DNA of 64,000 nucleotides, from positions 2,192,501-2,256,500 of the forward strand of contig CM067317.1 in assembly GCA_034231615.1 (NCBI GenBank), given 5' to 3'. This stretch comes from Meghimatium bilineatum (lineage: Eukaryota > Mollusca > Gastropoda > Stylommatophora > Philomycidae). A program made the position numbers and the translations under genes. Shown here piece after piece: positions 1-64,000 of this stretch; position 1 is the stretch's first letter, and each line of letters begins with the position of its first letter. The notes beneath the pieces were generated by a model. The model saw nothing but the letters and a program-made list of their open reading frames with translations. It ran no database searches and was not told the DNA's origin.

Positions 1-897
1 TAATCAACTAGTGTGTGAGTTGTGAGACAGCCGACCAGTTTGTGAGTTGTAAAGTAATCAACCAGTTTGTGAGTTTGTAAGGTAATCAACCAATTTGTGA
101 GTTTGTAAGGTAATCAACCAATTTGTGAGTTTGTAAGGTAATCAACCAATTTGTGAGTTTGTAAGGTAATCAACCAGTTTGTGAGTTGTAAAGTAATCAA
201 CCAGTTTGTGAGTTTGTAAGGTAATCAACCAGTTTGTGAGTCTGTAAGGTAATCAACCAGTTTGTGAGATGTAAGGTAATCAACCAGTTTGTGAGTTGTA
301 AAGTAATCAACCAGTTTGTGAGTTTGTAAGGTAATCAACCAGTTTGTGAGTTGTGAGACAGCCGACCAGTTTGTGAGTTGTAAGGTAGTCAACCAGTTTG
401 TGAGATGTAAGGTAATCAACCAATTTGTGAGTTTGTAAGGTAATCAACCAATTTGTGAGTTTGTAAGGCAATCAACAAGTTTGTGAGTTTGTAAGGTAAT
501 CAACCAGTTTGTCAGTTTGTAAGGTAATCAACCAGTTTGTGAGTTTGTAAGGTAATCAACCAGTTTGTGAGTTTGTAAGGTAATCAACCAGTTTGTAAGG
601 TCGTCAACCAGTTTGTGAGTTTGTAAGGTAATCAACCAGTTTGTGAGCTTGTAAGGTAGTCAACCAGTTTGTTGAGTTTGTAAGGTAGTCAACCAGTTTT
701 TGAGTTTGTAAGGTAGTCAGCCAGTTTGTAAGGTAGTCAACTAGTTTGTGAGTTTGTAAGGTAGTCAACCAGTTTGTGAGTTTGTAAGGTAATCAACCAG
801 TTTGTGAGTTTGTACGGTAATCAACCAGTTTGTGAGTTTGTAAGGTAGTTAACCAGTTTGTGAGTTTGTAAGTTAGTCAACCAGTTTGTGAGTTGTG
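1..897. repeat. 28-bp minisatellite, about 32 units
   Basis: The window opens inside a tandem array with consensus unit aatcaaccagtttgtgag followed by tttgtaaggt (28 bp). Variants lose a few bases (gagttgtaaag, gagatgtaagg) or carry a gagacagccgacc segment, at about 20-35 and again at 350-365. The recurrence of that variant suggests a block duplication. The array ends at about 897. No gene is visible in it. Confidence 0.95.
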
Positions 898-2797
898 ATT
901 CTGCTGCTTGTAAAAACCATTTCTCCCTCCTTATTAATATATATATATATTACAAGTAGAATATATAAAAGCTTACAAGTGTAAAAATTCATGTAAAGTA
1001 GCTGGAAAGCGAGCATATATGATTCTAGGAGATGCGAATCCAACTATGAGTCGGTAATCAATCGTAAAAAAGGGTGACAGACCATATCTCACAGACGCCA
1101 ATCAATGAAAACAAGATTAATGTCAGAAGTTCGACACCTCTGTTATCGCAGGTCAAGCCAGCACATTTCCGTGGTCCATGGTGTGGCCTTAATATGCAAG
1201 CATCTACGTAATCTTAGGCAGCCATCAATCACATGCGCGCAAGAACCTGCGGAAATTGGCATTTTATGAATACGTAGTCATACACAGAACTAGTTTCTTT
1301 TTTCTCTCATGAAATATAGGCCAAACGAAACATTTTCTGGTTTTCTTATCTGGCAGATAAATATGAAAGGACACGGAAAATGTAGTTACCAGTTCTTGGA
1401 CCGAGAAAAAAATTATGCACCAAACGTGATTTGAACCTCCTCCGTTAAGATGAAACCCATTCGCCTCGCAGCTTGAGTCAATACGTTTCCCGTCTTCGAC
1501 CACATCACATTCCTCTCTTAACTTTTTTTTTTTTTAAAGGTGCAGATTTAGCCCAGACTGCCAACGTGTGTGTTCTCAACTATGAATATAGACCGGTCGA
1601 TGGACACACGGACAACAATACTCACTGTACAGATAAATAGACTCCTTGAGGACCACATATTTTAACAGTAGTAAGTGCCAGAAGGCATCAATACTACAAT
1701 GATCAAATTAGACAACTACTGGTAAACATAAATAGCACATAAACAACGGGATTCTCTTTATTTGTGCTATTTATTAGTGATAATTGGTCATCAGTAACAA
1801 TAATATTTTATCATAGATGTTATCACTTATTTTTTTGTTACTCCTGGCACATTTCAACTTGTCAGAAGTAGTAGGGGAGAAAAAAAAGTTTTCCAATTCA
1901 GTGTTTGTCAGTTTCAAAGTTTTCATATCATAACAACAACCGTTTTACTACTAACATGTTTCAAACGTTAACCTTGAACACATTCGTAGACTTTGAACAC
2001 ATTCGTAGACTGAACCATACTTGTCAACACATTTCTAAGTTTTCTAATTCTGTTTTTGTCAGTTTTCATGTCACACAGACTCACTTTACAGTTATCGTAT
2101 GCTTCATATTTCGTTGTTTGTGTGGCTCAAACTATCCTCTTTTACACTTTTCTAGACTTTGAACCATAATTTACAATACATATATATGTTTGCAAACTCA
2201 GTGTTTGTCAAATTTCTAAGTTTTCATATCATAATAACTCAATCTTCTCTATCAATAAGGCATGTGTTCCCATATTTCTCCTTTTTTTACTTTTCTAGCC
2301 TATTAATTGTAAAACGTATACACAACAGACTCAGAATCTGAGACTGACTCTAGAATGATCATGACCAGGGTTTGGAATTTAGTGGGGTTTGTCTGAAGTT
2401 AACTTTGCCTTGCTTCTGACCCTTACTTAACTTGGGATATCTGGAATGAATTTATGTTCTTGACCTGTCCTAAGTTGTTTCTGACTCAGAATTATCACTG
2501 GAACCAATCTGCATGTACTTTCATGAACTGTCTCTGACCCATAACTCTGGAATTATAATTATTTTATATTAAAAGAAACTGATTGGGAGAGAGAAACCTC
2601 CAAAACACCAAAATTTTGACTTGGTCTGAATGGCAGAAAAAGTGACGATGGATATAGGAATAGGGAAGTGGATAGGGTTAGGAGGAAACACAAATAGTAG
2701 AACAACAGGGAGCAATACAATCATAAACAACATTCCTGAGTGGGTGGTGCCTTAGAGCATGAGAACTAGATCAAAGAGGTGGGATAATGAATACTTG
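898..2797. other. Intergenic stretch without a recognisable gene
   Basis: This is AT-rich single-copy-looking DNA with short low-complexity runs (TA run near 937-950, T run near 1527-1538). Open frames near 1905-2341 are AT-rich with poor composition and no recognisable domain. Apart from the tRNA-like segment reported at 1425-1505, I see nothing supportable here. Confidence 0.6.
1425..1505 (-). repeat. Possible tRNA-derived SINE head
   Basis: On the minus strand, a segment reading tggtcgaagacgg (A-box-like) is followed about 45-50 bp later by ggttcaaatcacg (B-box-like, close to GGTTCRANNCC). This is the spacing of an RNA polymerase III internal promoter. The sequence downstream on the minus strand is not obviously related to other SINEs here. 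It could be a decayed tRNA pseudogene, a SINE head or chance. Confidence 0.35.
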
Positions 2798-3109
2798 ACA
2801 AAAATTATCCTAGGAGAGAGGAACCCTGACTTCATACCCCAGGCAGATGGTGCTCGTTAAACCTGGTAGGCAAGCTATCTAGAAGAAAACTCCAAAATTA
2901 AACAAAAATTATCCTAGGGGAGAGGAACCCTGACTTCATACCCCAGGCAGATGGTGCTCGTTAAACCTGGTAGGCAAGCTATCTAGAAGAAAACTCCAAA
3001 ATTAAACAAAAATTATCCTAGGGGAGAGGAACCCTGACTTCATACCCCAGGCAGATGGTGCTCGTTAACCCTGGTAGGCAAGCTATCTAGAAGAGAACTC
3101 CAAAATTAA
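2798..3109. repeat. Three tandem copies of a 104-bp unit
   Basis: The unit begins acaaaaattatcctagg and ends tccaaaattaa. It starts at 2798, 2902 and 3006, exactly 104 bp apart. The copies differ at only a handful of positions (taggaga/taggggaga, aaacctgg/aaccctgg), so the expansion is young. The unit has no coding signal. Confidence 0.93.
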
Positions 3110-4079
3110 TCCTCCATTGCCTTGTTGACAATACTTGAATGGGTAAGAACTAGAGAAACACATTCTGACTCAAAAGAAAGACGGAGACACTGGACCAAAA
3201 TAAACAAAATAGTCCAAGTCAGGGTGTAACTGCCAAGGCTGAAAACCGCAGTGCAATGAAATGACTTCATATGTCAAAGAAATAAAAATATTTCTCCTCT
3301 GCTTTTATCTTCTTTTTGCACATGATTTCTAGAAAACTACATACCTAGCAAATGTTTACTGATGTTTTATTTATGTTATCTCCTACTCAACTTCAGTTTT
3401 CTTAAGACATCTCTCTCTTTCTACTTGTAATTTGTCTAGTCCTTTCCATGAGGTTTTAATTGGTGGTCTCAATCTACGCACACATTGTTTGATTAAAAAG
3501 CCTGCAGTTTTCTGGTTTATCCCTTTTGATGTTCTGTTTCTTTCCAGCGCCATACAACAAAACAGATTTCAATTTTGAGTTCAAGAGTATTTTTTGTTTA
3601 CTTTTTCATTTCCTTTGTTTGATTTCCATAAATCTCCCAAAATGTACGTCTAAAATGATTGTGTATTTAGATTCCTCTTCTTTTGTGTTTGATATCAAAT
3701 TCATGCAGATTAACAGGATGTAGTCAAGAGAATGTAATGCGTTGTGCCATGGTTTACAGATTTGATGAAACCTTCTTAGTTGCCTCTTAAGTCATGCACA
3801 GCAGGTAACTGTTGCTATTCCTTCCTCGACTGTTAGGCACTGCAACAAATGAGCAATTTCTCTGCCTAATATGACATTATTTTGCTGTGTAATTGCATCA
3901 ATGAAGTGTCATGATGAGTGACATATGCAAGTTTCTCCGCAACTCTCTATCTCTTGTGTTGTTAATCTGTTCAGTTGGTGACATTCTCCCATGCCACAAT
4001 ATTGATTCATCCAGAAACTTTACTTTATCCTTCTCTATCTCTTCTCCCCTTGATCTCCACAGCAGTTACAAAATGTAAA
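3110..4079. other. Intergenic stretch; only a decayed SINE seen
   Basis: AT-rich sequence between the 104-bp array and the 25/37-bp array. The only thing I can place is a minus-strand SINE fragment at 3690-3830. The 65-codon open frame at 3526-3723 is phenylalanine/serine-rich low complexity and is not supported as coding. Confidence 0.5.
3690..3830 (-). repeat. Decayed copy of the GAA-tailed SINE
   Basis: The plus-strand text atgcagattaacaggatg, then tagtcaagagaatgtaatgcg and ccatggtttacag, aligns with the reverse complement of the well-preserved SINE at 12913-13200 (ctgcagattagcagcaggat, gagtccggagaacggaatgcg, catggtttacag). After an internal deletion it continues as ccttcttagttgcctcttaa against cctccttagtcgcgttttac. 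No tail or target-site duplication could be recognised. Confidence 0.7.
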
Positions 4080-5665
4080 CATTGTGTTCTCATCACGCAT
4101 TACAAAATGTGAACGTTGCGTTCTCCTCATCACATAATAATCTTTTCATCACAAATTACAAAATGTGAAAGTTGTGTTCTTCTCATCACACATTACAAAA
4201 TGTGTTCTCATCATATAATGTTCTTTTAAAATGTGTTCTTCTCATCATATAATGTTCTCATCACATATTACTAAATGTGTTCTCGTCACATGTTCTTCTC
4301 ATCACACATTACAAAATGTGAAAGTTGTGTTCTTCTCATCACACATTACACAATGTGAAAGTTGTGTTCTTCTCATCACACATTACAAAATGTGAAAGTT
4401 GTGTTCTTCTCATCACACACTACAAAATGTGTTCTCATCACACATTACAAAATGTGAAATTTGTGTTCTTCTCATCACACATTACAAAATGTGTTCTCAT
4501 CACACATTACAAAATGTGTTCTCATCACACATTACAAAATGTGAAAGTTGTGTTCTTCTCATCACACATTACAAAATGTGTTCTCATCACACATTACAAA
4601 ATGTGTTCTCATCACACATTACAAAATGTGAAATTTGTGTTCTTCTCATCACACATTACAAAATGTGTTCTCATCACACATTACAAAATGTGTTCTCATC
4701 ACACATTACAAAATGTGTTCTCATCACACATTACAAAATGTGAAAGTTGTGTTCTTCTCATCACACATTACACAATGTGAAAGTTGTGTTCTTCTCATCA
4801 CACATTACAAAATGTGAAAGTTGTGTTCTTCTCATCACACACTACAAAATGTGTTCTCATCACACATTACAAAATGTGAAATTTGTGTTCTTCTCATCAC
4901 ACATTACAAAATGTGTTCTCATCACACATTACAAAATGTGTTCTCATCACACATTACAAAATGTGTTCTCATCACACATTACAAAATGTGAAAGTTGTGT
5001 TCTTCTCATCACACATTACAAAATGTGTTCTCATCACACATTACAAAATGTGTTCTCATCACACATTACAAAATGTGTTCTCATCACACATTACAAAATG
5101 TGTTCTCATCACACATTACAAAATGTGTTCTCATCACACATTACAAAATGTGTTCTCATCACACATTACAAAATGTGTTCTCATCACACATTACAAAATG
5201 TGTTCTCATCACACATTACAAAATGTGAAAGTTGTGTTCTTCTCATCACACATTACAAAATGTGAAAGTTGTGTTCTTCTCATCACACATTACAAAATGT
5301 GAAAGCTGTGTTCTTCTCATCACACATTACAAAATGTGTTCTCATCACACATTACAAAATGTGTTCTCATCACACATTACAAAATGTGTTCTCATCACAC
5401 ATTACAAAATGTGTTCTCATCACACATTACAAAATGTGTTCTCATCACACATTACAAAATGCGTTATCACATAATGCTCTTCTCATCACACATTACAAAA
5501 TGTGTTCTCATCACACATTACAAAATGTGTTATCACACATTACAAAATCTGTTCTCATCACACATTACAAAATGTGTTATCACATAATGCTCATCTCATC
5601 ACACATTACAAAATGTGTTCTTCTAATCACACATTACAAAATGTGTTCTTCTCATCACATAATCT
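4080..5665. repeat. Minisatellite of 25-bp and 37-bp units
   Basis: The core unit is ttctcatcacacattacaaa plus atgtg (25 bp). A longer 37-bp form adds aaagttgtgttc. The two forms are interspersed, and the order of long and short units at 4325-4560 recurs at about 4747-4990, indicating block duplication. The edges (4080-4320 and 5460-5665) are diverged and the centre is homogeneous. The open frames here are repeat artefacts. Confidence 0.95.
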
Positions 5666-6217
5666 AATGATATTTTCTGTAACTAATTTTTGCTATAATT
5701 TGTTTCCTTACTCCATCATATCTGAGAACCTCTACATTAGTTTTCTTACAAGTTATGGAATTTTTAATCTTCTCAGAAAGAACATGTTCTTAAAAAAACT
5801 GTATTCAACAAATTTATGCAAAAATTAATAACATAAGCATCATGAATTTATTATTATTATCCACACATTTTCCGTATTTGACTCAAATCTGAAGCAACTT
5901 TGTTTATGTTTTAATTATGTTTACAAGTAGTCCTAACTGGTGTTTCTAGTACTGAGGCCTATGGCACTCACTAATGTTGAATGTTTGTGGTTCTCTAGGA
6001 ATTTACATACATGTGCTGTGTTGTGTGTTATTGTTATCTGTATGTTGACCAACCTTGAAATGCTTGATAGGTTCCTATTCCTGAGAAAATATTCAACGGG
6101 TTGCTTCTTCGTATTGCTAAATGATCATGTGCAAGCTGCAAAAAGGCCATACATACAAGGTAACACTATCTACCAGGTTATGTTAATCATAAAATTAAAA
6201 GTACACAGCCACAAATA
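5666..6217. other. Intergenic stretch, nothing recognised
   Basis: Unique-looking AT-rich DNA between the 25/37-bp array and the possible minus-strand exon. The open frame at 5940-6311 on the plus strand has no recognisable domain. If a minus-strand gene is encoded at 6222-6628, this interval would be its downstream intron. Confidence 0.4.
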
Positions 6218-6221
6218 TTAC

Positions 6222-6628
6222 ATACCAGCTAAAGATTTTATCCTCTCCAATAGTTGTTTATCCTTCATCTCTGTCCGTAGTCTTCTATTTATAACTTTGA
6301 ACATTGTGTAACTTGTTATCAACAAGTAAAGGCCTAAAATTATATAAGCTATCTTTCTGAAAGAAAATCTTTGCCACTGCCATAAGTGCCAATTATGCAT
6401 GGTAGTATATTTAATGTTCACAAGAAACACTACGAAACTAGACTCCTCTGAAAATGTTATGAATTTAGAAATCTTGAAAAAACTGTCAATTGCTTCATGA
6501 AATATATTTTCTGTTACATGAGGTATATGGAGTTTATAAACTTTAACATAAATAATGTCAGATAATCTTGGGATTTGAACAGTTTTTGTTTTAGATCCAA
6601 ATGTATGATGTTTTGCACAAGAAAACAT
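6222..6628 (-). CDS. Possible coding exon of a small membrane protein
   Basis: A minus-strand open frame of about 135 codons begins with ATG at 6626-6628. It runs into a plausible splice donor (ctg|gtatgt, intron starting near 6226) after residues RRLRTEMKDKQLLERIKSLAG. It contains one strongly hydrophobic segment (YIILGLYLLITSYTMF) preceded by aromatic and basic residues and followed by a charged, coiled-coil-like tail, an arrangement typical of single-pass organelle or ER proteins. Composition is more protein-like than other open frames nearby, and the region is not repetitive. I recognise no family and cannot find the partner exons, so this may be a chance frame. Confidence 0.28.
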
Positions 6629-7936
6629 TAATATACAGACATGTTTCTATCTGGCCTTAGTTCTTAATTGTAGTTGTTTCTGTATAACTAAATTTATGTC
6701 AGATTTCAGGCTACATTTGATCACAAAGTTAACACAATTTGGAGACCAACGTTTCATTTTTAGATCCTGCGAAGCATACATACAGCTTGTTTAAACACAA
6801 CTACATAGGCCTAAGTCGGTGCACCTTTTTCTCTGGGTCACTTTTACTTTAATGTTGTAACATTAAATGTGTTCATTTTAAAAACTTGTAACATCAGATA
6901 CAATGCATTTGGGCTGGATGTTCTCATTTAATAGACCACTGAGTAAAAACATGAATCTTATTCTGTAGGGCTAGGACCCTATAGGGGTCTCAAAATTATC
7001 CTTCATATCAGCACATATAATAGAGATGCACCTAATTTTGTGTTATAATAATTTTTAATCACGAAGTAATCAGTGTCCACACGCAACTGTCACTAAAACG
7101 TGGGAAATTGTCTGAAAGCACCATAGAGTAGACATTTCATTCTCATCACAAGTTCAAGCAATTATACGTCAGCTCACAAGAAAATTTACAGTTAGATTAT
7201 CCTAACAAGCAAAGCGTGTCCTTTTGATTGTCCTCAGAAGCAAAATGTGTCTAGTCTAGTATTGGAACTTGACTAGCTTTGATTTTTCTCAATCAACGTG
7301 AACTTATCAGTCACTCACTTACACTAGTAACTACTGTGGTAACTTCTTGCTGTAAAAAAAACTCTGTAGTGTAGGCCTAAATTCACTGTAACATTCACAA
7401 GCAACGAACTGTGTCTGTTACATGATCCTCACAACGCAAATAATATCAGTTAGACTAGCACATTCTTCTTACGTGTAAATTATGTGTTCGACTAACGTTA
7501 TCAACATTCTCTCCCACAAGCAAACAAACTGTGTCTGTTGGAGTTGAGCAGTTGATCGCGACCGTGTACTTGTATGATGACATTTTCACAGGCAGACTCA
7601 TGTGCCAGGTACAAGTCAGCGTAACAATTCAAATATGATACCTACGTACACATTGTTTCTTCTTCATCAGTTATTCTGTTGCTTCTGGGCTTTTCATGCA
7701 ACCATGTTCAAAGTGAATTATTATATAGTCGCGAATGTGCACCCTCAACAGAGCATGACGCCGAAAGCCGAGAGTATCACACAATCCCGTAGTTTTTAAT
7801 GATAATCCATTGAAACCTACGAAATGGTGCACTTGTAAACTAATAATTCTTGAGGCTAATGAGCATTGAAACAGGTCCGTTCTGGCGACACCGAAAGGCC
7901 TTGTGCGTCTGGGTTGCGTGCTCTCATCCTTGATTT
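6629..7936. other. Intergenic stretch, nothing recognised
   Basis: Unique-looking AT-rich DNA. The open frame at 7671-7940 on the minus strand has no recognisable domain. No repeat structure is evident until the TA microsatellite starts at about 7938. Confidence 0.5.
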
Positions 7937-7937
7937 T

Positions 7938-8073
<136 letters not shown>

Positions 8074-8104
8074 AATAATAAAAGAGGCAAAAAAGTGCAG
8101 AGGG

Positions 8105-8915
8105 CAACATCACCGACTTAGAACAAGATAACTCAGAGCAACTAAACAATGAACTATTTTTCGCAGACGATCAGAGCTTCATGTATGAAAACGAAGAAAA
8201 ACTACAAAATCATGTTAACTACTATATTGCAACATGTAGAAAATACAACATGGAGATTAATACACAAAAGACGGAAACTATGAAAATATGCAGAACACCG
8301 AGCCCACTAAACATACAGATAGACAACATAGGAGTCAAACAAGTAACAGGGTAAAATATTTCGGTAGTATTTTTAACAGAAAATGTAAGCCTCGATAGAG
8401 AAATAGAGACGAGATGTTAAAAGTCAAATGCAGTAACATACCAACTGTCACCACTACTTCTTCACCCCTAGATCGAGATGGAAGTTAAAGGACAAATGAT
8501 CTATAGTATATTCCTACCAACACTGTGTTACCAGTGCCAAACCTGGTCTCTCTCATCCTCACATTACAGAAAGATAGTGACATGTTATGTTTGAGGAAAC
8601 CGTGGGGTCACCATGCTCGATAGATTACGAAATGAAGATATCAGGAAAAGAATAGGTATAATTCCTTGCACAGAATACATAGAAAGGCAGCAGATCAAAT
8701 GGTTTGGCAACATTATGAGAGTGCATCATGAGAAGTTGTCCTTACTGACATATAACCAAATGAGATCAGGGTACAAAGCCAGAGTAAGAACACGGAAAAG
8801 ATAGATAGTAAACGACAGGGACATCACATCTAGCTCTAAAACGCAAGCTCGAGCTCCTACTCTTAACGGCAAGAGTTGATACCAAACCACCTGGTGAGAA
8901 AGACAATATACAATA
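8105..8915 (+). pseudogene. LINE relic, family D reverse transcriptase 3' part
   Basis: The frame near 8145-8355 reads LFFADDQSFMYENEEKLQNH, the catalytic FADD box (motif C) of a non-LTR reverse transcriptase, followed by an INTQKTE motif typical of the next RT block. Further frames give the C-terminal tail (EDIRKRIGIIPCTEYIE, then QQIKWFGNIMRV at about 8630-8730). Frameshifts and stops separate the pieces, so this is a dead 5'-truncated copy. Its 3' end near 8910 (cacctggtgagaaagacaat) matches the ends of two other copies at about 22280 and 62850. The clade is not resolved from sequence alone. Confidence 0.8.
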
Positions 8916-9049
8916 GTGCCAATGTGCATACTTAAAAATAAATAACACAGAGACATGACAATGTTGCTTCAAATAATAGCGTATGTGCCTACAAGTAAAT
9001 TCACGTAGGAAGCACGAGGATAAATGAAACATTCTTGAGGCTAAATTAA

Positions 9050-9575
9050 AAGTGACTGCTCGGTATATCTGAATTAGCGTATGTTTGCGAATGTTGGAAA
9101 ATAACAAAGGCACTGGAGAAGAAATTAAATTCATTTGAAAATATATGTCTTAGAAAACCCTTAAATATTGGTTTGGAAAAAAAAAATCAAGTCGAAGAAA
9201 CAAACAAGAGAAAAGTTCAAACAGCAATATGTTTCTACAACAATAAGAAGAAAACGATGGACTTATATTGGACATGTACTTAGAATGAATGAAAACATAC
9301 TGCTACTGCAAGCAATACAATTAGTACGTGCTCGATGACAAAATAATAACAGGAAGACCAAGAGAGACTCTTCACGTAACAACCATCAAAGAAAGTATGA
9401 CTATGAGTCGCACCAACAAGCAAAAGTTACACGCAGTACTATCACATCGCTCAAACTGGAGAGCACTGGTTTCTGGCCTATGCATAGTATTCAGTACTGA
9501 ATGGACATGCTATTGGTCCGTCCAAGTCGACGATGACCATTCAGCTCAACTAGGATGATGATGATGTCAGCGGAG
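9050..9575 (+). pseudogene. LINE relic, family E C-terminal tail with (GAT)n end
   Basis: Across several frames the order of motifs is that of a non-LTR RT C-terminus: WTYIGHVLRMNENILLLQAI, RPRETLHVTTIKESM, then a W-x-x-LVSGLC block (RSNWRALVSGLC at about 9455). Frameshifts and stops interrupt it. The copy ends with ctaggatgatgatgatg at about 9555-9570, a short (GAT)n tail of the kind found on RTE-type LINEs. It lies head-on against the minus-strand LINE that begins at about 9585. Confidence 0.72.
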
Positions 9576-10276
9576 TACCGACTGAAAATAATGAGTCCTA
9601 TGTGTGCTTGGAATAGTCTACCACACTCTGAGCATGTGTGGGAGGAGTATGTGGGACATTGAGCAGTTTTTGCCTTTCTTCTAGCCCGTTTCGTTGCGCA
9701 GCTTGATGTCTGAGGTTCTCTGCAGCTGTTGCATCACTCTTGATTCTGCGACGTCAGTCGGAGTTGTCTTGTGCAAAATTCTCCCATGAATTTGTGTATT
9801 TTTTGAAGTGAGTCGGTAATGTCTTTAGAATGTCTTCAGAACGTTTGTTCTGTTCTCCGACCGTGCTGGAGCCAGTCTGCAGTTCTCCTGACAACAGTTT
9901 TGGTAGACGATATCTTTCATGCGAACCATGTGTCCTGTCCAGCGGGTCTTGCGGCTTCATCAACATTGTATGTATGCTTACAGGCTTAAGTTTCATCAAT
10001 ACTTCACCGTCTGGTATTTTATCCCACCAATAGATGTCGGGTATCTTACGCAGTCACCTTAGGTGGAAGTGTTTGAGTATTCTAGCGTGCCTGGCATATA
10101 TTATCCATGTTTCACAGGCATAATAGAGTGCTTCTATTACCTGCTGCTTGGTAAACTCTGAGTTTGGTGGTAATTGTTATTCCTCTTCTGTTCCATTTGT
10201 TATTTTTCCCTTCCAAATGTGTCGCACTAATTTTCGCTTTTATGTTGTTTACTCATCATCGATTTTTACATCTTGT

Positions 10277-10803
10277 GAGTGAGTGTTGCCCAGGTAGGTG
10301 AGAGAGTGTTGCCCAGGTAGGTGAGAGAGTATTGCCCAGGTAGGTGAGAGAGTGTTGCCCAGGTAGGTGAGAGAGTGTTCCTCAGGTAGGTGAGAGAGTG
10401 TTGCCCAGGTAGGTGAGAGAGTGTTGCCCAGGTAGGTGAGAGAGTGTCGCCCAGGTAGGTGAGAGAGTGTCGCCCAGGTAGGTGAGAGAGTGTTGCCCAG
10501 GTAGGTGAGAGAGTGTTGCCCAGGTAGTTGAGAGAGTTTTGCCCAGGTAGGTGAGAGAGTGTCGCCCAGGTAGGTGAGAGAGTGTCGCCCAGGTAGGTGA
10601 GAGAGTGTCGCCCAGGTAGGTGAGAGAGTGTCGCCCAGGTAGGTGAGAGAGTGTCGCCCAGGTAGGTGAGAGAGTGTTGCTCAGGTAGGTGAGAGAGTGT
10701 TGCCCAGGTAGGTGAGTGTCGCCCAGGTAGGTGAGAGAGTGTTGCCCAGGTAGATGAGAGAGTGTTGCCCAGGTAGGTGAGAGAGTGTTGCCCAGGTAGG
10801 TGA
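10277..10803. repeat. 23-bp minisatellite born inside an RT reading frame
   Basis: About 23 units of gagagtgttgcccaggtagg plus tga. On the minus strand one unit reads TACCTGGGCAACACTCTCTC, which is exactly the coding sequence for YLGNTLS of the host LINE (FTYLGS-type RT motif). That motif precedes the array in the correct frame at about 10805-10790. The unit is 23 bp, so successive units rotate through all three frames (GNTLSPTW / ATLSHLP / QHSLTYL) without a stop. Variants alternate gttg/gtcg and one interior unit is shortened near 10710. Confidence 0.92.
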
Positions 10804-10969
10804 AACTATCGACTGCTTGAAACCCATCTTCTTTGATGCTTATATGGGGATTTAAGTGTGGTTTGTTTGGTGTGGGTTGAAACACGACCTCTGTTTTCTT
10901 TGTATTTATGATGAAACCAAAGTTATCACAGGCTTCAGAAAATTAGTTTTTGGTGACCTGCATACTGTC

Positions 10970-11033
10970 TGCAGAATCAGCATACAGTGCGCAGTCATCA
11001 GCATACAGTGCGCAGTCATCTGCATAGAGGAGA
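10970..11033 (-). repeat. 21-bp triplication of the RT catalytic YADD box
   Basis: The minus-strand sequence TATGCTGATGACTGCGCACTG is present twice in full, with a third partial copy (TATGCTGATTCTGCAG), giving the peptide [17 protein letters not shown]. The 21-bp unit is in frame. It lies inside the family C LINE relic about 170 bp from its larger 23-bp array. Confidence 0.88.
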
Positions 11034-11300
11034 TCACTGACCACTGTGTCTCGCATCTTAGTTTTGGCTCGCAAACACCGAGGGTTGAAAAGTTTACCAT
11101 CTGTTCTGTATCTTATGTGTATTCCTGTTGCGTTACTTGATTACTAGATGATTTGTCAGCATGGCAGAAAACATCAGGCTGAACAGTGTCGGAGTTAGAA
11201 CGCATCCTTGTTTGACACTATTTGTTACAGTAAATGCTAGTGATGGCACTTCATCACTGATAACAGCGGCCATCATGGAACTGTCGCACTATGTTGATAC

Positions 11301-11944
11301 ATTTGGGGGGGGGGGGCAGCCATATTATGTAAGCACTTTCCACAGCCCATCTCATGAATAGACATAGATAGATAGTCGCGGGAGATCCACTGATAAATCA
11401 GCTTTTAAACAGGTATGATACCACCCTACCGTCGAAATGGAAAAACGCCGGCCCACGTTTAACGGAACTCTAAGCTGCTGTTAGCTACAAAATTCAGTTC
11501 ATGAACGATACGGTAAGCGGTCAACATATCGTTCAAAAGTACAGTCTCAAAGAAAACGGCAGCACAAGTCTGGTCCACATGAGCGTCTATAGAAAACAAA
11601 CTTAAGGAACGTACAACGACATAAAATAAACCGCTCTATACATGAGAAATATCGGACTGGTGATATAATAATTGATCGCAGAAGGTTCGGGATAGCACCC
11701 TCGCGTGTATAAAGCAATTGTATTAACCACTCAGTCATAGCGATCCTGAGAGTATTATTTCTGTTGACTTTTGACTTTGCATTGTCAACTGTATTACAAT
11801 TTCAGCATTTATAGTTCACATTAAATGCGTTTTGGTCAAAATATTGCCGGATCTGTAGCGGAGTTAATGGTAAGTTGGTATCGCTAAACGAATTTGTCGA
11901 AATATGTGTTTCGAACGCCAGCCATACACATCGTACTTGGCAAT
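11301..11944. other. Intergenic stretch; possible tRNA-like element
   Basis: A G run at about 11306-11315 marks the truncated end of the preceding LINE. The rest is unassigned apart from the tRNA-like segment at 11640-11745. Confidence 0.4.
11640..11745 (-). repeat. Possible tRNA-related SINE head
   Basis: The minus strand reads gactgagtggttaatac, resembling a tRNA A-box and D-loop. It is followed by cgagggtgctatcccgaacc, where a B-box and T-arm would be expected but is imperfect. Probably a decayed tRNA-derived element; it could be chance. Confidence 0.33.
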
Positions 11945-12660
11945 ACGATATAGTGTTATGTTATGTTATGTTATGTTCCTCCAGGGCCATAGGCGGCGCA
12001 TAGGGCAGAAACAATAACTTTCTATTTCTGTCTTTGTGTTGCCAGGTCTTTCAATTCTACGTGTTGTTTAGGTTCATTGACATGCCTTCTCTTTTAATGG
12101 TTCTTCGCAGAGTTTCTCTATGTCTTCCTCTTCTTCTTACTCCAGGTGGCACCCACTATAGTGACTGCTGGGGAATTCTTAGGCTGTTCATTCTGAGAAC
12201 ATGGCCGATGTAAGTCCAACGCCTTTGTCTAATGAAGGAAGATATATAGGTTTGTTTGATTTCCTCTCTTATAGTAGTGTTAGATTTAGTTTTGTGGTGT
12301 TTCTTAGTGTGTTTGACGTCCAGATGTTATGTAGTTTATTTAAAGCACCCGCTGCAAGGGCAATACGGTGTAAAATTTCTTTTGATGAGTCTCCATCCAG
12401 TGCTAGATTGGTGCCTAAATATGTAAAATTGTTGACTTTTAATAATTGGAACATTTTGAATTTTTATGTTGTCGTTGGATCTCGTAAAATCTAGTATGTG
12501 AGTTTTTGATGTGTTGATTTTCAACTCTATCAGATTTGAGTAGTGTTGGAGATTGTCAAGCTTAGATTGAGCATCTGTGTGGTTTGCGCTCAAAAGGGCC
12601 AGGTCATCTGCATAGTCAAGATCTTCGAGAACGCTATTATTAATCCATATATATGGATAT
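11945..12660 (-). pseudogene. LINE relic, family F, with (AACAT)n tail
   Basis: The minus strand carries LEDLDYADDLALLSANHTDA (catalytic YADD at about 12615), ELKINTSKTHILDFT, then NNFTYLGTNLALDGDSSKEI and NKLHNIWTS. It continues with a C-terminal tail GHVLRMNSLRIPQQS, RGRHRETLRRTIKREGM and WKVIVSALCAAYGP. The last block ends at about 11975, directly followed by four or so copies of AACAT, seen on the plus strand as ttatgttatgttatgtt. Such a microsatellite tail in place of poly(A) fits target-primed insertion of CR1/RTE-like LINEs. Frameshifts separate the blocks, and the 5' end is truncated at about 12660. Confidence 0.82.
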
Positions 12661-12900
12661 AGCGTACTGCCAAGTAAAAGACTTGAGCATGCCTGCTAAT
12701 GATTCCCGTCATACACGATGTTTTCAACAAGAAACTGCGGCTAGAACATAGAACAAAATATTTTCATTGTTAAACTGTTGGCTTGCTACAATTTAAGACA
12801 CATTTTTTTCTCCAATGTTCAACTGTTGCTAGCAACTAAGTATATATATATATATATATATGTTACTAAAAATAATATGAATATATTGGTATTCCGAGAC
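12661..12900. other. AT-rich spacer with short TA run
   Basis: Contains a 22-bp TA run at about 12841-12862. No gene or dispersed repeat recognised. Confidence 0.6.
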
Positions 12901-13212
12901 ATATCAGTAGCGCGCCCGTGTGTTGCCGGGGCCCGAAAGGGGAGCAAAGAATAGCATCACTATTTACCTTCCACGCATGTCGTAAAACGCGACTAAGGAG
13001 GTTATGGGATGGAGTTGGCTGCCCCATCTCACATAGGGTCAGTGACCCAAAGCCATGCCGAAGTCGGATGTTTCAGGTCGAAAGGCGCAGATATCGCAGC
13101 AATGCTGTAAACCATGAGACAACGCATTCCGTTCTCCGGACTCCATCCTGCTGCTAATCTGCAGGAGTTTGAGAACGAACGCCGAAGAAGAAGAAGAAGA
13201 ATATCAGTAGCG
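12901..13212 (+). repeat. SINE with (GAA)n tail and 12-bp target-site duplication
   Basis: A 288-bp insertion (12913-13200) is bracketed by atatcagtagcg at 12901-12912 and 13201-13212. It ends in gccgaagaagaagaagaa. Its 3' region (ccgaagtcggatgt, gttctccggactccatcctgc, gcaggagtttgagaacga) recurs in decayed copies at 3690-3830, 55339-55495 and 60630-60790. I find no clear A/B box at its 5' end, so the copy may lack a tRNA head or the family may be non-tRNA. The tail resembles that of the family B LINE (gtgaacgaaagaagaagaa), its likely mobilising partner. Confidence 0.88.
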
Positions 13213-13484
13213 AAATGAGTATTAAGATATACTGACAACATAAGTCAAATAAGCACACATCCAGTTTCTGAAGTCAACTAAGCACACACATCCAGTTTCT
13301 GATTGCTTTCAATTGAAGGGAAGATATGCTAGAAAATGTGTAGAATTAAATTTGGTAGTAATTCGATATTCCGACATTTCAGAGATGGCCTAAAAATCCA
13401 TTAGGTCCCTACAGAATAGCACACAGAGTAAAAACTGTACACATACAGGTATATATATGTGTGTGTGTGTATTCGTCCATTACA
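13213..13484. other. Spacer, nothing recognised
   Basis: AT-rich sequence with a small imperfect direct repeat (aagcacacatccagtttctga) at about 13248-13302 and a short TG run at about 13458. No gene seen. Confidence 0.6.
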
Positions 13485-14970
13485 AGTGATGATGACCATT
13501 TTTAAATCCACTATTGAAAATTCTGTTAGAATTATGACCATGCATAATAGTTCGTAGATGGCTAATGAGCCATATTTGAGCTGTAAATTTTCTTGGACAG
13601 TTCGGACATGGAATGACCACTGTAGGCGGATTTTGGTATGTCTTTGCAGCGCTCTTTTTTGCCACCTTGAGATCGTTTACCCTTCTCCAACTCACCATGA
13701 GAAGTATATTTCGCAGGCGATAGCCTGACATACGTACCAAATGACCTGCCCAACGAATCTGTGTCTGCATTAGGATAGTGTCAATGCTGGGGATACCAGA
13801 TCTGTCAAGGACAGTGGTATCTGGAATCTTGTCTTGCCATCTGATGTTCATGACTTTTCTGAGACAAGTTGTGTGAAAGTGATTGAGTTTCCTCACATGA
13901 CATCTATACACAGTCCATCTTTCGCTAGCGTAAAACAACACTGGAAGTACCACTGCTCTGTAGACTTTCAGCTTAGTTTGTAGGTTAATGCCATTTCTAC
14001 GCCACACATTTGCGTACAATCTGCCGAAAGGGCTGCTTGCCTTGGCGATCCTTGTATACACTTCATCATTAACGTTGGCATCTTGTGATAACGTACTAAC
14101 TAGGTATGTGAATCTATTCACAAGTTTCAGTGCTACACCATTTACTTTTATGCAGGGCTGGAGACAGCTTTCTGCAGGTGCTGGTTGTAACATGACTTCT
14201 GTTTTCTCTGTGTTAATAGTAAGCCCAAAGTTGGTACAAGCTTTGGAGAATATGTTTATAATAATTTGTAGATCATCCTCAGAGTTGGCATTTAGGGCAC
14301 AGTCATCAGCAAATAGAAGATCCCTGATTGTGTGTGATTTGACTTTGGATTTTGCTCGGAGCCGCCGAAGGTTGAACAATTTTCCGTCTATGCGATAGGT
14401 GATGTTTACTCCCAGGTCTAGATCTCTGAAAGCATCATCTAACATAGCAGAGAACATGATGCTAAATAGGGTAGGTGCTAATACACATCCTTGCTTTATT
14501 CCATTTGAGACAGGAACGTTTGAGATAACTCTCCATCAACCTGAACTCTAGCTTCCATTCCATCATGCAATTGCTGCACCATTGAGATAAATTTATGTGG
14601 GCATCCATATTGTGCCATGATCTTTCACAATCCCTCTCTACTTACTGTGTCAAATGCTTTTTTCATGTCTATGAATGCTGTGTACAGATCACAGTGTTGT
14701 TCTTGACATTTTTCTTGAAGTCTTTCAGCAAAGACGACATCAGTTGTTCCATGTTCTTTTCTGAAACCACATTGGCTTTCGGATAGTAATCCTTCATTAA
14801 GATGAGATGTAAGACGGTTCAAAAGGATCCTAGCAAATATCTTTCCAGCGATGGACAGTAGAGAGACACCAGGATGGTTGTTACAGGACTGACGGTTGCC
14901 TTTAAGCCTATACAGGTGTATAATTGTTGCATCCCTGAAATTTTGTGAGGTATATGTAGGCATATGATGT
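13485..14970 (-). pseudogene. LINE relic, family C reverse transcriptase with C2H2 tail
   Basis: The best-preserved family C copy. From the 5' side (14970 downward): FRDATIIHLYRLKGNRQSCN, a LLSIAGKIFARILLNRL block and GFRKEHGTTDVVFAERL, then YTAFIDMKKAFDTVSREGL (the catalytic Asp of motif A). After a frameshift near 14460-14640 come MFSAMLDDAFRDLDLG, RDLLFADDCALNANSEDDLQ (motif C), GLTINTEKTEVM, FTYLVSTLS, LNIRWQDKIPD and IRWAGHLVRM. It ends with a C2H2 finger CPNCPRKFTAQIWLISHLRT at about 13600-13540. A second frameshift occurs around 13640-13730, where LEKGKRSQGGKKERCKD lies in another frame. No endonuclease domain is present, so the copy is 5'-truncated. Confidence 0.9.
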
Positions 14971-15144
14971 AATGTGATGTATAGACATATGTTTATTACC
15001 AAAAACAGAAAACAAAAAAGAAGAACGACACGAATATTTGTTCTCATGATGTTGCGACGACTTTGTTATGTTATTTGTTGATACATATTAACACACACAA
15101 AATCTGTCTCTAGCATCTAACACCAACAGTTCCTAGTATAAAAT

Positions 15145-15153
15145 GCAATCTAA

Positions 15154-15186
<33 letters not shown>

Positions 15187-15196
15187 CATACATATA
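15145..15196. repeat. (CA)n(TA)n microsatellite at LINE 5' junction
   Basis: A CA run passes into TA/CATA repeats (acacacacacacatatatata) directly before the first in-frame codon of the following LINE copy. The truncated LINE end therefore abuts a microsatellite. Confidence 0.9.
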
Positions 15197-16883
15197 TTGG
15201 GTTGTAGTTCTTAAGTGTGGTAACTGGATATCTACACCAACGGTTATTAGCCCTGGCCTGCCACAGGGATCGCCTCTATCTCCTGTACTTTTCAATGTAT
15301 ACACAGTACATATCGCTGGCAATCAAATCACAGGTGTTGGCAGAACGATGTCATATGCCGATGATATCCTGGTGTATAGACAGGGCAGAAATCGAGAAGA
15401 GTGCGTCGTGGAACTACAGAAGGAGCTGGACAGACTGACAAATTGGTGTCGAGATACGGGAGCAGTGGTTAATCCGTCTAAGGCATTCGTGACGTGGTTT
15501 TCCTTGAACAATCACATGGTAAAGACACCCATGCCACAAGTTTGGTTGTCCGGGAAAAGTTTAGAAAGAACTAGCACAATGAGATATCTGGGTGTGTTTT
15601 TTGACAGAAGCCTGAGTTTCAGGGAACATGTTGACCACATTATCATAAGGGCAGGCAAAGGCTTAGCAGCAATGAAGGTTATGGCTGCTGCGCAATGTGA
15701 GCAAAGATTGTTATTTCTTTTGTACCAGGGTTTGGTAGTGGCTGTGGTAGAATATGCACTGGCAATTCTGACTCTTAGCCAAACTCAGATCGAAAGACTG
15801 GATAGAGTCCAGAATGCAGCAATGCGTATCATTCTGGGATGCACAAGAGACACATCGACAAGAGCTATGCGATACCTACTTGACTGCCCAACAGCTGAGC
15901 ATAGATTACAGTATTGCCGTGCACGGGCGTACCTTCAAATACATGCAGATAAGGAACACCCGTTGCATTCCGAAATACAGAAAGTTAAAGGCAGCAGACT
16001 CAAGAGAGGAAGGTCGTGGATGGGACGTGCTGAAGATGTAATACAAAGCGTGTGCCGATTACAGGATGTGGCAGTTGGTGCGGAATGGATAGGTCTACCC
16101 ACAGATTTCGAAACTTGTTTGAGAGTAGTAATATCACTTAGCAGGGAATGCAGAGAATGGTGTCCCACAGCTGTGGAGAAAGAAGTGCAGGCTTTAATCA
16201 GTGAGAATACCAAAGAGGGGGATGTGATTATATACACTGATGGATCTGTAATTAGGCATGTTCGCAGTGCTTGGGCCTTTACAGCTCAGTGCGCAGGTAA
16301 AACGATCAAGGAGGAAAGTGGTGCCTTTGCGGTCACTATGAGTAGTATGACCATGGAGACTATGGCGGTGACCAAGGCATTTGAGTGGCTACGCACACAG
16401 AAAGTAACGCAGGTCTGCATCTTGAGTGACTCTATGAGTATGATTAAGAAGGTACAAGTGGGTCTCGTTCGCGAACAGTGGATTGAGGCATTGAGAAATG
16501 CGAGCTTGAAGGCGGTTACATTTATTTTCGTGCCGGGACATGTGGGCGTTCGAGGCAATGAAAGAGCGGATCAACTGGCATCGTGTGCGATTGTGGCAAA
16601 GGGCGATGGGGCAATGGATCGCGCTGACGTTTTGAACTCCTTAAGATATATAACACGCGAGAGTGAGACGAATGTGGATGATGATTCCTTTTCAATGGCT
16701 AGGATTAAAGATCAGGGATTGAGATGCGGTGTTGCTAGAGGTGAACATTTTGGAGGGCGCAGAAGAATGATGGTCAACCAGCATAGGACCGGTACTGTCA
16801 GCAGAAGTGTGATGGCGGATACACTCAAGGAGAGATCGGAGCAACTATGGATGTGTCCAGTTTGCAGTGATGATGATCCGACG

Positions 16884-16912
<29 letters not shown>
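15197..16912 (+). pseudogene. LINE family A, RT-RNase H open frame, 5'-truncated
   Basis: The longest transposon coding frame in the window, open from about 15197 to the stop at 16890-16892 (about 565 codons; it enters the RT already past motif A). It starts with SPGLPQGSPLSPVLFNVYT (RT motif B) and MSYADDILVY (catalytic YADD at 15354-15365), then the thumb region. The RNase H domain has the expected residues: IYTDGS at about 16230, METMAV at about 16350, LSDSMS at about 16424 and NERADQLA at about 16555. The C-terminus ends CPVCSDDDPTTN. The tail is (ACTA)n followed by (TA)n. The frame has no internal stop, so the insertion is fairly recent. Lacking the endonuclease and the start of the RT, it is not autonomous. 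Confidence 0.9.
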
Positions 16913-16937
<25 letters not shown>

Positions 16938-17100
16938 TAAATAGTGATATGAAAGCATACATGTGAATACAGACACATAAATATGTATTGATGCCTACAT
17001 ACACAATAACACACTCACACACACACACATATATATACATACGCGCGCACATATATATACATATACATACACATATACAAATATACATACAAATACAAGT
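16893..17100. repeat. (ACTA)n, (TA)n and (CA)n microsatellites
   Basis: The sequence actaactaactaacta runs into a TA run (to about 16935), followed by interspersed CA and TA tracts to about 17100. The ACTA part is the LINE tail; the rest is simple repeat. Confidence 0.9.
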
Positions 17101-17244
17101 ATACTAGGAAAACACACACAATTATATATCTAACTGTACTTACATGAAACACGTTTATATAATTGCTGCACTCAGACACGACAGATGATAACTACAACTA
17201 GTGGATAATGATGTACACACAAGAAAACATACAAATTACAATAC

Positions 17245-18570
17245 ACAAGGGGTGCAAAGGGAACGCATTGCTCTAGGCGGACCCAGGGTTAGCAGATAAC
17301 CAAGATCCCAAATGTACCTCCACGCGGTGCACCATGGAAACAGAAATACAGCAGCTCGTGCTGATTCTGGCCAAATCATTTGGGGATCGTGTCCGAGAAT
17401 GTGGAGATAGCAGATGGAAACAGATTTGACTGCACAAGAGACAGACAATATCTCCGACACCACCAGCAGCACCACATATAGCGACACTGTCGACATACAG
17501 TGAAGCTAGTCAGTCCAGTCCGAACATTGGAGGGGCGGCCAATGTAAAATGCACGTAAAGGTAGATGCATGGCGAGAGACAAATATATTTCATACCGAGT
17601 ACAATGAAACAATGAAAGGGCAGAACAGCGCTAGAGGACAGCGCGAACTGCAAATAGAAAATGAAAAGTTCCTAGGAAAGGGGAACTACAAGCTCCGTCA
17701 GCTCGAGTCGAGCTTCTAGTTACCTGTGTTCCTTACAGGCAGAGAACCAGACCCATTCATATTGGCGTTTGGTAAAGCAAGAAGACCTAATCCAACTCTA
17801 ATGTCGAGCCTTCCTAATCCTAAACCGGAAATATGCTCGCTAAGAGGAAGGGTTCTGTACCCGATGGGCTTAGGCAAGAAAGGGACAACGATGGTAGTCC
17901 TGGCCCAACTCTACTGTCAAGGTTTCCTATACCGGAAGTACACTTGCAGAGAGAAAGGGTTCCGTACTCGATGCGCTCAGGCACAAAAGGGACAACGATT
18001 TAGCCCTGGCCCAACTCTACTGTCAGGTTTTCCTACACCGGAAATACACTTGAAGAGAGAAAGGGTTCAGTACCTGATGGGCTCAGGCGCTATAGGGACA
18101 AGGACGCTCAGCTCGAGAACGCCTTGCTCTCAAACGCGTGGTGTGAGACTCGAACTTGGACAAGGGGTACACGATGTCGGTGAATGACACCTCGGCTAAG
18201 AGGGCGAAAGATCCAGGGTCCAACTCCTCTGTTGAGTTCTTCCCCTTAAGGAACCAGGCTCACGGATGAGAAACGGTTCAGTACCCAATGGACACAGGCA
18301 CAGCACGTCCAATTACACGAGGCAAGTTCATAGACAGTGGAACACCTCGTTCGAGTCAGACGAGAGCAAAAAATCGTCTGGGCGAAGAGTCGCCACTACG
18401 CGTGCCTGGAGACCGATATAGAGGCTGTCACAGGCTAAGGGTAGCCCACCCGAATTATCAAGGCATGCCGAAATCGGATGTGCTAGGCCTACAAGGCGCA
18501 TAACGGTGGCACAACGTAATCACGCTCCCGGCGGAAATCGCACGGATATCCGTGATGGTTACAATGGAGC
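17245..18570 (+). repeat. Dispersed repeat R1.3, intact-looking copy
   Basis: About 1.3 kb of non-coding sequence. Its left part (gcagataaccaagatcccaa, tccacgcggtgcaccatgga) aligns with 32775-32825, and its right part (cagcgctagaggacagc at about 17625; gaggcaagttcatagacag) aligns with 50706-51080. In the second locus, therefore, the 17.6-kb array lies between the two halves. Internally there are about three degenerate 106-bp tandem units (17840-18110; gagagaaagggttc starts at 17949 and 18055). Its right end (ccgaaatcggatgtgctagg, acggatatccgtgatggtta) is also found alone at 19385-19520. No protein is recognised. The class is unknown; a non-autonomous element is my inference. Confidence 0.7.
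17840..18110. repeat. 106-bp degenerate tandem repeat inside R1.3
   Basis: Successive segments carry gaaagggttc, then gggctcaggc/gggcttaggc, gggacaacgat, tggcccaactctactgtca and ttcctacaccggaaatacac, spaced about 106 bp apart. The final unit decays after 18110. Confidence 0.8.
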
Positions 18571-19384
18571 GAACGAAAAACAAACAAAAAAAAACAATAC
18601 ACAAATCATATTCAACGTTTTAACCAAAATGTCTTTATCAAAATACACACAAAACATCAAAAGACGACGAATGGAAAAATTATCACAACAAACAAACGTA
18701 TCCAACTGAAATATGGAAATGAGATGCCGGAAGATTCTATATTATATATTACTATATCACATGTATTACTATACCACAAGAATGTGCACACATTCAAATG
18801 TGTGACCCATAATAAATGTATGGATACATAGAACCATGTAAAACAATATACATATGTATGTAGGTACCAATCTGTAAAACTGTTACATTAATAAATTGAG
18901 GAAATAAAGCAATAACAAAAGTCATGATATGTAAATGAAGCAAACAATTACACAATAGGGTATAGGCCATAATCATACACAATTGAAAGATTGACATACA
19001 ATATAATCAACAGAAACAGCAAAGACATAGGCCTATAACAAATACACTGAAATCTAGCAAATAAAAAGATAATTGCTGATAAGTTGTACAAAAAATTTTT
19101 TGTATTTTTTACATACAAAAAACAGTTGCAAGGATCAGTGGAATATGGGAGTAGAGGTTATATAAAAGTGGTGGGTAAATCAAACAAAACGGTGATGTTT
19201 ATACCGTGTGGTTGTAAGACCCCCCCCCCCCCAATATGACAAATATAGGATTCACATATATAAATAGTGACCAACCAAAATCGCGACCTTAATTAAAAAC
19301 AAACAAATTAAGTCCTAATTACGTATGTGTTTAGGTCTTATATAAGAACTGCAGTCATGCTTGACTAATAAACCAAATAATATG
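18571..19384. other. Upstream of THUMPD3; no gene recognised
   Basis: AT-rich sequence with a C run at about 19220-19231. The open frame at 18794-18997 on the minus strand is low-complexity and unsupported. Confidence 0.5.
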
Positions 19385-19520
19385 CTGAAAACAAATGTGC
19401 TGGGCCAGAAGGGGCAAATAACGCAGCTACGCTATATAGCTAAGAACACGGTGTACTTCACGCTCTCCGGCTTCAGTCACACGAATATTCGTGATAATTA
19501 TTCGAGATCAAGGGAAGAAT
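19385..19520 (+). repeat. 3' fragment of dispersed repeat R1.3
   Basis: Segments tgtgctgggccagaaggggc, ataacgcagctacg and tcacacgaatattcgtgata match the right end of R1.3 at 18470-18560 (tgtgctaggcctacaaggcg, ataacggtggcacaacg, cgcacggatatccgtgatgg). It ends about 160 bp before the proposed THUMPD3 start codon, so it may contribute promoter or 5' UTR sequence. Confidence 0.65.
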
Positions 19521-19678
19521 AAGAAGAAACTAAATAATAACCGTAAGTTGAAAAATGGATGCAGTAGACAGTGGATGCAATGTGGCAATACAATCGACAA
19601 CTCATCGGTTACTATGTCTTCTGCTGTACACACAACACACGGTTAGTCGCAGATTCACGATTCTTCTGCTCTAAGAGC

Positions 19679-19864
19679 ATGGCTTCCAATGCTGACCAAG
19701 CAGTGTTTTCTCAGGATGACGAAGAATTGTGTACAATTGAAGCATCAGTTGTCACAGGATTTGAAGAATCTGCGCGAGGAGAAGCAAGAGAGAAATTTGG
19801 TACAGAAGTTAAAGCTGCTAGGGGACAAATTACATGGAAGGTTCCGTTGAATAAAGTTAATGAT
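19679..19864 (+). CDS. THUMPD3: THUMPD3 exon 1 (N-terminus)
   Basis: Encodes residues 1-62 from ATG at 19679 (MASNADQ) to VNDV, phase 0, followed by a consensus donor gat|gtgagt. It contains ASVVTGFEESARGEAREKFG, the most conserved N-terminal stretch of the family. An in-frame upstream ATG at 19580 would add 33 residues. I prefer 19679 because homologues begin only a few tens of residues before this motif and the upstream peptide looks unconserved. A separate upstream non-coding exon cannot be excluded. Confidence 0.85.
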
Positions 19865-22800
19865 GTGAGTATTGAAATTTGTGTGAGTGAGTCACTTCAC
19901 TAAGTCTATCATACGACGTATGCCTAATTATCTGTGATGCTGATGCAGAGCTATAATTGTGATTTTATCGTGCAAGTGATAATTAACGTGCATTGTATTG
20001 TATACTATTATACACAATCGCTTCTCTTAGCTATCCTATAGCCATTGAGTTATGTACTCCTTTTGGTCGCCCTCCTTATTTTATTTATATCATATGATAT
20101 GGGATCTGATGTAGTGGTTGGGTTGTGTAACTGTAAGCTACTAAAAGCTGTTTTTGCTCAAGATGTCACAGGTTCCAATGGCAATACCTCTCACATTTTG
20201 TTGACGTGGATTTTTTTGTCCGCGATTTCCTGGGATTATTGCTTGAAGCTACGCCTTTACAATTTACATGCTTGGCACATCTTCTGTTTCGTCCACCACA
20301 GGGACCTTTGTCCAAAATTCGAGGTGTTTCCTAACCTTTCCCTGATAGAATGTCACTTTGCGCGTTGGGCGCATCTACCGTTTCCTCCACCTTTGTGACT
20401 TTTAGGGGGATTAAAAGGATTAGAATTAGTTTAGAAATGTTTTTGGGAGTGTTTAGAATTAATAATTAATTCTCTTAGAATTAATAATTAATTCTCTAAG
20501 AGTTCTTGTCTAATAAAATTGTCTAAGGCATGAATCAATATGATTTGTTTTTCAAGGGAAATCCGTGGCGTTATATCACAACAGTGGACGAAACAGCATT
20601 TTTACCAGCGTGTTGTGCTATTTATAGTACAGTGATGGACGAAATGACATTTCTACGCAACACGCATTGAGTGGTATTCTTGGCAGTCTGCATGCAGTTT
20701 TGTTGAGGACAGAGTATATATTGGGTATAAATAATGATCCCTCAGTACAAATAATTGGAAATATTTTTAAATATGTAAATTGAAAAAGAAACAGATTAAG
20801 CATGAGTTCATCTGTGTCTGGATTTGAACTCAGGGATTGTCGGAATGTGACATCACGGCAGCCAATAATTTCATTGGTGCTGCACAGAAATCCGTGATGT
20901 TGGTTATTTAAAAATGTAAACAGTGTACTATATAGCACAATGAAGAATCAAAATCAACTTTTACCCAAAAAGGTATTCGAATTGGCCATCAAAAAGCAGA
21001 TCTGACACATGATAACACATGAACAATCTGTTTTTTTATATGGGTGTCCCCATCTCCATGAGGAAAACATAACTACAGCCCTGTCTATGTCTTTCATACA
21101 TAAAAATTTCAACATCTGTACATACGTACTGGACATGTAGGACAATAGAGTGAGGATCCAGTAACTTGAGCAATCAATCATGTCCTCTAGACTACTGTGA
21201 TGATGTCATCTATTTGCAGGAATATTAATGCAAACTCAATATTCTGTCTGAGCAACAATTCCACATTTTTAGTCTACTACTGTTATCAATTTTTGAAGTT
21301 TCAAGGATTCCATAGCATGTACAACATGCAGACATATACTTTAGTTTGTTCTCCATTTTCTAAAGAGACAGGAATTTGACCATGCCTTGTTCATTCTATC
21401 ATTTAGATTTTAAATTGAAAGCTGAAGTAGTTGTTGGAAGTAGATTAGACTGAGTTTATTATACACTCTTTATTATGAACTTGTTATTAAGCTATAGTAC
21501 TCCACATGTGGGCCTAGCACACAATGTCTTGTTTGCGTAGTCACTTCTTTAGATCCCTGAATATTATTGCAGTGTCTGTAACTTTCTTGTTGTTCAATGA
21601 GAACCAGACTTTTGCCCTGGAGAGATTGATGATTGCTTTGTAACCATCACACCAGAGTCAAAGGTGTTCTAGTTTATTTTGCACACCTTCAATGATGTCA
21701 TATCTGTTTCTGTCACGATTGTACAATAAGAGATTATCCACATAAGTGAGGATTGTACCTGGTCTACTCGCTTCCATGGTGAAATTTTGTACGTGTTGAT
21801 GTTAAACAGCACAGGTGACAGTGGAGATCCGTTTCTGATTCTGATATCCAGGATCTCAACTTAAAAAGCAACTGGTCTAGACACGAACACCATTGCTATC
21901 CATTGAATGATCCACATGTCAATGTTGAGATTTATTAACAAGATCACCAATGGACAATGAGGAATGATGAAATCAGAAGAATCGGTATAAGACCATGCAC
22001 AGAATACATTGAGAAACAACAAATAAAATGGTTTGGACACCTTATGAGAATGAACCATAACCAATTACCAACAAGAACATATAACATAAGAAGATTCGGG
22101 ATACAAGACCAGTGGAAGACCTAGAACAAGATGGATAGATAACATCAAGACAACACTGAACAAATACAGATTCAATGCGGCCAAGGTGACACATCTGGTC
22201 TTGGATATCCAGTTAAATCTCCCAGTCACCACTTCTATGCTTTGTGGCAAGTGTGAATATTCTGACCATCATCCACATGGGGATAGACAAAATGGTTAAA
22301 TGCATCTTCCAGATCTATAACTGCTGCAGCTGTTTCTTCTTTTACCCGAAAGCCCTCGTAAATATTGTAGGCCAGAATTTCTACATAGGCCATAAATCTG
22401 TAGACTATAGGTGAATTAAAGAAGTAATTCTCAACAAGATTAAGCCTAAACTGATTTCTACAAAACTAAAATAAGCAACAAGATTAAGCCCAAACTGATT
22501 TCTACGAAACTAAACTAAGGTCTACTGTTGGGATTCAGTGGGTATTGGTGGGTAGAGGATTTAAACCTTCATGGTGTGAGGAACACCTATTCAACCACAG
22601 ATGTGAGTCTGTCTAGGTTATATCAGAATGTACGATAATATAAATTATTGAAATTGGTTCAAGTAGTCTTGTCACCTTAAACCTTATTATTCTTCTTTAT
22701 GATTAATTATTTGTTAAGTAGATGATTAAAGGCTCTGAGTTGAAAGCTCTTTTCAAGCTAAGCCCCAGACTTGTATGTTAACATGGTGAGACTTTACAAC

Positions 22801-25800
22801 CTAAGCCCCAGACTTGTATGTTAACATGGTGAGACTTTACAACCTAAGCCCCAGACTTGTATGTTAACATGGTGAGACTTTACAACCTAAGCCCCAGACT
22901 TGTATGTTAACTTGGTGAGACTTTTTTTGTCTATTTTCTGTTGTTGTTTTACCTCTTGACTTTCTAGTTTTAACCCTTCCGGGTTATATCCATATTTAGC
23001 TCTGCAATGTGAACATCAATAATACCGTTCTTATTTGTCGTTTTTTGTTGTGAATGTATTCTTGATAAAGGCCTTTTGGTTGAAAGTAAATTTGTGTGTT
23101 ATGTGTGTTTCCAGCGATTAGCAAAATCTCATTACCCTTTTCCAAGCTTCACCTGTTGGTGACATTAGGGCTTTATATTAACCCGTCAGCTAAGATGATT
23201 CAAACAACTTGTTCTCATTATTTCTATTTTTCATATTTTAGTTTTCTTTACATCTTCTAGGGTCTCCATAACGTAATGGTTAAACTGTTCGCCTTGTACT
23301 CAAGGAGTAATTGACTCGAAACTGGCTTGTGGCGTCTTTACAGGGTAGATTTTTGCAGAGATGTCTGGGTACTATAACTAGAAGATAGGAGTTGCGTGTT
23401 ATGAGTGATACTTTGTGCCACTTCGTTGAGTGCAACAGAGTACATATGGGAAAAATTGTGTACAATGAAGTCAATCCTCTACTTTTTCAACCGTTTCTGT
23501 TTTCATGATATGTAACTACAACTGGATGACTAGAAGAGCTCACCTCTTCCGGTCAATCCAGACTACCCATACCTATGTGATGTTGATATTATTACTGTTC
23601 GCTTTCTATTGTGTTTTAAGTTTACTGTCTGTCTTGACAAAGGCCTTTTGGTCGAAACGTTGACTTGTGTGTGTCATTGTGTGTGTTATCTAGTGTTAGC
23701 AAAACTAAGTTACCTTTTTCCTGGATCTACAAGTTGGATTTTTGTTTTGCGCATTAAGTACAATTTTTTAATTTCATTCTATTCTTGATCACCTTTTATT
23801 TATTTATTTGTGAGTTTGCATGATAATATTTTGGCCAACACTCGTGAATATCATTGCATCCATTATTTGTTGTGAATATCATTGCAGCCAACATTCGTTG
23901 TGAATATCATTGCAGCCAACATTCGTTGTGAATATCATTCATCATAACATGTTGATGGTGATAACATTCTTGGTTCTCTTCTAGCTATTATTTTATTCTC
24001 TTCTGTGTTTCTGTCCCTATCTTTATCAAAACCTGTCTCTAACTTCATCAAAACCTGTCTCTAACTTCATCAAAACATGTCTTTATCTTCATCAAAACCT
24101 GTTTCTAACTTCATCAAAACATATCTTTATATTCATCAAAACATGTCTTTATCTTCATCAAAACTTGTCTCTATCTTCATAGTTGTAGTTTAGGAGATCT
24201 CCCTAGCGTAATGATTAAGCTGTTCGCCTTGCGTTTTGTATTCAAGAGGTCATGGGTTTAAATCCGGCTCATATCATCATGTTTACAATTTTTTCGGAGA
24301 TCCCTGTCGATTATCACTGGAAGCTATGGAGTTATGTGCTATGAGTGGTACTCTCGGCAGACGGCGTGCCACTTCGTTGAGAGTGACAGAGTACATGCGA
24401 GAAACAGAGTATATTGAAGTAAATCCTCAATGACTTTTGAACCCTTTTTTTAAAACCCAATCTTCATCAAATACTCATCCCTATCTTCATCAAAACATGG
24501 ATTTTGATTTTTATGTAAAATTTACACTTTAAACAATTTTAAGAGTTGCAAATTATATATTTTTGTGCCATGCAGTACACGTCTCCTTCTCATTCACATT
24601 TTGGCATAACAGCAGCGCTTGTTGGCATAAATAGCAACCTCATCAGCATAAATAGCAGCCCTTGTCTGCATAAATTACAGTTTTTGTGTTCATAATATAG
24701 AATAATTGCGCTAGCAATGCTAACAGAATTATGCATAATCTAAAGAGAATTACTTGTGACAATTAATGTCTTTATTCTTTCTTCATCCATCATTGAACTG
24801 ACATGTATTTATTCTGTCTTCATCCAACATTGAACTGACATGTTCATTGAAATGTTTTACAGGTTCTGAAAATGGGATCTGTTGATAACTGTAAGGTTGT
24901 TATACACAATGTTCCATACTTTCATTTTACAGACCAGGTAATTGCTTTTTCTATTCAGTTGTTTGAAAAATTATTTGTAATTTTCTGTGTATTGTTTCAT
25001 GTAAAAATGTAGTTTAACATTTATATTTTATTCTCTATATGTGCTCACCGTATGGTGCACATTTTTACTGCAGTCTTTCAGTTAAAAAATTTTTGTTTTA
25101 TTTTCTCAACATTGCAAATGCTAAGCGGTAGCGTAGTTGATAATGAGCTTGCTTACTATCACCGGGTTACAACATGCCAGGTTCAAAATTATGTCCTGAC
25201 AAAACTTTTAATATGCGGGTCATGATTTCTCTTCTGACACGACCGCTCCTCCAGTCAACCCAGCTGCAAATGGGTACCTGATTCATGAGGTAGGGAAGGT
25301 AAATATAGCAAGGAAGGGAACTGGCCATCCCACCTAATAGTTGTTGCGGCTGTGTACATGAAGAGTTATCTCCATCCTTCACGAAAGTTTGCTAACTTGG
25401 GACCTATAGTTACCTAATGCTAAATGTGCACATTGTAAAATATAAACTATAGAGGAGTGTTCAGTTTTCATGAATAAAATATAAACTATAGGGGAGTGTT
25501 TAGTTTTCATGAATAAAATATAAACTATAGGGGAGTGTTTAGTTTTCATGAATAAAATATAAACTATAGAGGAGTGTTTAGTTTTCATGAATAAAATATA
25601 AACTATAGAGGAGTGTTTAGTTTTCATGAATAAAATATAAACTATAGGGGAGTGTTTAGTTTTCATGAATAAAATATAAACTATAGGGGAGTGTTTAGTT
25701 TTCATGAATAAAATATAAACTATAGAGGAGTGTTTAGTTTTCATGAATAAAATATTAAATGCAGAAAATTTGGTAAAGTATTATAAAGTTGAAAATAAAA

Positions 25801-28800
25801 AAATTAACAATAAAAACAGTTTTACATTTGTTCAAAGTTCACACTGTATCCTGGTTTTCATTCAATTTTAATGTTGAATATCCTTATCCTTATGTGTCAT
25901 GAAATTAAGATGTACACATAACCATTACATGGCACAAGGTAGAAAGAGGGAAAGTTTCCAACCTCAGTGATTGAATAAGTAAATAAGTAGGACCATAGAT
26001 ACAACTTCAGTGTGTTACCTAAAACAAAACAAAAAAAGGCCTGTCTCAAGCATTCCCAGCAATTCCCTAAGCCTTTCCAACAATCCCAAAACTTTCCCAC
26101 CAGCAATTCCCCCAAGTATTCCCAGCAATTCCCCTTTCAATCCCAGCACTCCCTCAATCATTCCCTGCAGTCCCTCAAATATTCCCTGCAGTCCCTCAAA
26201 CATTCCCAGCACTCCCTCAATCATTCCCAGCACTCCCTCAATCATTCCCTGCAGTCCCTCAAACATTCCCAGCACTCCCTCAATCATTCCCAGCACTCCC
26301 TCAATCATTCCCTGCAGTCCCTCAATCATTCCCAGCACTCCCTCAATCATTCCCAGCACTCCCTCAATCATTCCTTGCAGTCCCTCAAACATTCCCTGCA
26401 GTCCCTCAAACATTCCCTGCAGTCCCTCAAACATTCCCTGCAGTCCCTCAAACATTCCCAGCACTCCCTCAATCATTCCATGCATTCCATCAAACATTCC
26501 CTGCAGTCCCTCATTCATTCCCTGCAGTCCCTAAATCATTCCCAGCACTCCCTCAATCATTCCTTGCAGTCCCTCAAACATTCCCTGCAGTCCCTCAAAC
26601 ATTCCCTGCAGTCCCTCAAACATTCCCTGCAGTCCCTCAAACATTCCCAGCACTCCCTCAATCATTCCATGCATTCCATCAATCATTCCCTGCAGTCCCT
26701 CATTCATTCCCTGCAGTCCCTCAATCATTCCCAGCACTCCCTCAATCATTCCTTGCAGTCCCTCAAACATTCCCTGCAGTCCCTCAAACATTCCCTGCAG
26801 TCCCTCAAACATTCCCTGCAGTCCCTCAAACATTCCCAGCACTCCCTCAAGATTTCTCAGTCATCATCAGAGGCTCACCTAATATACAGGCTTTAGAGTA
26901 TGTACTGTGAATCTTGCACAGTTTTTTTTTGTAAGCACAGAAGTAGTTAACATTGTTCTGTTTTTATTGCTGGAAATGGCTAACATTGTTCTATTTGTGA
27001 TTGTTAATATTATTTTTTCAGTACGATAGCCTGGCTCGCTTGCAAAAGATGGTGAAGGATGTTGACTGGGGGTCTGGCTTGAAAGTGTGGCAGCGTGTCT
27101 ACAATTTTCCTCATTTCATTGCATCTGGTCCAGATAATGAAGTACTAGCAGATGATCTGGTGGATGTGGTTATAGCCACTCATCAACCTCCACCCAAAGA
27201 TAAATCTGTGAAGAAAAAGAAGAAAGGATGGGGGAAAAAAAAGGAGAAGAAGCGAGACGCAACAGATTGTAACAAAGAAAATGTGGTTACCTGTAAGTCA
27301 GGTGTACACGTTGCTGAGCATGTGTGCACGGAGAATGTAGAAGGAAATATGTCTGATGTATGTGGTGCCCCCTATAGCGACTATTCCAAAACAGTATGTG
27401 AGAAAGGTGATTCTAATCTGCAGAAGGAAACTGGACTTGAGCATGTAGATGGTAATGGTAGTCCAGTTAAAGGGTCTTCAGCTGATAACAGTATGTCAGC
27501 TGCAAGAAAAAAATTTCAGGAGTCAAAATTTGCTTCTAGTGTTATCAAACGCTTAACTTCACCAGAGTCGTCTTCCAAAGAGGATGTTTCTGGAACAGAG
27601 TCTCCTAAGAATGATTGTGTAACACCACCTCCAACTCCAATCAGGAGCATAGAAAATCCTTTTTCGAACTTGCAAGGCAGACTTCATGCAGAACTGTTAC
27701 CGTTCCTTGACAGTTCCATCCACGTTTCCATTCCTGAGAGTGCCAAGAGTAACTCAGATCCACAGAAAAATGGTGTAACTGAGTCTGAAAGTAGTGTAGA
27801 TTCTCAATTTTCAACTGCTGATTGCAAGATTCAAGTCGATGATGTCAATGCATCCACACATTCAGTGTCTTCCAGTGTGCCTTTGCTGTCAACTCTGACA
27901 ACATCAATCAGCAGAGACAGAATTGATGGCCATGAAAGTGAAGCTACTGATATACAATCTGGTGATCACCCACAGCAAGTGCTTGAGGAGAATGTTGTGA
28001 CCGAGAGAATCAGTCACCATGATGGCATTACTCCAGTCAAGAAAGATCGAGACCCCACCAAACCTACATTTAGAGTTACATGTCACAGAACTGGAGACTC
28101 CCATACGTTTGATTCCTCTTCTGCGGCTGCTAGTTTTGGCAGTGCTATCATCACTTACTTGAATTGGCAAGTTGATTTGAAAAACTTTGATATTGAGGTC
28201 AGTACTCTGTTTGAGAATTGTGAAATTAATATCATTTACTTATCCCATTAATATTTACTTACTTATCCAATCTCCGGGGTTGCAAGATTTGGCTTTCTTC
28301 CTCAGTACCAGGCGGTGGTAGGTGCATGTCTTCTTTAGCTGTGTTGTGTCTGTATAAAGGGTGTTAGTGGTGAAGGGGTTTGGTGGTAATAGATGTTTCA
28401 GCTATTTCAGGGATTGAAATGCGGTGTTGCTAGAAGTGAACATTTTGGAGTGCGCAGACGAATGATGGTCAACCACCGGTTCTATCAGCAGAAGTGTAAT
28501 GTGGATACACTCAAGGAGAGATCGGAGCAACTATGGACATGTCCAGTTTGCAGTGATGATGATCCGACGACTAACTAGTTGTTTCAGCAGTTCTTGTAGT
28601 GCAGGGCATTCAATAAGGTGGTGTTTTACTGTTTCTTCTTCTTATCTGTTGCAGTGGTTACTTTGTGGCATATGGTCTGCAGTAATTGTTTGCACGTGTT
28701 TGTAAAGTTGTACATGTGTTGTTCGCAGCCAAAATATTGTAGTTTGGTTATATGGACTGAATAAAGACCTCACTGAAAACCTTTGACATAAATACCTTTC

Positions 28801-31800
28801 TCATTCAGCGACCAAAACATTTCTCATTCAGCGGCCAAACCATTTCAGTCCCTGTTTTAATATATTTGAGCACAGATGTTCCAAGAAACTTATCTTGTCT
28901 TGTCTGTGATCCACCAGTCACTGAGCATCAGGTCATGATATCTTCAGTGTGACATCATGGAGTTGTGATGTTCTGTGATCAATGCTCGGTGTGACATCAT
29001 GGAGTTGTGATGTTCTGTGATCAATGCTCGGTGTGACATCATGAAGTTGTGATGTTCTGTGATCAATGCTCGGTGTGACATCATGGAGTTGTGATGTTCT
29101 GTGATCAATGCTCGGTGTGACATCATGGAGTTGTGATGTTCTGTGATCAATGCTCGGTGTGACATCATGGAGTTGTGATGTTCTGTGATCAATGCTCGGT
29201 GTGACATCATGGAGTTGTGATGTTCTGTGATCAATGCTCGGTGTGACATCATGGATTTGTGATGTTCTGTGATCAATGCTCGGTGTGACATCATGGTGTT
29301 GTGATGTTCTGTTGAGCTGTTCAGGGTTGATGTATAAAATGTGATCAATGCTCCGGCAAACATATTTCAAAACAGAGACTGAAATATTAGACCAACTGTT
29401 GTCCACAAATTATGTAGACAGAGAATATGCTAGGAAAGATGGTCAGACAAAATGCATAGCAGCAACACAAGTATGGGACAGGCTCAACAGAGAACAGGTA
29501 CAAATAAGGGGTAAGGTCCCGTAATCCATGCACACTTTTCACTGCTGCACAATTTAGCATTGTTACTTGTTTGTATAAGATGTCACCCTCTCTGATTGAT
29601 TTTGTGTGTATTTATTTTCCCTAGTGCTTTCTATTGTGCTGCATGGTTGTGAGAGTTGGACACATAACTGCGGACATGGAGAGACGACTACCGACTTTCA
29701 ATACAAATTTTACAGATGAATTCTACGAATCTCCTATAGAGAACATGACAAATGTGTACATAAGAAATTCTTCTTCTTCTTCTTTCGTTCACTTGAAACA
29801 TGTCTATATCTGTAATTCTGTCTCCTTAATAAAACTCACTGTCTTTTGTAGTTCATACAGTGTCCCATAGAGTTTTGATTCCAGTGTTGTTTCCTCTGGC
29901 CAATATGTCTGCCTCAGCGTTTCATGCTCAGAACACTCTTGAAGTATGTGTTTGGCACTCTGTGCTACCTGTCCACATGTACACATGGCTGTGTTGCCAA
30001 TCTTGAACTTTGTATACATGTGACTGCGGAGTCGGTTGTGTCCTGTTCTGAGACGTAGAATTATAACTTGTTCTGGTCTGTTCATAATGTGATAGTCATC
30101 TTGTGTTGGTGTTTGTGGCTTTCTTATTGACTTGATCATCTGTTTTTTCTGATGGTAACATAAGAAATAAAATAGAGATGTATGCAGATCCACAAGAACC
30201 ATTGCTTTAAACAGTGAAATGACGAAAACTTGCAGGGTTTGAACATGTATACCAAGATTATTCCTTGTCAAAAATTAATACTGCAGGGAACAGTTGAAGG
30301 TGGAAAAAGCAGAATGTAAAATAAAAACATGAACAGATAACATCAAGGACAAGATTTTTCCTCACTCATCCGCATCTTTGCAGATAGAAATCGCTGGAGG
30401 ACTGCGTGCTGAAGCATTGAATGTGGTACCACTATCACCTTGACAGGTTTATAGGATAGAGTAGGGTCTTCACTCACTTCTGCTCCATACTGTGTGAGAT
30501 CTTCCTATGTTCATATTGTTTTTTGTTTCTTGACAAACCTATAGTTACAGAAATGTTCATCTACTTCGTTGACCTGGAACTTGCTTATATCAGAAGTTTT
30601 GTCTCTTCTATAAACCTGGCTTTATTTTGTAACTCGTACACAGGTCTGCATTTCATATTCCTGGCATTCCTGAAACACATGCTCTGCACAGAAATGTTGA
30701 ATTTGTCTTGTATTTATTATTTGTGTTTTTTTTTTCTTGACAAAGGTATTCCATACTTCCATATCAGTTGTTAATCTGTTGGTTTTTTTTAATTAGAACT
30801 ACTTTTAACTATGTTCATATTACGTATTTATCTGTCTTACTGCAGCCCACTCATTTGTAAGATTTAAGATTTTTCTCAGATATAGTCATTTAAATTTTGA
30901 ATAATCATTGGTTGTTTATATTTATTCTGAAAGGTTATTCTCAACATTGACAATGACGAAGTCACAGTGTCCCTAGCATTGACAAAAATGAGCTTACATT
31001 ATAGAAACCTGGTCGCGTTTGGACCGACAACTCTCCGAGCAACTATCTGTTACAACATGTTGAGGTATTTGCTGGCAGTCTAGTCTCCTGTATGTTTGAG
31101 GTAGAACTATCACCAGATGGTACATAGTGTTGAATAGAAAGTTGGTCTTTTTACGGTGATTGTCACAGTAACATAAGAGTAATACTTGTAGTGATTGTTA
31201 CAGTAACACAAGAGTAATACTTGTAGTGATTGTTACAGTAACACAAGAGTAATACTTGTAGTGATTGTTACAGTAACATAAGAGTAATACCTGTAGTGAT
31301 TGTTACAGTAACACAAGAGTAATACTTGTAGTGATTGTTACAGCAACACAAGAGTAATACTTGTAGTGATTGTTACAGTAACATAAGTATGATACTTGTA
31401 GTGATTGTTACAGTAACACAAGAGTAATACTTGTAGTGATTGTTACAGTAACACAAGAGTAACACTTGTAGTGATTGTCACAGTAACATAAGTGTGATAC
31501 TTGTAGTGATTGTTACAGTAACAAAAGAGTAATACTTGTAGTGATTGTTACAGTAACACAAGAGTAATACTTGTAGTGATTGTTACAGTAACACAAGAGT
31601 AATACTTGTAGTGATTGTCACAGTAACATAAGTGTGATACTTGTAGTGATTGTTACAGTAACATAAGTGTGATACTTGTAATGATTGTCATAGTAACATA
31701 AGTGTGATACTTGTAATGATTGTCAAATTAACATAAGTGTGATACTTGTAGTGATTGTAACAGTAACACAATAGTGATACTTGTAGTGATTGTAACCATG

Positions 31801-34800
31801 AAATGTGAAACTAATGTTTGTATTACTGATGTCACCAGATTGTGTCATATCAAGAATGGAGATTTTATATGCGACCCAATGTGTGGAACCGCTGCCATCC
31901 CCATAGAGGGTGCTCTGAACTGGGTCAACTGCTATCATTTTGGTGGTGATGTACATGAAAAAGCTATACAGAAAACTGTTCTGAATATTGCAGCTGTACA
32001 AGAAAAAATGAAAATAAGTAACAGGTAGATTCGATCTTTGTTTGTTGCAGAGTTGGCTTTTCTTTTCAGTGTACAAATTGTCACAATCTTATTCTGTTTG
32101 GCTGCAAAAATGCTGTTAAGAAGGTTAGAAGTACCTCGTGATCATTATTGGTTGTAACCCGCGTGGTGTACGCACTACATATCATTACCACAGCACCAAG
32201 TAGCTCGTGAGTACCGGTCTGAGAAAACCTGCTCTGCAGCAATAGGGTACCACTCTTTGCATTATCCATTTGGAAATTATTATTGCTCAAAAGGAATTCT
32301 TGCCTCGCAATCTATAGACACACTCAGTCTATTCATGGATTCAATCTATGGACACACTTGTCCATGTAGCACCTGGTGCTTTGCACGCCGATTCACGACT
32401 TCTCTCTTTAGTCTACTCCACTCTACTGTATTTCAAAATGCAGTGGGTATTCAGCTGTAATTTGGATGTAGGTTAATGCTCTGCAAAACTATTCTGTGCC
32501 CCATATTTGGAAAGTTGAATAAGAAACGCATGGCTCGTACTTACGTGTCTCTAGTGCACCTTAGCATGATATTCGTCGGACTCAATTACCAATGCATATT
32601 CTATCACAGAAACAACCAGACCATGGTATAGAAGAAATAGTAACGTATAGAGTTGCACAGGGACACGTATAGAGGTGCACAGGGACACGTATAGAGGTGC
32701 ACAGGGACACGTATAGAGGTGCACAGGGACACTGGGTTCCAAAGAGATAGGCATTGTTCTTATACAATCCAAGGATTAGCAGATAATCAAAACTCTAAAA
32801 GCACCTTCACGTGGAGCACCCTGGAAACATTTTTTGAAGCTCATACGAAATAGTTTTGCTAGCACTTTATGGATCATGTCTGGGCAGTACAGACTGAGAA
32901 CTGTTTGTACCAGACAAACATCTCTGAATAAACCTTGGCACTCCCAGACAAACATCTCTGAATAAACCTTGGCACTCCCAGACAAACATCTCTGAATAAA
33001 CCTTGGCACTCCCAGACAAACATCTCTGAATAAACCTTGGCACTCCCAGACAAACATCTCTGAATAAACCTTGGCACTCCCAGACAAACATCTCTGAATA
33101 AACCGTGGCACTCCCAGACAAACATCTCTGAATAAACCTTGGCACTCCCAGACAAACATCTCTGAATAAACCTTGGCACACACACCCTCCCAGACAAACA
33201 TCTCTGAATAAACCTTGGCACCCCCACCCTCCCAGACAAACATCTCTGAATAAACCTTGGCACCCCCACCCTCCCAGACAAACATCTCAGAATAAACCTT
33301 GGCACCCCCACCCTCCCAGACAAACATCTCTGAATAAACCTTGGCACTCCCAGACAAACATCTCTGAATAAACCTTGGCACCCCCACCCTCCCAGACAAA
33401 CATTTCTGAATAAACCTTGGCACCCCCACCCTCCCAGACAAACATCTCTGAATAAACCTTGGAACACACCACCCTCCCAGACAAACATCTCTGAATAAAC
33501 CTTGGCACACACCACCCTCCCAGACAAACATCTCTGAATAAACCTTGGCACACACCACCCTCCCAGACAAACATCTCTGAATAAACCTTGGCACACACCA
33601 CCCTCCCAGACAAACATCTCTGAATAAACCTTGGCACTCCCAGACAAACATCTCTGAATAAACCTTGGCACTCCCAGACAAACATCTCTGAATAAACCTT
33701 GGCACACACACCCTCCCAGACAAACATCTCTGAATAAACCTTGGCACTCCCAGACAAACATCTCTGAATAAACCTTGGCACTCCCAGACAAACATCTCTG
33801 AATAAACCTTGGCACTCCCAGACAAACATCTCTGAATAAACCTTGGCACACACACCCTCCCAGACAAACATCTCTGAATAAACCTTGGCACTCCCAGACA
33901 AACATCTCTGAATAAACCTTGGCACTCCCAGACAAACATCTCTGAATAAACCTTGGCACTCCCAGACAAACATCTCTGAATAAACCTTGGCACTCCCAGA
34001 CAAACATCTCTGAATAAACCTTGGCACACACACCCTCCCAGACAAACATCTCTGAATAAACCTTGGCACCCCCACCCTCCCAGACAAACATCTCTGAATA
34101 AACCTTGGCACCCCCACCCTCCCAGACAAACATCTCTGAATAAACCTTGTAACCCCCACCCTCCCAGACAAACATCTCTGAATAAACCTTGGCACCCCCA
34201 CCCTCCCAGACAAACATCTCTGAATAAACCTTGGCACCCCCACCCTCCCAGACAAACATCTCTGAATAAACCTTGGCACTCCCAGACAAACATCTCTGAA
34301 TAAACCTTGGCACCCCCACCCTCCCAGACAAACATCTCTGAATAAACCTTGGCACACACCACCCTCCCAGACAAACATCTCTGAATAAACCTTGGCACAC
34401 ACCACCCTCCCAGACAAACATCTCTGAATAAACCTTGGCACACACCACCCTCCCAGACAAACATCTCTGAATAAACCTTGGCACACACCACCCTCCCAGA
34501 CAAACATCTCTGAATAAACCTTGGCACACACCACCCTCCCAGACAAACATCTCTGAATAAACCTTGGCACCCCCAGACAAACATCTCTGAATAAACCTTG
34601 GCACTCCCAGACAAACATCTCTGAATAAACCTTGGCACACACACCCTCCCAGACAAACATCTCTGCATAAACCTTGGCACTCCCAGACAAACATCTCTGA
34701 ATAAACCTTGGCACTCCCAGACAAACATCTCTGAATAAACCTTGGCACACACACCCTCCCAGACAAACATCTCTGAATAAACCTTGGCACTCCCAGACAA

Positions 34801-37800
34801 ACATCTCTGAATAAACCTTGGCACTCCCAGACAAACATCTCTGAATAAACCTTGGCACTCCCAGACAAACATCTCTGAATAAACCTTGGCACACACACCC
34901 TCCCAGACAAACATCTCTGAATAAACCTTGGCACTCCCAGACAAACATCTCTGAATAAACCTTGGCACTCCCAGACAAACATCTCTGAATAAACCTTGGC
35001 ACTCCCAAACATCTCTGAATAAACCTTGGCACACACACCCTCCCAGACAAACATCTCTGAATAAACCTTGGCACTCCCAGACAAACATCTCTGAATAAAC
35101 CTTGGCACTCCCAGACAAACATCTCTGAATAAACCTTGGCACTCCCAGACAAACATCTCTGAATAAACCTTGGCACTCCCAGACAAACATCTCTGAATAA
35201 ACCTTGGCACTCCCAGACAAACATCTCTGAATAAACCTTGGCACACACACCCTCCCAGACAAACATCTCTGAATAAACCTTGGCACTCCCAGACAAACAT
35301 CTCTGAATAAACCTTGGCACTCCCAGACAAACATCTCTGAATAAACCTTGGCACTCCCAGACAAACATCTCTGAATAAACCTTGGCACACACACCCTCCC
35401 AGACAAACATCTCTGAATAAACCTTGGCACCCCCACCCTCCCAGACAAACATCTCTGAATAAACCTTGGCACCCCCACCCTCCCAGACAAACATCTCTGA
35501 ATAAACCTTGTAACCCCCACCCTCCCAGACAAACATCTCTGAATAAACCTTGGCACCCCCACCCTCCCAGACAAACATCTCTGAATAAACCTTGGCACCC
35601 CCACCCTCCCAGACAAACATCTCTGAATAAACCTTGGCACTCCCAGACAAACATCTCTGAATAAACCTTGGCACCCCCACCCTCCCAGACAAACATCTCT
35701 GAATAAACCTTGGCACACACCACCCTCCAAGACAAACATCTCTGAATAAACCTTGGCACACACCACCCTCCCAGACAAACATCTCTGAATAAACCTTGGC
35801 ACACACCACCCTCCCAGACAAACATCTCTGAATAAACCTTGGCACACACCACCCTCCCAGACAAACATCTCTGAATAAACCTTGGCACACACCACCCTCC
35901 CAGACAAACATCTCTGAATAAACCTTGGCACCCCCAGACAAACATCTCTGAATAAACCTTGGCACTCCCAGACAAACATCTCTGAATAAACCTTGGCACA
36001 CACACCCTCCCAGACAAACATCTCTGCATAAACCTTGGCACTCCCAGACAAACATCTCTGAATAAACCTTGGCACTCGCAGACAAACATCTCTGAATAAA
36101 CCTTGGCACACACACCCTCCCAGACAAACATCTCTGAATAAACCTTGGCACTCCCAGACAAACATCTCTGAATAAACCTTGGCACTCCCAGACAAACATC
36201 TCTGAATAAACCTTGGCACTCCCAGACAAACATCTCTGAATAAACCTTGGCACACACACCCTCCCAGACAAACATCTCTGAATAAACCTTGGCACTCCCA
36301 GACAAACATCTCTGAATAAACCTTGGCACTCCCAGACAAACATCTCTGAATAAACCTTGGCACTCCCAAACATCTCTGAATAAACCTTGGCACACACACC
36401 CTCCCAGACAAACATCTCTGAATAAACCTTGGCACTCCCAGACAAACATCTCTGAATAAACCTTGGCACTCCCAGACAAACATCTCTGAATAAACCTTGG
36501 CACTCCCAGACAAACATCTCTGAATAAACCTTGGCACTCCCAGACAAACATCTCTGAATAAACCTTGGCACTCCCAGACAAACATCTCTGAATAAACCTT
36601 GGCACACACACCCTCCCAGACAAACATCTCTGAATAAACCTTGGCACACACACCCTCCCAGACAAACATCTCTGAATAAACCCGGGCACTCCCAGACAAA
36701 CATCTCTGAATAAACCTTGGCACTCCCAGACAAACATCTCTGAATAAACCTTGGCACACACACCCTCCCAGACAAACATCTCTGAATAAACCTTGGCACT
36801 CCCAGACAAACATCTCTGAATAAACCTTGGCACTCCCAGACAAACATCTCTGAATAAACCTTGGCACACACACCCTCCCAGACAAACATCTCTAAATAAA
36901 CCTTGGCACACACACCCTCCCAGACAAACATCTCTGAATAAACCCGGGCACTCCCAGACAAACATCTCTGAATAAACCTTGGCACTCCCAGACAAACATC
37001 TCTGAATAAACCTTGGCACACACACCCTCCCAGACAAACATCTCTGAATAAACCTTGGCACTCCCAGACAAACATCTCTGAATAAACCTTGGCACACACC
37101 ACCCTCCCAGACAAACATCTCTGAATAAACCTTGGCACCCCCAGACAAACATCTCTGAATAAACCTTGGCACTCCCAGACAAACATCTCTGAATAAACCT
37201 TGGCACTCCCAGACAAACATCTCTGAATAAACCTTGGCACTCCCAGACAAACATCTCTGAATAAACCTTGGCACACACCACCCTCCCAGACAAACATCTC
37301 TGAATAAACCTTGGCACACACCACCCTCCCAGACAAACATCTCTGAATAAACCTTGGCACCCCCAGACAAACATCTCTGAATAAACCTTGGCACTCCCAG
37401 ACAAACATCTCTGAATAAACCTTGGCACACACACCCTCCCAGACAAACATCTCTGAATAAACCTTGGCACTCCCAGACAAACATCTCTGAATAAACCTTG
37501 GCACTCCCAGACAAACATCTCTGAATAAACCTTGGCACTCCCAGACAAACATCTCTGAATAAACCTTGGCACCCCCACCCTCCCAGACAAACATCTCTGA
37601 ATAAACCTTGGCACACACCACCCTCCAAGACAAACATCTCTGAATAAACCTTGGCACACACCACCCTCCCAGACAAACATCTCTGAATAAACCTTGGCAC
37701 ACACCACCCTCCCAGACAAACATCTCTGAATAAACCTTGGCACACACCACCCTCCCAGACAAACATCTCTGAATAAACCTTGGCACACACCACCCTCCCA

Positions 37801-40800
37801 GACAAACATCTCTGAATAAACCTTGGCACCCCCAGACAAACATCTCTGAATAAACCTTGGCACTCCCAGACAAACATCTCTGAATAAACCTTGGCACACA
37901 CACCCTCCCAGACAAACATCTCTGCATAAACCTTGGCACTCCCAGACAAACATCTCTGAATAAACCTTGGCACTCCCAGACAAACATCTCTGAATAAACC
38001 TTGGCACACACACCCTCCCAGACAAACATCTCTGAATAAACCTTGGCACTCCCAGACAAACATCTCTGAATAAACCTTGGCACTCCCAGACAAACATCTC
38101 TGAATAAACCTTGGCACTCCCAGACAAACATCTCTGAATAAACCTTGGCACACACACCCTCCCAGACAAACATCTCTGAATAAACCTTGGCACTCCCAGA
38201 CAAACATCTCTGAATAAACCTTGGCACTCCCAGACAAACATCTCTGAATAAACCTTGGCACTCCCAAACATCTCTGAATAAACCTTGGCACACACACCCT
38301 CCCAGACAAACATCTCTGAATAAACCTTGGCACTCCCAGACAAACATCTCTGAATAAACCTTGGCACTCCCAGACAAACATCTCTGAATAAACCTTGGCA
38401 CTCCCAGACAAACATCTCTGAATAAACCTTGGCACTCCCAGACAAACATCTCTGAATAAACCTTGGCACTCCCAGACAAACATCTCTGAATAAACCTTGG
38501 CACACACACCCTCCCAGACAAACATCTCTGAATAAACCTTGGCACACACACCCTCCCAGACAAACATCTCTGAATAAACCCGGGCACTCCCAGACAAACA
38601 TCTCTGAATAAACCTTGGCACTCCCAGACAAACATCTCTGAATAAACCTTGGCACACACACCCTCCCAGACAAACATCTCTGAATAAACCTTGGCACTCC
38701 CAGACAAACATCTCTGAATAAACCTTGGCACTCCCAGACAAACATCTCTGAATAAACCTTGGCACACACACCCTCCCAGACAAACATCTCTAAATAAACC
38801 TTGGCACACACACCCTCCCAGACAAACATCTCTGAATAAACCCGGGCACTCCCAGACAAACATCTCTGAATAAACCTTGGCACTCCCAGACAAACATCTC
38901 TGAATAAACCTTGGCACACACACCCTCCCAGACAAACATCTCTGAATAAACCTTGGCACTCCCAGACAAACATCTCTGAATAAACCTTGGCACACACCAC
39001 CCTCCCAGACAAACATCTCTGAATAAACCTTGGCACCCCCAGACAAACATCTCTGAATAAACCTTGGCACTCCCAGACAAACATCTCTGAATAAACCTTG
39101 GCACTCCCAGACAAACATCTCTGAATAAACCTTGGCACTCCCAGACAAACATCTCTGAATAAACCTTGGCACACACCACCCTCCCAGACAAACATCTCTG
39201 AATAAACCTTGGCACACACCACCCTCCCAGACAAACATCTCTGAATAAACCTTGGCACCCCCAGACAAACATCTCTGAATAAACCTTGGCACTCCCAGAC
39301 AAACATCTCTGAATAAACCTTGGCACACACACCCTCCCAGACAAACATCTCTGAATAAACCTTGGCACTCCCAGACAAACATCTCTGAATAAACCTTGGC
39401 ACTCCCAGACAAACATCTCTGAATAAACCTTGGCACTCCCAGACAAACATCTCTGAATAAACCTTGGCACACACCACCCTCCCAGACAAACATCTCTGAA
39501 TAAACCTTGGCACTCCCAGACAAACATCTCTGAATAAACCTTGGCACACACACCCTCCCAGACAAACATCTCTGAATAAACCTTGGCACTCCCAGACAAA
39601 CATCTCTGAATAAACCTTGGCACACACACCCTCCCAGACAAACATCTCTGAATAAACCTTGGCACACACACCCTCCCAGACAAACATCTCTGAATAAACC
39701 TTGGCACACACACCCTCCCAGACAAACATCTCTGAATAAACCTTGGCACACACCACCCTCCCAGACAAACATCTCTGAATAAACCTTGGCACACACCACC
39801 CTCCCAGACAAACATCTCTGAATAAACCTTGGCACCCCCAGACAAACATCTCTGAATAAACCTTGGCACTCCCAGACAAACATCTCTGAATAAACCTTGG
39901 CACACACACCCTCCCAGACAAACATCTCTGCATAAACCTTGGCACTCCCAGACAAACATCTCTGAATAAACCTTGGCACTCCCAGACAAACATCTCTGAA
40001 TAAACCTTGGCACACACACCCTCCCAGACAAACATCTCTGAATAAACCTTGGCACTCCCAGACAAACATCTCTGAATAAACCTTGGCACACACACCCTCC
40101 CAGACAAACATCTCTGAATAAACCTTGGCACTCCCAGACAAACATCTCTGAATAAACCTTGGCACTCCCAGACAAACATCTCTGAATAAACCTTGGCACA
40201 CACACCCTCCCAGACAAACATCTCTGAATAAACCTTGGCACTCCCAGACAAACATCTCTGAATAAACCTTGGCACTCCCAGACAAACATCTCTGAATAAA
40301 CCTTGGCACTCCCAGACAAACATCTCTGAATAAACCTTGGCACTCCCAGACAAACATCTCTGAATAAACCTTGGCACTCCCAGACAAACATCTCTGAATA
40401 AACCTTGGCACACACACCCTCCCAGACAAACATCTCTGAATAAACCTTGGCACTCCCAGACAAACATCTCTGAATAAACCTTGGCACTCCCAGACAAACA
40501 TCTCTGAATAAACCTTGGCACTCCCAGACAAACATCTCTGAATAAACCTTGGCACACACACCCTCCCAGACAAACATCTCTGAATAAACCATGGCACTCC
40601 CAGACAAACATCTCTGAATAAACCTTGGCACTCCCAGACAAACATCTCTGAATAAACCTTGGCACTCCCAGACAAACATCTCTGAATAAACCTTGGCACA
40701 CACACCCTCCCAGACAAACATCTCTAAATAAACCTTGGCACACACACCCTCCCAGACAAACATCTCTGAATAAACCTTGGCACTCCCAGACAAACATCTC

Positions 40801-43800
40801 TGAATAAACCTTGGCACTCCCAGACAAACATCTCTGAATAAACCTTGGCACACACACCCTCCCAGACAAATATCTCTGAATAAACCTTGGCACTCCCAGA
40901 CAAACATCTCTGAATAAACCTTGGCACTCCCAGACAAACATCTCTGAATAAACCTTGGCACACACCACCCTCCCAGACAAACATCTCTGAATAAACCTTG
41001 GCACCCCCAGACAAACATCTCTGAATAAACCTTGGCACTCCCAGACAAACATCTCTGAATAAACCTTGGCACTCCCAGACAAACATCTCTAAATAAACCT
41101 TGGCACTCCCAGACAAACATCTCTGAATAAACCTTGGCACACACCACCCTCCCAGACAAACATCTCTGAATAAACCTTGGCACACACCACCCTCCCAGAC
41201 AAACATCTCTGAATAAACCTTGGCACCCCCAGACAAACATCTCTGAATAAACCTTGGCACTCCCAGACAAACATCTCTGAATAAACCTTGGCACACACAC
41301 CCTCCTAGACAAACATCTCTGAATAAACCTTGGCACTCCCAGACAAACATCTCTGAATAAACCTTGGCACTCCCAGACAAACATCTCTGAATAAACCTTG
41401 GCACTCCCAGACAAACATCTCTGAATAAACCTTGGCACACACCACCCTCCCAGACAAACATCTCTGAATAAACCTTGGCACTCCCAGACAAACATCTCTG
41501 AATAAACCTTGGCACACACACCCTCCCAGACAAACATCTCTGAATAAACCTTGGCACTCCCAGACAAACATCTCTGAATAAACCTTGGCACACACACCCT
41601 CCCAGACAAACATCTCTGAATAAACCTTGGCACACACACCCTCCCAAACAAACATCTCTGAATAAACCTTGGCACACACACACCCTCCCAGACAAACATC
41701 TCTGAATAAACCTTGGCACACACACCCTCCCAGACAAACATCTCTGAATAAACCTTGGCACTCCCAGACAAACATCTCTGAATAAACCTTGGCACTCCCA
41801 GACAAACATCTCTGAATAAACCTTGGCACTCCCAGACAAACATCTCTGAATAAACCTTGGCACTCCCAGACAAACATCTCTGAATAAACCGTGGCACTCC
41901 CAGACAAACATCTCTGAATAAACCTTGGCACTCCCAGACAAACATCTCTGAATAAACCTTGGCACACACACCCTCCCAGACAAACATCTCAGAATAAACC
42001 TTGGCACCCCCACCCTCCCAGACAAACATCTCTGAATAAACCTTGGCACTCCCAGACAAACATCTCTGAATAAACCTTGGCACCCCCACCCTCCCAGACA
42101 AACATCTCTGAATAAACCTTGGCACCCCCACCCTCCCAGACAAACATCTCTGAATAAACCTTGGCACACACCACCCTCCCAGACAAACATCTCTGAATAA
42201 ACCTTGGCACACACCACCCTCCCAGACAAACATCTCTGAATAAACCTTGGCACACACCACCCTCCCAGACAAACATCTCTGAATAAACCTTGGCACACAC
42301 CACCCTCCCAGACAAACATCTCTGAATAAACCTTAGCACTCCCAGACAAACATCTCTGAATAAACCTTGGCACTCCCAGACAAACATCTCTGAATAAACC
42401 TTGGCACACACACCCTCCCAGACAAACATCTCTGAATAAACCTTGGCACTCCCAGACAAACATCTCTGAATAAACCTTGGCACTCCCAGACAAACATCTC
42501 TGAATAAACCTTGGCACTCCCAGACAAACATCTCTGAATAAACCTTGGCACACACACCCTCCCAGACAAACATCTCTGAATAAACCTTGGCACTCCCAGA
42601 CAAACATCTCTGAATAAACCTTGGCACTCCCAGACAAACATCTCTGAATAAACCTTGGCACTCCCAGACAAACATCTCTGAATAAACCTTGGCACTCCCA
42701 GACAAACATCTCTGAATAAACCTTGGCACACACACCCTCCCAGACAAACATCTCTGAATAAACCTTGGCACCCCCACCCTCCCAGACAAACATCTCTGAA
42801 TAAACCTTGGCACCCCCACCCTCCCAGACAAACATCTCTGAATAAACCTTGGCACCCCCACCCTCCCAGACAAACATCTCTGAATAAACCTTGGCACTCC
42901 CAGACAAACATCTCTGAATAAACCTTGGCACACACACCCTCCCAGACAAACATCTCTGAATAAACCTTGGCACTCCCAGACAAACATTTCTGAATAAACC
43001 TTGGCACACACACCCTCCCAGACAAACATCTCTGAATAAACCTTGGCACTCCCAGACAAACATCTCTGAATAAACCTTGGCACTCCCAGACAAACATCTC
43101 TGAATAAACCTTGGCACACACACCCTCCCAGACAAACATCTCTGAATAAACCTTGGCACTCCCAGACAAACATCTCTGAATAAACCTTGGCACTCCCAGA
43201 CAAACATCTCTGAATAAACCTTGGCACTCCCAGACAAACATCTCTGAATAAACCTTGGCACTCCCAGACAAACATCTCTGAATAAACCTTGGCACTCCCA
43301 GACAAACATCTCTGAATAAACCTTGGCACACACACCCTCCCAGACAAACATCTCTGAATAAACCTTGGCACTCCCAGACAAACATCTCTGAATAAACCTT
43401 GGCACTCCCAGACAAACATCTCTGAATAAACCTTGGCACTCCCAGACAAACATCTCTGAATAAACCTTGGCACACACACCCTCCCAGACAAACATCTCTG
43501 AATAAACCTTGGCACACACACCCTCCCAGACAAACATCTCTGAATAAACCTTGGCACTCCCAGACAAACATCTCTGAATAAACCTTGGCACTCCCAGACA
43601 AACATCTCTGAATAAACCTTGGCACACACACCCTCCCAGACAAATATCTCTGAATAAACCTTGGCACTCCCAGACAAACATCTCTGAATAAACCTTGGCA
43701 CCCCCAGACAAACATCTCTGAATAAACCTTGGCACTCCCAGACAAACATCTCTGAATAAACCTTGGCACTCCCAGACAAACATCTCTGAATAAACCTTGG

Positions 43801-46800
43801 CACTCCCAGACAAACATCTCTGAATAAACCTTGGCACACACCACCCTCCCAGACAAACATCTCTGAATAAACCTTGGCACACACCACCCTCCCAGACAAA
43901 CATCTCTGAATAAACCTTGGCACCCCCAGACAAACATCTCTGAATAAACCTTGGCACTCCCAGACAAACATCTCTGAATAAACCTTGGCACACACACCCT
44001 CCCAGACAAACATCTCTGAATAAACCTTGGCACTCCCAGACAAACATCTCTGAATAAACCTTGGCACTCCCAGACAAACATCTCTGAATAAACCTTGGCA
44101 CTCCCAGACAAACATCTCTGAATAAACCTTGGCACACACACCCTCCCAGACAATCATCTCTGAATAAACCTTGGCACTCCCAGACAAACATCTCTGAATA
44201 AACCTTGGCACACACACCCTCCCAGACAAACATCTCTGAATAAACCTTGGCACTCCCAGACAAACATCTCTGAATAAACCTTGGCACACACACCCTCCCA
44301 GACAAACATCTCTGAATAAACCTTGGCACACACACCCTCCCAGACAAACATCTCTGAATAAACCTTGGCACACACACACCCTCCCAGACAAACATCTCTG
44401 AATAAACCTTGGCACACACACCCTCCCAGACAAACATCTCTGAATAAACTCGGCACTCCCAGACAAACATCTCTGAATAAACCTTGGCACTCCCAGACAA
44501 ACATCTCTGAATAAACCTTGGCACTCCCAGACAAACATCTCTGAATAAACCGTGGCACTCCCAGACAAACATCTCTGAATAAACCTTGGCACACACCACC
44601 CTCCCAGACAAACATCTCTGAATAAACCTTGGCACACACCACCCTCCCAGACAAACATCTCTGAATAAACCTTGGCACACACCACCCTCCCAGACAAACA
44701 TCTCTGAATAAACCTTAGCACTCCCAGACAAACATCTCTGAATAAACCTTGGCACTCCCAGACAAACATCTCTGAATAAACCTTGGCACACACACCCTCC
44801 CAGACAAACATCTCTGAATAAACCTTGGCACTCCCAGACAAACATCTCTGAATAAACCTTGGCACTCCCAGACAAACATCTCTGAATAAACCTTGGCACT
44901 CCCAGACAAACATCTCTGAATAAACCTTGGCACACACACCCTCCCAGACAAACATCTCTGAATAAACCTTGGCACTCCCAGACAAACATCTCTGAATAAA
45001 CCTTGGCACTCCCAGACAAACATCTCTGAATAAACCTTGGCACTCCCAGACAAACATCTCTGAATAAACCTTGGCACTCCCAGACAAACATCTCTGAATA
45101 AACCTTGGCACACACACCCTCCCAGACAAACATCTCTGAATAAACCTTGGCACCCCCACCCTCCCAGACAAACATCTCTGAATAAACCTTGGCACCCCCA
45201 CCCTCCCAGACAAACATCTCTGAATAAACCTTGGCACCCCCACCCTCCCAGACAAACATCTCTGAATAAACCTTGGCACTCCCAGACAAACATCTCTGAA
45301 TAAACCTTGGCACACACACCCTCCCAGACAAACATCTCTGAATAAACCTTGGCACTCCCAGACAAACATTTCTGAATAAACCTTGGCACACACACCCTCC
45401 CAGACAAACATCTCTGAATAAACCTTGGCACTCCCAGACAAACATCTCTGAATAAACCTTGGCACTCCCAGACAAACATCTCTGAATAAACCTTGGCACA
45501 CACACCCTCCCAGACAAACATCTCTGAATAAACCTTGGCACTCCCAGACAAACATCTCTGAATAAACCTTGGCACTCCCAGACAAACATCTCTGAATAAA
45601 CCTTGGCACTCCCAGACAAACATCTCTGAATAAACCTTGGCACTCCCAGACAAACATCTCTGAATAAACCTTGGCACTCCCAGACAAACATCTCTGAATA
45701 AACCTTGGCACACACACCCTCCCAGACAAACATCTCTGAATAAACCTTGGCACTCCCAGACAAACATCTCTGAATAAACCTTGGCACTCCCAGACAAACA
45801 TCTCTGAATAAACCTTGGCACTCCCAGACAAACATCTCTGAATAAACCTTGGCACACACACCCTCCCAGACAAACATCTCTGAATAAACCTTGGCACACA
45901 CACCCTCCCAGACAAACATCTCTGAATAAACCTTGGCACTCCCAGACAAACATCTCTGAATAAACCTTGGCACTCCCAGACAAACATCTCTGAATAAACC
46001 TTGGCACACACACCCTCCCAGACAAATATCTCTGAATAAACCTTGGCACTCCCAGACAAACATCTCTGAATAAACCTTGGCACCCCCAGACAAACATCTC
46101 TGAATAAACCTTGGCACTCCCAGACAAACATCTCTGAATAAACCTTGGCACTCCCAGACAAACATCTCTGAATAAACCTTGGCACTCCCAGACAAACATC
46201 TCTGAATAAACCTTGGCACACACCACCCTCCCAGACAAACATCTCTGAATAAACCTTGGCACACACCACCCTCCCAGACAAACATCTCTGAATAAACCTT
46301 GGCACCCCCAGACAAACATCTCTGAATAAACCTTGGCACTCCCAGACAAACATCTCTGAATAAACCTTGGCACACACACCCTCCCAGACAAACATCTCTG
46401 AATAAACCTTGGCACTCCCAGACAAACATCTCTGAATAAACCTTGGCACTCCCAGACAAACATCTCTGAATAAACCTTGGCACTCCCAGACAAACATCTC
46501 TGAATAAACCTTGGCACACACACCCTCCCAGACAATCATCTCTGAATAAACCTTGGCACTCCCAGACAAACATCTCTGAATAAACCTTGGCACACACACC
46601 CTCCCAGACAAACATCTCTGAATAAACCTTGGCACTCCCAGACAAACATCTCTGAATAAACCTTGGCACACACACCCTCCCAGACAAACATCTCTGAATA
46701 AACCTTGGCACACACACCCTCCCAGACAAACATCTCTGAATAAACCTTGGCACACACACACCCTCCCAGACAAACATCTCTGAATAAACCTTGGCACACA

Positions 46801-49800
46801 CACCCTCCCAGACAAACATCTCTGAATAAACTCGGCACTCCCAGACAAACATCTCTGAATAAACCTTGGCACTCCCAGACAAACATCTCTGAATAAACCT
46901 TGGCACTCCCAGACAAACATCTCTGAATAAACCGTGGCACTCCCAGACAAACATCTCTGAATAAACTTTGGCACTCCCAGACAAACATCTCTGAATAAAC
47001 CTTGGCACACACACCCTCCCAGACAAACATCTCTGAATAAACCTTGGCACCCCCACCCTCCCAGACAAACATCTCTGAATAAACCTTGGCACTCCCAGAC
47101 AAACATCTCTGAATAAACCTTGGCACCCCCACCCTCCCAGACAAACATCTCTGAATAAACCTTGGCACCCCCACCCTCCCAGACAAACATCTCTGAATAA
47201 ACCTTGGCACACACCACCCTCCCAGACAAACATCTCTGAATAAACCTTGGCACACACCACCCTCCCAGACAAACATCTCTGAATAAACCTTGGCACACAC
47301 CACCCTCCCAGACAAACATCTCTGAATAAACCTTGGCACACACCACCCTCCCAGACAAACATCTCTGAATAAACCTTGGCACTCCCAGACAAACATCTCT
47401 GAATAAACCTTGGCACTCCCAGACAAACATCTCTGAATAAACCTTGGCACACACACCCTCCAAGACAAACATCTCTGAATAAACCTTGGCACTCCCAGAC
47501 AAACATCTCTGAATAAACCTTGGCACTCCCAGACAAACATCTCTGAATAAACCTTGGCACTCCCAGACAAACATCTCTGAATAAACCTTGGCACACACAC
47601 CCTCCCAGACAAACATCTCTGAATAAACCTTGGCACTCCCAGACAAACATCTCTGAATAAACCTTGGCACTCCCAGACAAACATCTCTGAATAAACCTTG
47701 GCACTCCCAGACAAACATCTCTGAATAAACCTTGGCACACACCACCCTCCCAGACAAACATCTCTGAATAAACCTTGGCACACACCACCCTCCCAGACAA
47801 ACATCTCTGAATAAACCTTGGCACACACCACCCTCCCAGACAAACATCTCTGAATAAACCTTGGCACACACCACCCTCCCAGACAAACATCTCTGAATAA
47901 ACCTTGGCACACACCACCCTCCCAGACAAACATCTCTGAATAAACCTTGGCACACACCACCCTCCCAGACAAACATCTCTGAATAAACCTTGGCACCCCC
48001 AGACAAACATCTCTGAATAAACCTTGGCACTCCCAGACAAACATCTCTGAATAAACCTTGGCACACACACCCTCCCAGACAAACATCTCTGCATAAACCT
48101 TGGCACTCCCAGACAAACATCTCTGAATAAACCTTGGCACTCCCAGACAAACATCTCTGAATAAACCTTGGCACACACACCCTCCCAGACAAACATCTCT
48201 GAATAAACCTTGGCACTCCCAGACAAACATCTCTGAATAAACCTTGGCACACACACCCTCCCAGACAAACATCTCTGAATAAACCTTGGCACTCCCAGAC
48301 AAACATCTCTGAAGAAACCTTGGCACTCCCAGACAAACATCTCTGAATAAACCTTGGCACTCCCAGACAAACATCTCTGAATAAACCTTGGCACCCCCAC
48401 CCTCCCAGACAAACATCTCTGAATAAACCTTGGCACCCCCACCCTCCCAGACAAACATCTCTGAATAAACCTTGGCACACACCACCCTCCCAGACAAACA
48501 TCTCTGAATAAACCTTGGCACACACCACCCTCCCAGACAAACATCTCTGAATAAACCTTGGCACACACCACCCTCCCAGACAAACATCTCTGAATAAACC
48601 TTGGCACACACCACCCTCCCAGACAAACATCTCTGAATAAACCTTGGCACACACCACCCTCCCAGACAAACATCTCTGAATAAACCTTGGCACACACCAC
48701 CCTCCCAGACAAACATCTCTGAATAAACCTTGGCACCCCCAGACAAACATCTCTGAATAAACCTTGGCACTCCCAGACAAACATCTCTGAATAAACCTTG
48801 GCACACACACCCTCCCAGACAAACATCTCTGCATAAACCTTGGCACTCCCAGACAAACATCTCTGAATAAACCTTGGCACTCCCAGACAAACATCTCTGA
48901 ATAAACCTTGGCACACACACCCTCCCAGACAAACATCTCTGAATAAACCTTGGCACTCCCAGACAAACATCTCTGAATAAACCTTGGCACACACACCCTC
49001 CCAGACAAACATCTCTGAATAAACCTTGGCACTCCCAGACAAACATCTCTGAAGAAACCTTGGCACTCCCAGACAAACATCTCTGAATAAACCTTGGCAC
49101 ACACACCCTCCCAGACAAACATCTCTGAATAAACCTTGGCACTCCCAGACAAACATCTCTGAATAAACCTTGGCACTCCCAGACAAACATCTCTGAATAA
49201 ACCTTGGCACTCCCAGACAAACATCTCTGAATAAACCTTGGCACTCCCAGACAAACATCTCTGAATAAACCTTGGCACTCCCAGACAAACATCTCTGAAT
49301 AAACCTTGGCACACACACCCTCCCAGACAAACATCTCTGAATAAACCTTGGCACTCCCAGACAAACATCTCTGAATAAACCTTGGCACTCCCAGACAAAC
49401 ATCTCTGAATAAACCTTGGCACTCCCAGACAAACATCTCTGAATAAACCTTGGCACACACACCCTCCCAGACAAACATCTCTGAATAAACCTTGGCACAC
49501 ACACCCTTCCAGACAAACATCTCTGAATAAACCTTGGCACTCCCAGACAAACATCTCTGAATAAACCTTGGCACTCCCAGACAAACATCTCTGAATAAAC
49601 CTTGGCACACACACCCTCCCAGACAAATATCTCTGAATAAACCTTGGCACTCCCAGACAAACATCTCTGAATAAACCTTGGAACTCCCAGACAAACATCT
49701 CTGAATAAACCTTGGCACACACCACCCTCCCAGACAAACATCTCTGAATAAACCTTGGCACCCCCAGACAAACATCTCTGAATAAACCTTGGCACTCCCA

Positions 49801-52800
49801 GACACACATCTCTGAATAAACCTTGGCACTCCCAGACAAACATCTCTGAATAAACCTTGGCACTCCCAGACAAACATCTCTGAATAAACCTTGGCACACA
49901 CCACCCTCCCAGACAAACATCTCTGAATAAACCTTGGCACACACCACCCTCCCAGACAAACATCTCTGAATAAACCTTGGCACCCCCAGACAAACATCTC
50001 TGAATAAACCTTGGCACTCCCAGACAAACATCTCTGAATAAACCTTGGCACACACACCCTCCCAGACAAACATCTCTGAATAAACCTTGGCACTCCCAGA
50101 CAAACATCTCTGAATAAACCTTGGCACACACCACCCTCCCAGACAAACATCTCTGAATAAACCTTGGCACTCCCAGACAAACATCTCTGAATAAACCTTG
50201 GCACACACACCCTCCCAGACAAACATCTCTGAATAAACCTTGGCACTCCCAGACAAACATCTCTGAATAAACCTTGGCACACACACCCTCCCAGACAAAC
50301 ATCTCTGAATAAACCTTGGCACACACACCCTCCCAGACAAACATCTCTGAATAAACCTTGGCACACACACACCCTCCCAGACAAACATCTCTGAATAAAC
50401 CTTGGCACACACACCCTCCCAGACAAACATCTCTGAATAAACCTTGGCACCCCCACCCTCCCAGACAAACATCTCTGAATAAACCTTGGCACACACACCC
50501 TCCCAGACAAACATCTCTGAATAAACCTTGGCACACACACCACAACCCCCCCCCCCCCCCCCCAAAGCCAAAATACTTTCGCAGCACGGTTAAAAACAAC
50601 AGCTGGCCTGGAGTACCAGGTTGTCATGTCTGAAAGTTCACTAAAGCAAGGATAGTGATAAAGTCTCAGAAGTATGATTTGTCTCTTGAGTACGCGCAGA
50701 GACAGCACAGCGCTAGAGGACAGCATTATGTGCAAGAATAAGTGAGAATAATGTAATAAAAGCAATGTTCATGCTTAAGAACAAACTTCAAGCTGTCTTC
50801 TGGCAGCGAGTTGTGTGAAATGGTAACAGCAGAGCTGTCTTCTGGCAGCGAGTTGTGTGATATGGTAACAGCAGAATACCCTACCGCCCCGGTATGAAAA
50901 AATGTGGGTAGAAGTTCAGACTTATACCATATTCAAGATGGCAGTGAATGAAATCTCATCTGAGAGTGTACCAACTCAAGTTCAACTTTACAGTTTGAGC
51001 AGTTTCCTATACCAGGCTCACTGTTGAGATAAGGGCCAGTATCCAAGTACACATGGGGCAGTGGCATCTAATTATATGAGACAAGTTCACTAACAGCACA
51101 ACACATCGAGAAAGACATAGTTTACCCAAGTCTAAATCCTTGTTCAACATCTCCTTGGAAACTGCCACTCAGGGATACATTTTGGCCTGCAGAGTCTAAG
51201 GGCACAGTGGGTGATAAACTGTCATGGTATAGAGCAGATACTCATTCGTTTGTCTGGCAATAGATAGGAAAGCTATCACTGAGACTCCTGTACCAATAAC
51301 AATTTCTATTAGTGACAATATATCAATAGTTCCATTGGTTCCAAAAATGACTAATCACTATCATGATGTGGCATATTTCAGGAGTTCCTTGAAACTCGAT
51401 GCTCTCCAGTGGGATATTCAACATCTTCCCTTGAGGGACAAATGTGTGGATGTTTTTGTCTCAGATTTGGTAGGGAGCCTTGTTCTTATCTTACAATTAT
51501 ATTCAATAGTTTACACACATCTTAGTTATACCACTAGTTCACACACATCTTACAATAGTTCACACACATCTTACAATTATATTCAATAGTTCACACACAT
51601 CTTACAATTATATTCAATAGTTCACACACATCTTACAATTATATCCGTAGTTTACCTCTTACAGTTATTTCATTTTGATTAGTGACAATATATAATGTGA
51701 CAAGTGACAATCTATCAGTATAAAGTCATAAGAAGTAGAAAGTATGTAGTTTAATATCTACACTAGGTCAACTCTATGATCTGCCCATCAAAAATTGTTC
51801 GCAGGTGGATCTGTACCTTATTTTCATATGGCAGGCTGTTGTTTTGTAGCTAGTGGTAGAGTCACCGCCAAGTGCAACAGAGCACATATGACAAGTGCTT
51901 GCATTAAAAGAGCTAAGGTTACCTAGGTGGTACATTAGTTGGTACACTTGCTCACTGTGTCTGACTGTTTAGTGTTGCAATATCTTTCGTTATTTTGAAT
52001 GACGCTATTCTAATTTATATATTTTCTTTTGATTTATTTTTACAGCCATTTGGACACAGGTGAGTTAAATTAAACCTCAGGGCACAGGTACATTAAATTA
52101 AACCTCTGGATACAAGGTCACTTAAATTAAACCTCTGGATACAAGGTCAGTTAAATTAAACCTCTGGACCATGGTGATTTAAATTAAACCTTGAGGCACA
52201 GGTGAGTTAAATTAAACCTCAGAACACAGGTGAGTTAAATTCAGTAACAATAGCAAATATGCACGTAATAACAACACACACATCTATAAAACAACAATGT
52301 GCACTTACCAGCATCAAACACATCAGTAATAACAGCAAATATATAAAAACAGTGAACTCCGTAACAAAAGCAGTAATGCATGTAACAAACATCAGTAACA
52401 CATCAGTAACAATAAACACATCAGTATCATTTGTGAGATTACATGAAACCTACCTGTGCCATTTGTTAGATTACATGAAACCTACCTGTCTCATTTGTGA
52501 GATACCATCTCAGCTTACCTGAGAACACATGCAGCGAAGGTGTGATTTGTGACAGATGTCTTGCTGTGCCTGAGCACGTACACCAGGTGATAGATTAAAC
52601 CAGGAAAGATCTGAATGCAGTAATGACTGTAGCAAACTGAGCAACACCATCTAATTTTCTTGTCTCAGGGTTTGGTCCTTTTAGCTATCGAATAAGCTCG
52701 GACAATTCATCTCTCAGACACATAGGCAAATGGAAAAACTGCAGAGCGAGGCAATGTGCATCATTCTTGGATGCAATACAGATATATCATGTGTAGCGAT

Positions 52801-55800
52801 GTGCTATCTCCTTGATTTTCTCAGCACGGAGAACAAATATCTGTCGAGTTCTTGCTTTCCTTCGAGTTAGTGCAGACATATATCATCTTCTGTACTGAGA
52901 AATTAGAACTAAGAGAAGCAAGCTTAAAGAGAACATTCTTGGATGAGTTAGGCTGAGAATATTATTGAACATGTATGTCTACTCTATGACATAGATCCTG
53001 GTCCAGAATAGCCATCATAACTACGAAATGTCTTTTTTAGTACAACACAGAATTACAAAATGTCATTTTTAGTACAACACAGAACTACAAAATGTCATTT
53101 TATGTCATTTTTAGTACACCACTGAACTACAAAATGTATTTTTTAGTACAACACAGAACTACAAAATGTATTTTTTAGTACAACACAGAACTACAAAATG
53201 TATTTCTGACAAATCGTGTCAGCTACTTGGTGGTGGAAGTAGAAGTTTAGTCTTTGATTTTTGAGTATTCCTTTGAGAGAGACGTCATTTATGCTGATGC
53301 TTGTGTTATACGGAATGTGCACAGTTCATGGATAGATTGGAAAGAGAATTGTGAATTAAGAGAGTGGTAGTATTTGTTGCAACTACAAGGAGAATGGTAT
53401 AGATTGTGGTAGTATTTGTTGCAACTACAAGGAGAATGGTATAGATTGGATACCATTGGCCCAACACATCTGTCTTCAGCGGATGTTAAAGTTTCAAATC
53501 TACAGTCATGTATGCTGCTGTCTCAGCAACTCAATGAGCGTGCTAAGAAAGATTGAGAATGACTAGACATGCAGACAGTGGTTGGAATCTGGTGTGGTCT
53601 AATCTGAGAAGAATCGGTTTCATATTTGTGCTTGGATGTGCCGGTGTCCAAGGAAATGAATGCACAGACAGACTTGCTGCTACTGTAATCATGGGGACTG
53701 GACAAGCAGTAGACTGAGCTAATGTTCTAAATGCTCTTAGGGTGATCGGACAAGTGACTAATCGGACAAGAATCTTTAACCTTGAGCAGACTACAGGAAT
53801 ATCATGTCAAGAGCGATATGGCTAAAGAAGAGCATTATACAGGTAGCCAGAGGAATCTAGCAAACCAACGCAGAAGGGTGTGGTTAGTCACCGTAAGCTG
53901 AGGGATATCTGGAGGAGGAGATCTGAGAACATTGTTTCAATATGCAGTAAAGATGATCTGTTTGAATAAAATAACTTATCAAAGTCATTGTGAGATATGA
54001 AATACTCTGAAACATATCTATGACATCTAATGATAAATGATGTGTCCTATTTTAGGATAGGTTCCAGGTCCAAAAACCCTGCTCTTTATTCTCATTTGTT
54101 AACTGAAATGGCTAGGACAGCAAGAACAGGTGCTAGAGCGTGCCTGCTAACGGAAGATAAAGCCAGCTTAATCAAGGTCAGTCTTGACTTAATTGTGTAT
54201 GTTGTGTAGGGGAGTATCCAGGAATCAAAGATGTCAATGTTTAAATTGAAGTTGTATATTCAAAAATGTTTTATCCTCTGCAGTTTTTCATGTTGAAATT
54301 TTATTAAAGTTCCATATTTGAGTTGCTTCTGCAAGAGACACAAGCCAAACAATTATCATTTCAAGGCTTAGTGAGCTATGTTAACCTGACAAGCCCCACG
54401 CATTACGGTGAGGTGATTCTCGTACAACATGGCATGTCACACTGTCTGCTCAACCTGACACGTGGGATAATGGAGATGAGAGTTGCAGGGGTACAGATCA
54501 TAATTCGTAGACAAAGATGGAACATTATTAATATCTATGTTCGAAACTGTTCCCACGTCAAGCCCAAAGACTGGAATTTTCTGAATGAGTTGGAAGACCT
54601 CCCGGGAGATTGTCTATTAGTGTGCGGAGACTTCAATTCTCGAAATATCGCCTGGGGAAACCCAAACAACAACACACAGGAAATAGCACTATGCAAGGCC
54701 CTGCTAGAGACTGATCTCACTATTCTTAATTGTGCCAGAATGACCAGGTTAGCTACCAAAGAGACAGACTCAGTATCAAAAATTGACCTTGCACTGGTGT
54801 TGTGTCATGGTGAAATGGAAACGATGTGGGCGGCACTGGCTTACCATGGTAGTGACCACGTACCATGCGCGGTAATAATCACAAAAGGGCAGAACTGTAA
54901 AATTAACAAGAGACAACATACCATTAAATATAGGCGCAACGAAGAGTCGTTCTTGAGCAAGTTAGTTGCGATAAATGGCATGGCAAAAAAATACAGTGAG
55001 GCAAAACATGCAACAACCCCCTCCCCCTGGTGAACTGAAGAGATAAGAGTCTGCATGGGTAAAGAAGAAGCAAAGTGTCCAGGAGTGACAACATGAGAGA
55101 TGACAGACACAAGTCACCATGGAAAGCAAAAAAAGAGTCAAGAGATTACTATGAAGAAGACCACTGAAGCCTTTAAACAAATCGTAAAGGAAGCTAAGAA
55201 ACAACACTGGGATAATTTTGCACAGATGTTGCAGCCGACAGTGCCCTATACAAATTTTGGAAATTACACAAGGCAATGAAGAAAACGGATACAAAATTAA
55301 ACTTGAAGGACGAGTCAGGGCTTATACTAACCACAGATTCTTCTTTAGCTTTCATTCTTAAACTCCTGCTCGATCTCTCTTATAGCAGGACCATGGTCCT
55401 TTTAGATTTCTAGCAGGATGTAGTCCAGAGAATGGAAATGTGTTGTGTCGCTGTTTTATTTGCACCAATAGCCCGATACATCCGTCTTCGGCAGATAACC
55501 ACAGATGAGCAGAAGGGCAGCGCTTTCTTCAGTAGATATCTCCAACAATCAGATCAGAACAATATTGATGAACTAAGACTATAGTGGCCACTTTAACAGC
55601 ATTGCTGGTAACAAACCATATTGCTGATGAGGAACTGGTCTCGTTGGAGGATGTAAAAGAGACCATAAAGAAAACATCAGATGGTACACCAGGAGCCGAC
55701 GGAATACGCTACAGCCTCCTGAAAGATATTACAGACGACGAGCTTAAAACAACTGTTGATGATTTCAACACAAGTCTGAAAACAGGACGCATACCAGAAG

Positions 55801-58800
55801 TGTGGCTACACAGCTACCTTCTCCCCCTGGCAAAGACACCTCTGACATCAAGAATTATCGTATCATCATCTTACAAAATGTCTACAGCAAGTTGCTGGAG
55901 AGGACAATCGCTAGAAGACTGGCACTCCATTTAGAAAACAGAGGCCTACTTCCTGACACTCTAGGTGTATACAGACCAAAGAGAGACACGACCAAAAATG
56001 TGGCAATCCTCGCCTATGACATCTACAAGGGATTTCAGACAAAGGAGTAAATAGTGGTCGCCACGGTCGACCTAGAAGGTGCTTACAACAGATCAGCTTT
56101 GGCCATCTAATCCATTTGCTAAGTGAACTCATCATTGACTTGTGGATAATTTGATGGATAGCAATGGTGTTAATGTCCAGCCAGACCAGAGATTGGGATC
56201 CTGGACATCATAGTCAGAACTATAGCACCGGGATTGCCGCAGGAATCGCCACTATCACCTGTACTCTTTGACATCTACACATACAAAATAGTGCAGCTTC
56301 AGGAGCTGGGCATGGAAGGATACTAACATATGCGGACAATCTCTTACTGTACAAGAATGGCAAAAACAGAAGAGACATTTCTTCTTCTTCTTTCGTTCAC
56401 TTGAAACATGTCTATATCTGTAATTCTGTCTCCTTAATAAAACTCACTGTCTTTTGTAGTTCATACAGTGTCCCATAGAGTTTTGATTCCAGTGTTGTTT
56501 CCTCTGGCCAATATGTCTGCCTCAGCGTTTCATGCTCAGAACACTCTTGAAGTATATGTTTGGCACTCTGTGCTGCCTGTCCACATGTACACATGGCCGT
56601 GTTGCCAATCTTGAACTTTGTATACATGTGACTGCGGAGTCGGCTGTGTCCTGTTCTGAGACGTAGAATTATAACTTGTTCTGGTCTGTTCATAATATGA
56701 TAGTCATCTTGTGTTGTTGTTTGTGGCTTTCTTATTGACTTGATCATCTGTTTTTTCTGATGGTAGGTGATTGGTATATCTGGTTGGTCTTCGGCAGCAC
56801 CTTCCTTAGCCAGTTGGTCTGCTTTTTCATTTCCTGGTATTCCACAGTGAGAGGGTATCCACTGCATGGTTACCCTATACTTGTAAGACAATTCGCTAAG
56901 TAGTTTTGTCAAGTCTGTTAGTTTTTCAGACTGGAGAGCTTGAAGCACTGACCTTGCATCTGTCAGGAATACCACAGGCTGTAGGTCAGAGTTGGAGTTC
57001 AGCAGTTTTTTAGCTGCCACACTAATTGCCTGGATTTCTGCATCATAATTATTGCAGAATTTTCCTGTCGGTGTTCTGATTGTATCTCTAGGCTTGTGTG
57101 GATATTCTATATATACACCTGCACCTCCATTCCTCACGGCATTCTGTGCTGACCCATCTGTGTATACTCTGACCCATATATCTTGTGGATATTCCTCATC
57201 CAGGAAACTGAGGGTGTGAGAAGAGACATGATTGATGGCGTCCAGAGTAATCTAGAACATTTGTTACACTAACTACAAGGCAGTCATCGATCCCACCAAG
57301 GCAAACATCATCTGGTTCTCACTGAACAACAACATAATCGCAGACACAGCACCAGCAGTCACCTGCATGGGAATCAACATTGACAGGGAGCAGACTATAA
57401 AATATCTAGACATCACTTTTGAAAGGTCTATCTTTCGCGAAACATGTGGACAATATCATTCAGAAAGCTGGCAAGAGTGCCAGTGCAGTCAAAATCATGG
57501 CATCTGCAACGAACTCTTTTTCAGATGATGCAGGCAGTGGTATTATCTGTGTTGGACTATGGTTTAGGTTTACTGGCACTGTCGCAAACACAGGTGGATA
57601 GACTGGAGAGAGTTCAAAGTGAGGCCATGAGAGCTGTCTTCAGATGCACAAGAGATACACCTATTGTACCATGAGGTTTCTCCTAGACCTACCTAGCATC
57701 AAATTAAGACATAAAATAGCCCAGGTTAAAGAATTCTTCAAGGTCGCCAATAATGATCATCACGTCTTACACCAATCTCTAGACAACAAAAAGGGAAGGC
57801 GTAACAAGAGAGGAAGGTCCTGGATGGCAGAAGCAGAAGATACCCTACTCAGAGTTTGTGAGCTGGAGGAAGTGGCTGTGAATGTGTGACATTTGGCAAA
57901 GAGAGAAAGTTATTGACAACAATTGTGATACAGATGGGAAGAGTGCCGCGATAGGGCTGCCAACAAAATGGAGGGAATGATCCAAGAACTCATACTGCAG
58001 CACTCGAAGTCACACGATATAATAATTTACACAGACGGCTCAATAGCACAAGACCAAAACAGGTGTGGTTGGGGTTTCGTGGCCTACCAAAATGGAAATA
58101 AATTAGCTGTAGAAGTCGGCTGCGTACCCCACTACAACATCGAGTATGAGAATGGAAATTAAAACCAGCAACAGCAGCTCTCACTTGGCTGGCGACGCAA
58201 CCACCAACAGACTCAGTTATTCTATTGGACTCTCAAAGTATGCTGCGCAAGATAGAAAAGTGTATGATCAGAACTGAATGGGTCACTCTTCTCAACAAAG
58301 CACAGAGCATTACATGGATCTACTGTCCAGGTCGTGCTGGGTCAGGGGAAATGAAATAGCTGATGTGTTGGCTGGTAGGGCTTTGGTGAACGGCACCGAG
58401 ATTAGAGACAGGATTAATTTATTACAGCAGTCATGGATACCCTACGAGAAGATGAGGACAAAGTCGAATGAGACAATGTACATATTCAGAGAATGGTAGA
58501 AATGGGAGTGACTAGAGGTGATGGGAGAAAGTGCTCCCTCTCCTGAAAGACTGTTATTTTCAGTTGTTGTTCCATTGTTTTCAGTTGTTGTTCCGTTGTT
58601 GTTTTCAGTTGTTGTTCAATTGTTGTTTTCAGTTGTTGTTCAATTGTTTTCAGTTGTTGTTCCGTTGTTGTTTTCAGTTGTTGTTCAATTGTTTTCATTT
58701 GTTAATTAATTTCTTGTCATGACTCATACAAATACATTCTATGATTGTTCTGTTGTGTTTTATCTGACTCAAGTTTGTTTCTCATTTTAGGCTATACAAA

Positions 58801-59072
58801 CTTTCAGCAAATACTGGCAGCGACGATTGGTATTAAATATCAATATTGGTGGTTTAACAGGATTTGTGTTTCTGCTGACCCGCACTACTTCACATGTAGT
58901 CCAGTCGTGGACCAACTGGCATGGTGATCAAACTCCACAGGCTAGTGAGGGAAGTGGTAGAGAAAATATCACAGCTGATGCTATTGATGGCAGCAGGGAA
59001 GAAATAATTGACATTAGTAACACAGTTCCTAATCTTGATCAAGATGCTGAAGTTAGAACAAAGACAGAGTAA
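19679..59072 (+). CDS. THUMPD3: THUMPD3-like tRNA guanine-N2 methyltransferase (whole gene, 9 coding exons)
   Basis: Proposed join: 19679-19864, 24863-24937, 27022-28197, 30934-31064, 31839-32024, 51313-51469, 52046-52059, 54056-54176, 58791-59072. All junctions are GT-AG and in phase, giving 2328 nt (775 aa plus stop). In animals THUMPD3, with TRMT112, makes N2-methylguanosine in tRNAs. Visible domains: an N-terminal domain with VVTGFEESARGEAREKFG, a lysine-rich patch (about 150-165), and a poorly conserved linker (about 166-434). Then come the end of THUMP (PTFRVTCHRTG, from about 435) and the methyltransferase fold: FGPTTLRATI, DPMCGTAAIPIEGA (SAM-binding motif I, about 535), LDALQWDIQHLPLR and SDLPFGHR (motif IV, about 635-642). 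Human THUMPD3 is about 500 aa; the excess here lies in exon 3. Homology was judged by eye against the remembered family pattern. The gene spans 39 kb, mostly because of repeats in the introns. Confidence 0.9.
20399..21480. other. Intron 1 part without recognised elements
   Basis: Contains a short duplication of a palindromic AT-rich motif (agaattaataattaattct, twice, 20455-20505). A segment at about 20815-20890, read on the minus strand, has a B-box-like gagttcaaatccag and may be a decayed tRNA-derived element. No coding signal. Confidence 0.45.
21490..22390 (-). pseudogene. LINE family A-related relic, split by a plus-strand LINE
   Basis: The minus strand from 22390 reads EILAYNIYEGFRVKEETAAA plus VIDLEDAFNHFV (RT motif A region). 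It resumes beyond the insertion as LVILLINLNIDMWIIQWIAM, GSPLSPVLFNINTYKISP (motif B, about 21810) and TYVDNLLLYNRDRNR, where the catalytic YADD has become YVDN. It ends with a WFSLNNKK block near 21600. The same arrangement occurs in the 54.3-kb element (TYADNLLLYKNGKNR). Stops and frameshifts are frequent. It lies in THUMPD3 intron 1, antisense to the gene. Confidence 0.78.
21955..22285 (+). pseudogene. LINE family D 3' end nested in the minus-strand LINE
   Basis: Translates as NDEIRRIGIRPCTEYIEKQQ and IKWFGHLMRMNHNQLP, closely matching the tail at 8613-8780. It ends with ccacatggggatagacaa, the shared family D 3' end. It separates two parts of a minus-strand reverse transcriptase that are contiguous in related copies, so it inserted later. 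A clear target-site duplication could not be fixed; an imperfect gacaa...atg pair flanks it. Confidence 0.75.
22759..22925. repeat. 43-bp tandem repeat, four units
   Basis: The unit begins aagccccagacttgtatgtt and continues aacatggtgagactttacaacct. Four nearly identical copies; the last has aacttggtgag and runs into a T-rich stretch. Located in THUMPD3 intron 1. Confidence 0.92.
23040..23160 (+). repeat. Dispersed repeat, copy 1 of a pair
   Basis: The block cttgataaaggccttttggt ... tgtgtgttatgtgtgtt ... gattagcaaaatctcattac matches 23620-23735 (cttgacaaaggccttttggt ... gtgttagcaaaactaagttac). The pair are two diverged copies of one element, class unknown. Confidence 0.6.
23261..23490 (+). 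repeat. tRNA-derived SINE, older copy
   Basis: It begins ggtctccataacgtaatggt (A-box-like) and has ttgactcgaaactgg in the B-box position, then a body ending ccacttcgttgagtgcaaca, gagtacatatggg and gaagtcaatcctcta. It aligns along its length with 24192-24450. The B box is eroded. Confidence 0.78.
23620..23735 (+). repeat. Dispersed repeat, copy 2 of a pair
   Basis: Diverged copy of the element at 23040-23160 (see there); the shared core is aaaggccttttggt followed about 60 bp later by ttagcaaaa and attac/gttac ccttttt-type sequence. Confidence 0.6.
23838..23941. repeat. Short tandem repeat, about 30 bp x 3
   Basis: Three copies of a unit containing ttcgttgtgaatatcattgc agccaacat, with edges decayed. 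In THUMPD3 intron 1. Confidence 0.8.
24006..24180. repeat. 22-bp tandem repeat, about 8 units
   Basis: Unit cttcatcaaaacctgtctcta with variants (catgtctttat, atatctttat). Isolated further copies occur at about 24463-24500, on the far side of the SINE, so the SINE at 24192-24450 appears to have inserted into the array. Confidence 0.85.
24192..24450 (+). repeat. tRNA-derived SINE, younger copy with A and B boxes
   Basis: It begins gagatctccctagcgtaatg, with A box tagcgtaatga at 24204-24214 and B box gggtttaaatcc at 24254-24265, a standard polymerase III internal promoter spacing. The body carries gccacttcgttgagagtgac and agagtacatgcgag, ending gaagtaaatcctcaatgact. Another older copy is at 23261-23490 and a tail fragment at 61935-62005. 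It sits between two parts of a 22-bp array in THUMPD3 intron 1. Confidence 0.85.
24863..24937 (+). CDS. THUMPD3: THUMPD3 exon 2
   Basis: Encodes residues 63-87, VLKMGSVDNCKVVIHNVPYF then HFTDQ, 75 nt, phase 0 at both ends. Acceptor gttttacag, donor cag|gtaatt. The VDN motif corresponds to the SVDN stretch in vertebrate THUMPD3, which supports the call despite the small size. Confidence 0.82.
25125..25380 (+). repeat. SINE with tRNA-like head and conserved central domain
   Basis: It starts ggtagcgtagttgataatga (A-box-like); ccaggttcaaaattatg serves as B box about 50 bp on. A body segment ccagctgcaaatgggtacct, followed by gattcatgaggtagggaagg, recalls the conserved central domains of widely distributed animal SINE superfamilies. 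I cannot name the domain with certainty. In THUMPD3 intron 2. Confidence 0.72.
25435..25752. repeat. 39-bp minisatellite, eight units
   Basis: Unit tataaactataggggagtgt followed by ttagttttcatgaataaaa. Units differ almost only at gagg/gggg. A 39-bp unit keeps frame, giving an artefactual MKTKHSSIVYILF peptide repeat on the minus strand. In THUMPD3 intron 2. Confidence 0.95.
26045..26860. repeat. 21-bp minisatellite with 189-bp higher-order unit
   Basis: About 38 units of cattcccagcactccctcaat or the ctgcagtccctcaaa variant (with PstI-type ctgcag). Because 21 is divisible by 3 it gives uninterrupted HSLQSLK/HSQHSLN frames on both strands. The block containing ccatgcattccat occurs at 26477 and again at 26666, exactly 189 bp (nine units) later. 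It lies in THUMPD3 intron 2, about 160 bp before exon 3, and the splice evidence argues against it being coding. Confidence 0.93.
27022..28197 (+). CDS. THUMPD3: THUMPD3 exon 3 (large; linker and THUMP)
   Basis: The largest exon, 1176 nt, residues 88-479, phase 0 at both ends (acceptor ttttttcag, donor gag|gtcagt). It begins YDSLARLQKMVKDVDWGSGL KVWQ, matching the W-x-x-x-LKVW motif of the family. A lysine-rich run (about 150-165) and a long Ser/Thr/Glu/Asp-rich, apparently disordered linker follow. It ends with the THUMP core PTFRVTCHRTGDSHTF ... FGSAIITYLNWQVDLKNFDIE. The linker is roughly 200 residues longer than I expect from vertebrate THUMPD3; its composition is coding-like and free of tandem repeats. 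Confidence 0.9.
28255..28760 (-). pseudogene. LINE family H C-terminal end, split by a family A copy
   Basis: The minus strand reads ETVKHHLIECPALQELLKH, jumps over the insertion at 28403-28579, and continues LLPPNPFTTNTLYTDTTQL, CTYHRLVLRKK. This resembles the cysteine/histidine end of RT-RNase H LINEs. It finishes at about 28255 with ggataagtaagtaaat, a short (TAAG)n tail. Upstream (28650-28740) is badly decayed. In THUMPD3 intron 3, antisense. Confidence 0.65.
28394..28588 (+). mobile_element. Truncated LINE family A tail with 9-bp target-site duplication
   Basis: The 177-bp insertion 28403-28579 is flanked by tgtttcagc at 28394-28402 and 28580-28588. It encodes GLKCGVARSEHFGVRRRMMV ... 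CPVCSDDDPTTN and stops at ctaactag, matching the last 55 codons of the element at 15197-16912. It carries one small internal deletion relative to that copy. Confidence 0.85.
28943..29312. repeat. 42-bp minisatellite, about nine units
   Basis: Unit tgtgacatcatggagttgtg followed by atgttctgtgatcaatgctcgg. Nearly identical copies (tggag/tgaag/tggat/tggtg variants). The 42-bp unit keeps frame, producing an artefactual 14-residue TSQLHDVTPSIDHR repeat. In THUMPD3 intron 3. Confidence 0.95.
29420..30450 (+). pseudogene. LINE family G RT tail, split by a family B LINE
   Basis: The plus strand gives VLHGCESWT (about 29635), ITADMERRLPTF, then ENMTNVYIRN, jumps over 29769-30157, and resumes as KIEMYADPQEPLL, a K-LAGFEHV block, and GTVEGGKS-like sequence near 30290. 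The order GCESW-TADMERR-R(N/S)-PQEPLL-TVKRRKL is that of a known family of RT C-termini. The two halves join in frame once the insertion is removed. Pseudogene, in THUMPD3 intron 3. Confidence 0.75.
29758..30168 (-). mobile_element. 5'-truncated LINE family B with 11-bp target-site duplication
   Basis: The insertion 29769-30157 is flanked by acataagaaat at 29758-29768 and 30158-30168. The minus strand encodes MIKSIRKPQ, IILRLRTGHNRLRSHMYTKF, CTCGQVAQSAKHILQEC (a Cys/His motif) and FIKETELQI, then a stop, and ends in a (GAA)n tail (plus strand tcttcttcttcttt). The RNase H domain is cut off. It inserted into the family G LINE. Confidence 0.9.
30934..31064 (+). CDS. THUMPD3: THUMPD3 exon 4
   Basis: 131 nt encoding VILNIDNDEVTVSLALTKMS and LHYRNLVAFGPTTLRATICY NML plus a split Arg codon (phase 2). 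Donor gag|gtattt. FGPTTLRATI matches the conserved FGPTTLRSTL motif that opens the methyltransferase domain. The acceptor (ttctgaaag) has a weak pyrimidine tract. Confidence 0.88.
31157..31795. repeat. 35-bp minisatellite just upstream of exon 5
   Basis: About 18 units of gtgattgttacagtaacaca followed by agagtaatacttgta, with aagtgtgatac variants increasing to the right. The array ends about 45 bp before the exon 5 acceptor and so occupies the region where its branch point should lie. In THUMPD3 intron 4. Confidence 0.95.
31839..32024 (+). CDS. THUMPD3: THUMPD3 exon 5 (SAM-binding motif I)
   Basis: 186 nt starting in the split Arg codon: LCHIKNGDFICDPMCGTAAI PIEGALNWVNCYHFGGDVHE, then KAIQKTVLNIAAVQ. 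DPMCGTAAIPIEGA is motif I of THUMP-type methyltransferases and GGDVHE corresponds to motif II. The donor is cag|gtagat (phase 2). An alternative upstream donor aa|gtaaca at 32018, joined to an acceptor at 51330, would also keep frame. I prefer 32024 with 51313 because both sites are better. Confidence 0.88.
32025..32559. other. Start of intron 5, no element recognised
   Basis: Unique-looking sequence. Open frames at 32257-32460 and on the minus strand at 32081-32290 show no domain. No repeat structure. Confidence 0.5.
32565..32655 (-). pseudogene. Tiny LINE family A fragment
   Basis: The minus strand reads LYTLLFLLYHGLVVSVIEYA LVIES, matching LLFLLYQGLVVAVVEYALAI of the copy at 15197-16912. 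Only about 25 codons remain, and its 5' edge runs straight into a 22-bp tandem array. Confidence 0.75.
32644..32737. repeat. 22-bp tandem repeat, about four units
   Basis: Unit cacagggacacgtatagaggtg. The first unit overlaps the LINE fragment (cgtatagagttgcacagg), so the array may have been seeded at that junction. In THUMPD3 intron 5. Confidence 0.88.
32745..32909 (+). repeat. Left part of second R1.3 copy
   Basis: Aligns with 17255-17430: gattagcagataatcaaaac / ggttagcagataaccaagat, caccttcacgtggagcaccc / tacctccacgcggtgcacca, then ggatcatgtctgggcag / ggatcgtgtccgagaat. Immediately after it the 17.6-kb array begins, at the point corresponding to agagacagacaatatctccg in the other copy. Confidence 0.7.
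34149..36362. repeat. 1361-bp higher-order duplication inside the giant array
   Basis: Three private markers recur at exactly 1361 bp: ttgtaaccc at 34149 and 35510, ctctgcataa at 34661 and 36022, and the 4-bp-deleted unit actcccaaac at 35001 and 36362. The surrounding order of 34/42/43-bp units is the same in both copies. Confidence 0.88.
36362..38841. repeat. 1898-bp higher-order duplication inside the giant array
   Basis: Markers recur at 1898 bp: actcccaaac at 36362 and 38260, the cccgggcac variant at 36681/38579 and 36943/38841, and tctaaat at 36891/38789. The deleted unit is shared with the 1361-bp repeat, so duplications are layered. Confidence 0.88.
42334..46960. repeat. 2382-bp near-perfect tandem duplication inside the giant array
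   Basis: Markers recur at 2382 bp: ccttagcac at 42334 and 44716, acaatcatc at 44153 and 46535, and aaactcggcac at about 44449 and 46831. The minus-strand open frames between them (606 codons each) are identical over their full length, so this is the most recent large event in the array. Confidence 0.92.
48091..49051. repeat. 740-bp higher-order duplication inside the giant array
   Basis: The variants ctctgcataa (48091, 48831) and gaagaaacc (48311, 49051) recur exactly 740 bp apart with conserved unit order between them. Confidence 0.85.
50546..50563. repeat. Poly-C run at array edge
   Basis: An 18-base C homopolymer closes the array after a last partial unit (gcacacacaccacaa). Its length is uncertain in any assembly. 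Confidence 0.9.
50564..51210 (+). repeat. Right part of second R1.3 copy
   Basis: Aligns in order with 17600-18400: cagcgctagaggacagc (17 identical bases, about 50709 against 17627), then ccaggctcactgttgagata / ccaggctcacggatgagaaa, cagtatccaagtacacatgg / cagtacccaatggacacagg, and gagacaagttcactaacag / gaggcaagttcatagacag. It contains its own two-copy 50-bp duplication (agctgtcttctggcagcgag, 50791 and 50833). Confidence 0.7.
51313..51469 (+). CDS. THUMPD3: THUMPD3 exon 6
   Basis: 157 nt: completes a Ser codon, then DNISIVPLVPKMTNHYHDVA YFRSSLKLDALQWDIQHLPL RDKCVDVFVSDL. The acceptor is ttctattag. DALQWDIQHLPLR matches the conserved DAVQWDICNLPLR motif and VFVSDL leads into motif IV. Donor ttg|gtaggg, phase 0. 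It is separated from exon 5 by 19.3 kb. Confidence 0.9.
51515..51650. repeat. 31-bp tandem repeat, about four units
   Basis: Unit ttcacacacatcttacaatt atattcaatag, with one shortened copy at 51538-51560. It starts about 45 bp after the exon 6 donor, in THUMPD3 intron 6. Confidence 0.88.
51780..51930 (+). repeat. Possible decayed SINE fragment
   Basis: The segment accgccaagtgcaacagagc acatatgac resembles the tail of the tRNA-derived SINE family (ccacttcgttgagtgcaaca gagtacatatggg at 23420-23450). The head is not recognisable. Confidence 0.35.
52046..52059 (+). CDS. THUMPD3: THUMPD3 exon 7, 14-nt microexon (catalytic PFG)
   Basis: Fourteen nucleotides, ccatttggacacag, between acceptor tatttttacag and donor cag|gtgagt. 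They encode PFGH plus two bases of Arg (completed by exon 8). Joined to exon 6 (SDL) and exon 8 (RIGSRSKN) this gives SDLPFGHRIGS, motif IV of the THUMPD3/TrmN-type methyltransferases, which lies at the active site. Skipping it would both remove PFG and shift the frame. Exact phase agreement with both neighbours and the family motif make the microexon convincing. Confidence 0.88.
52055..52240. repeat. 28-29-bp minisatellite copying the exon 7 splice donor
   Basis: Seven units of the type cacag|gtgagttaaattaaac ctc. The first is the real exon 7-intron 7 boundary (GT at 52060). Aligned GTs follow at 52088 (gtacat), 52117 (gtcact), 52146 (gtcagt), 52174 (gtgatt), 52202 (gtgagt) and 52230 (gtgagt). 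The last two are identical to the authentic donor from cacag through gtgagttaaatt. Use of any downstream copy would read the stop tga directly after exon 7. Confidence 0.9.
52241..52560. repeat. Low-complexity and short tandem repeats
   Basis: Degenerate acatcagtaacaataa-type repeats (52240-52430), then about 2.5 copies of a 31-bp unit tttgtgagattacatgaaac ctacctgtgcca (52430-52505). In THUMPD3 intron 7. Confidence 0.75.
52690..53985 (+). pseudogene. Heavily decayed LINE family A copy
   Basis: Fragments in order match the RT-RNase H element at 15197: QMEKLQSEAMCIILGCNTDI (RVQNAAMRIILGCTRDT), VIYADACVIRNVHSSW (IIYTDGSVIRHVRSAW; the RNase H catalytic D retained but YTDGS altered), NSMSVLRKIE, FIFVLGCAGVQGNECTDRLA (FIFVPGHVGVRGNERADQLA) and ANVLNALRVI. 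Frameshifts, stops and a 32-bp tandem array interrupt it. In THUMPD3 intron 7, sense orientation. Confidence 0.8.
53030..53212. repeat. 32-bp tandem repeat inside the LINE relic
   Basis: About six units of ttttagtacaacacagaact acaaaatgtcat/tat. It splits the thumb region from the RNase H region of the decayed LINE. Confidence 0.88.
54056..54176 (+). CDS. THUMPD3: THUMPD3 exon 8
   Basis: 121 nt: completes Arg, then IGSRSKNPALYSHLLTEMAR TARTGARACLLTEDKASLIK, phase 0 at the end. Acceptor ctattttag, donor aag|gtcagt. The GS-K/R-N-LY-LL-EM-R and G-RA-LLT-D pattern matches the C-terminal half of the family's methyltransferase domain. Confidence 0.9.
55328..55506 (-). repeat. Truncated GAA-tailed SINE with 11-bp target-site duplication
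   Basis: The insertion 55339-55495 is flanked by taaccacagat at 55328-55338 and 55496-55506. Its minus strand carries gccgaagacggatgt, ttctctggactacatcctgc and gcaggagtttaagaatga, ending aaagaaga. This matches the 3' half of the SINE at 12913-13200, with a private internal stretch around ccatggtcctgctataagag. It interrupts the LINE between its endonuclease and RT regions. Confidence 0.87.
56368..57229 (-). mobile_element. LINE family B (RNase H end) nested in a LINE, 11-bp target-site duplication
   Basis: The insertion 56379-57218 is flanked by agaagagacat at 56368-56378 and 57219-57229. Removing it joins NGKNRRD to MIDGVQSNLE in the host frame. The minus-strand reading frame is open from its truncated 5' end: IWVRVYTDGSAQNAVRNGGA, CNNYDAEIQAISVAAKKLL, FLTDARSVLQAL and GIPGNEKADQLAKEGAA (the four RNase H acidic positions D, E, D, D all present). 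It ends with RLRTGHSRLRSHMYTKF, CTCGQAAQSAKHILQEC and FIKETELQI, a stop and a (GAA)n tail. The best preserved of three family B copies. Confidence 0.93.
58548..58700. repeat. Degenerate 39-bp (18+21) tandem repeat
   Basis: About four units of ttttcagttgttgttccgtt / gttcaattgttg alternating, T- and G-rich. It lies about 90 bp upstream of the THUMPD3 exon 9 acceptor and supplies many pyrimidine-rich cag sequences, any of which could act as cryptic acceptors (for example ttttcag at 58556-58562). Confidence 0.85.
58791..59072 (+). CDS. THUMPD3: THUMPD3 exon 9 (C-terminus, stop)
   Basis: 282 nt including TAA at 59070-59072: AIQTFSKYWQRRLVLNINIG GLTGFVFLLTRTTSHVVQSW, then an acidic tail rich in Asp, Glu, Ser and Thr ending RTKTE. 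The acceptor is ttctcattttag. VLNINIGGLTGFVFLLTRT matches the conserved VWVNVGGLRAAVYLLIRT strand at the end of the methyltransferase domain. The acidic tail is family-variable. Confidence 0.9.
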   Translation, partial: AIQTFSKYWQRRLVLNINIGGLTGFVFLLTRTTSHVVQSWTNWHGDQTPQASEGSGRENITADAIDGSREEIIDISNTVPNLDQDAEVRTKTE

Positions 59073-59189
59073 ATGTAAGGAGCTACGGTGCAATCACAGT
59101 TTAAGCTCAAACATTTCCTTACCATGCTCACTGGATAGAATAGCCTAGAAGGCACAACTAACTATAGTCCCTAGGACAGAATAGTTGGT

Positions 59190-60057
59190 TTTGTGAACTA
59201 GTCCCATATTGGGACAGTAGAGTGTGTCTTGTTAACTAGTCCCCATATTAGGACAGTAGAGTGAGTCTTGTTAACTTGTCCCCATATTAGGACAGTAGAG
59301 TGTGTCTTGTTAACTTGTCCCCATATTAGGACAATAGAGTGTGTCTTGTTAACTTGTCCCCATATTAGGACAGTAGAGTGAGTCTTGTTAACTTGTCCCC
59401 ATATTGGGACAGTAGAGTGAGTCTTGTTAACTTGTCCCCCATATTAGGACAGTAGAGTGAGTCTTGTTAACTTGTCCCCATATTAGGACAGTAGAGTGTG
59501 TCTTGTTAACTTGTCCCCATATTAGGACAGTAGAGTGAGTCTTGTTAACTAGTCCCCATATTAGGACAGTAGAGTGTGTCTTGTTAACCTGTCCCCATAT
59601 TAGGACAGTAGAGTGAGTCTTGTTAACTTGTCCCCATATTAGGACAGTAGAGTGAGTCTTGTTAACTTGTCCCCATATTAGGACAGTAGAGTGAGTCTTG
59701 TTAACTTGTCCCCATATTAGGACAGTAGAGTGAGTCTTGTTAACTTGTCCCCATATTAGGACAGTAGAGTGAGTCTTGTTAACTTGTCCCCATATTAGGA
59801 CAGTAGAGTGAGTCTTGTTAACTTGTCCCCATATTAGGACAGTAGAGTGAGTCTTGTTAACTTGTCCCCATATTAGGACAGTAGAGTGAGTCTTGTTAAC
59901 TAGTCCCCATATTAGGACAGTAGAGTGAGTCTTGTTAACTTGTCCCCATATTAGGACAGTAGAGTGAGTCTTGTTAACTAGTCCCCATATTAGGACAGTA
60001 GAGTGAGTCTTGTTAACTAGTCCCCATATTAGGACAGTAGAGTGAGTCTTGTTAACT
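59190..60057. repeat. 39-bp minisatellite after the THUMPD3 stop codon
   Basis: About 22 units of cttgttaacttgtccccata ttaggacagtagagtgagt. Variants are few (aactag/aacttg, gtgtgtc/gtgagtc, tattggg). It starts 118 bp after the stop. The first aataaa beyond the coding end that I see is at 60295-60300, so the array may be transcribed in the 3' UTR. Confidence 0.95.
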
Positions 60058-60189
60058 GTATGAGATTGTGTTCAATAATTATGTTCATTTGCTTAAACTT
60101 CATCACAAAAAAATATTGGAGTCAACAGTCTATAATTCTCTTTATGAACAGTATATATGAACAGTACAGTATGCATATTATCATATAAA

Positions 60190-60556
60190 CAGTATGGTAA
60201 AACTACGGTTTAAGTCTTCACTGTACTATAAATAGCACACAATGTTTAAATTTTTACGTAGCAGACATCACAGATTTTCGTGTAACACTAATGAAATAAA
60301 TGGATGCCTTGATGTCACATCTCCCAACACAAATGACATCAAACCACATTTATAATTATAATTTTTGTAATTTATAACTGATCCTAACCCTTACCCCCAT
60401 CCCTAATCTAAATACTAATTCCAAATTAATATGCCTTTTCAATTAATATACTTTAATTTTTAATACAAACTCTACTAATCACGCTGCAAAGGTTAGGTAA
60501 TACCTTGAAACTAGAACAAAGGTCATAGTGAAGACTTAAACCATAGTTGCGCCGAA
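60190..60556. mobile_element. Terminal-inverted-repeat element, MITE-like
   Basis: The left end cagtatggtaaaactacggt ttaagtcttcact (60190-60222) is the imperfect inverse of the right end (60524-60556, agtgaagacttaaaccatag ttgcgccgaacag). The inner 20 bases are almost identical. The element is about 367 bp with no coding capacity. Flanking target-site duplications were not evident, so the superfamily is undetermined. Confidence 0.75.
60295..60300 (+). promoter_or_regulatory. Candidate polyadenylation signal
   Basis: The first canonical aataaa on the + strand that I see downstream of the THUMPD3 stop, about 1.2 kb away and inside the TIR element. If used, the 39-bp array is part of the 3' UTR. 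Variant signals nearer the stop could equally be used. Confidence 0.25.
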
Positions 60557-60629
60557 CAGTACCATATGCACAGTACCATATGAACTTCTTATTTTTTTAC
60601 TTCTGAATTGATTCTCACACTCCCAGATA

Positions 60630-60790
60630 GGCAGCATGTAAGGGAATACCCAATGTTATAGTTTTCAGCTTTGCTGCAATATCTGTGCCTTCCAGCCTGA
60701 CACATTTCCTCATGGTATTGTTGGGTCATGCCAACCTAGCCACATCATGTGCTTTTGTGCTAAAAGTTAGCACCTGGGCAAAGTGGATGG
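60630..60790 (-). repeat. Decayed copy of the GAA-tailed SINE
   Basis: Plus-strand gttttcagctttgctgcaat atctgtgccttccagcctga cacat and ggtattgttgggtca align with the reverse complement of 12960-13120 (gtttacagcattgctgcgat atctgcgcctttcgacctga aacat, ggctttgggtca). The tail end is missing. Confidence 0.72.
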
Positions 60791-61925
60791 CTCGACTATA
60801 AATTTATACTGATATCCATCTTCAGCTTTGATTCAGTATGGAATATTTTTAGCCTTTGGACGGACTTGAATTTTGTTCGATTTGTGTGTGTGTGTGTGTG
60901 TGCGCATGCATCGCAGGAACAAGAAATAGTACTTCTAAGTATATTTACATTATAATGTAATATATATATATTACGAAACAGAAATGGACAGAGAATGTGG
61001 TTATCACAAGTCATTTTGAAAAAAAAAATTGTGTTAATATATACAAAAATTATTTTAGCAAACAAAAAAAAAATTTATAAATGACATAAATATTATTTTG
61101 GACATGATATTTGACCTTACCGAACTTCCGAATCAATAACTTCCACTCAAACTGTATCAGTTCTGTAGATAATCCAATTACAAATACAAAAATGTATAAT
61201 ATATATGCATAGTGCATCAAAAATTTGTTATTTAGAACAAATTTTGACATCAATCCATGAGATTAGGCCTAAATAGTTGGATGAAACTCTGACAAAAATA
61301 TGGCTGATTTCTCTTACAAAATGGCATAAATTTGCAAACACAATGCTGAAAGCATTTGCCAAGTTGGATTTCAATAATAAATGCAACCAGAGTAATTAAA
61401 ATTATTATTTTACGAAAATAAGTAAACTGGAAAATATATATACATAATATACGGGGGAAACGAGTCACATACCCCCATGCTCAAAACTTATCAATAACCT
61501 AACAAAATGGATATCAATGCACATAAAAATCATGCAAGAAGTAATGTGGACATATACTTTCGATCGGAACCATCCTTATGTTGATATAATACAGAAAAGG
61601 ACAAAATAAATGTCATTGGAGCATGACTCACAGGAGTCTTTTTGGTCTCAAGACATAAGGGTTACTGACATGTATGAGTCATGTGGAACAGAATCAGTTC
61701 AGGTTGTTTCTCAACACTAGCTTTACCCCTTAAAGCAGCCCAGTCAGTGTCGACCGTTTACTATTCTAATCAAACAAAAATAAATGCTATGGCCATTGAG
61801 TATTTTACAGTAGAGTTTTTTGTCATTCATGAAAGTTTCTTTAGGTTGAACCAAATGAGAATCAGAGTGAGAATCAGAGTAAGAAACACATTAAGAAACC
61901 GGGTAAGAAACACATGAAACATAAT
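60791..61925. other. AT-rich intergenic DNA
   Basis: TG run near 60885-60900 and many A runs. A short tandem of agaatcagagtgagaatcag / aagaaacacatt lies at 61855-61915. Open frames are AT-rich without recognisable domains. Confidence 0.55.
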
Positions 61926-61934
61926 ATAAAGTGG

Positions 61935-62010
61935 GTATACTTGGGGCGGAGTACATATGGGGTAACCCAAGTACAGTGAAGTCAATCTTCTATGCCTTTT
62001 TTAAGATGTT
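61935..62010 (+). repeat. Tail fragment of the tRNA-derived SINE
   Basis: The sequence gcggagtacatatggggtaa followed by acagtgaagtcaatcttcta tgcctttttt matches the tail of 23261-23490 (agagtacatatgggaaaaat, acaatgaagtcaatcctcta). The head and body are absent. Confidence 0.6.
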
Positions 62011-62149
62011 TGATGTGATGTCAAATTTGACTTTAGACAGATGAACAGATCTGTATGTAAAATTAACAATATCATAACCTTTGTGAACTCTCATTTGATT
62101 GAAATACTAGAACTTTTGATGCTACACTTGTCAGAATGAGAAGGAAATA

Positions 62150-62356
62150 ATCAGTTATTGTTTGCCATGTAAGTGTACTCCAGTCACAGCAGTTTATTGT
62201 TTGCCATGTAAGTGTACTCCAGTCACAGCAGTTTATTGTTTGCCATGTAAGTGTACTCCAGTCACAGCAGTTTATTGTTTGCCATGTAAGTGTACTCCAG
62301 TCACAGCAGTTTATTGTTTGCCATGTAAGTGTACTCAAGTCACAGCAGTTTCATCT
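62150..62356. repeat. 39-bp tandem repeat, five units
   Basis: Unit tttattgtttgccatgtaag tgtactccagtcacagcag. Four units are identical and the last has tcaag. Very young expansion. Confidence 0.95.
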
Positions 62357-62474
62357 CAATAAGCAACTGTAATAGTGGTGTGAGCATGTTTACATCTTAT
62401 TGTGTATATATATATATATATATATACCAAGACTTAGCTACTAATGTCAAACATGGTCCTTAACCCCTTAGCTG

Positions 62475-62672
62475 CGGAGGTACCCTTAAGGATATGATGA
62501 AAGGTTGCTGCCATTTTGCTGAAATCCTCTTCTTAGTTACCCAGAGAAACAATTCATCTGGATACTTTATTGTAAAAAGCGAGATGATTTTTTTCCCTGG
62601 GAAACTAAGAAGAGGAGGATCTCCGCAAAATGGCAGTGGTTTCTCATCGTATCCTTTAAAATACCACCTCAT
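62475..62672. repeat. Long imperfect inverted repeat (fold-back)
   Basis: The left arm from about 62475 (gaggtacccttaaggatatg atgaaaggttgctgccattt, then tgctgaaatcctcttcttag ttacccaga) is the imperfect inverse of the right arm ending about 62672 (ccctgggaaactaagaagag gaggatctccgcaaaatggc agtggtttctcatcgtatcc). The arms are about 75 bp with a loop of about 45 bp. The right arm runs directly into a LINE tail, so this could be a hairpin MITE or two opposed repeat copies. Confidence 0.8.
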
Positions 62673-62679
62673 CGAACAT

Positions 62680-62848
62680 AAAGTCAAATGTAGACCAAGA
62701 AAACAGTTGATAGAAAACATCAAGATAGCCTTGAGCAAACATGGATATGATGCAACACATCTGGTCTTGGAACAACAGCTGACACACCCACCTTTACACT
62801 TATTGACAAGTGTGGATACTATCAACTATCATTCACCTGGGAAAAGAC

Positions 62849-62853
<5 letters not shown>
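62680..62853 (+). pseudogene. LINE family D 3' end followed by (TA)n
   Basis: Encodes CRPRKQLIENIKIALSKHGY DATHLVLEQQL and ends ttcacctgggaaaagacaatt, the same 3' terminus as the copies at about 8910 and 22285. It passes without a break into a TA run of about 80 bp. Confidence 0.75.

Positions 62854-62945
<92 letters not shown>
62853..62945. repeat. (TA)n then (GA)n microsatellite
   Basis: About 80 bp of TA repeats followed by agagagagagag. It starts exactly at the 3' end of a family D LINE copy. Confidence 0.96.
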
Positions 62946-63030
62946 CACGAGAGAAAGTCAATAGGAACATGACAACTATAACATTTTTGGACTGCCGTTC
63001 CTTTATTTCTCCACATAATTAACATTGATA

Positions 63031-63903
63031 CACTTATCCATATTCTTCTTCTTTCGTTCACTTGAAACATGTCTATATCTGTAATTCTGTCTCCTGAATA
63101 AAACTCAGTCTTTTGTAGTTCATACAGTGTCCCATAGAGTTTTGATTCCAGTGTTGTTTCCTCTGTCCAATATGTCTGCCTCTTGAAGTATATGTTTGGC
63201 ACTCTGTGCTGCCTGTACACATGGCTGTGTTGCCAATCTTGAACTTTGTATACATGTGACTGCGGAGTCGGTTGTGTCCTGTTCTGAGACGTAGAATTAT
63301 AACTTGTTCTGGTCTGTTCATAATGTGATAGTCATCTTGTGTTGGTGTTTGTGGCTTTCTTATTGACTTGATCATCTGTTTTTTCTGATGGTAGGTGATT
63401 GGTATATCTGGTTGGTCTTCGGCAGCACCTTCCTTAGCCAGTTGGTCTGCTTTTTCATTTCCTGGTATTCCACAGTGAGAGGGTATCCACTGCATGGTTA
63501 CCCTATACTGGTAAGACAATTCGCTAAGTAGTTTTTTCAAGTCTGTTGGTTTTTCAGACTGGAGAGCTTGAAGCACTGATCTTGCATCTGTCAGGAATAC
63601 CACAGGCTGTAGGTCAGAGATGGAGTTCAGCAGTTTTTTAGCTGCCACACTAATTGCCTGGATTTCTACATCATAATTATTGCAGAATTTTCCTGTCGGT
63701 GTTCTGATTGTATCTCAAGGCTTGTGTGGATATTCTATATATACACCTGCACCTCCATTCCTCACGGCATTCTGTGCTGACCCATTAGTGTATACTCTGA
63801 CCCATATATCTTGTGGATATTCCTCATCCAGGAAACTGAGGGTGACTGTCCTTCGCTGCACACTGTTCTGTTCGTCCTCGCTTAGTATTCCACTTATCCA
63901 TAT
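63031..63903 (-). mobile_element. LINE family B copy with 13-bp target-site duplication
   Basis: The insertion 63044-63890 is flanked by cacttatccatat at 63031-63043 and 63891-63903. The minus strand contains RNase H and C-terminal sequence as at 56379-57218, starting slightly further 5' (EDEQNSVQRRTVTLSFLDEE). It is inactivated: the first RNase H aspartate is changed (YTDGS to YTNGS, about 63787), there is a stop in the HKP-DTIRTP stretch (about 63717), and a small deletion and frameshift removes part of the CTCGQ...ECSEH segment near 63180-63220. (GAA)n tail at its 3' end. Confidence 0.92.
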
Positions 63904-64000
63904 GATGCAAGGGCATGCCCATTCTGGTTATTTTATAGTAATCAGTCAATGATCTTGTTAGCTAAGCTAATTTATCAATTATATACACAGAAAACATTGC
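63904..64000. other. Flank at window end, nothing recognised
   Basis: Continuation of the sequence interrupted by the preceding LINE (the left part is 62946-63030). I could not identify the interrupted element. Confidence 0.4.

Follow-up and report, generated by a model that had tools for sequence, protein, structure and literature searches.

The closest described parallel to the locus reported here is the intronic VNTR of the human CACNA1C gene, a 30-bp-unit array called TRACT that ranges from 3 to more than 30 kb (preprint PMC13131567). It shares with our array the intronic location, a unit of about 30 bp, a similar size and a mixture of unit variants. Its expansion was inferred to proceed via perfect tracts of equal units, which number as many as 26 in the shortest of the long alleles, and a pedigree of 23 persons is reported with no new length or sequence change and, by Southern blot, no somatic mosaicism (PMC13131567). 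By analogy with CACNA1C, an intronic VNTR of the size described below would not be surprising taken alone. The human ABCA7 gene, whose intronic VNTR is called a 10,000-bp VNTR (PMC6857246), is likewise a protein-coding gene that carries in an intron a minisatellite reaching about 10 kb (PMC5954066, PMC6857246); there, length has been tied to exon skipping and expression, whereas our array is known from sequence alone. The Drosophila Y genes kl-3 and kl-5, with their gigantic satellite-filled introns (PMC6508621, PMC11207136), also have an intron that consists largely of tandem repeats and yet has to be transcribed and spliced. These introns lie in Y-linked genes, contain megabases of simple satellite and call for RNA-binding proteins if the genes are to be expressed, whereas here a 17.6-kb minisatellite was found at one locus. 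Among the matches listed in the literature search, no title or opening of an abstract deals with this locus or with a minisatellite built on a splice donor.

The window, that is, the whole stretch of DNA that was analysed, comprises 64,000 nt of the forward strand of the Meghimatium bilineatum assembly GCA_034231615.1 (CM067317.1:2,192,501-2,256,500; assembly handle C20:2192501-2256500). The array and its 3' border are located as follows:

32910..50534, + strand: minisatellite array with 469 units, of which most measure 34, 42 or 43 bp (TRF, unit parse and class map)
50546..50563, + strand: poly(C), n = 18, directly past the 3' end of the array (sequence inspection)

TRF returned a single array of 17,625 bp at 32910-50534 (period 34, 468.9 copies, score 19407), which a parse with a fixed anchor divided into 469 units. 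When the array end was set at 50545, unit lengths were 34 bp (n = 260), 42 bp (n = 136) and 43 bp (n = 63), with a minority of 44 bp (n = 4), 30 bp (n = 3), 33 bp (n = 2) and 41 bp (n = 1). The unit sizes of 34, 42 and 43 bp given in a preliminary description of this DNA are therefore borne out; as for its coordinates, 32910..50545, the start agrees, but the end lies 11 bp beyond the TRF end. The unit consists of AGACAAACATCTCTGAATAAACCTTGGCAC followed by a tail, which is TCCC, CCCC, ACACACCCTCCC, CCCCACCCTCCC or ACACCACCCTCCC, and the classes used in the parse and the class map are told apart by this tail 3' of GGCAC. The commonest unit sequence is present in 212 copies, and the distinct unit sequences number 33 with the end at 50534 and 34 with the end at 50545. 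The array is composed of 0.358 C, 0.350 A, 0.185 T and 0.106 G. A G-quadruplex pattern search found four-run G3 motifs on neither strand, and 33 two-tetrad patterns on the minus strand. The run of 18 C at 50546-50563 is a possible site of sequencing error.

The array lies within a THUMPD3-like gene, whose frame of 752 residues extends over nine coding exons (19679-59072) and, in the sequence model, is intact to the stop codon. All eight introns begin with GT and end with AG. The parts of the gene are listed below:

19679..19864, + strand: exon 1, coding part from the ATG (edge picked among several frame-keeping options)
24863..24937, + strand: exon 2 (edge picked among several frame-keeping options)
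27022..28197, + strand: exon 3, where the THUMP match begins (frame, splice sites and domain match)
30934..31064, + strand: exon 4 (frame and splice sites; genome protein match)
31839..32024, + strand: exon 5, with motif I, DPMCGTAAIPIEGA (frame and splice sites; genome protein match)
32025..51381, + strand: host intron (intron 5), 19,357 bp, GTAGAT..TTTCAG, phase 2 (sequence model)
51382..51469, + strand: exon 6, ending in ...VFVSDL (frame and splice sites; genome protein match)
52046..52059, + strand: exon 7, a 14-nt microexon, PFGHR (frame and splice sites only)
54056..54176, + strand: exon 8 (frame and splice sites; genome protein match)
58791..59072, + strand: exon 9, including the stop codon (frame and splice sites; genome protein match)

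Exons 3 to 9 were set by frame and splice sites, and the choice of the exon 1 and exon 2 edges was aided by a human protein. Introns 1 to 8 measure 4998, 2084, 2736, 774, 19357, 576, 1996 and 4614 bp, so that intron 5, with the array in it, is nearly four times as long as the next longest. Pfam detected a THUMP domain (30.9 bits, cut-off 20.6, E 3.6e-07) and a UPF0020 methyltransferase domain (111.3 bits, cut-off 22.3, E 6.4e-32) in the 752-aa frame, which also carries the DPMCGT and DLPFG motifs of THUMPD3. The only solved-structure matches to the protein were to archaeal-type tRNA G10 methyltransferase (E 0.002). The nine-exon frame and the domain matches support both the THUMPD3-type gene and the exon numbers of the preliminary description. 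Its central claim, a 17.6-kb minisatellite in one intron, was confirmed by TRF together with the gene model, which also upholds an intron of about 19.3 kb between exons 5 and 6 that is over 90% array (19,357 bp, 91%). What we take to be motif I and motif IV of the methyltransferase flank the array as had been proposed, motif I lying in exon 5 and motif IV, SDL|PFG, being interrupted by the intron that follows exon 6. We call the gene THUMPD3-like: by the human sequences and the motifs PFGxRxGS and NxGGLxxxVxLLxRT, it is presumably an orthologue of THUMPD3 rather than of THUMPD2. THUMPD3 has been described as an m2G tRNA methyltransferase (PMC11630588). When a 230-residue query from exons 4-9 was compared with the whole assembly at E <= 0.001, the five protein matches obtained were exons 4, 5, 6, 8 and 9 of this gene, and no second copy was found.

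Several smaller features were observed around these exons. Microexon 7 is situated at the start of a 28-bp minisatellite (52046-52241), as is the donor of this exon, ACAG|GTGAGT. The donor position recurs six more times, twice as the exact ACAG|GTGAGT (after 52201 and 52229), and use of any of these six would place a stop right after PFGHR. Another minisatellite (58552-58703), 88 bp upstream of exon 9, contains six acceptor-like TTTTCAG sites, and a 35-bp minisatellite (31156-31793) takes up the greater part of intron 4 (774 bp), its end lying 46 bp short of exon 5. Within 27021-59072, 7 of the 13 exon edges tested (exons 3-9 minus the exon 3 donor) are at most 100 bp from one of 36 tandem arrays, as compared to 1.85 expected by random placement (P 0.0032), a post hoc figure from one gene with non-independent edges and from a null that barred edges within arrays, whereas one real edge lies inside one. 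The window also contains the following open frames from the ORF list, which by their look are presumably reverse transcriptase/RNase H remnants of non-LTR retrotransposons:

13480-14535, - strand: open frame
15114-16892, + strand: open frame
56412-57251, - strand: open frame
63073-63714, - strand: open frame

The frames 56412-57251 (-) and 63073-63714 (-) and a piece at 29804-30274 (-) have long protein stretches in common and apparently belong to a single family as copies of it.

The unit was searched for in the entire assembly (1,612,235,226 bases, 1.61 Gb, 32 contigs). An exact 32-base core of the unit occurs 418 times in the genome, always on the forward strand, and 418 times in the window; a 25-base core, searched with a tolerance of 3 mismatches, occurs 467 times in both, again always forward (these counts may be lower bounds). 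No copy of the unit outside the window was found by these core searches of the 1.61-Gb assembly, a result that rests on the equality of the genome and window counts, with the first 100 genome places listed. By these counts the array is not a member of a dispersed satellite DNA family, in which the same unit would occur at many loci, and an origin of the unit from a dispersed satellite or transposon was rejected, because the core searches found no copies elsewhere in the genome. Comparison of the unit with the rest of the window by blastn gave only a 25-bp match (E 0.42), and the unit was absent from the viral_contigs and genome_contigs collections, as expected for viruses and prokaryotes. The array flanks match other stretches of the window with 66-82% identity over 56-205 bp, in addition to shorter matches, and these look like old dispersed repeats.

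Within the array, 21 pairs of near-identical stretches were found that align without gaps over 500 bp or more, with 0-4 mismatches, and they cover 15,959 of its 17,625 bp. Four of them are tandem or nearly so:

42176..46966, + strand: tandem block duplication, period 2,382 bp, 0 mismatches over 2,409 bp (pair search; longest block)
35606..39470, + strand: tandem block duplication, period 1,898 bp, 1 mismatch over 1,967 bp
33891..36647, + strand: tandem block duplication, period 1,361 bp, 2 mismatches over 1,396 bp
47704..49100, + strand: near-tandem pair, offset 740 bp, 83 bp between the copies, 0 mismatches over 657 bp

The remaining 17 pairs are 2.0-14.2 kb apart and have 0-4 mismatches. A regular higher-order repeat of the alphoid style was considered and rejected, the periods being 1361, 1898 and 2382 bp, with an offset of 740 bp and 17 pairs elsewhere. 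At the level of unit classes, the blocks that recur in the array are 36, 51 and 64 units long. The longest repeated string, of 64 units, exceeds both null models: 500 shuffles of the unit order gave no more than 16 units, and 500 first-order Markov strings no more than 23; the block pattern is therefore not due to chance. Class autocorrelation at a fixed lag, a weaker test, did not rise above the shuffles: its best value (0.440, as compared to a shuffle maximum of 0.429 at any lag) belongs to lag 1, and lag 64 gave 0.417. The mixed and patterned unit classes that had been noted earlier are thus supported by both the class map and the repeated string. Runs of equal units are short, the longest being of 6 units and 217 of the 304 runs being of a single unit. 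In this respect, and in its repeated multi-unit blocks, the array differs from the perfect-tract model of CACNA1C. We interpret this arrangement as the outcome of successive duplications of blocks, accompanied by internal exchange. The ongoing unequal exchange that the preliminary description had proposed can be refined: the recent growth that is visible took place by duplication of blocks of tens of units, for which exchange would be a putative mechanism. High length variability between individuals would be a reasonable expectation, on which the CACNA1C pedigree counsels caution.

The genomic background of the array was assessed in 25 stretches of 10 kb from the same genome (L009-L033), in which arrays of period 10-100 and at least 80 bp were counted. 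The first 20 stretches contain 109 arrays covering 38,549 of 200,000 bp, and the 25 together contain 130 counted arrays covering 50,207 of 250,000 bp, about 20% minisatellite. Only 2 of the 25 lack arrays; the median stretch is 15.6% minisatellite, the mean without stretch L032 is 16.9%, and the window without the main array gives 15.8%. These values may be set beside a VNTR content of roughly 3% for the human genome, which follows a different definition (PMC10373352). Arrays are therefore the rule in this genome. As a tandem array of units in the range of 10-100 bp, located in an intron of the sequence-based gene model, ours is a known kind of object, an intronic minisatellite in a minisatellite-rich genome. 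Stretch L032 is almost entirely one array of about 9.9 kb (25-9884, 89-93 bp unit, super-periods of 176-268 bp), which is perhaps clipped by the stretch and which array counting had split into eleven arrays, the longest of 3,749 bp. This weakens the case for the 17.6-kb length as an outlier. The number of arrays of this size expected genome-wide is 0.014 by a lognormal fit and 17 by a Pareto tail, two fits that were made without L032 on 109 arrays with lengths clipped at 10 kb and that are three orders of magnitude apart. Very long arrays may not be rare in this genome.

The motif content of the array was then counted on each strand. AATAAA is present in sense in 461 of the 469 units, as compared to 0.80 per kb on either strand in the rest of the window. 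GT occurs in sense 6 times in 17.6 kb, while the rest of the window has 70 per kb; on the minus strand of the array there are 2,415 GT, 283 TGTGT and no AATAAA. The six sense GT sites are four CCGTGG and two TTGTAA, none of which, judged by eye and unscored, is near the donor consensus. TTTT, TGTGT and TTGTT were each counted zero times on the sense strand of the whole array. YAG is found in sense 466 times, and in 93 cases 11 or more of the 15 upstream positions are pyrimidines. The absence of GT from a single unit is unremarkable, because 37% of letter-shuffled 34-mers share it (2.4% hold a sense AATAAA), and a lack of sense GT is not a shared trait of the window's other arrays. One 300-nt sense piece folds slightly better than its shuffles (z -1.99, with 7 of 200 shuffles as good). 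In animals, RNA processing depends on partner signals, which are splice donors and the U- or GU-rich elements downstream of AATAAA. The sense RNA would carry decoy polyadenylation hexamers and, possibly, weak decoy acceptors without such partners. Since donors and downstream U/GU elements are missing in sense, we infer that the array RNA is nearly or mostly inert to splicing and 3' processing.

Taking these results together, we consider it very probable that the array is a giant intronic minisatellite, private to this locus as far as found, which grew recently by block duplication and is removed with its intron as passenger DNA. The array, the gene frame, the blocks, the single locus as far as found and the motif counts were read directly from the sequence. 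The duplication of blocks may have taken place by unequal sister-chromatid exchange or by template switching in break repair. The array would be transcribed across and then spliced out with intron 5, and the host intron may be tolerated owing to the few usable processing signals on the transcribed sense strand: with hardly any sense GT, it would offer essentially no usable donors and no cryptic exons, and the 461 AATAAA would be tolerated because no U- or GU-rich downstream element adjoins them. The share of about 20% minisatellite in the sampled genome speaks for this reading; the possible decoy acceptors among the 466 YAG, the slight folding of the sense piece and the ease with which a single unit lacks GT speak against it.

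These same signals may be read in the opposite sense, as parts of a regulatory array in which length, AATAAA or the acceptor-like CCCTCCCAG would lead to early polyadenylation, to slowed elongation or to the skipping of exons, so that output is tuned by allele length. The 461 sense AATAAA and the 93 pyrimidine-rich YAG are consistent with this, as are the reports that ABCA7 VNTR length is linked to lower expression and exon 19 skipping (PMC5954066) and that long CACNA1C alleles have lower expression in fibroblasts and testis (PMC13131567). We hold such a role to be unlikely, however, since without TTTT, TGTGT and TTGTT, and with almost no GT in sense, cleavage and exon definition would have to proceed without their usual partners. 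It is about equally improbable that the array length is in part an artefact of the assembly, through false duplications that produced the perfect 2,382-bp and 740-bp-offset copies, or through the collapse of a longer array. Copies that agree without a mismatch, over 2,409 bp in one case and 657 bp in the other, are what such an error might leave, but most of the 21 pairs have 1-4 mismatches and their offsets are many, which an assembler would hardly invent, and the flanks and exons are in order on one 68-Mb contig. That the array is a minus-strand coding sequence or a repeat-protein gene was suggested by minus-strand open frames of up to 3,299 codons in the ORF list. These are open because the unit has no minus-strand stop, a property not far to seek, as 17% of shuffled 34-mers are open in all frames on one strand; moreover, every unit of 34 or 43 bp changes the reading frame, and a single peptide repeat is therefore not kept. 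On the shuffle test and the frame shifts this reading was rejected, and we regard it as hardly conceivable.

An intronic minisatellite that grew by blocks and would leave with its intron provides a clean natural case in which to ask how a gene for RNA modification, apparently present in a single copy, copes with a 17.6-kb intronic array, and it raises the question of whether block growth is limited by the content of the transcribed strand. A more general proposal would be that giant intronic arrays persist only in a processing-silent orientation, free of donors and of downstream polyadenylation elements, and that it would be left to selection acting on the transcribed strand which minisatellites may grow. 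We put this forward as a speculation that is unlikely to hold; if it were true, the orientation and motif content of an intronic array would predict its maximum length. With a minisatellite share of about one fifth in the sample, the same question can be asked over very many introns of this genome.
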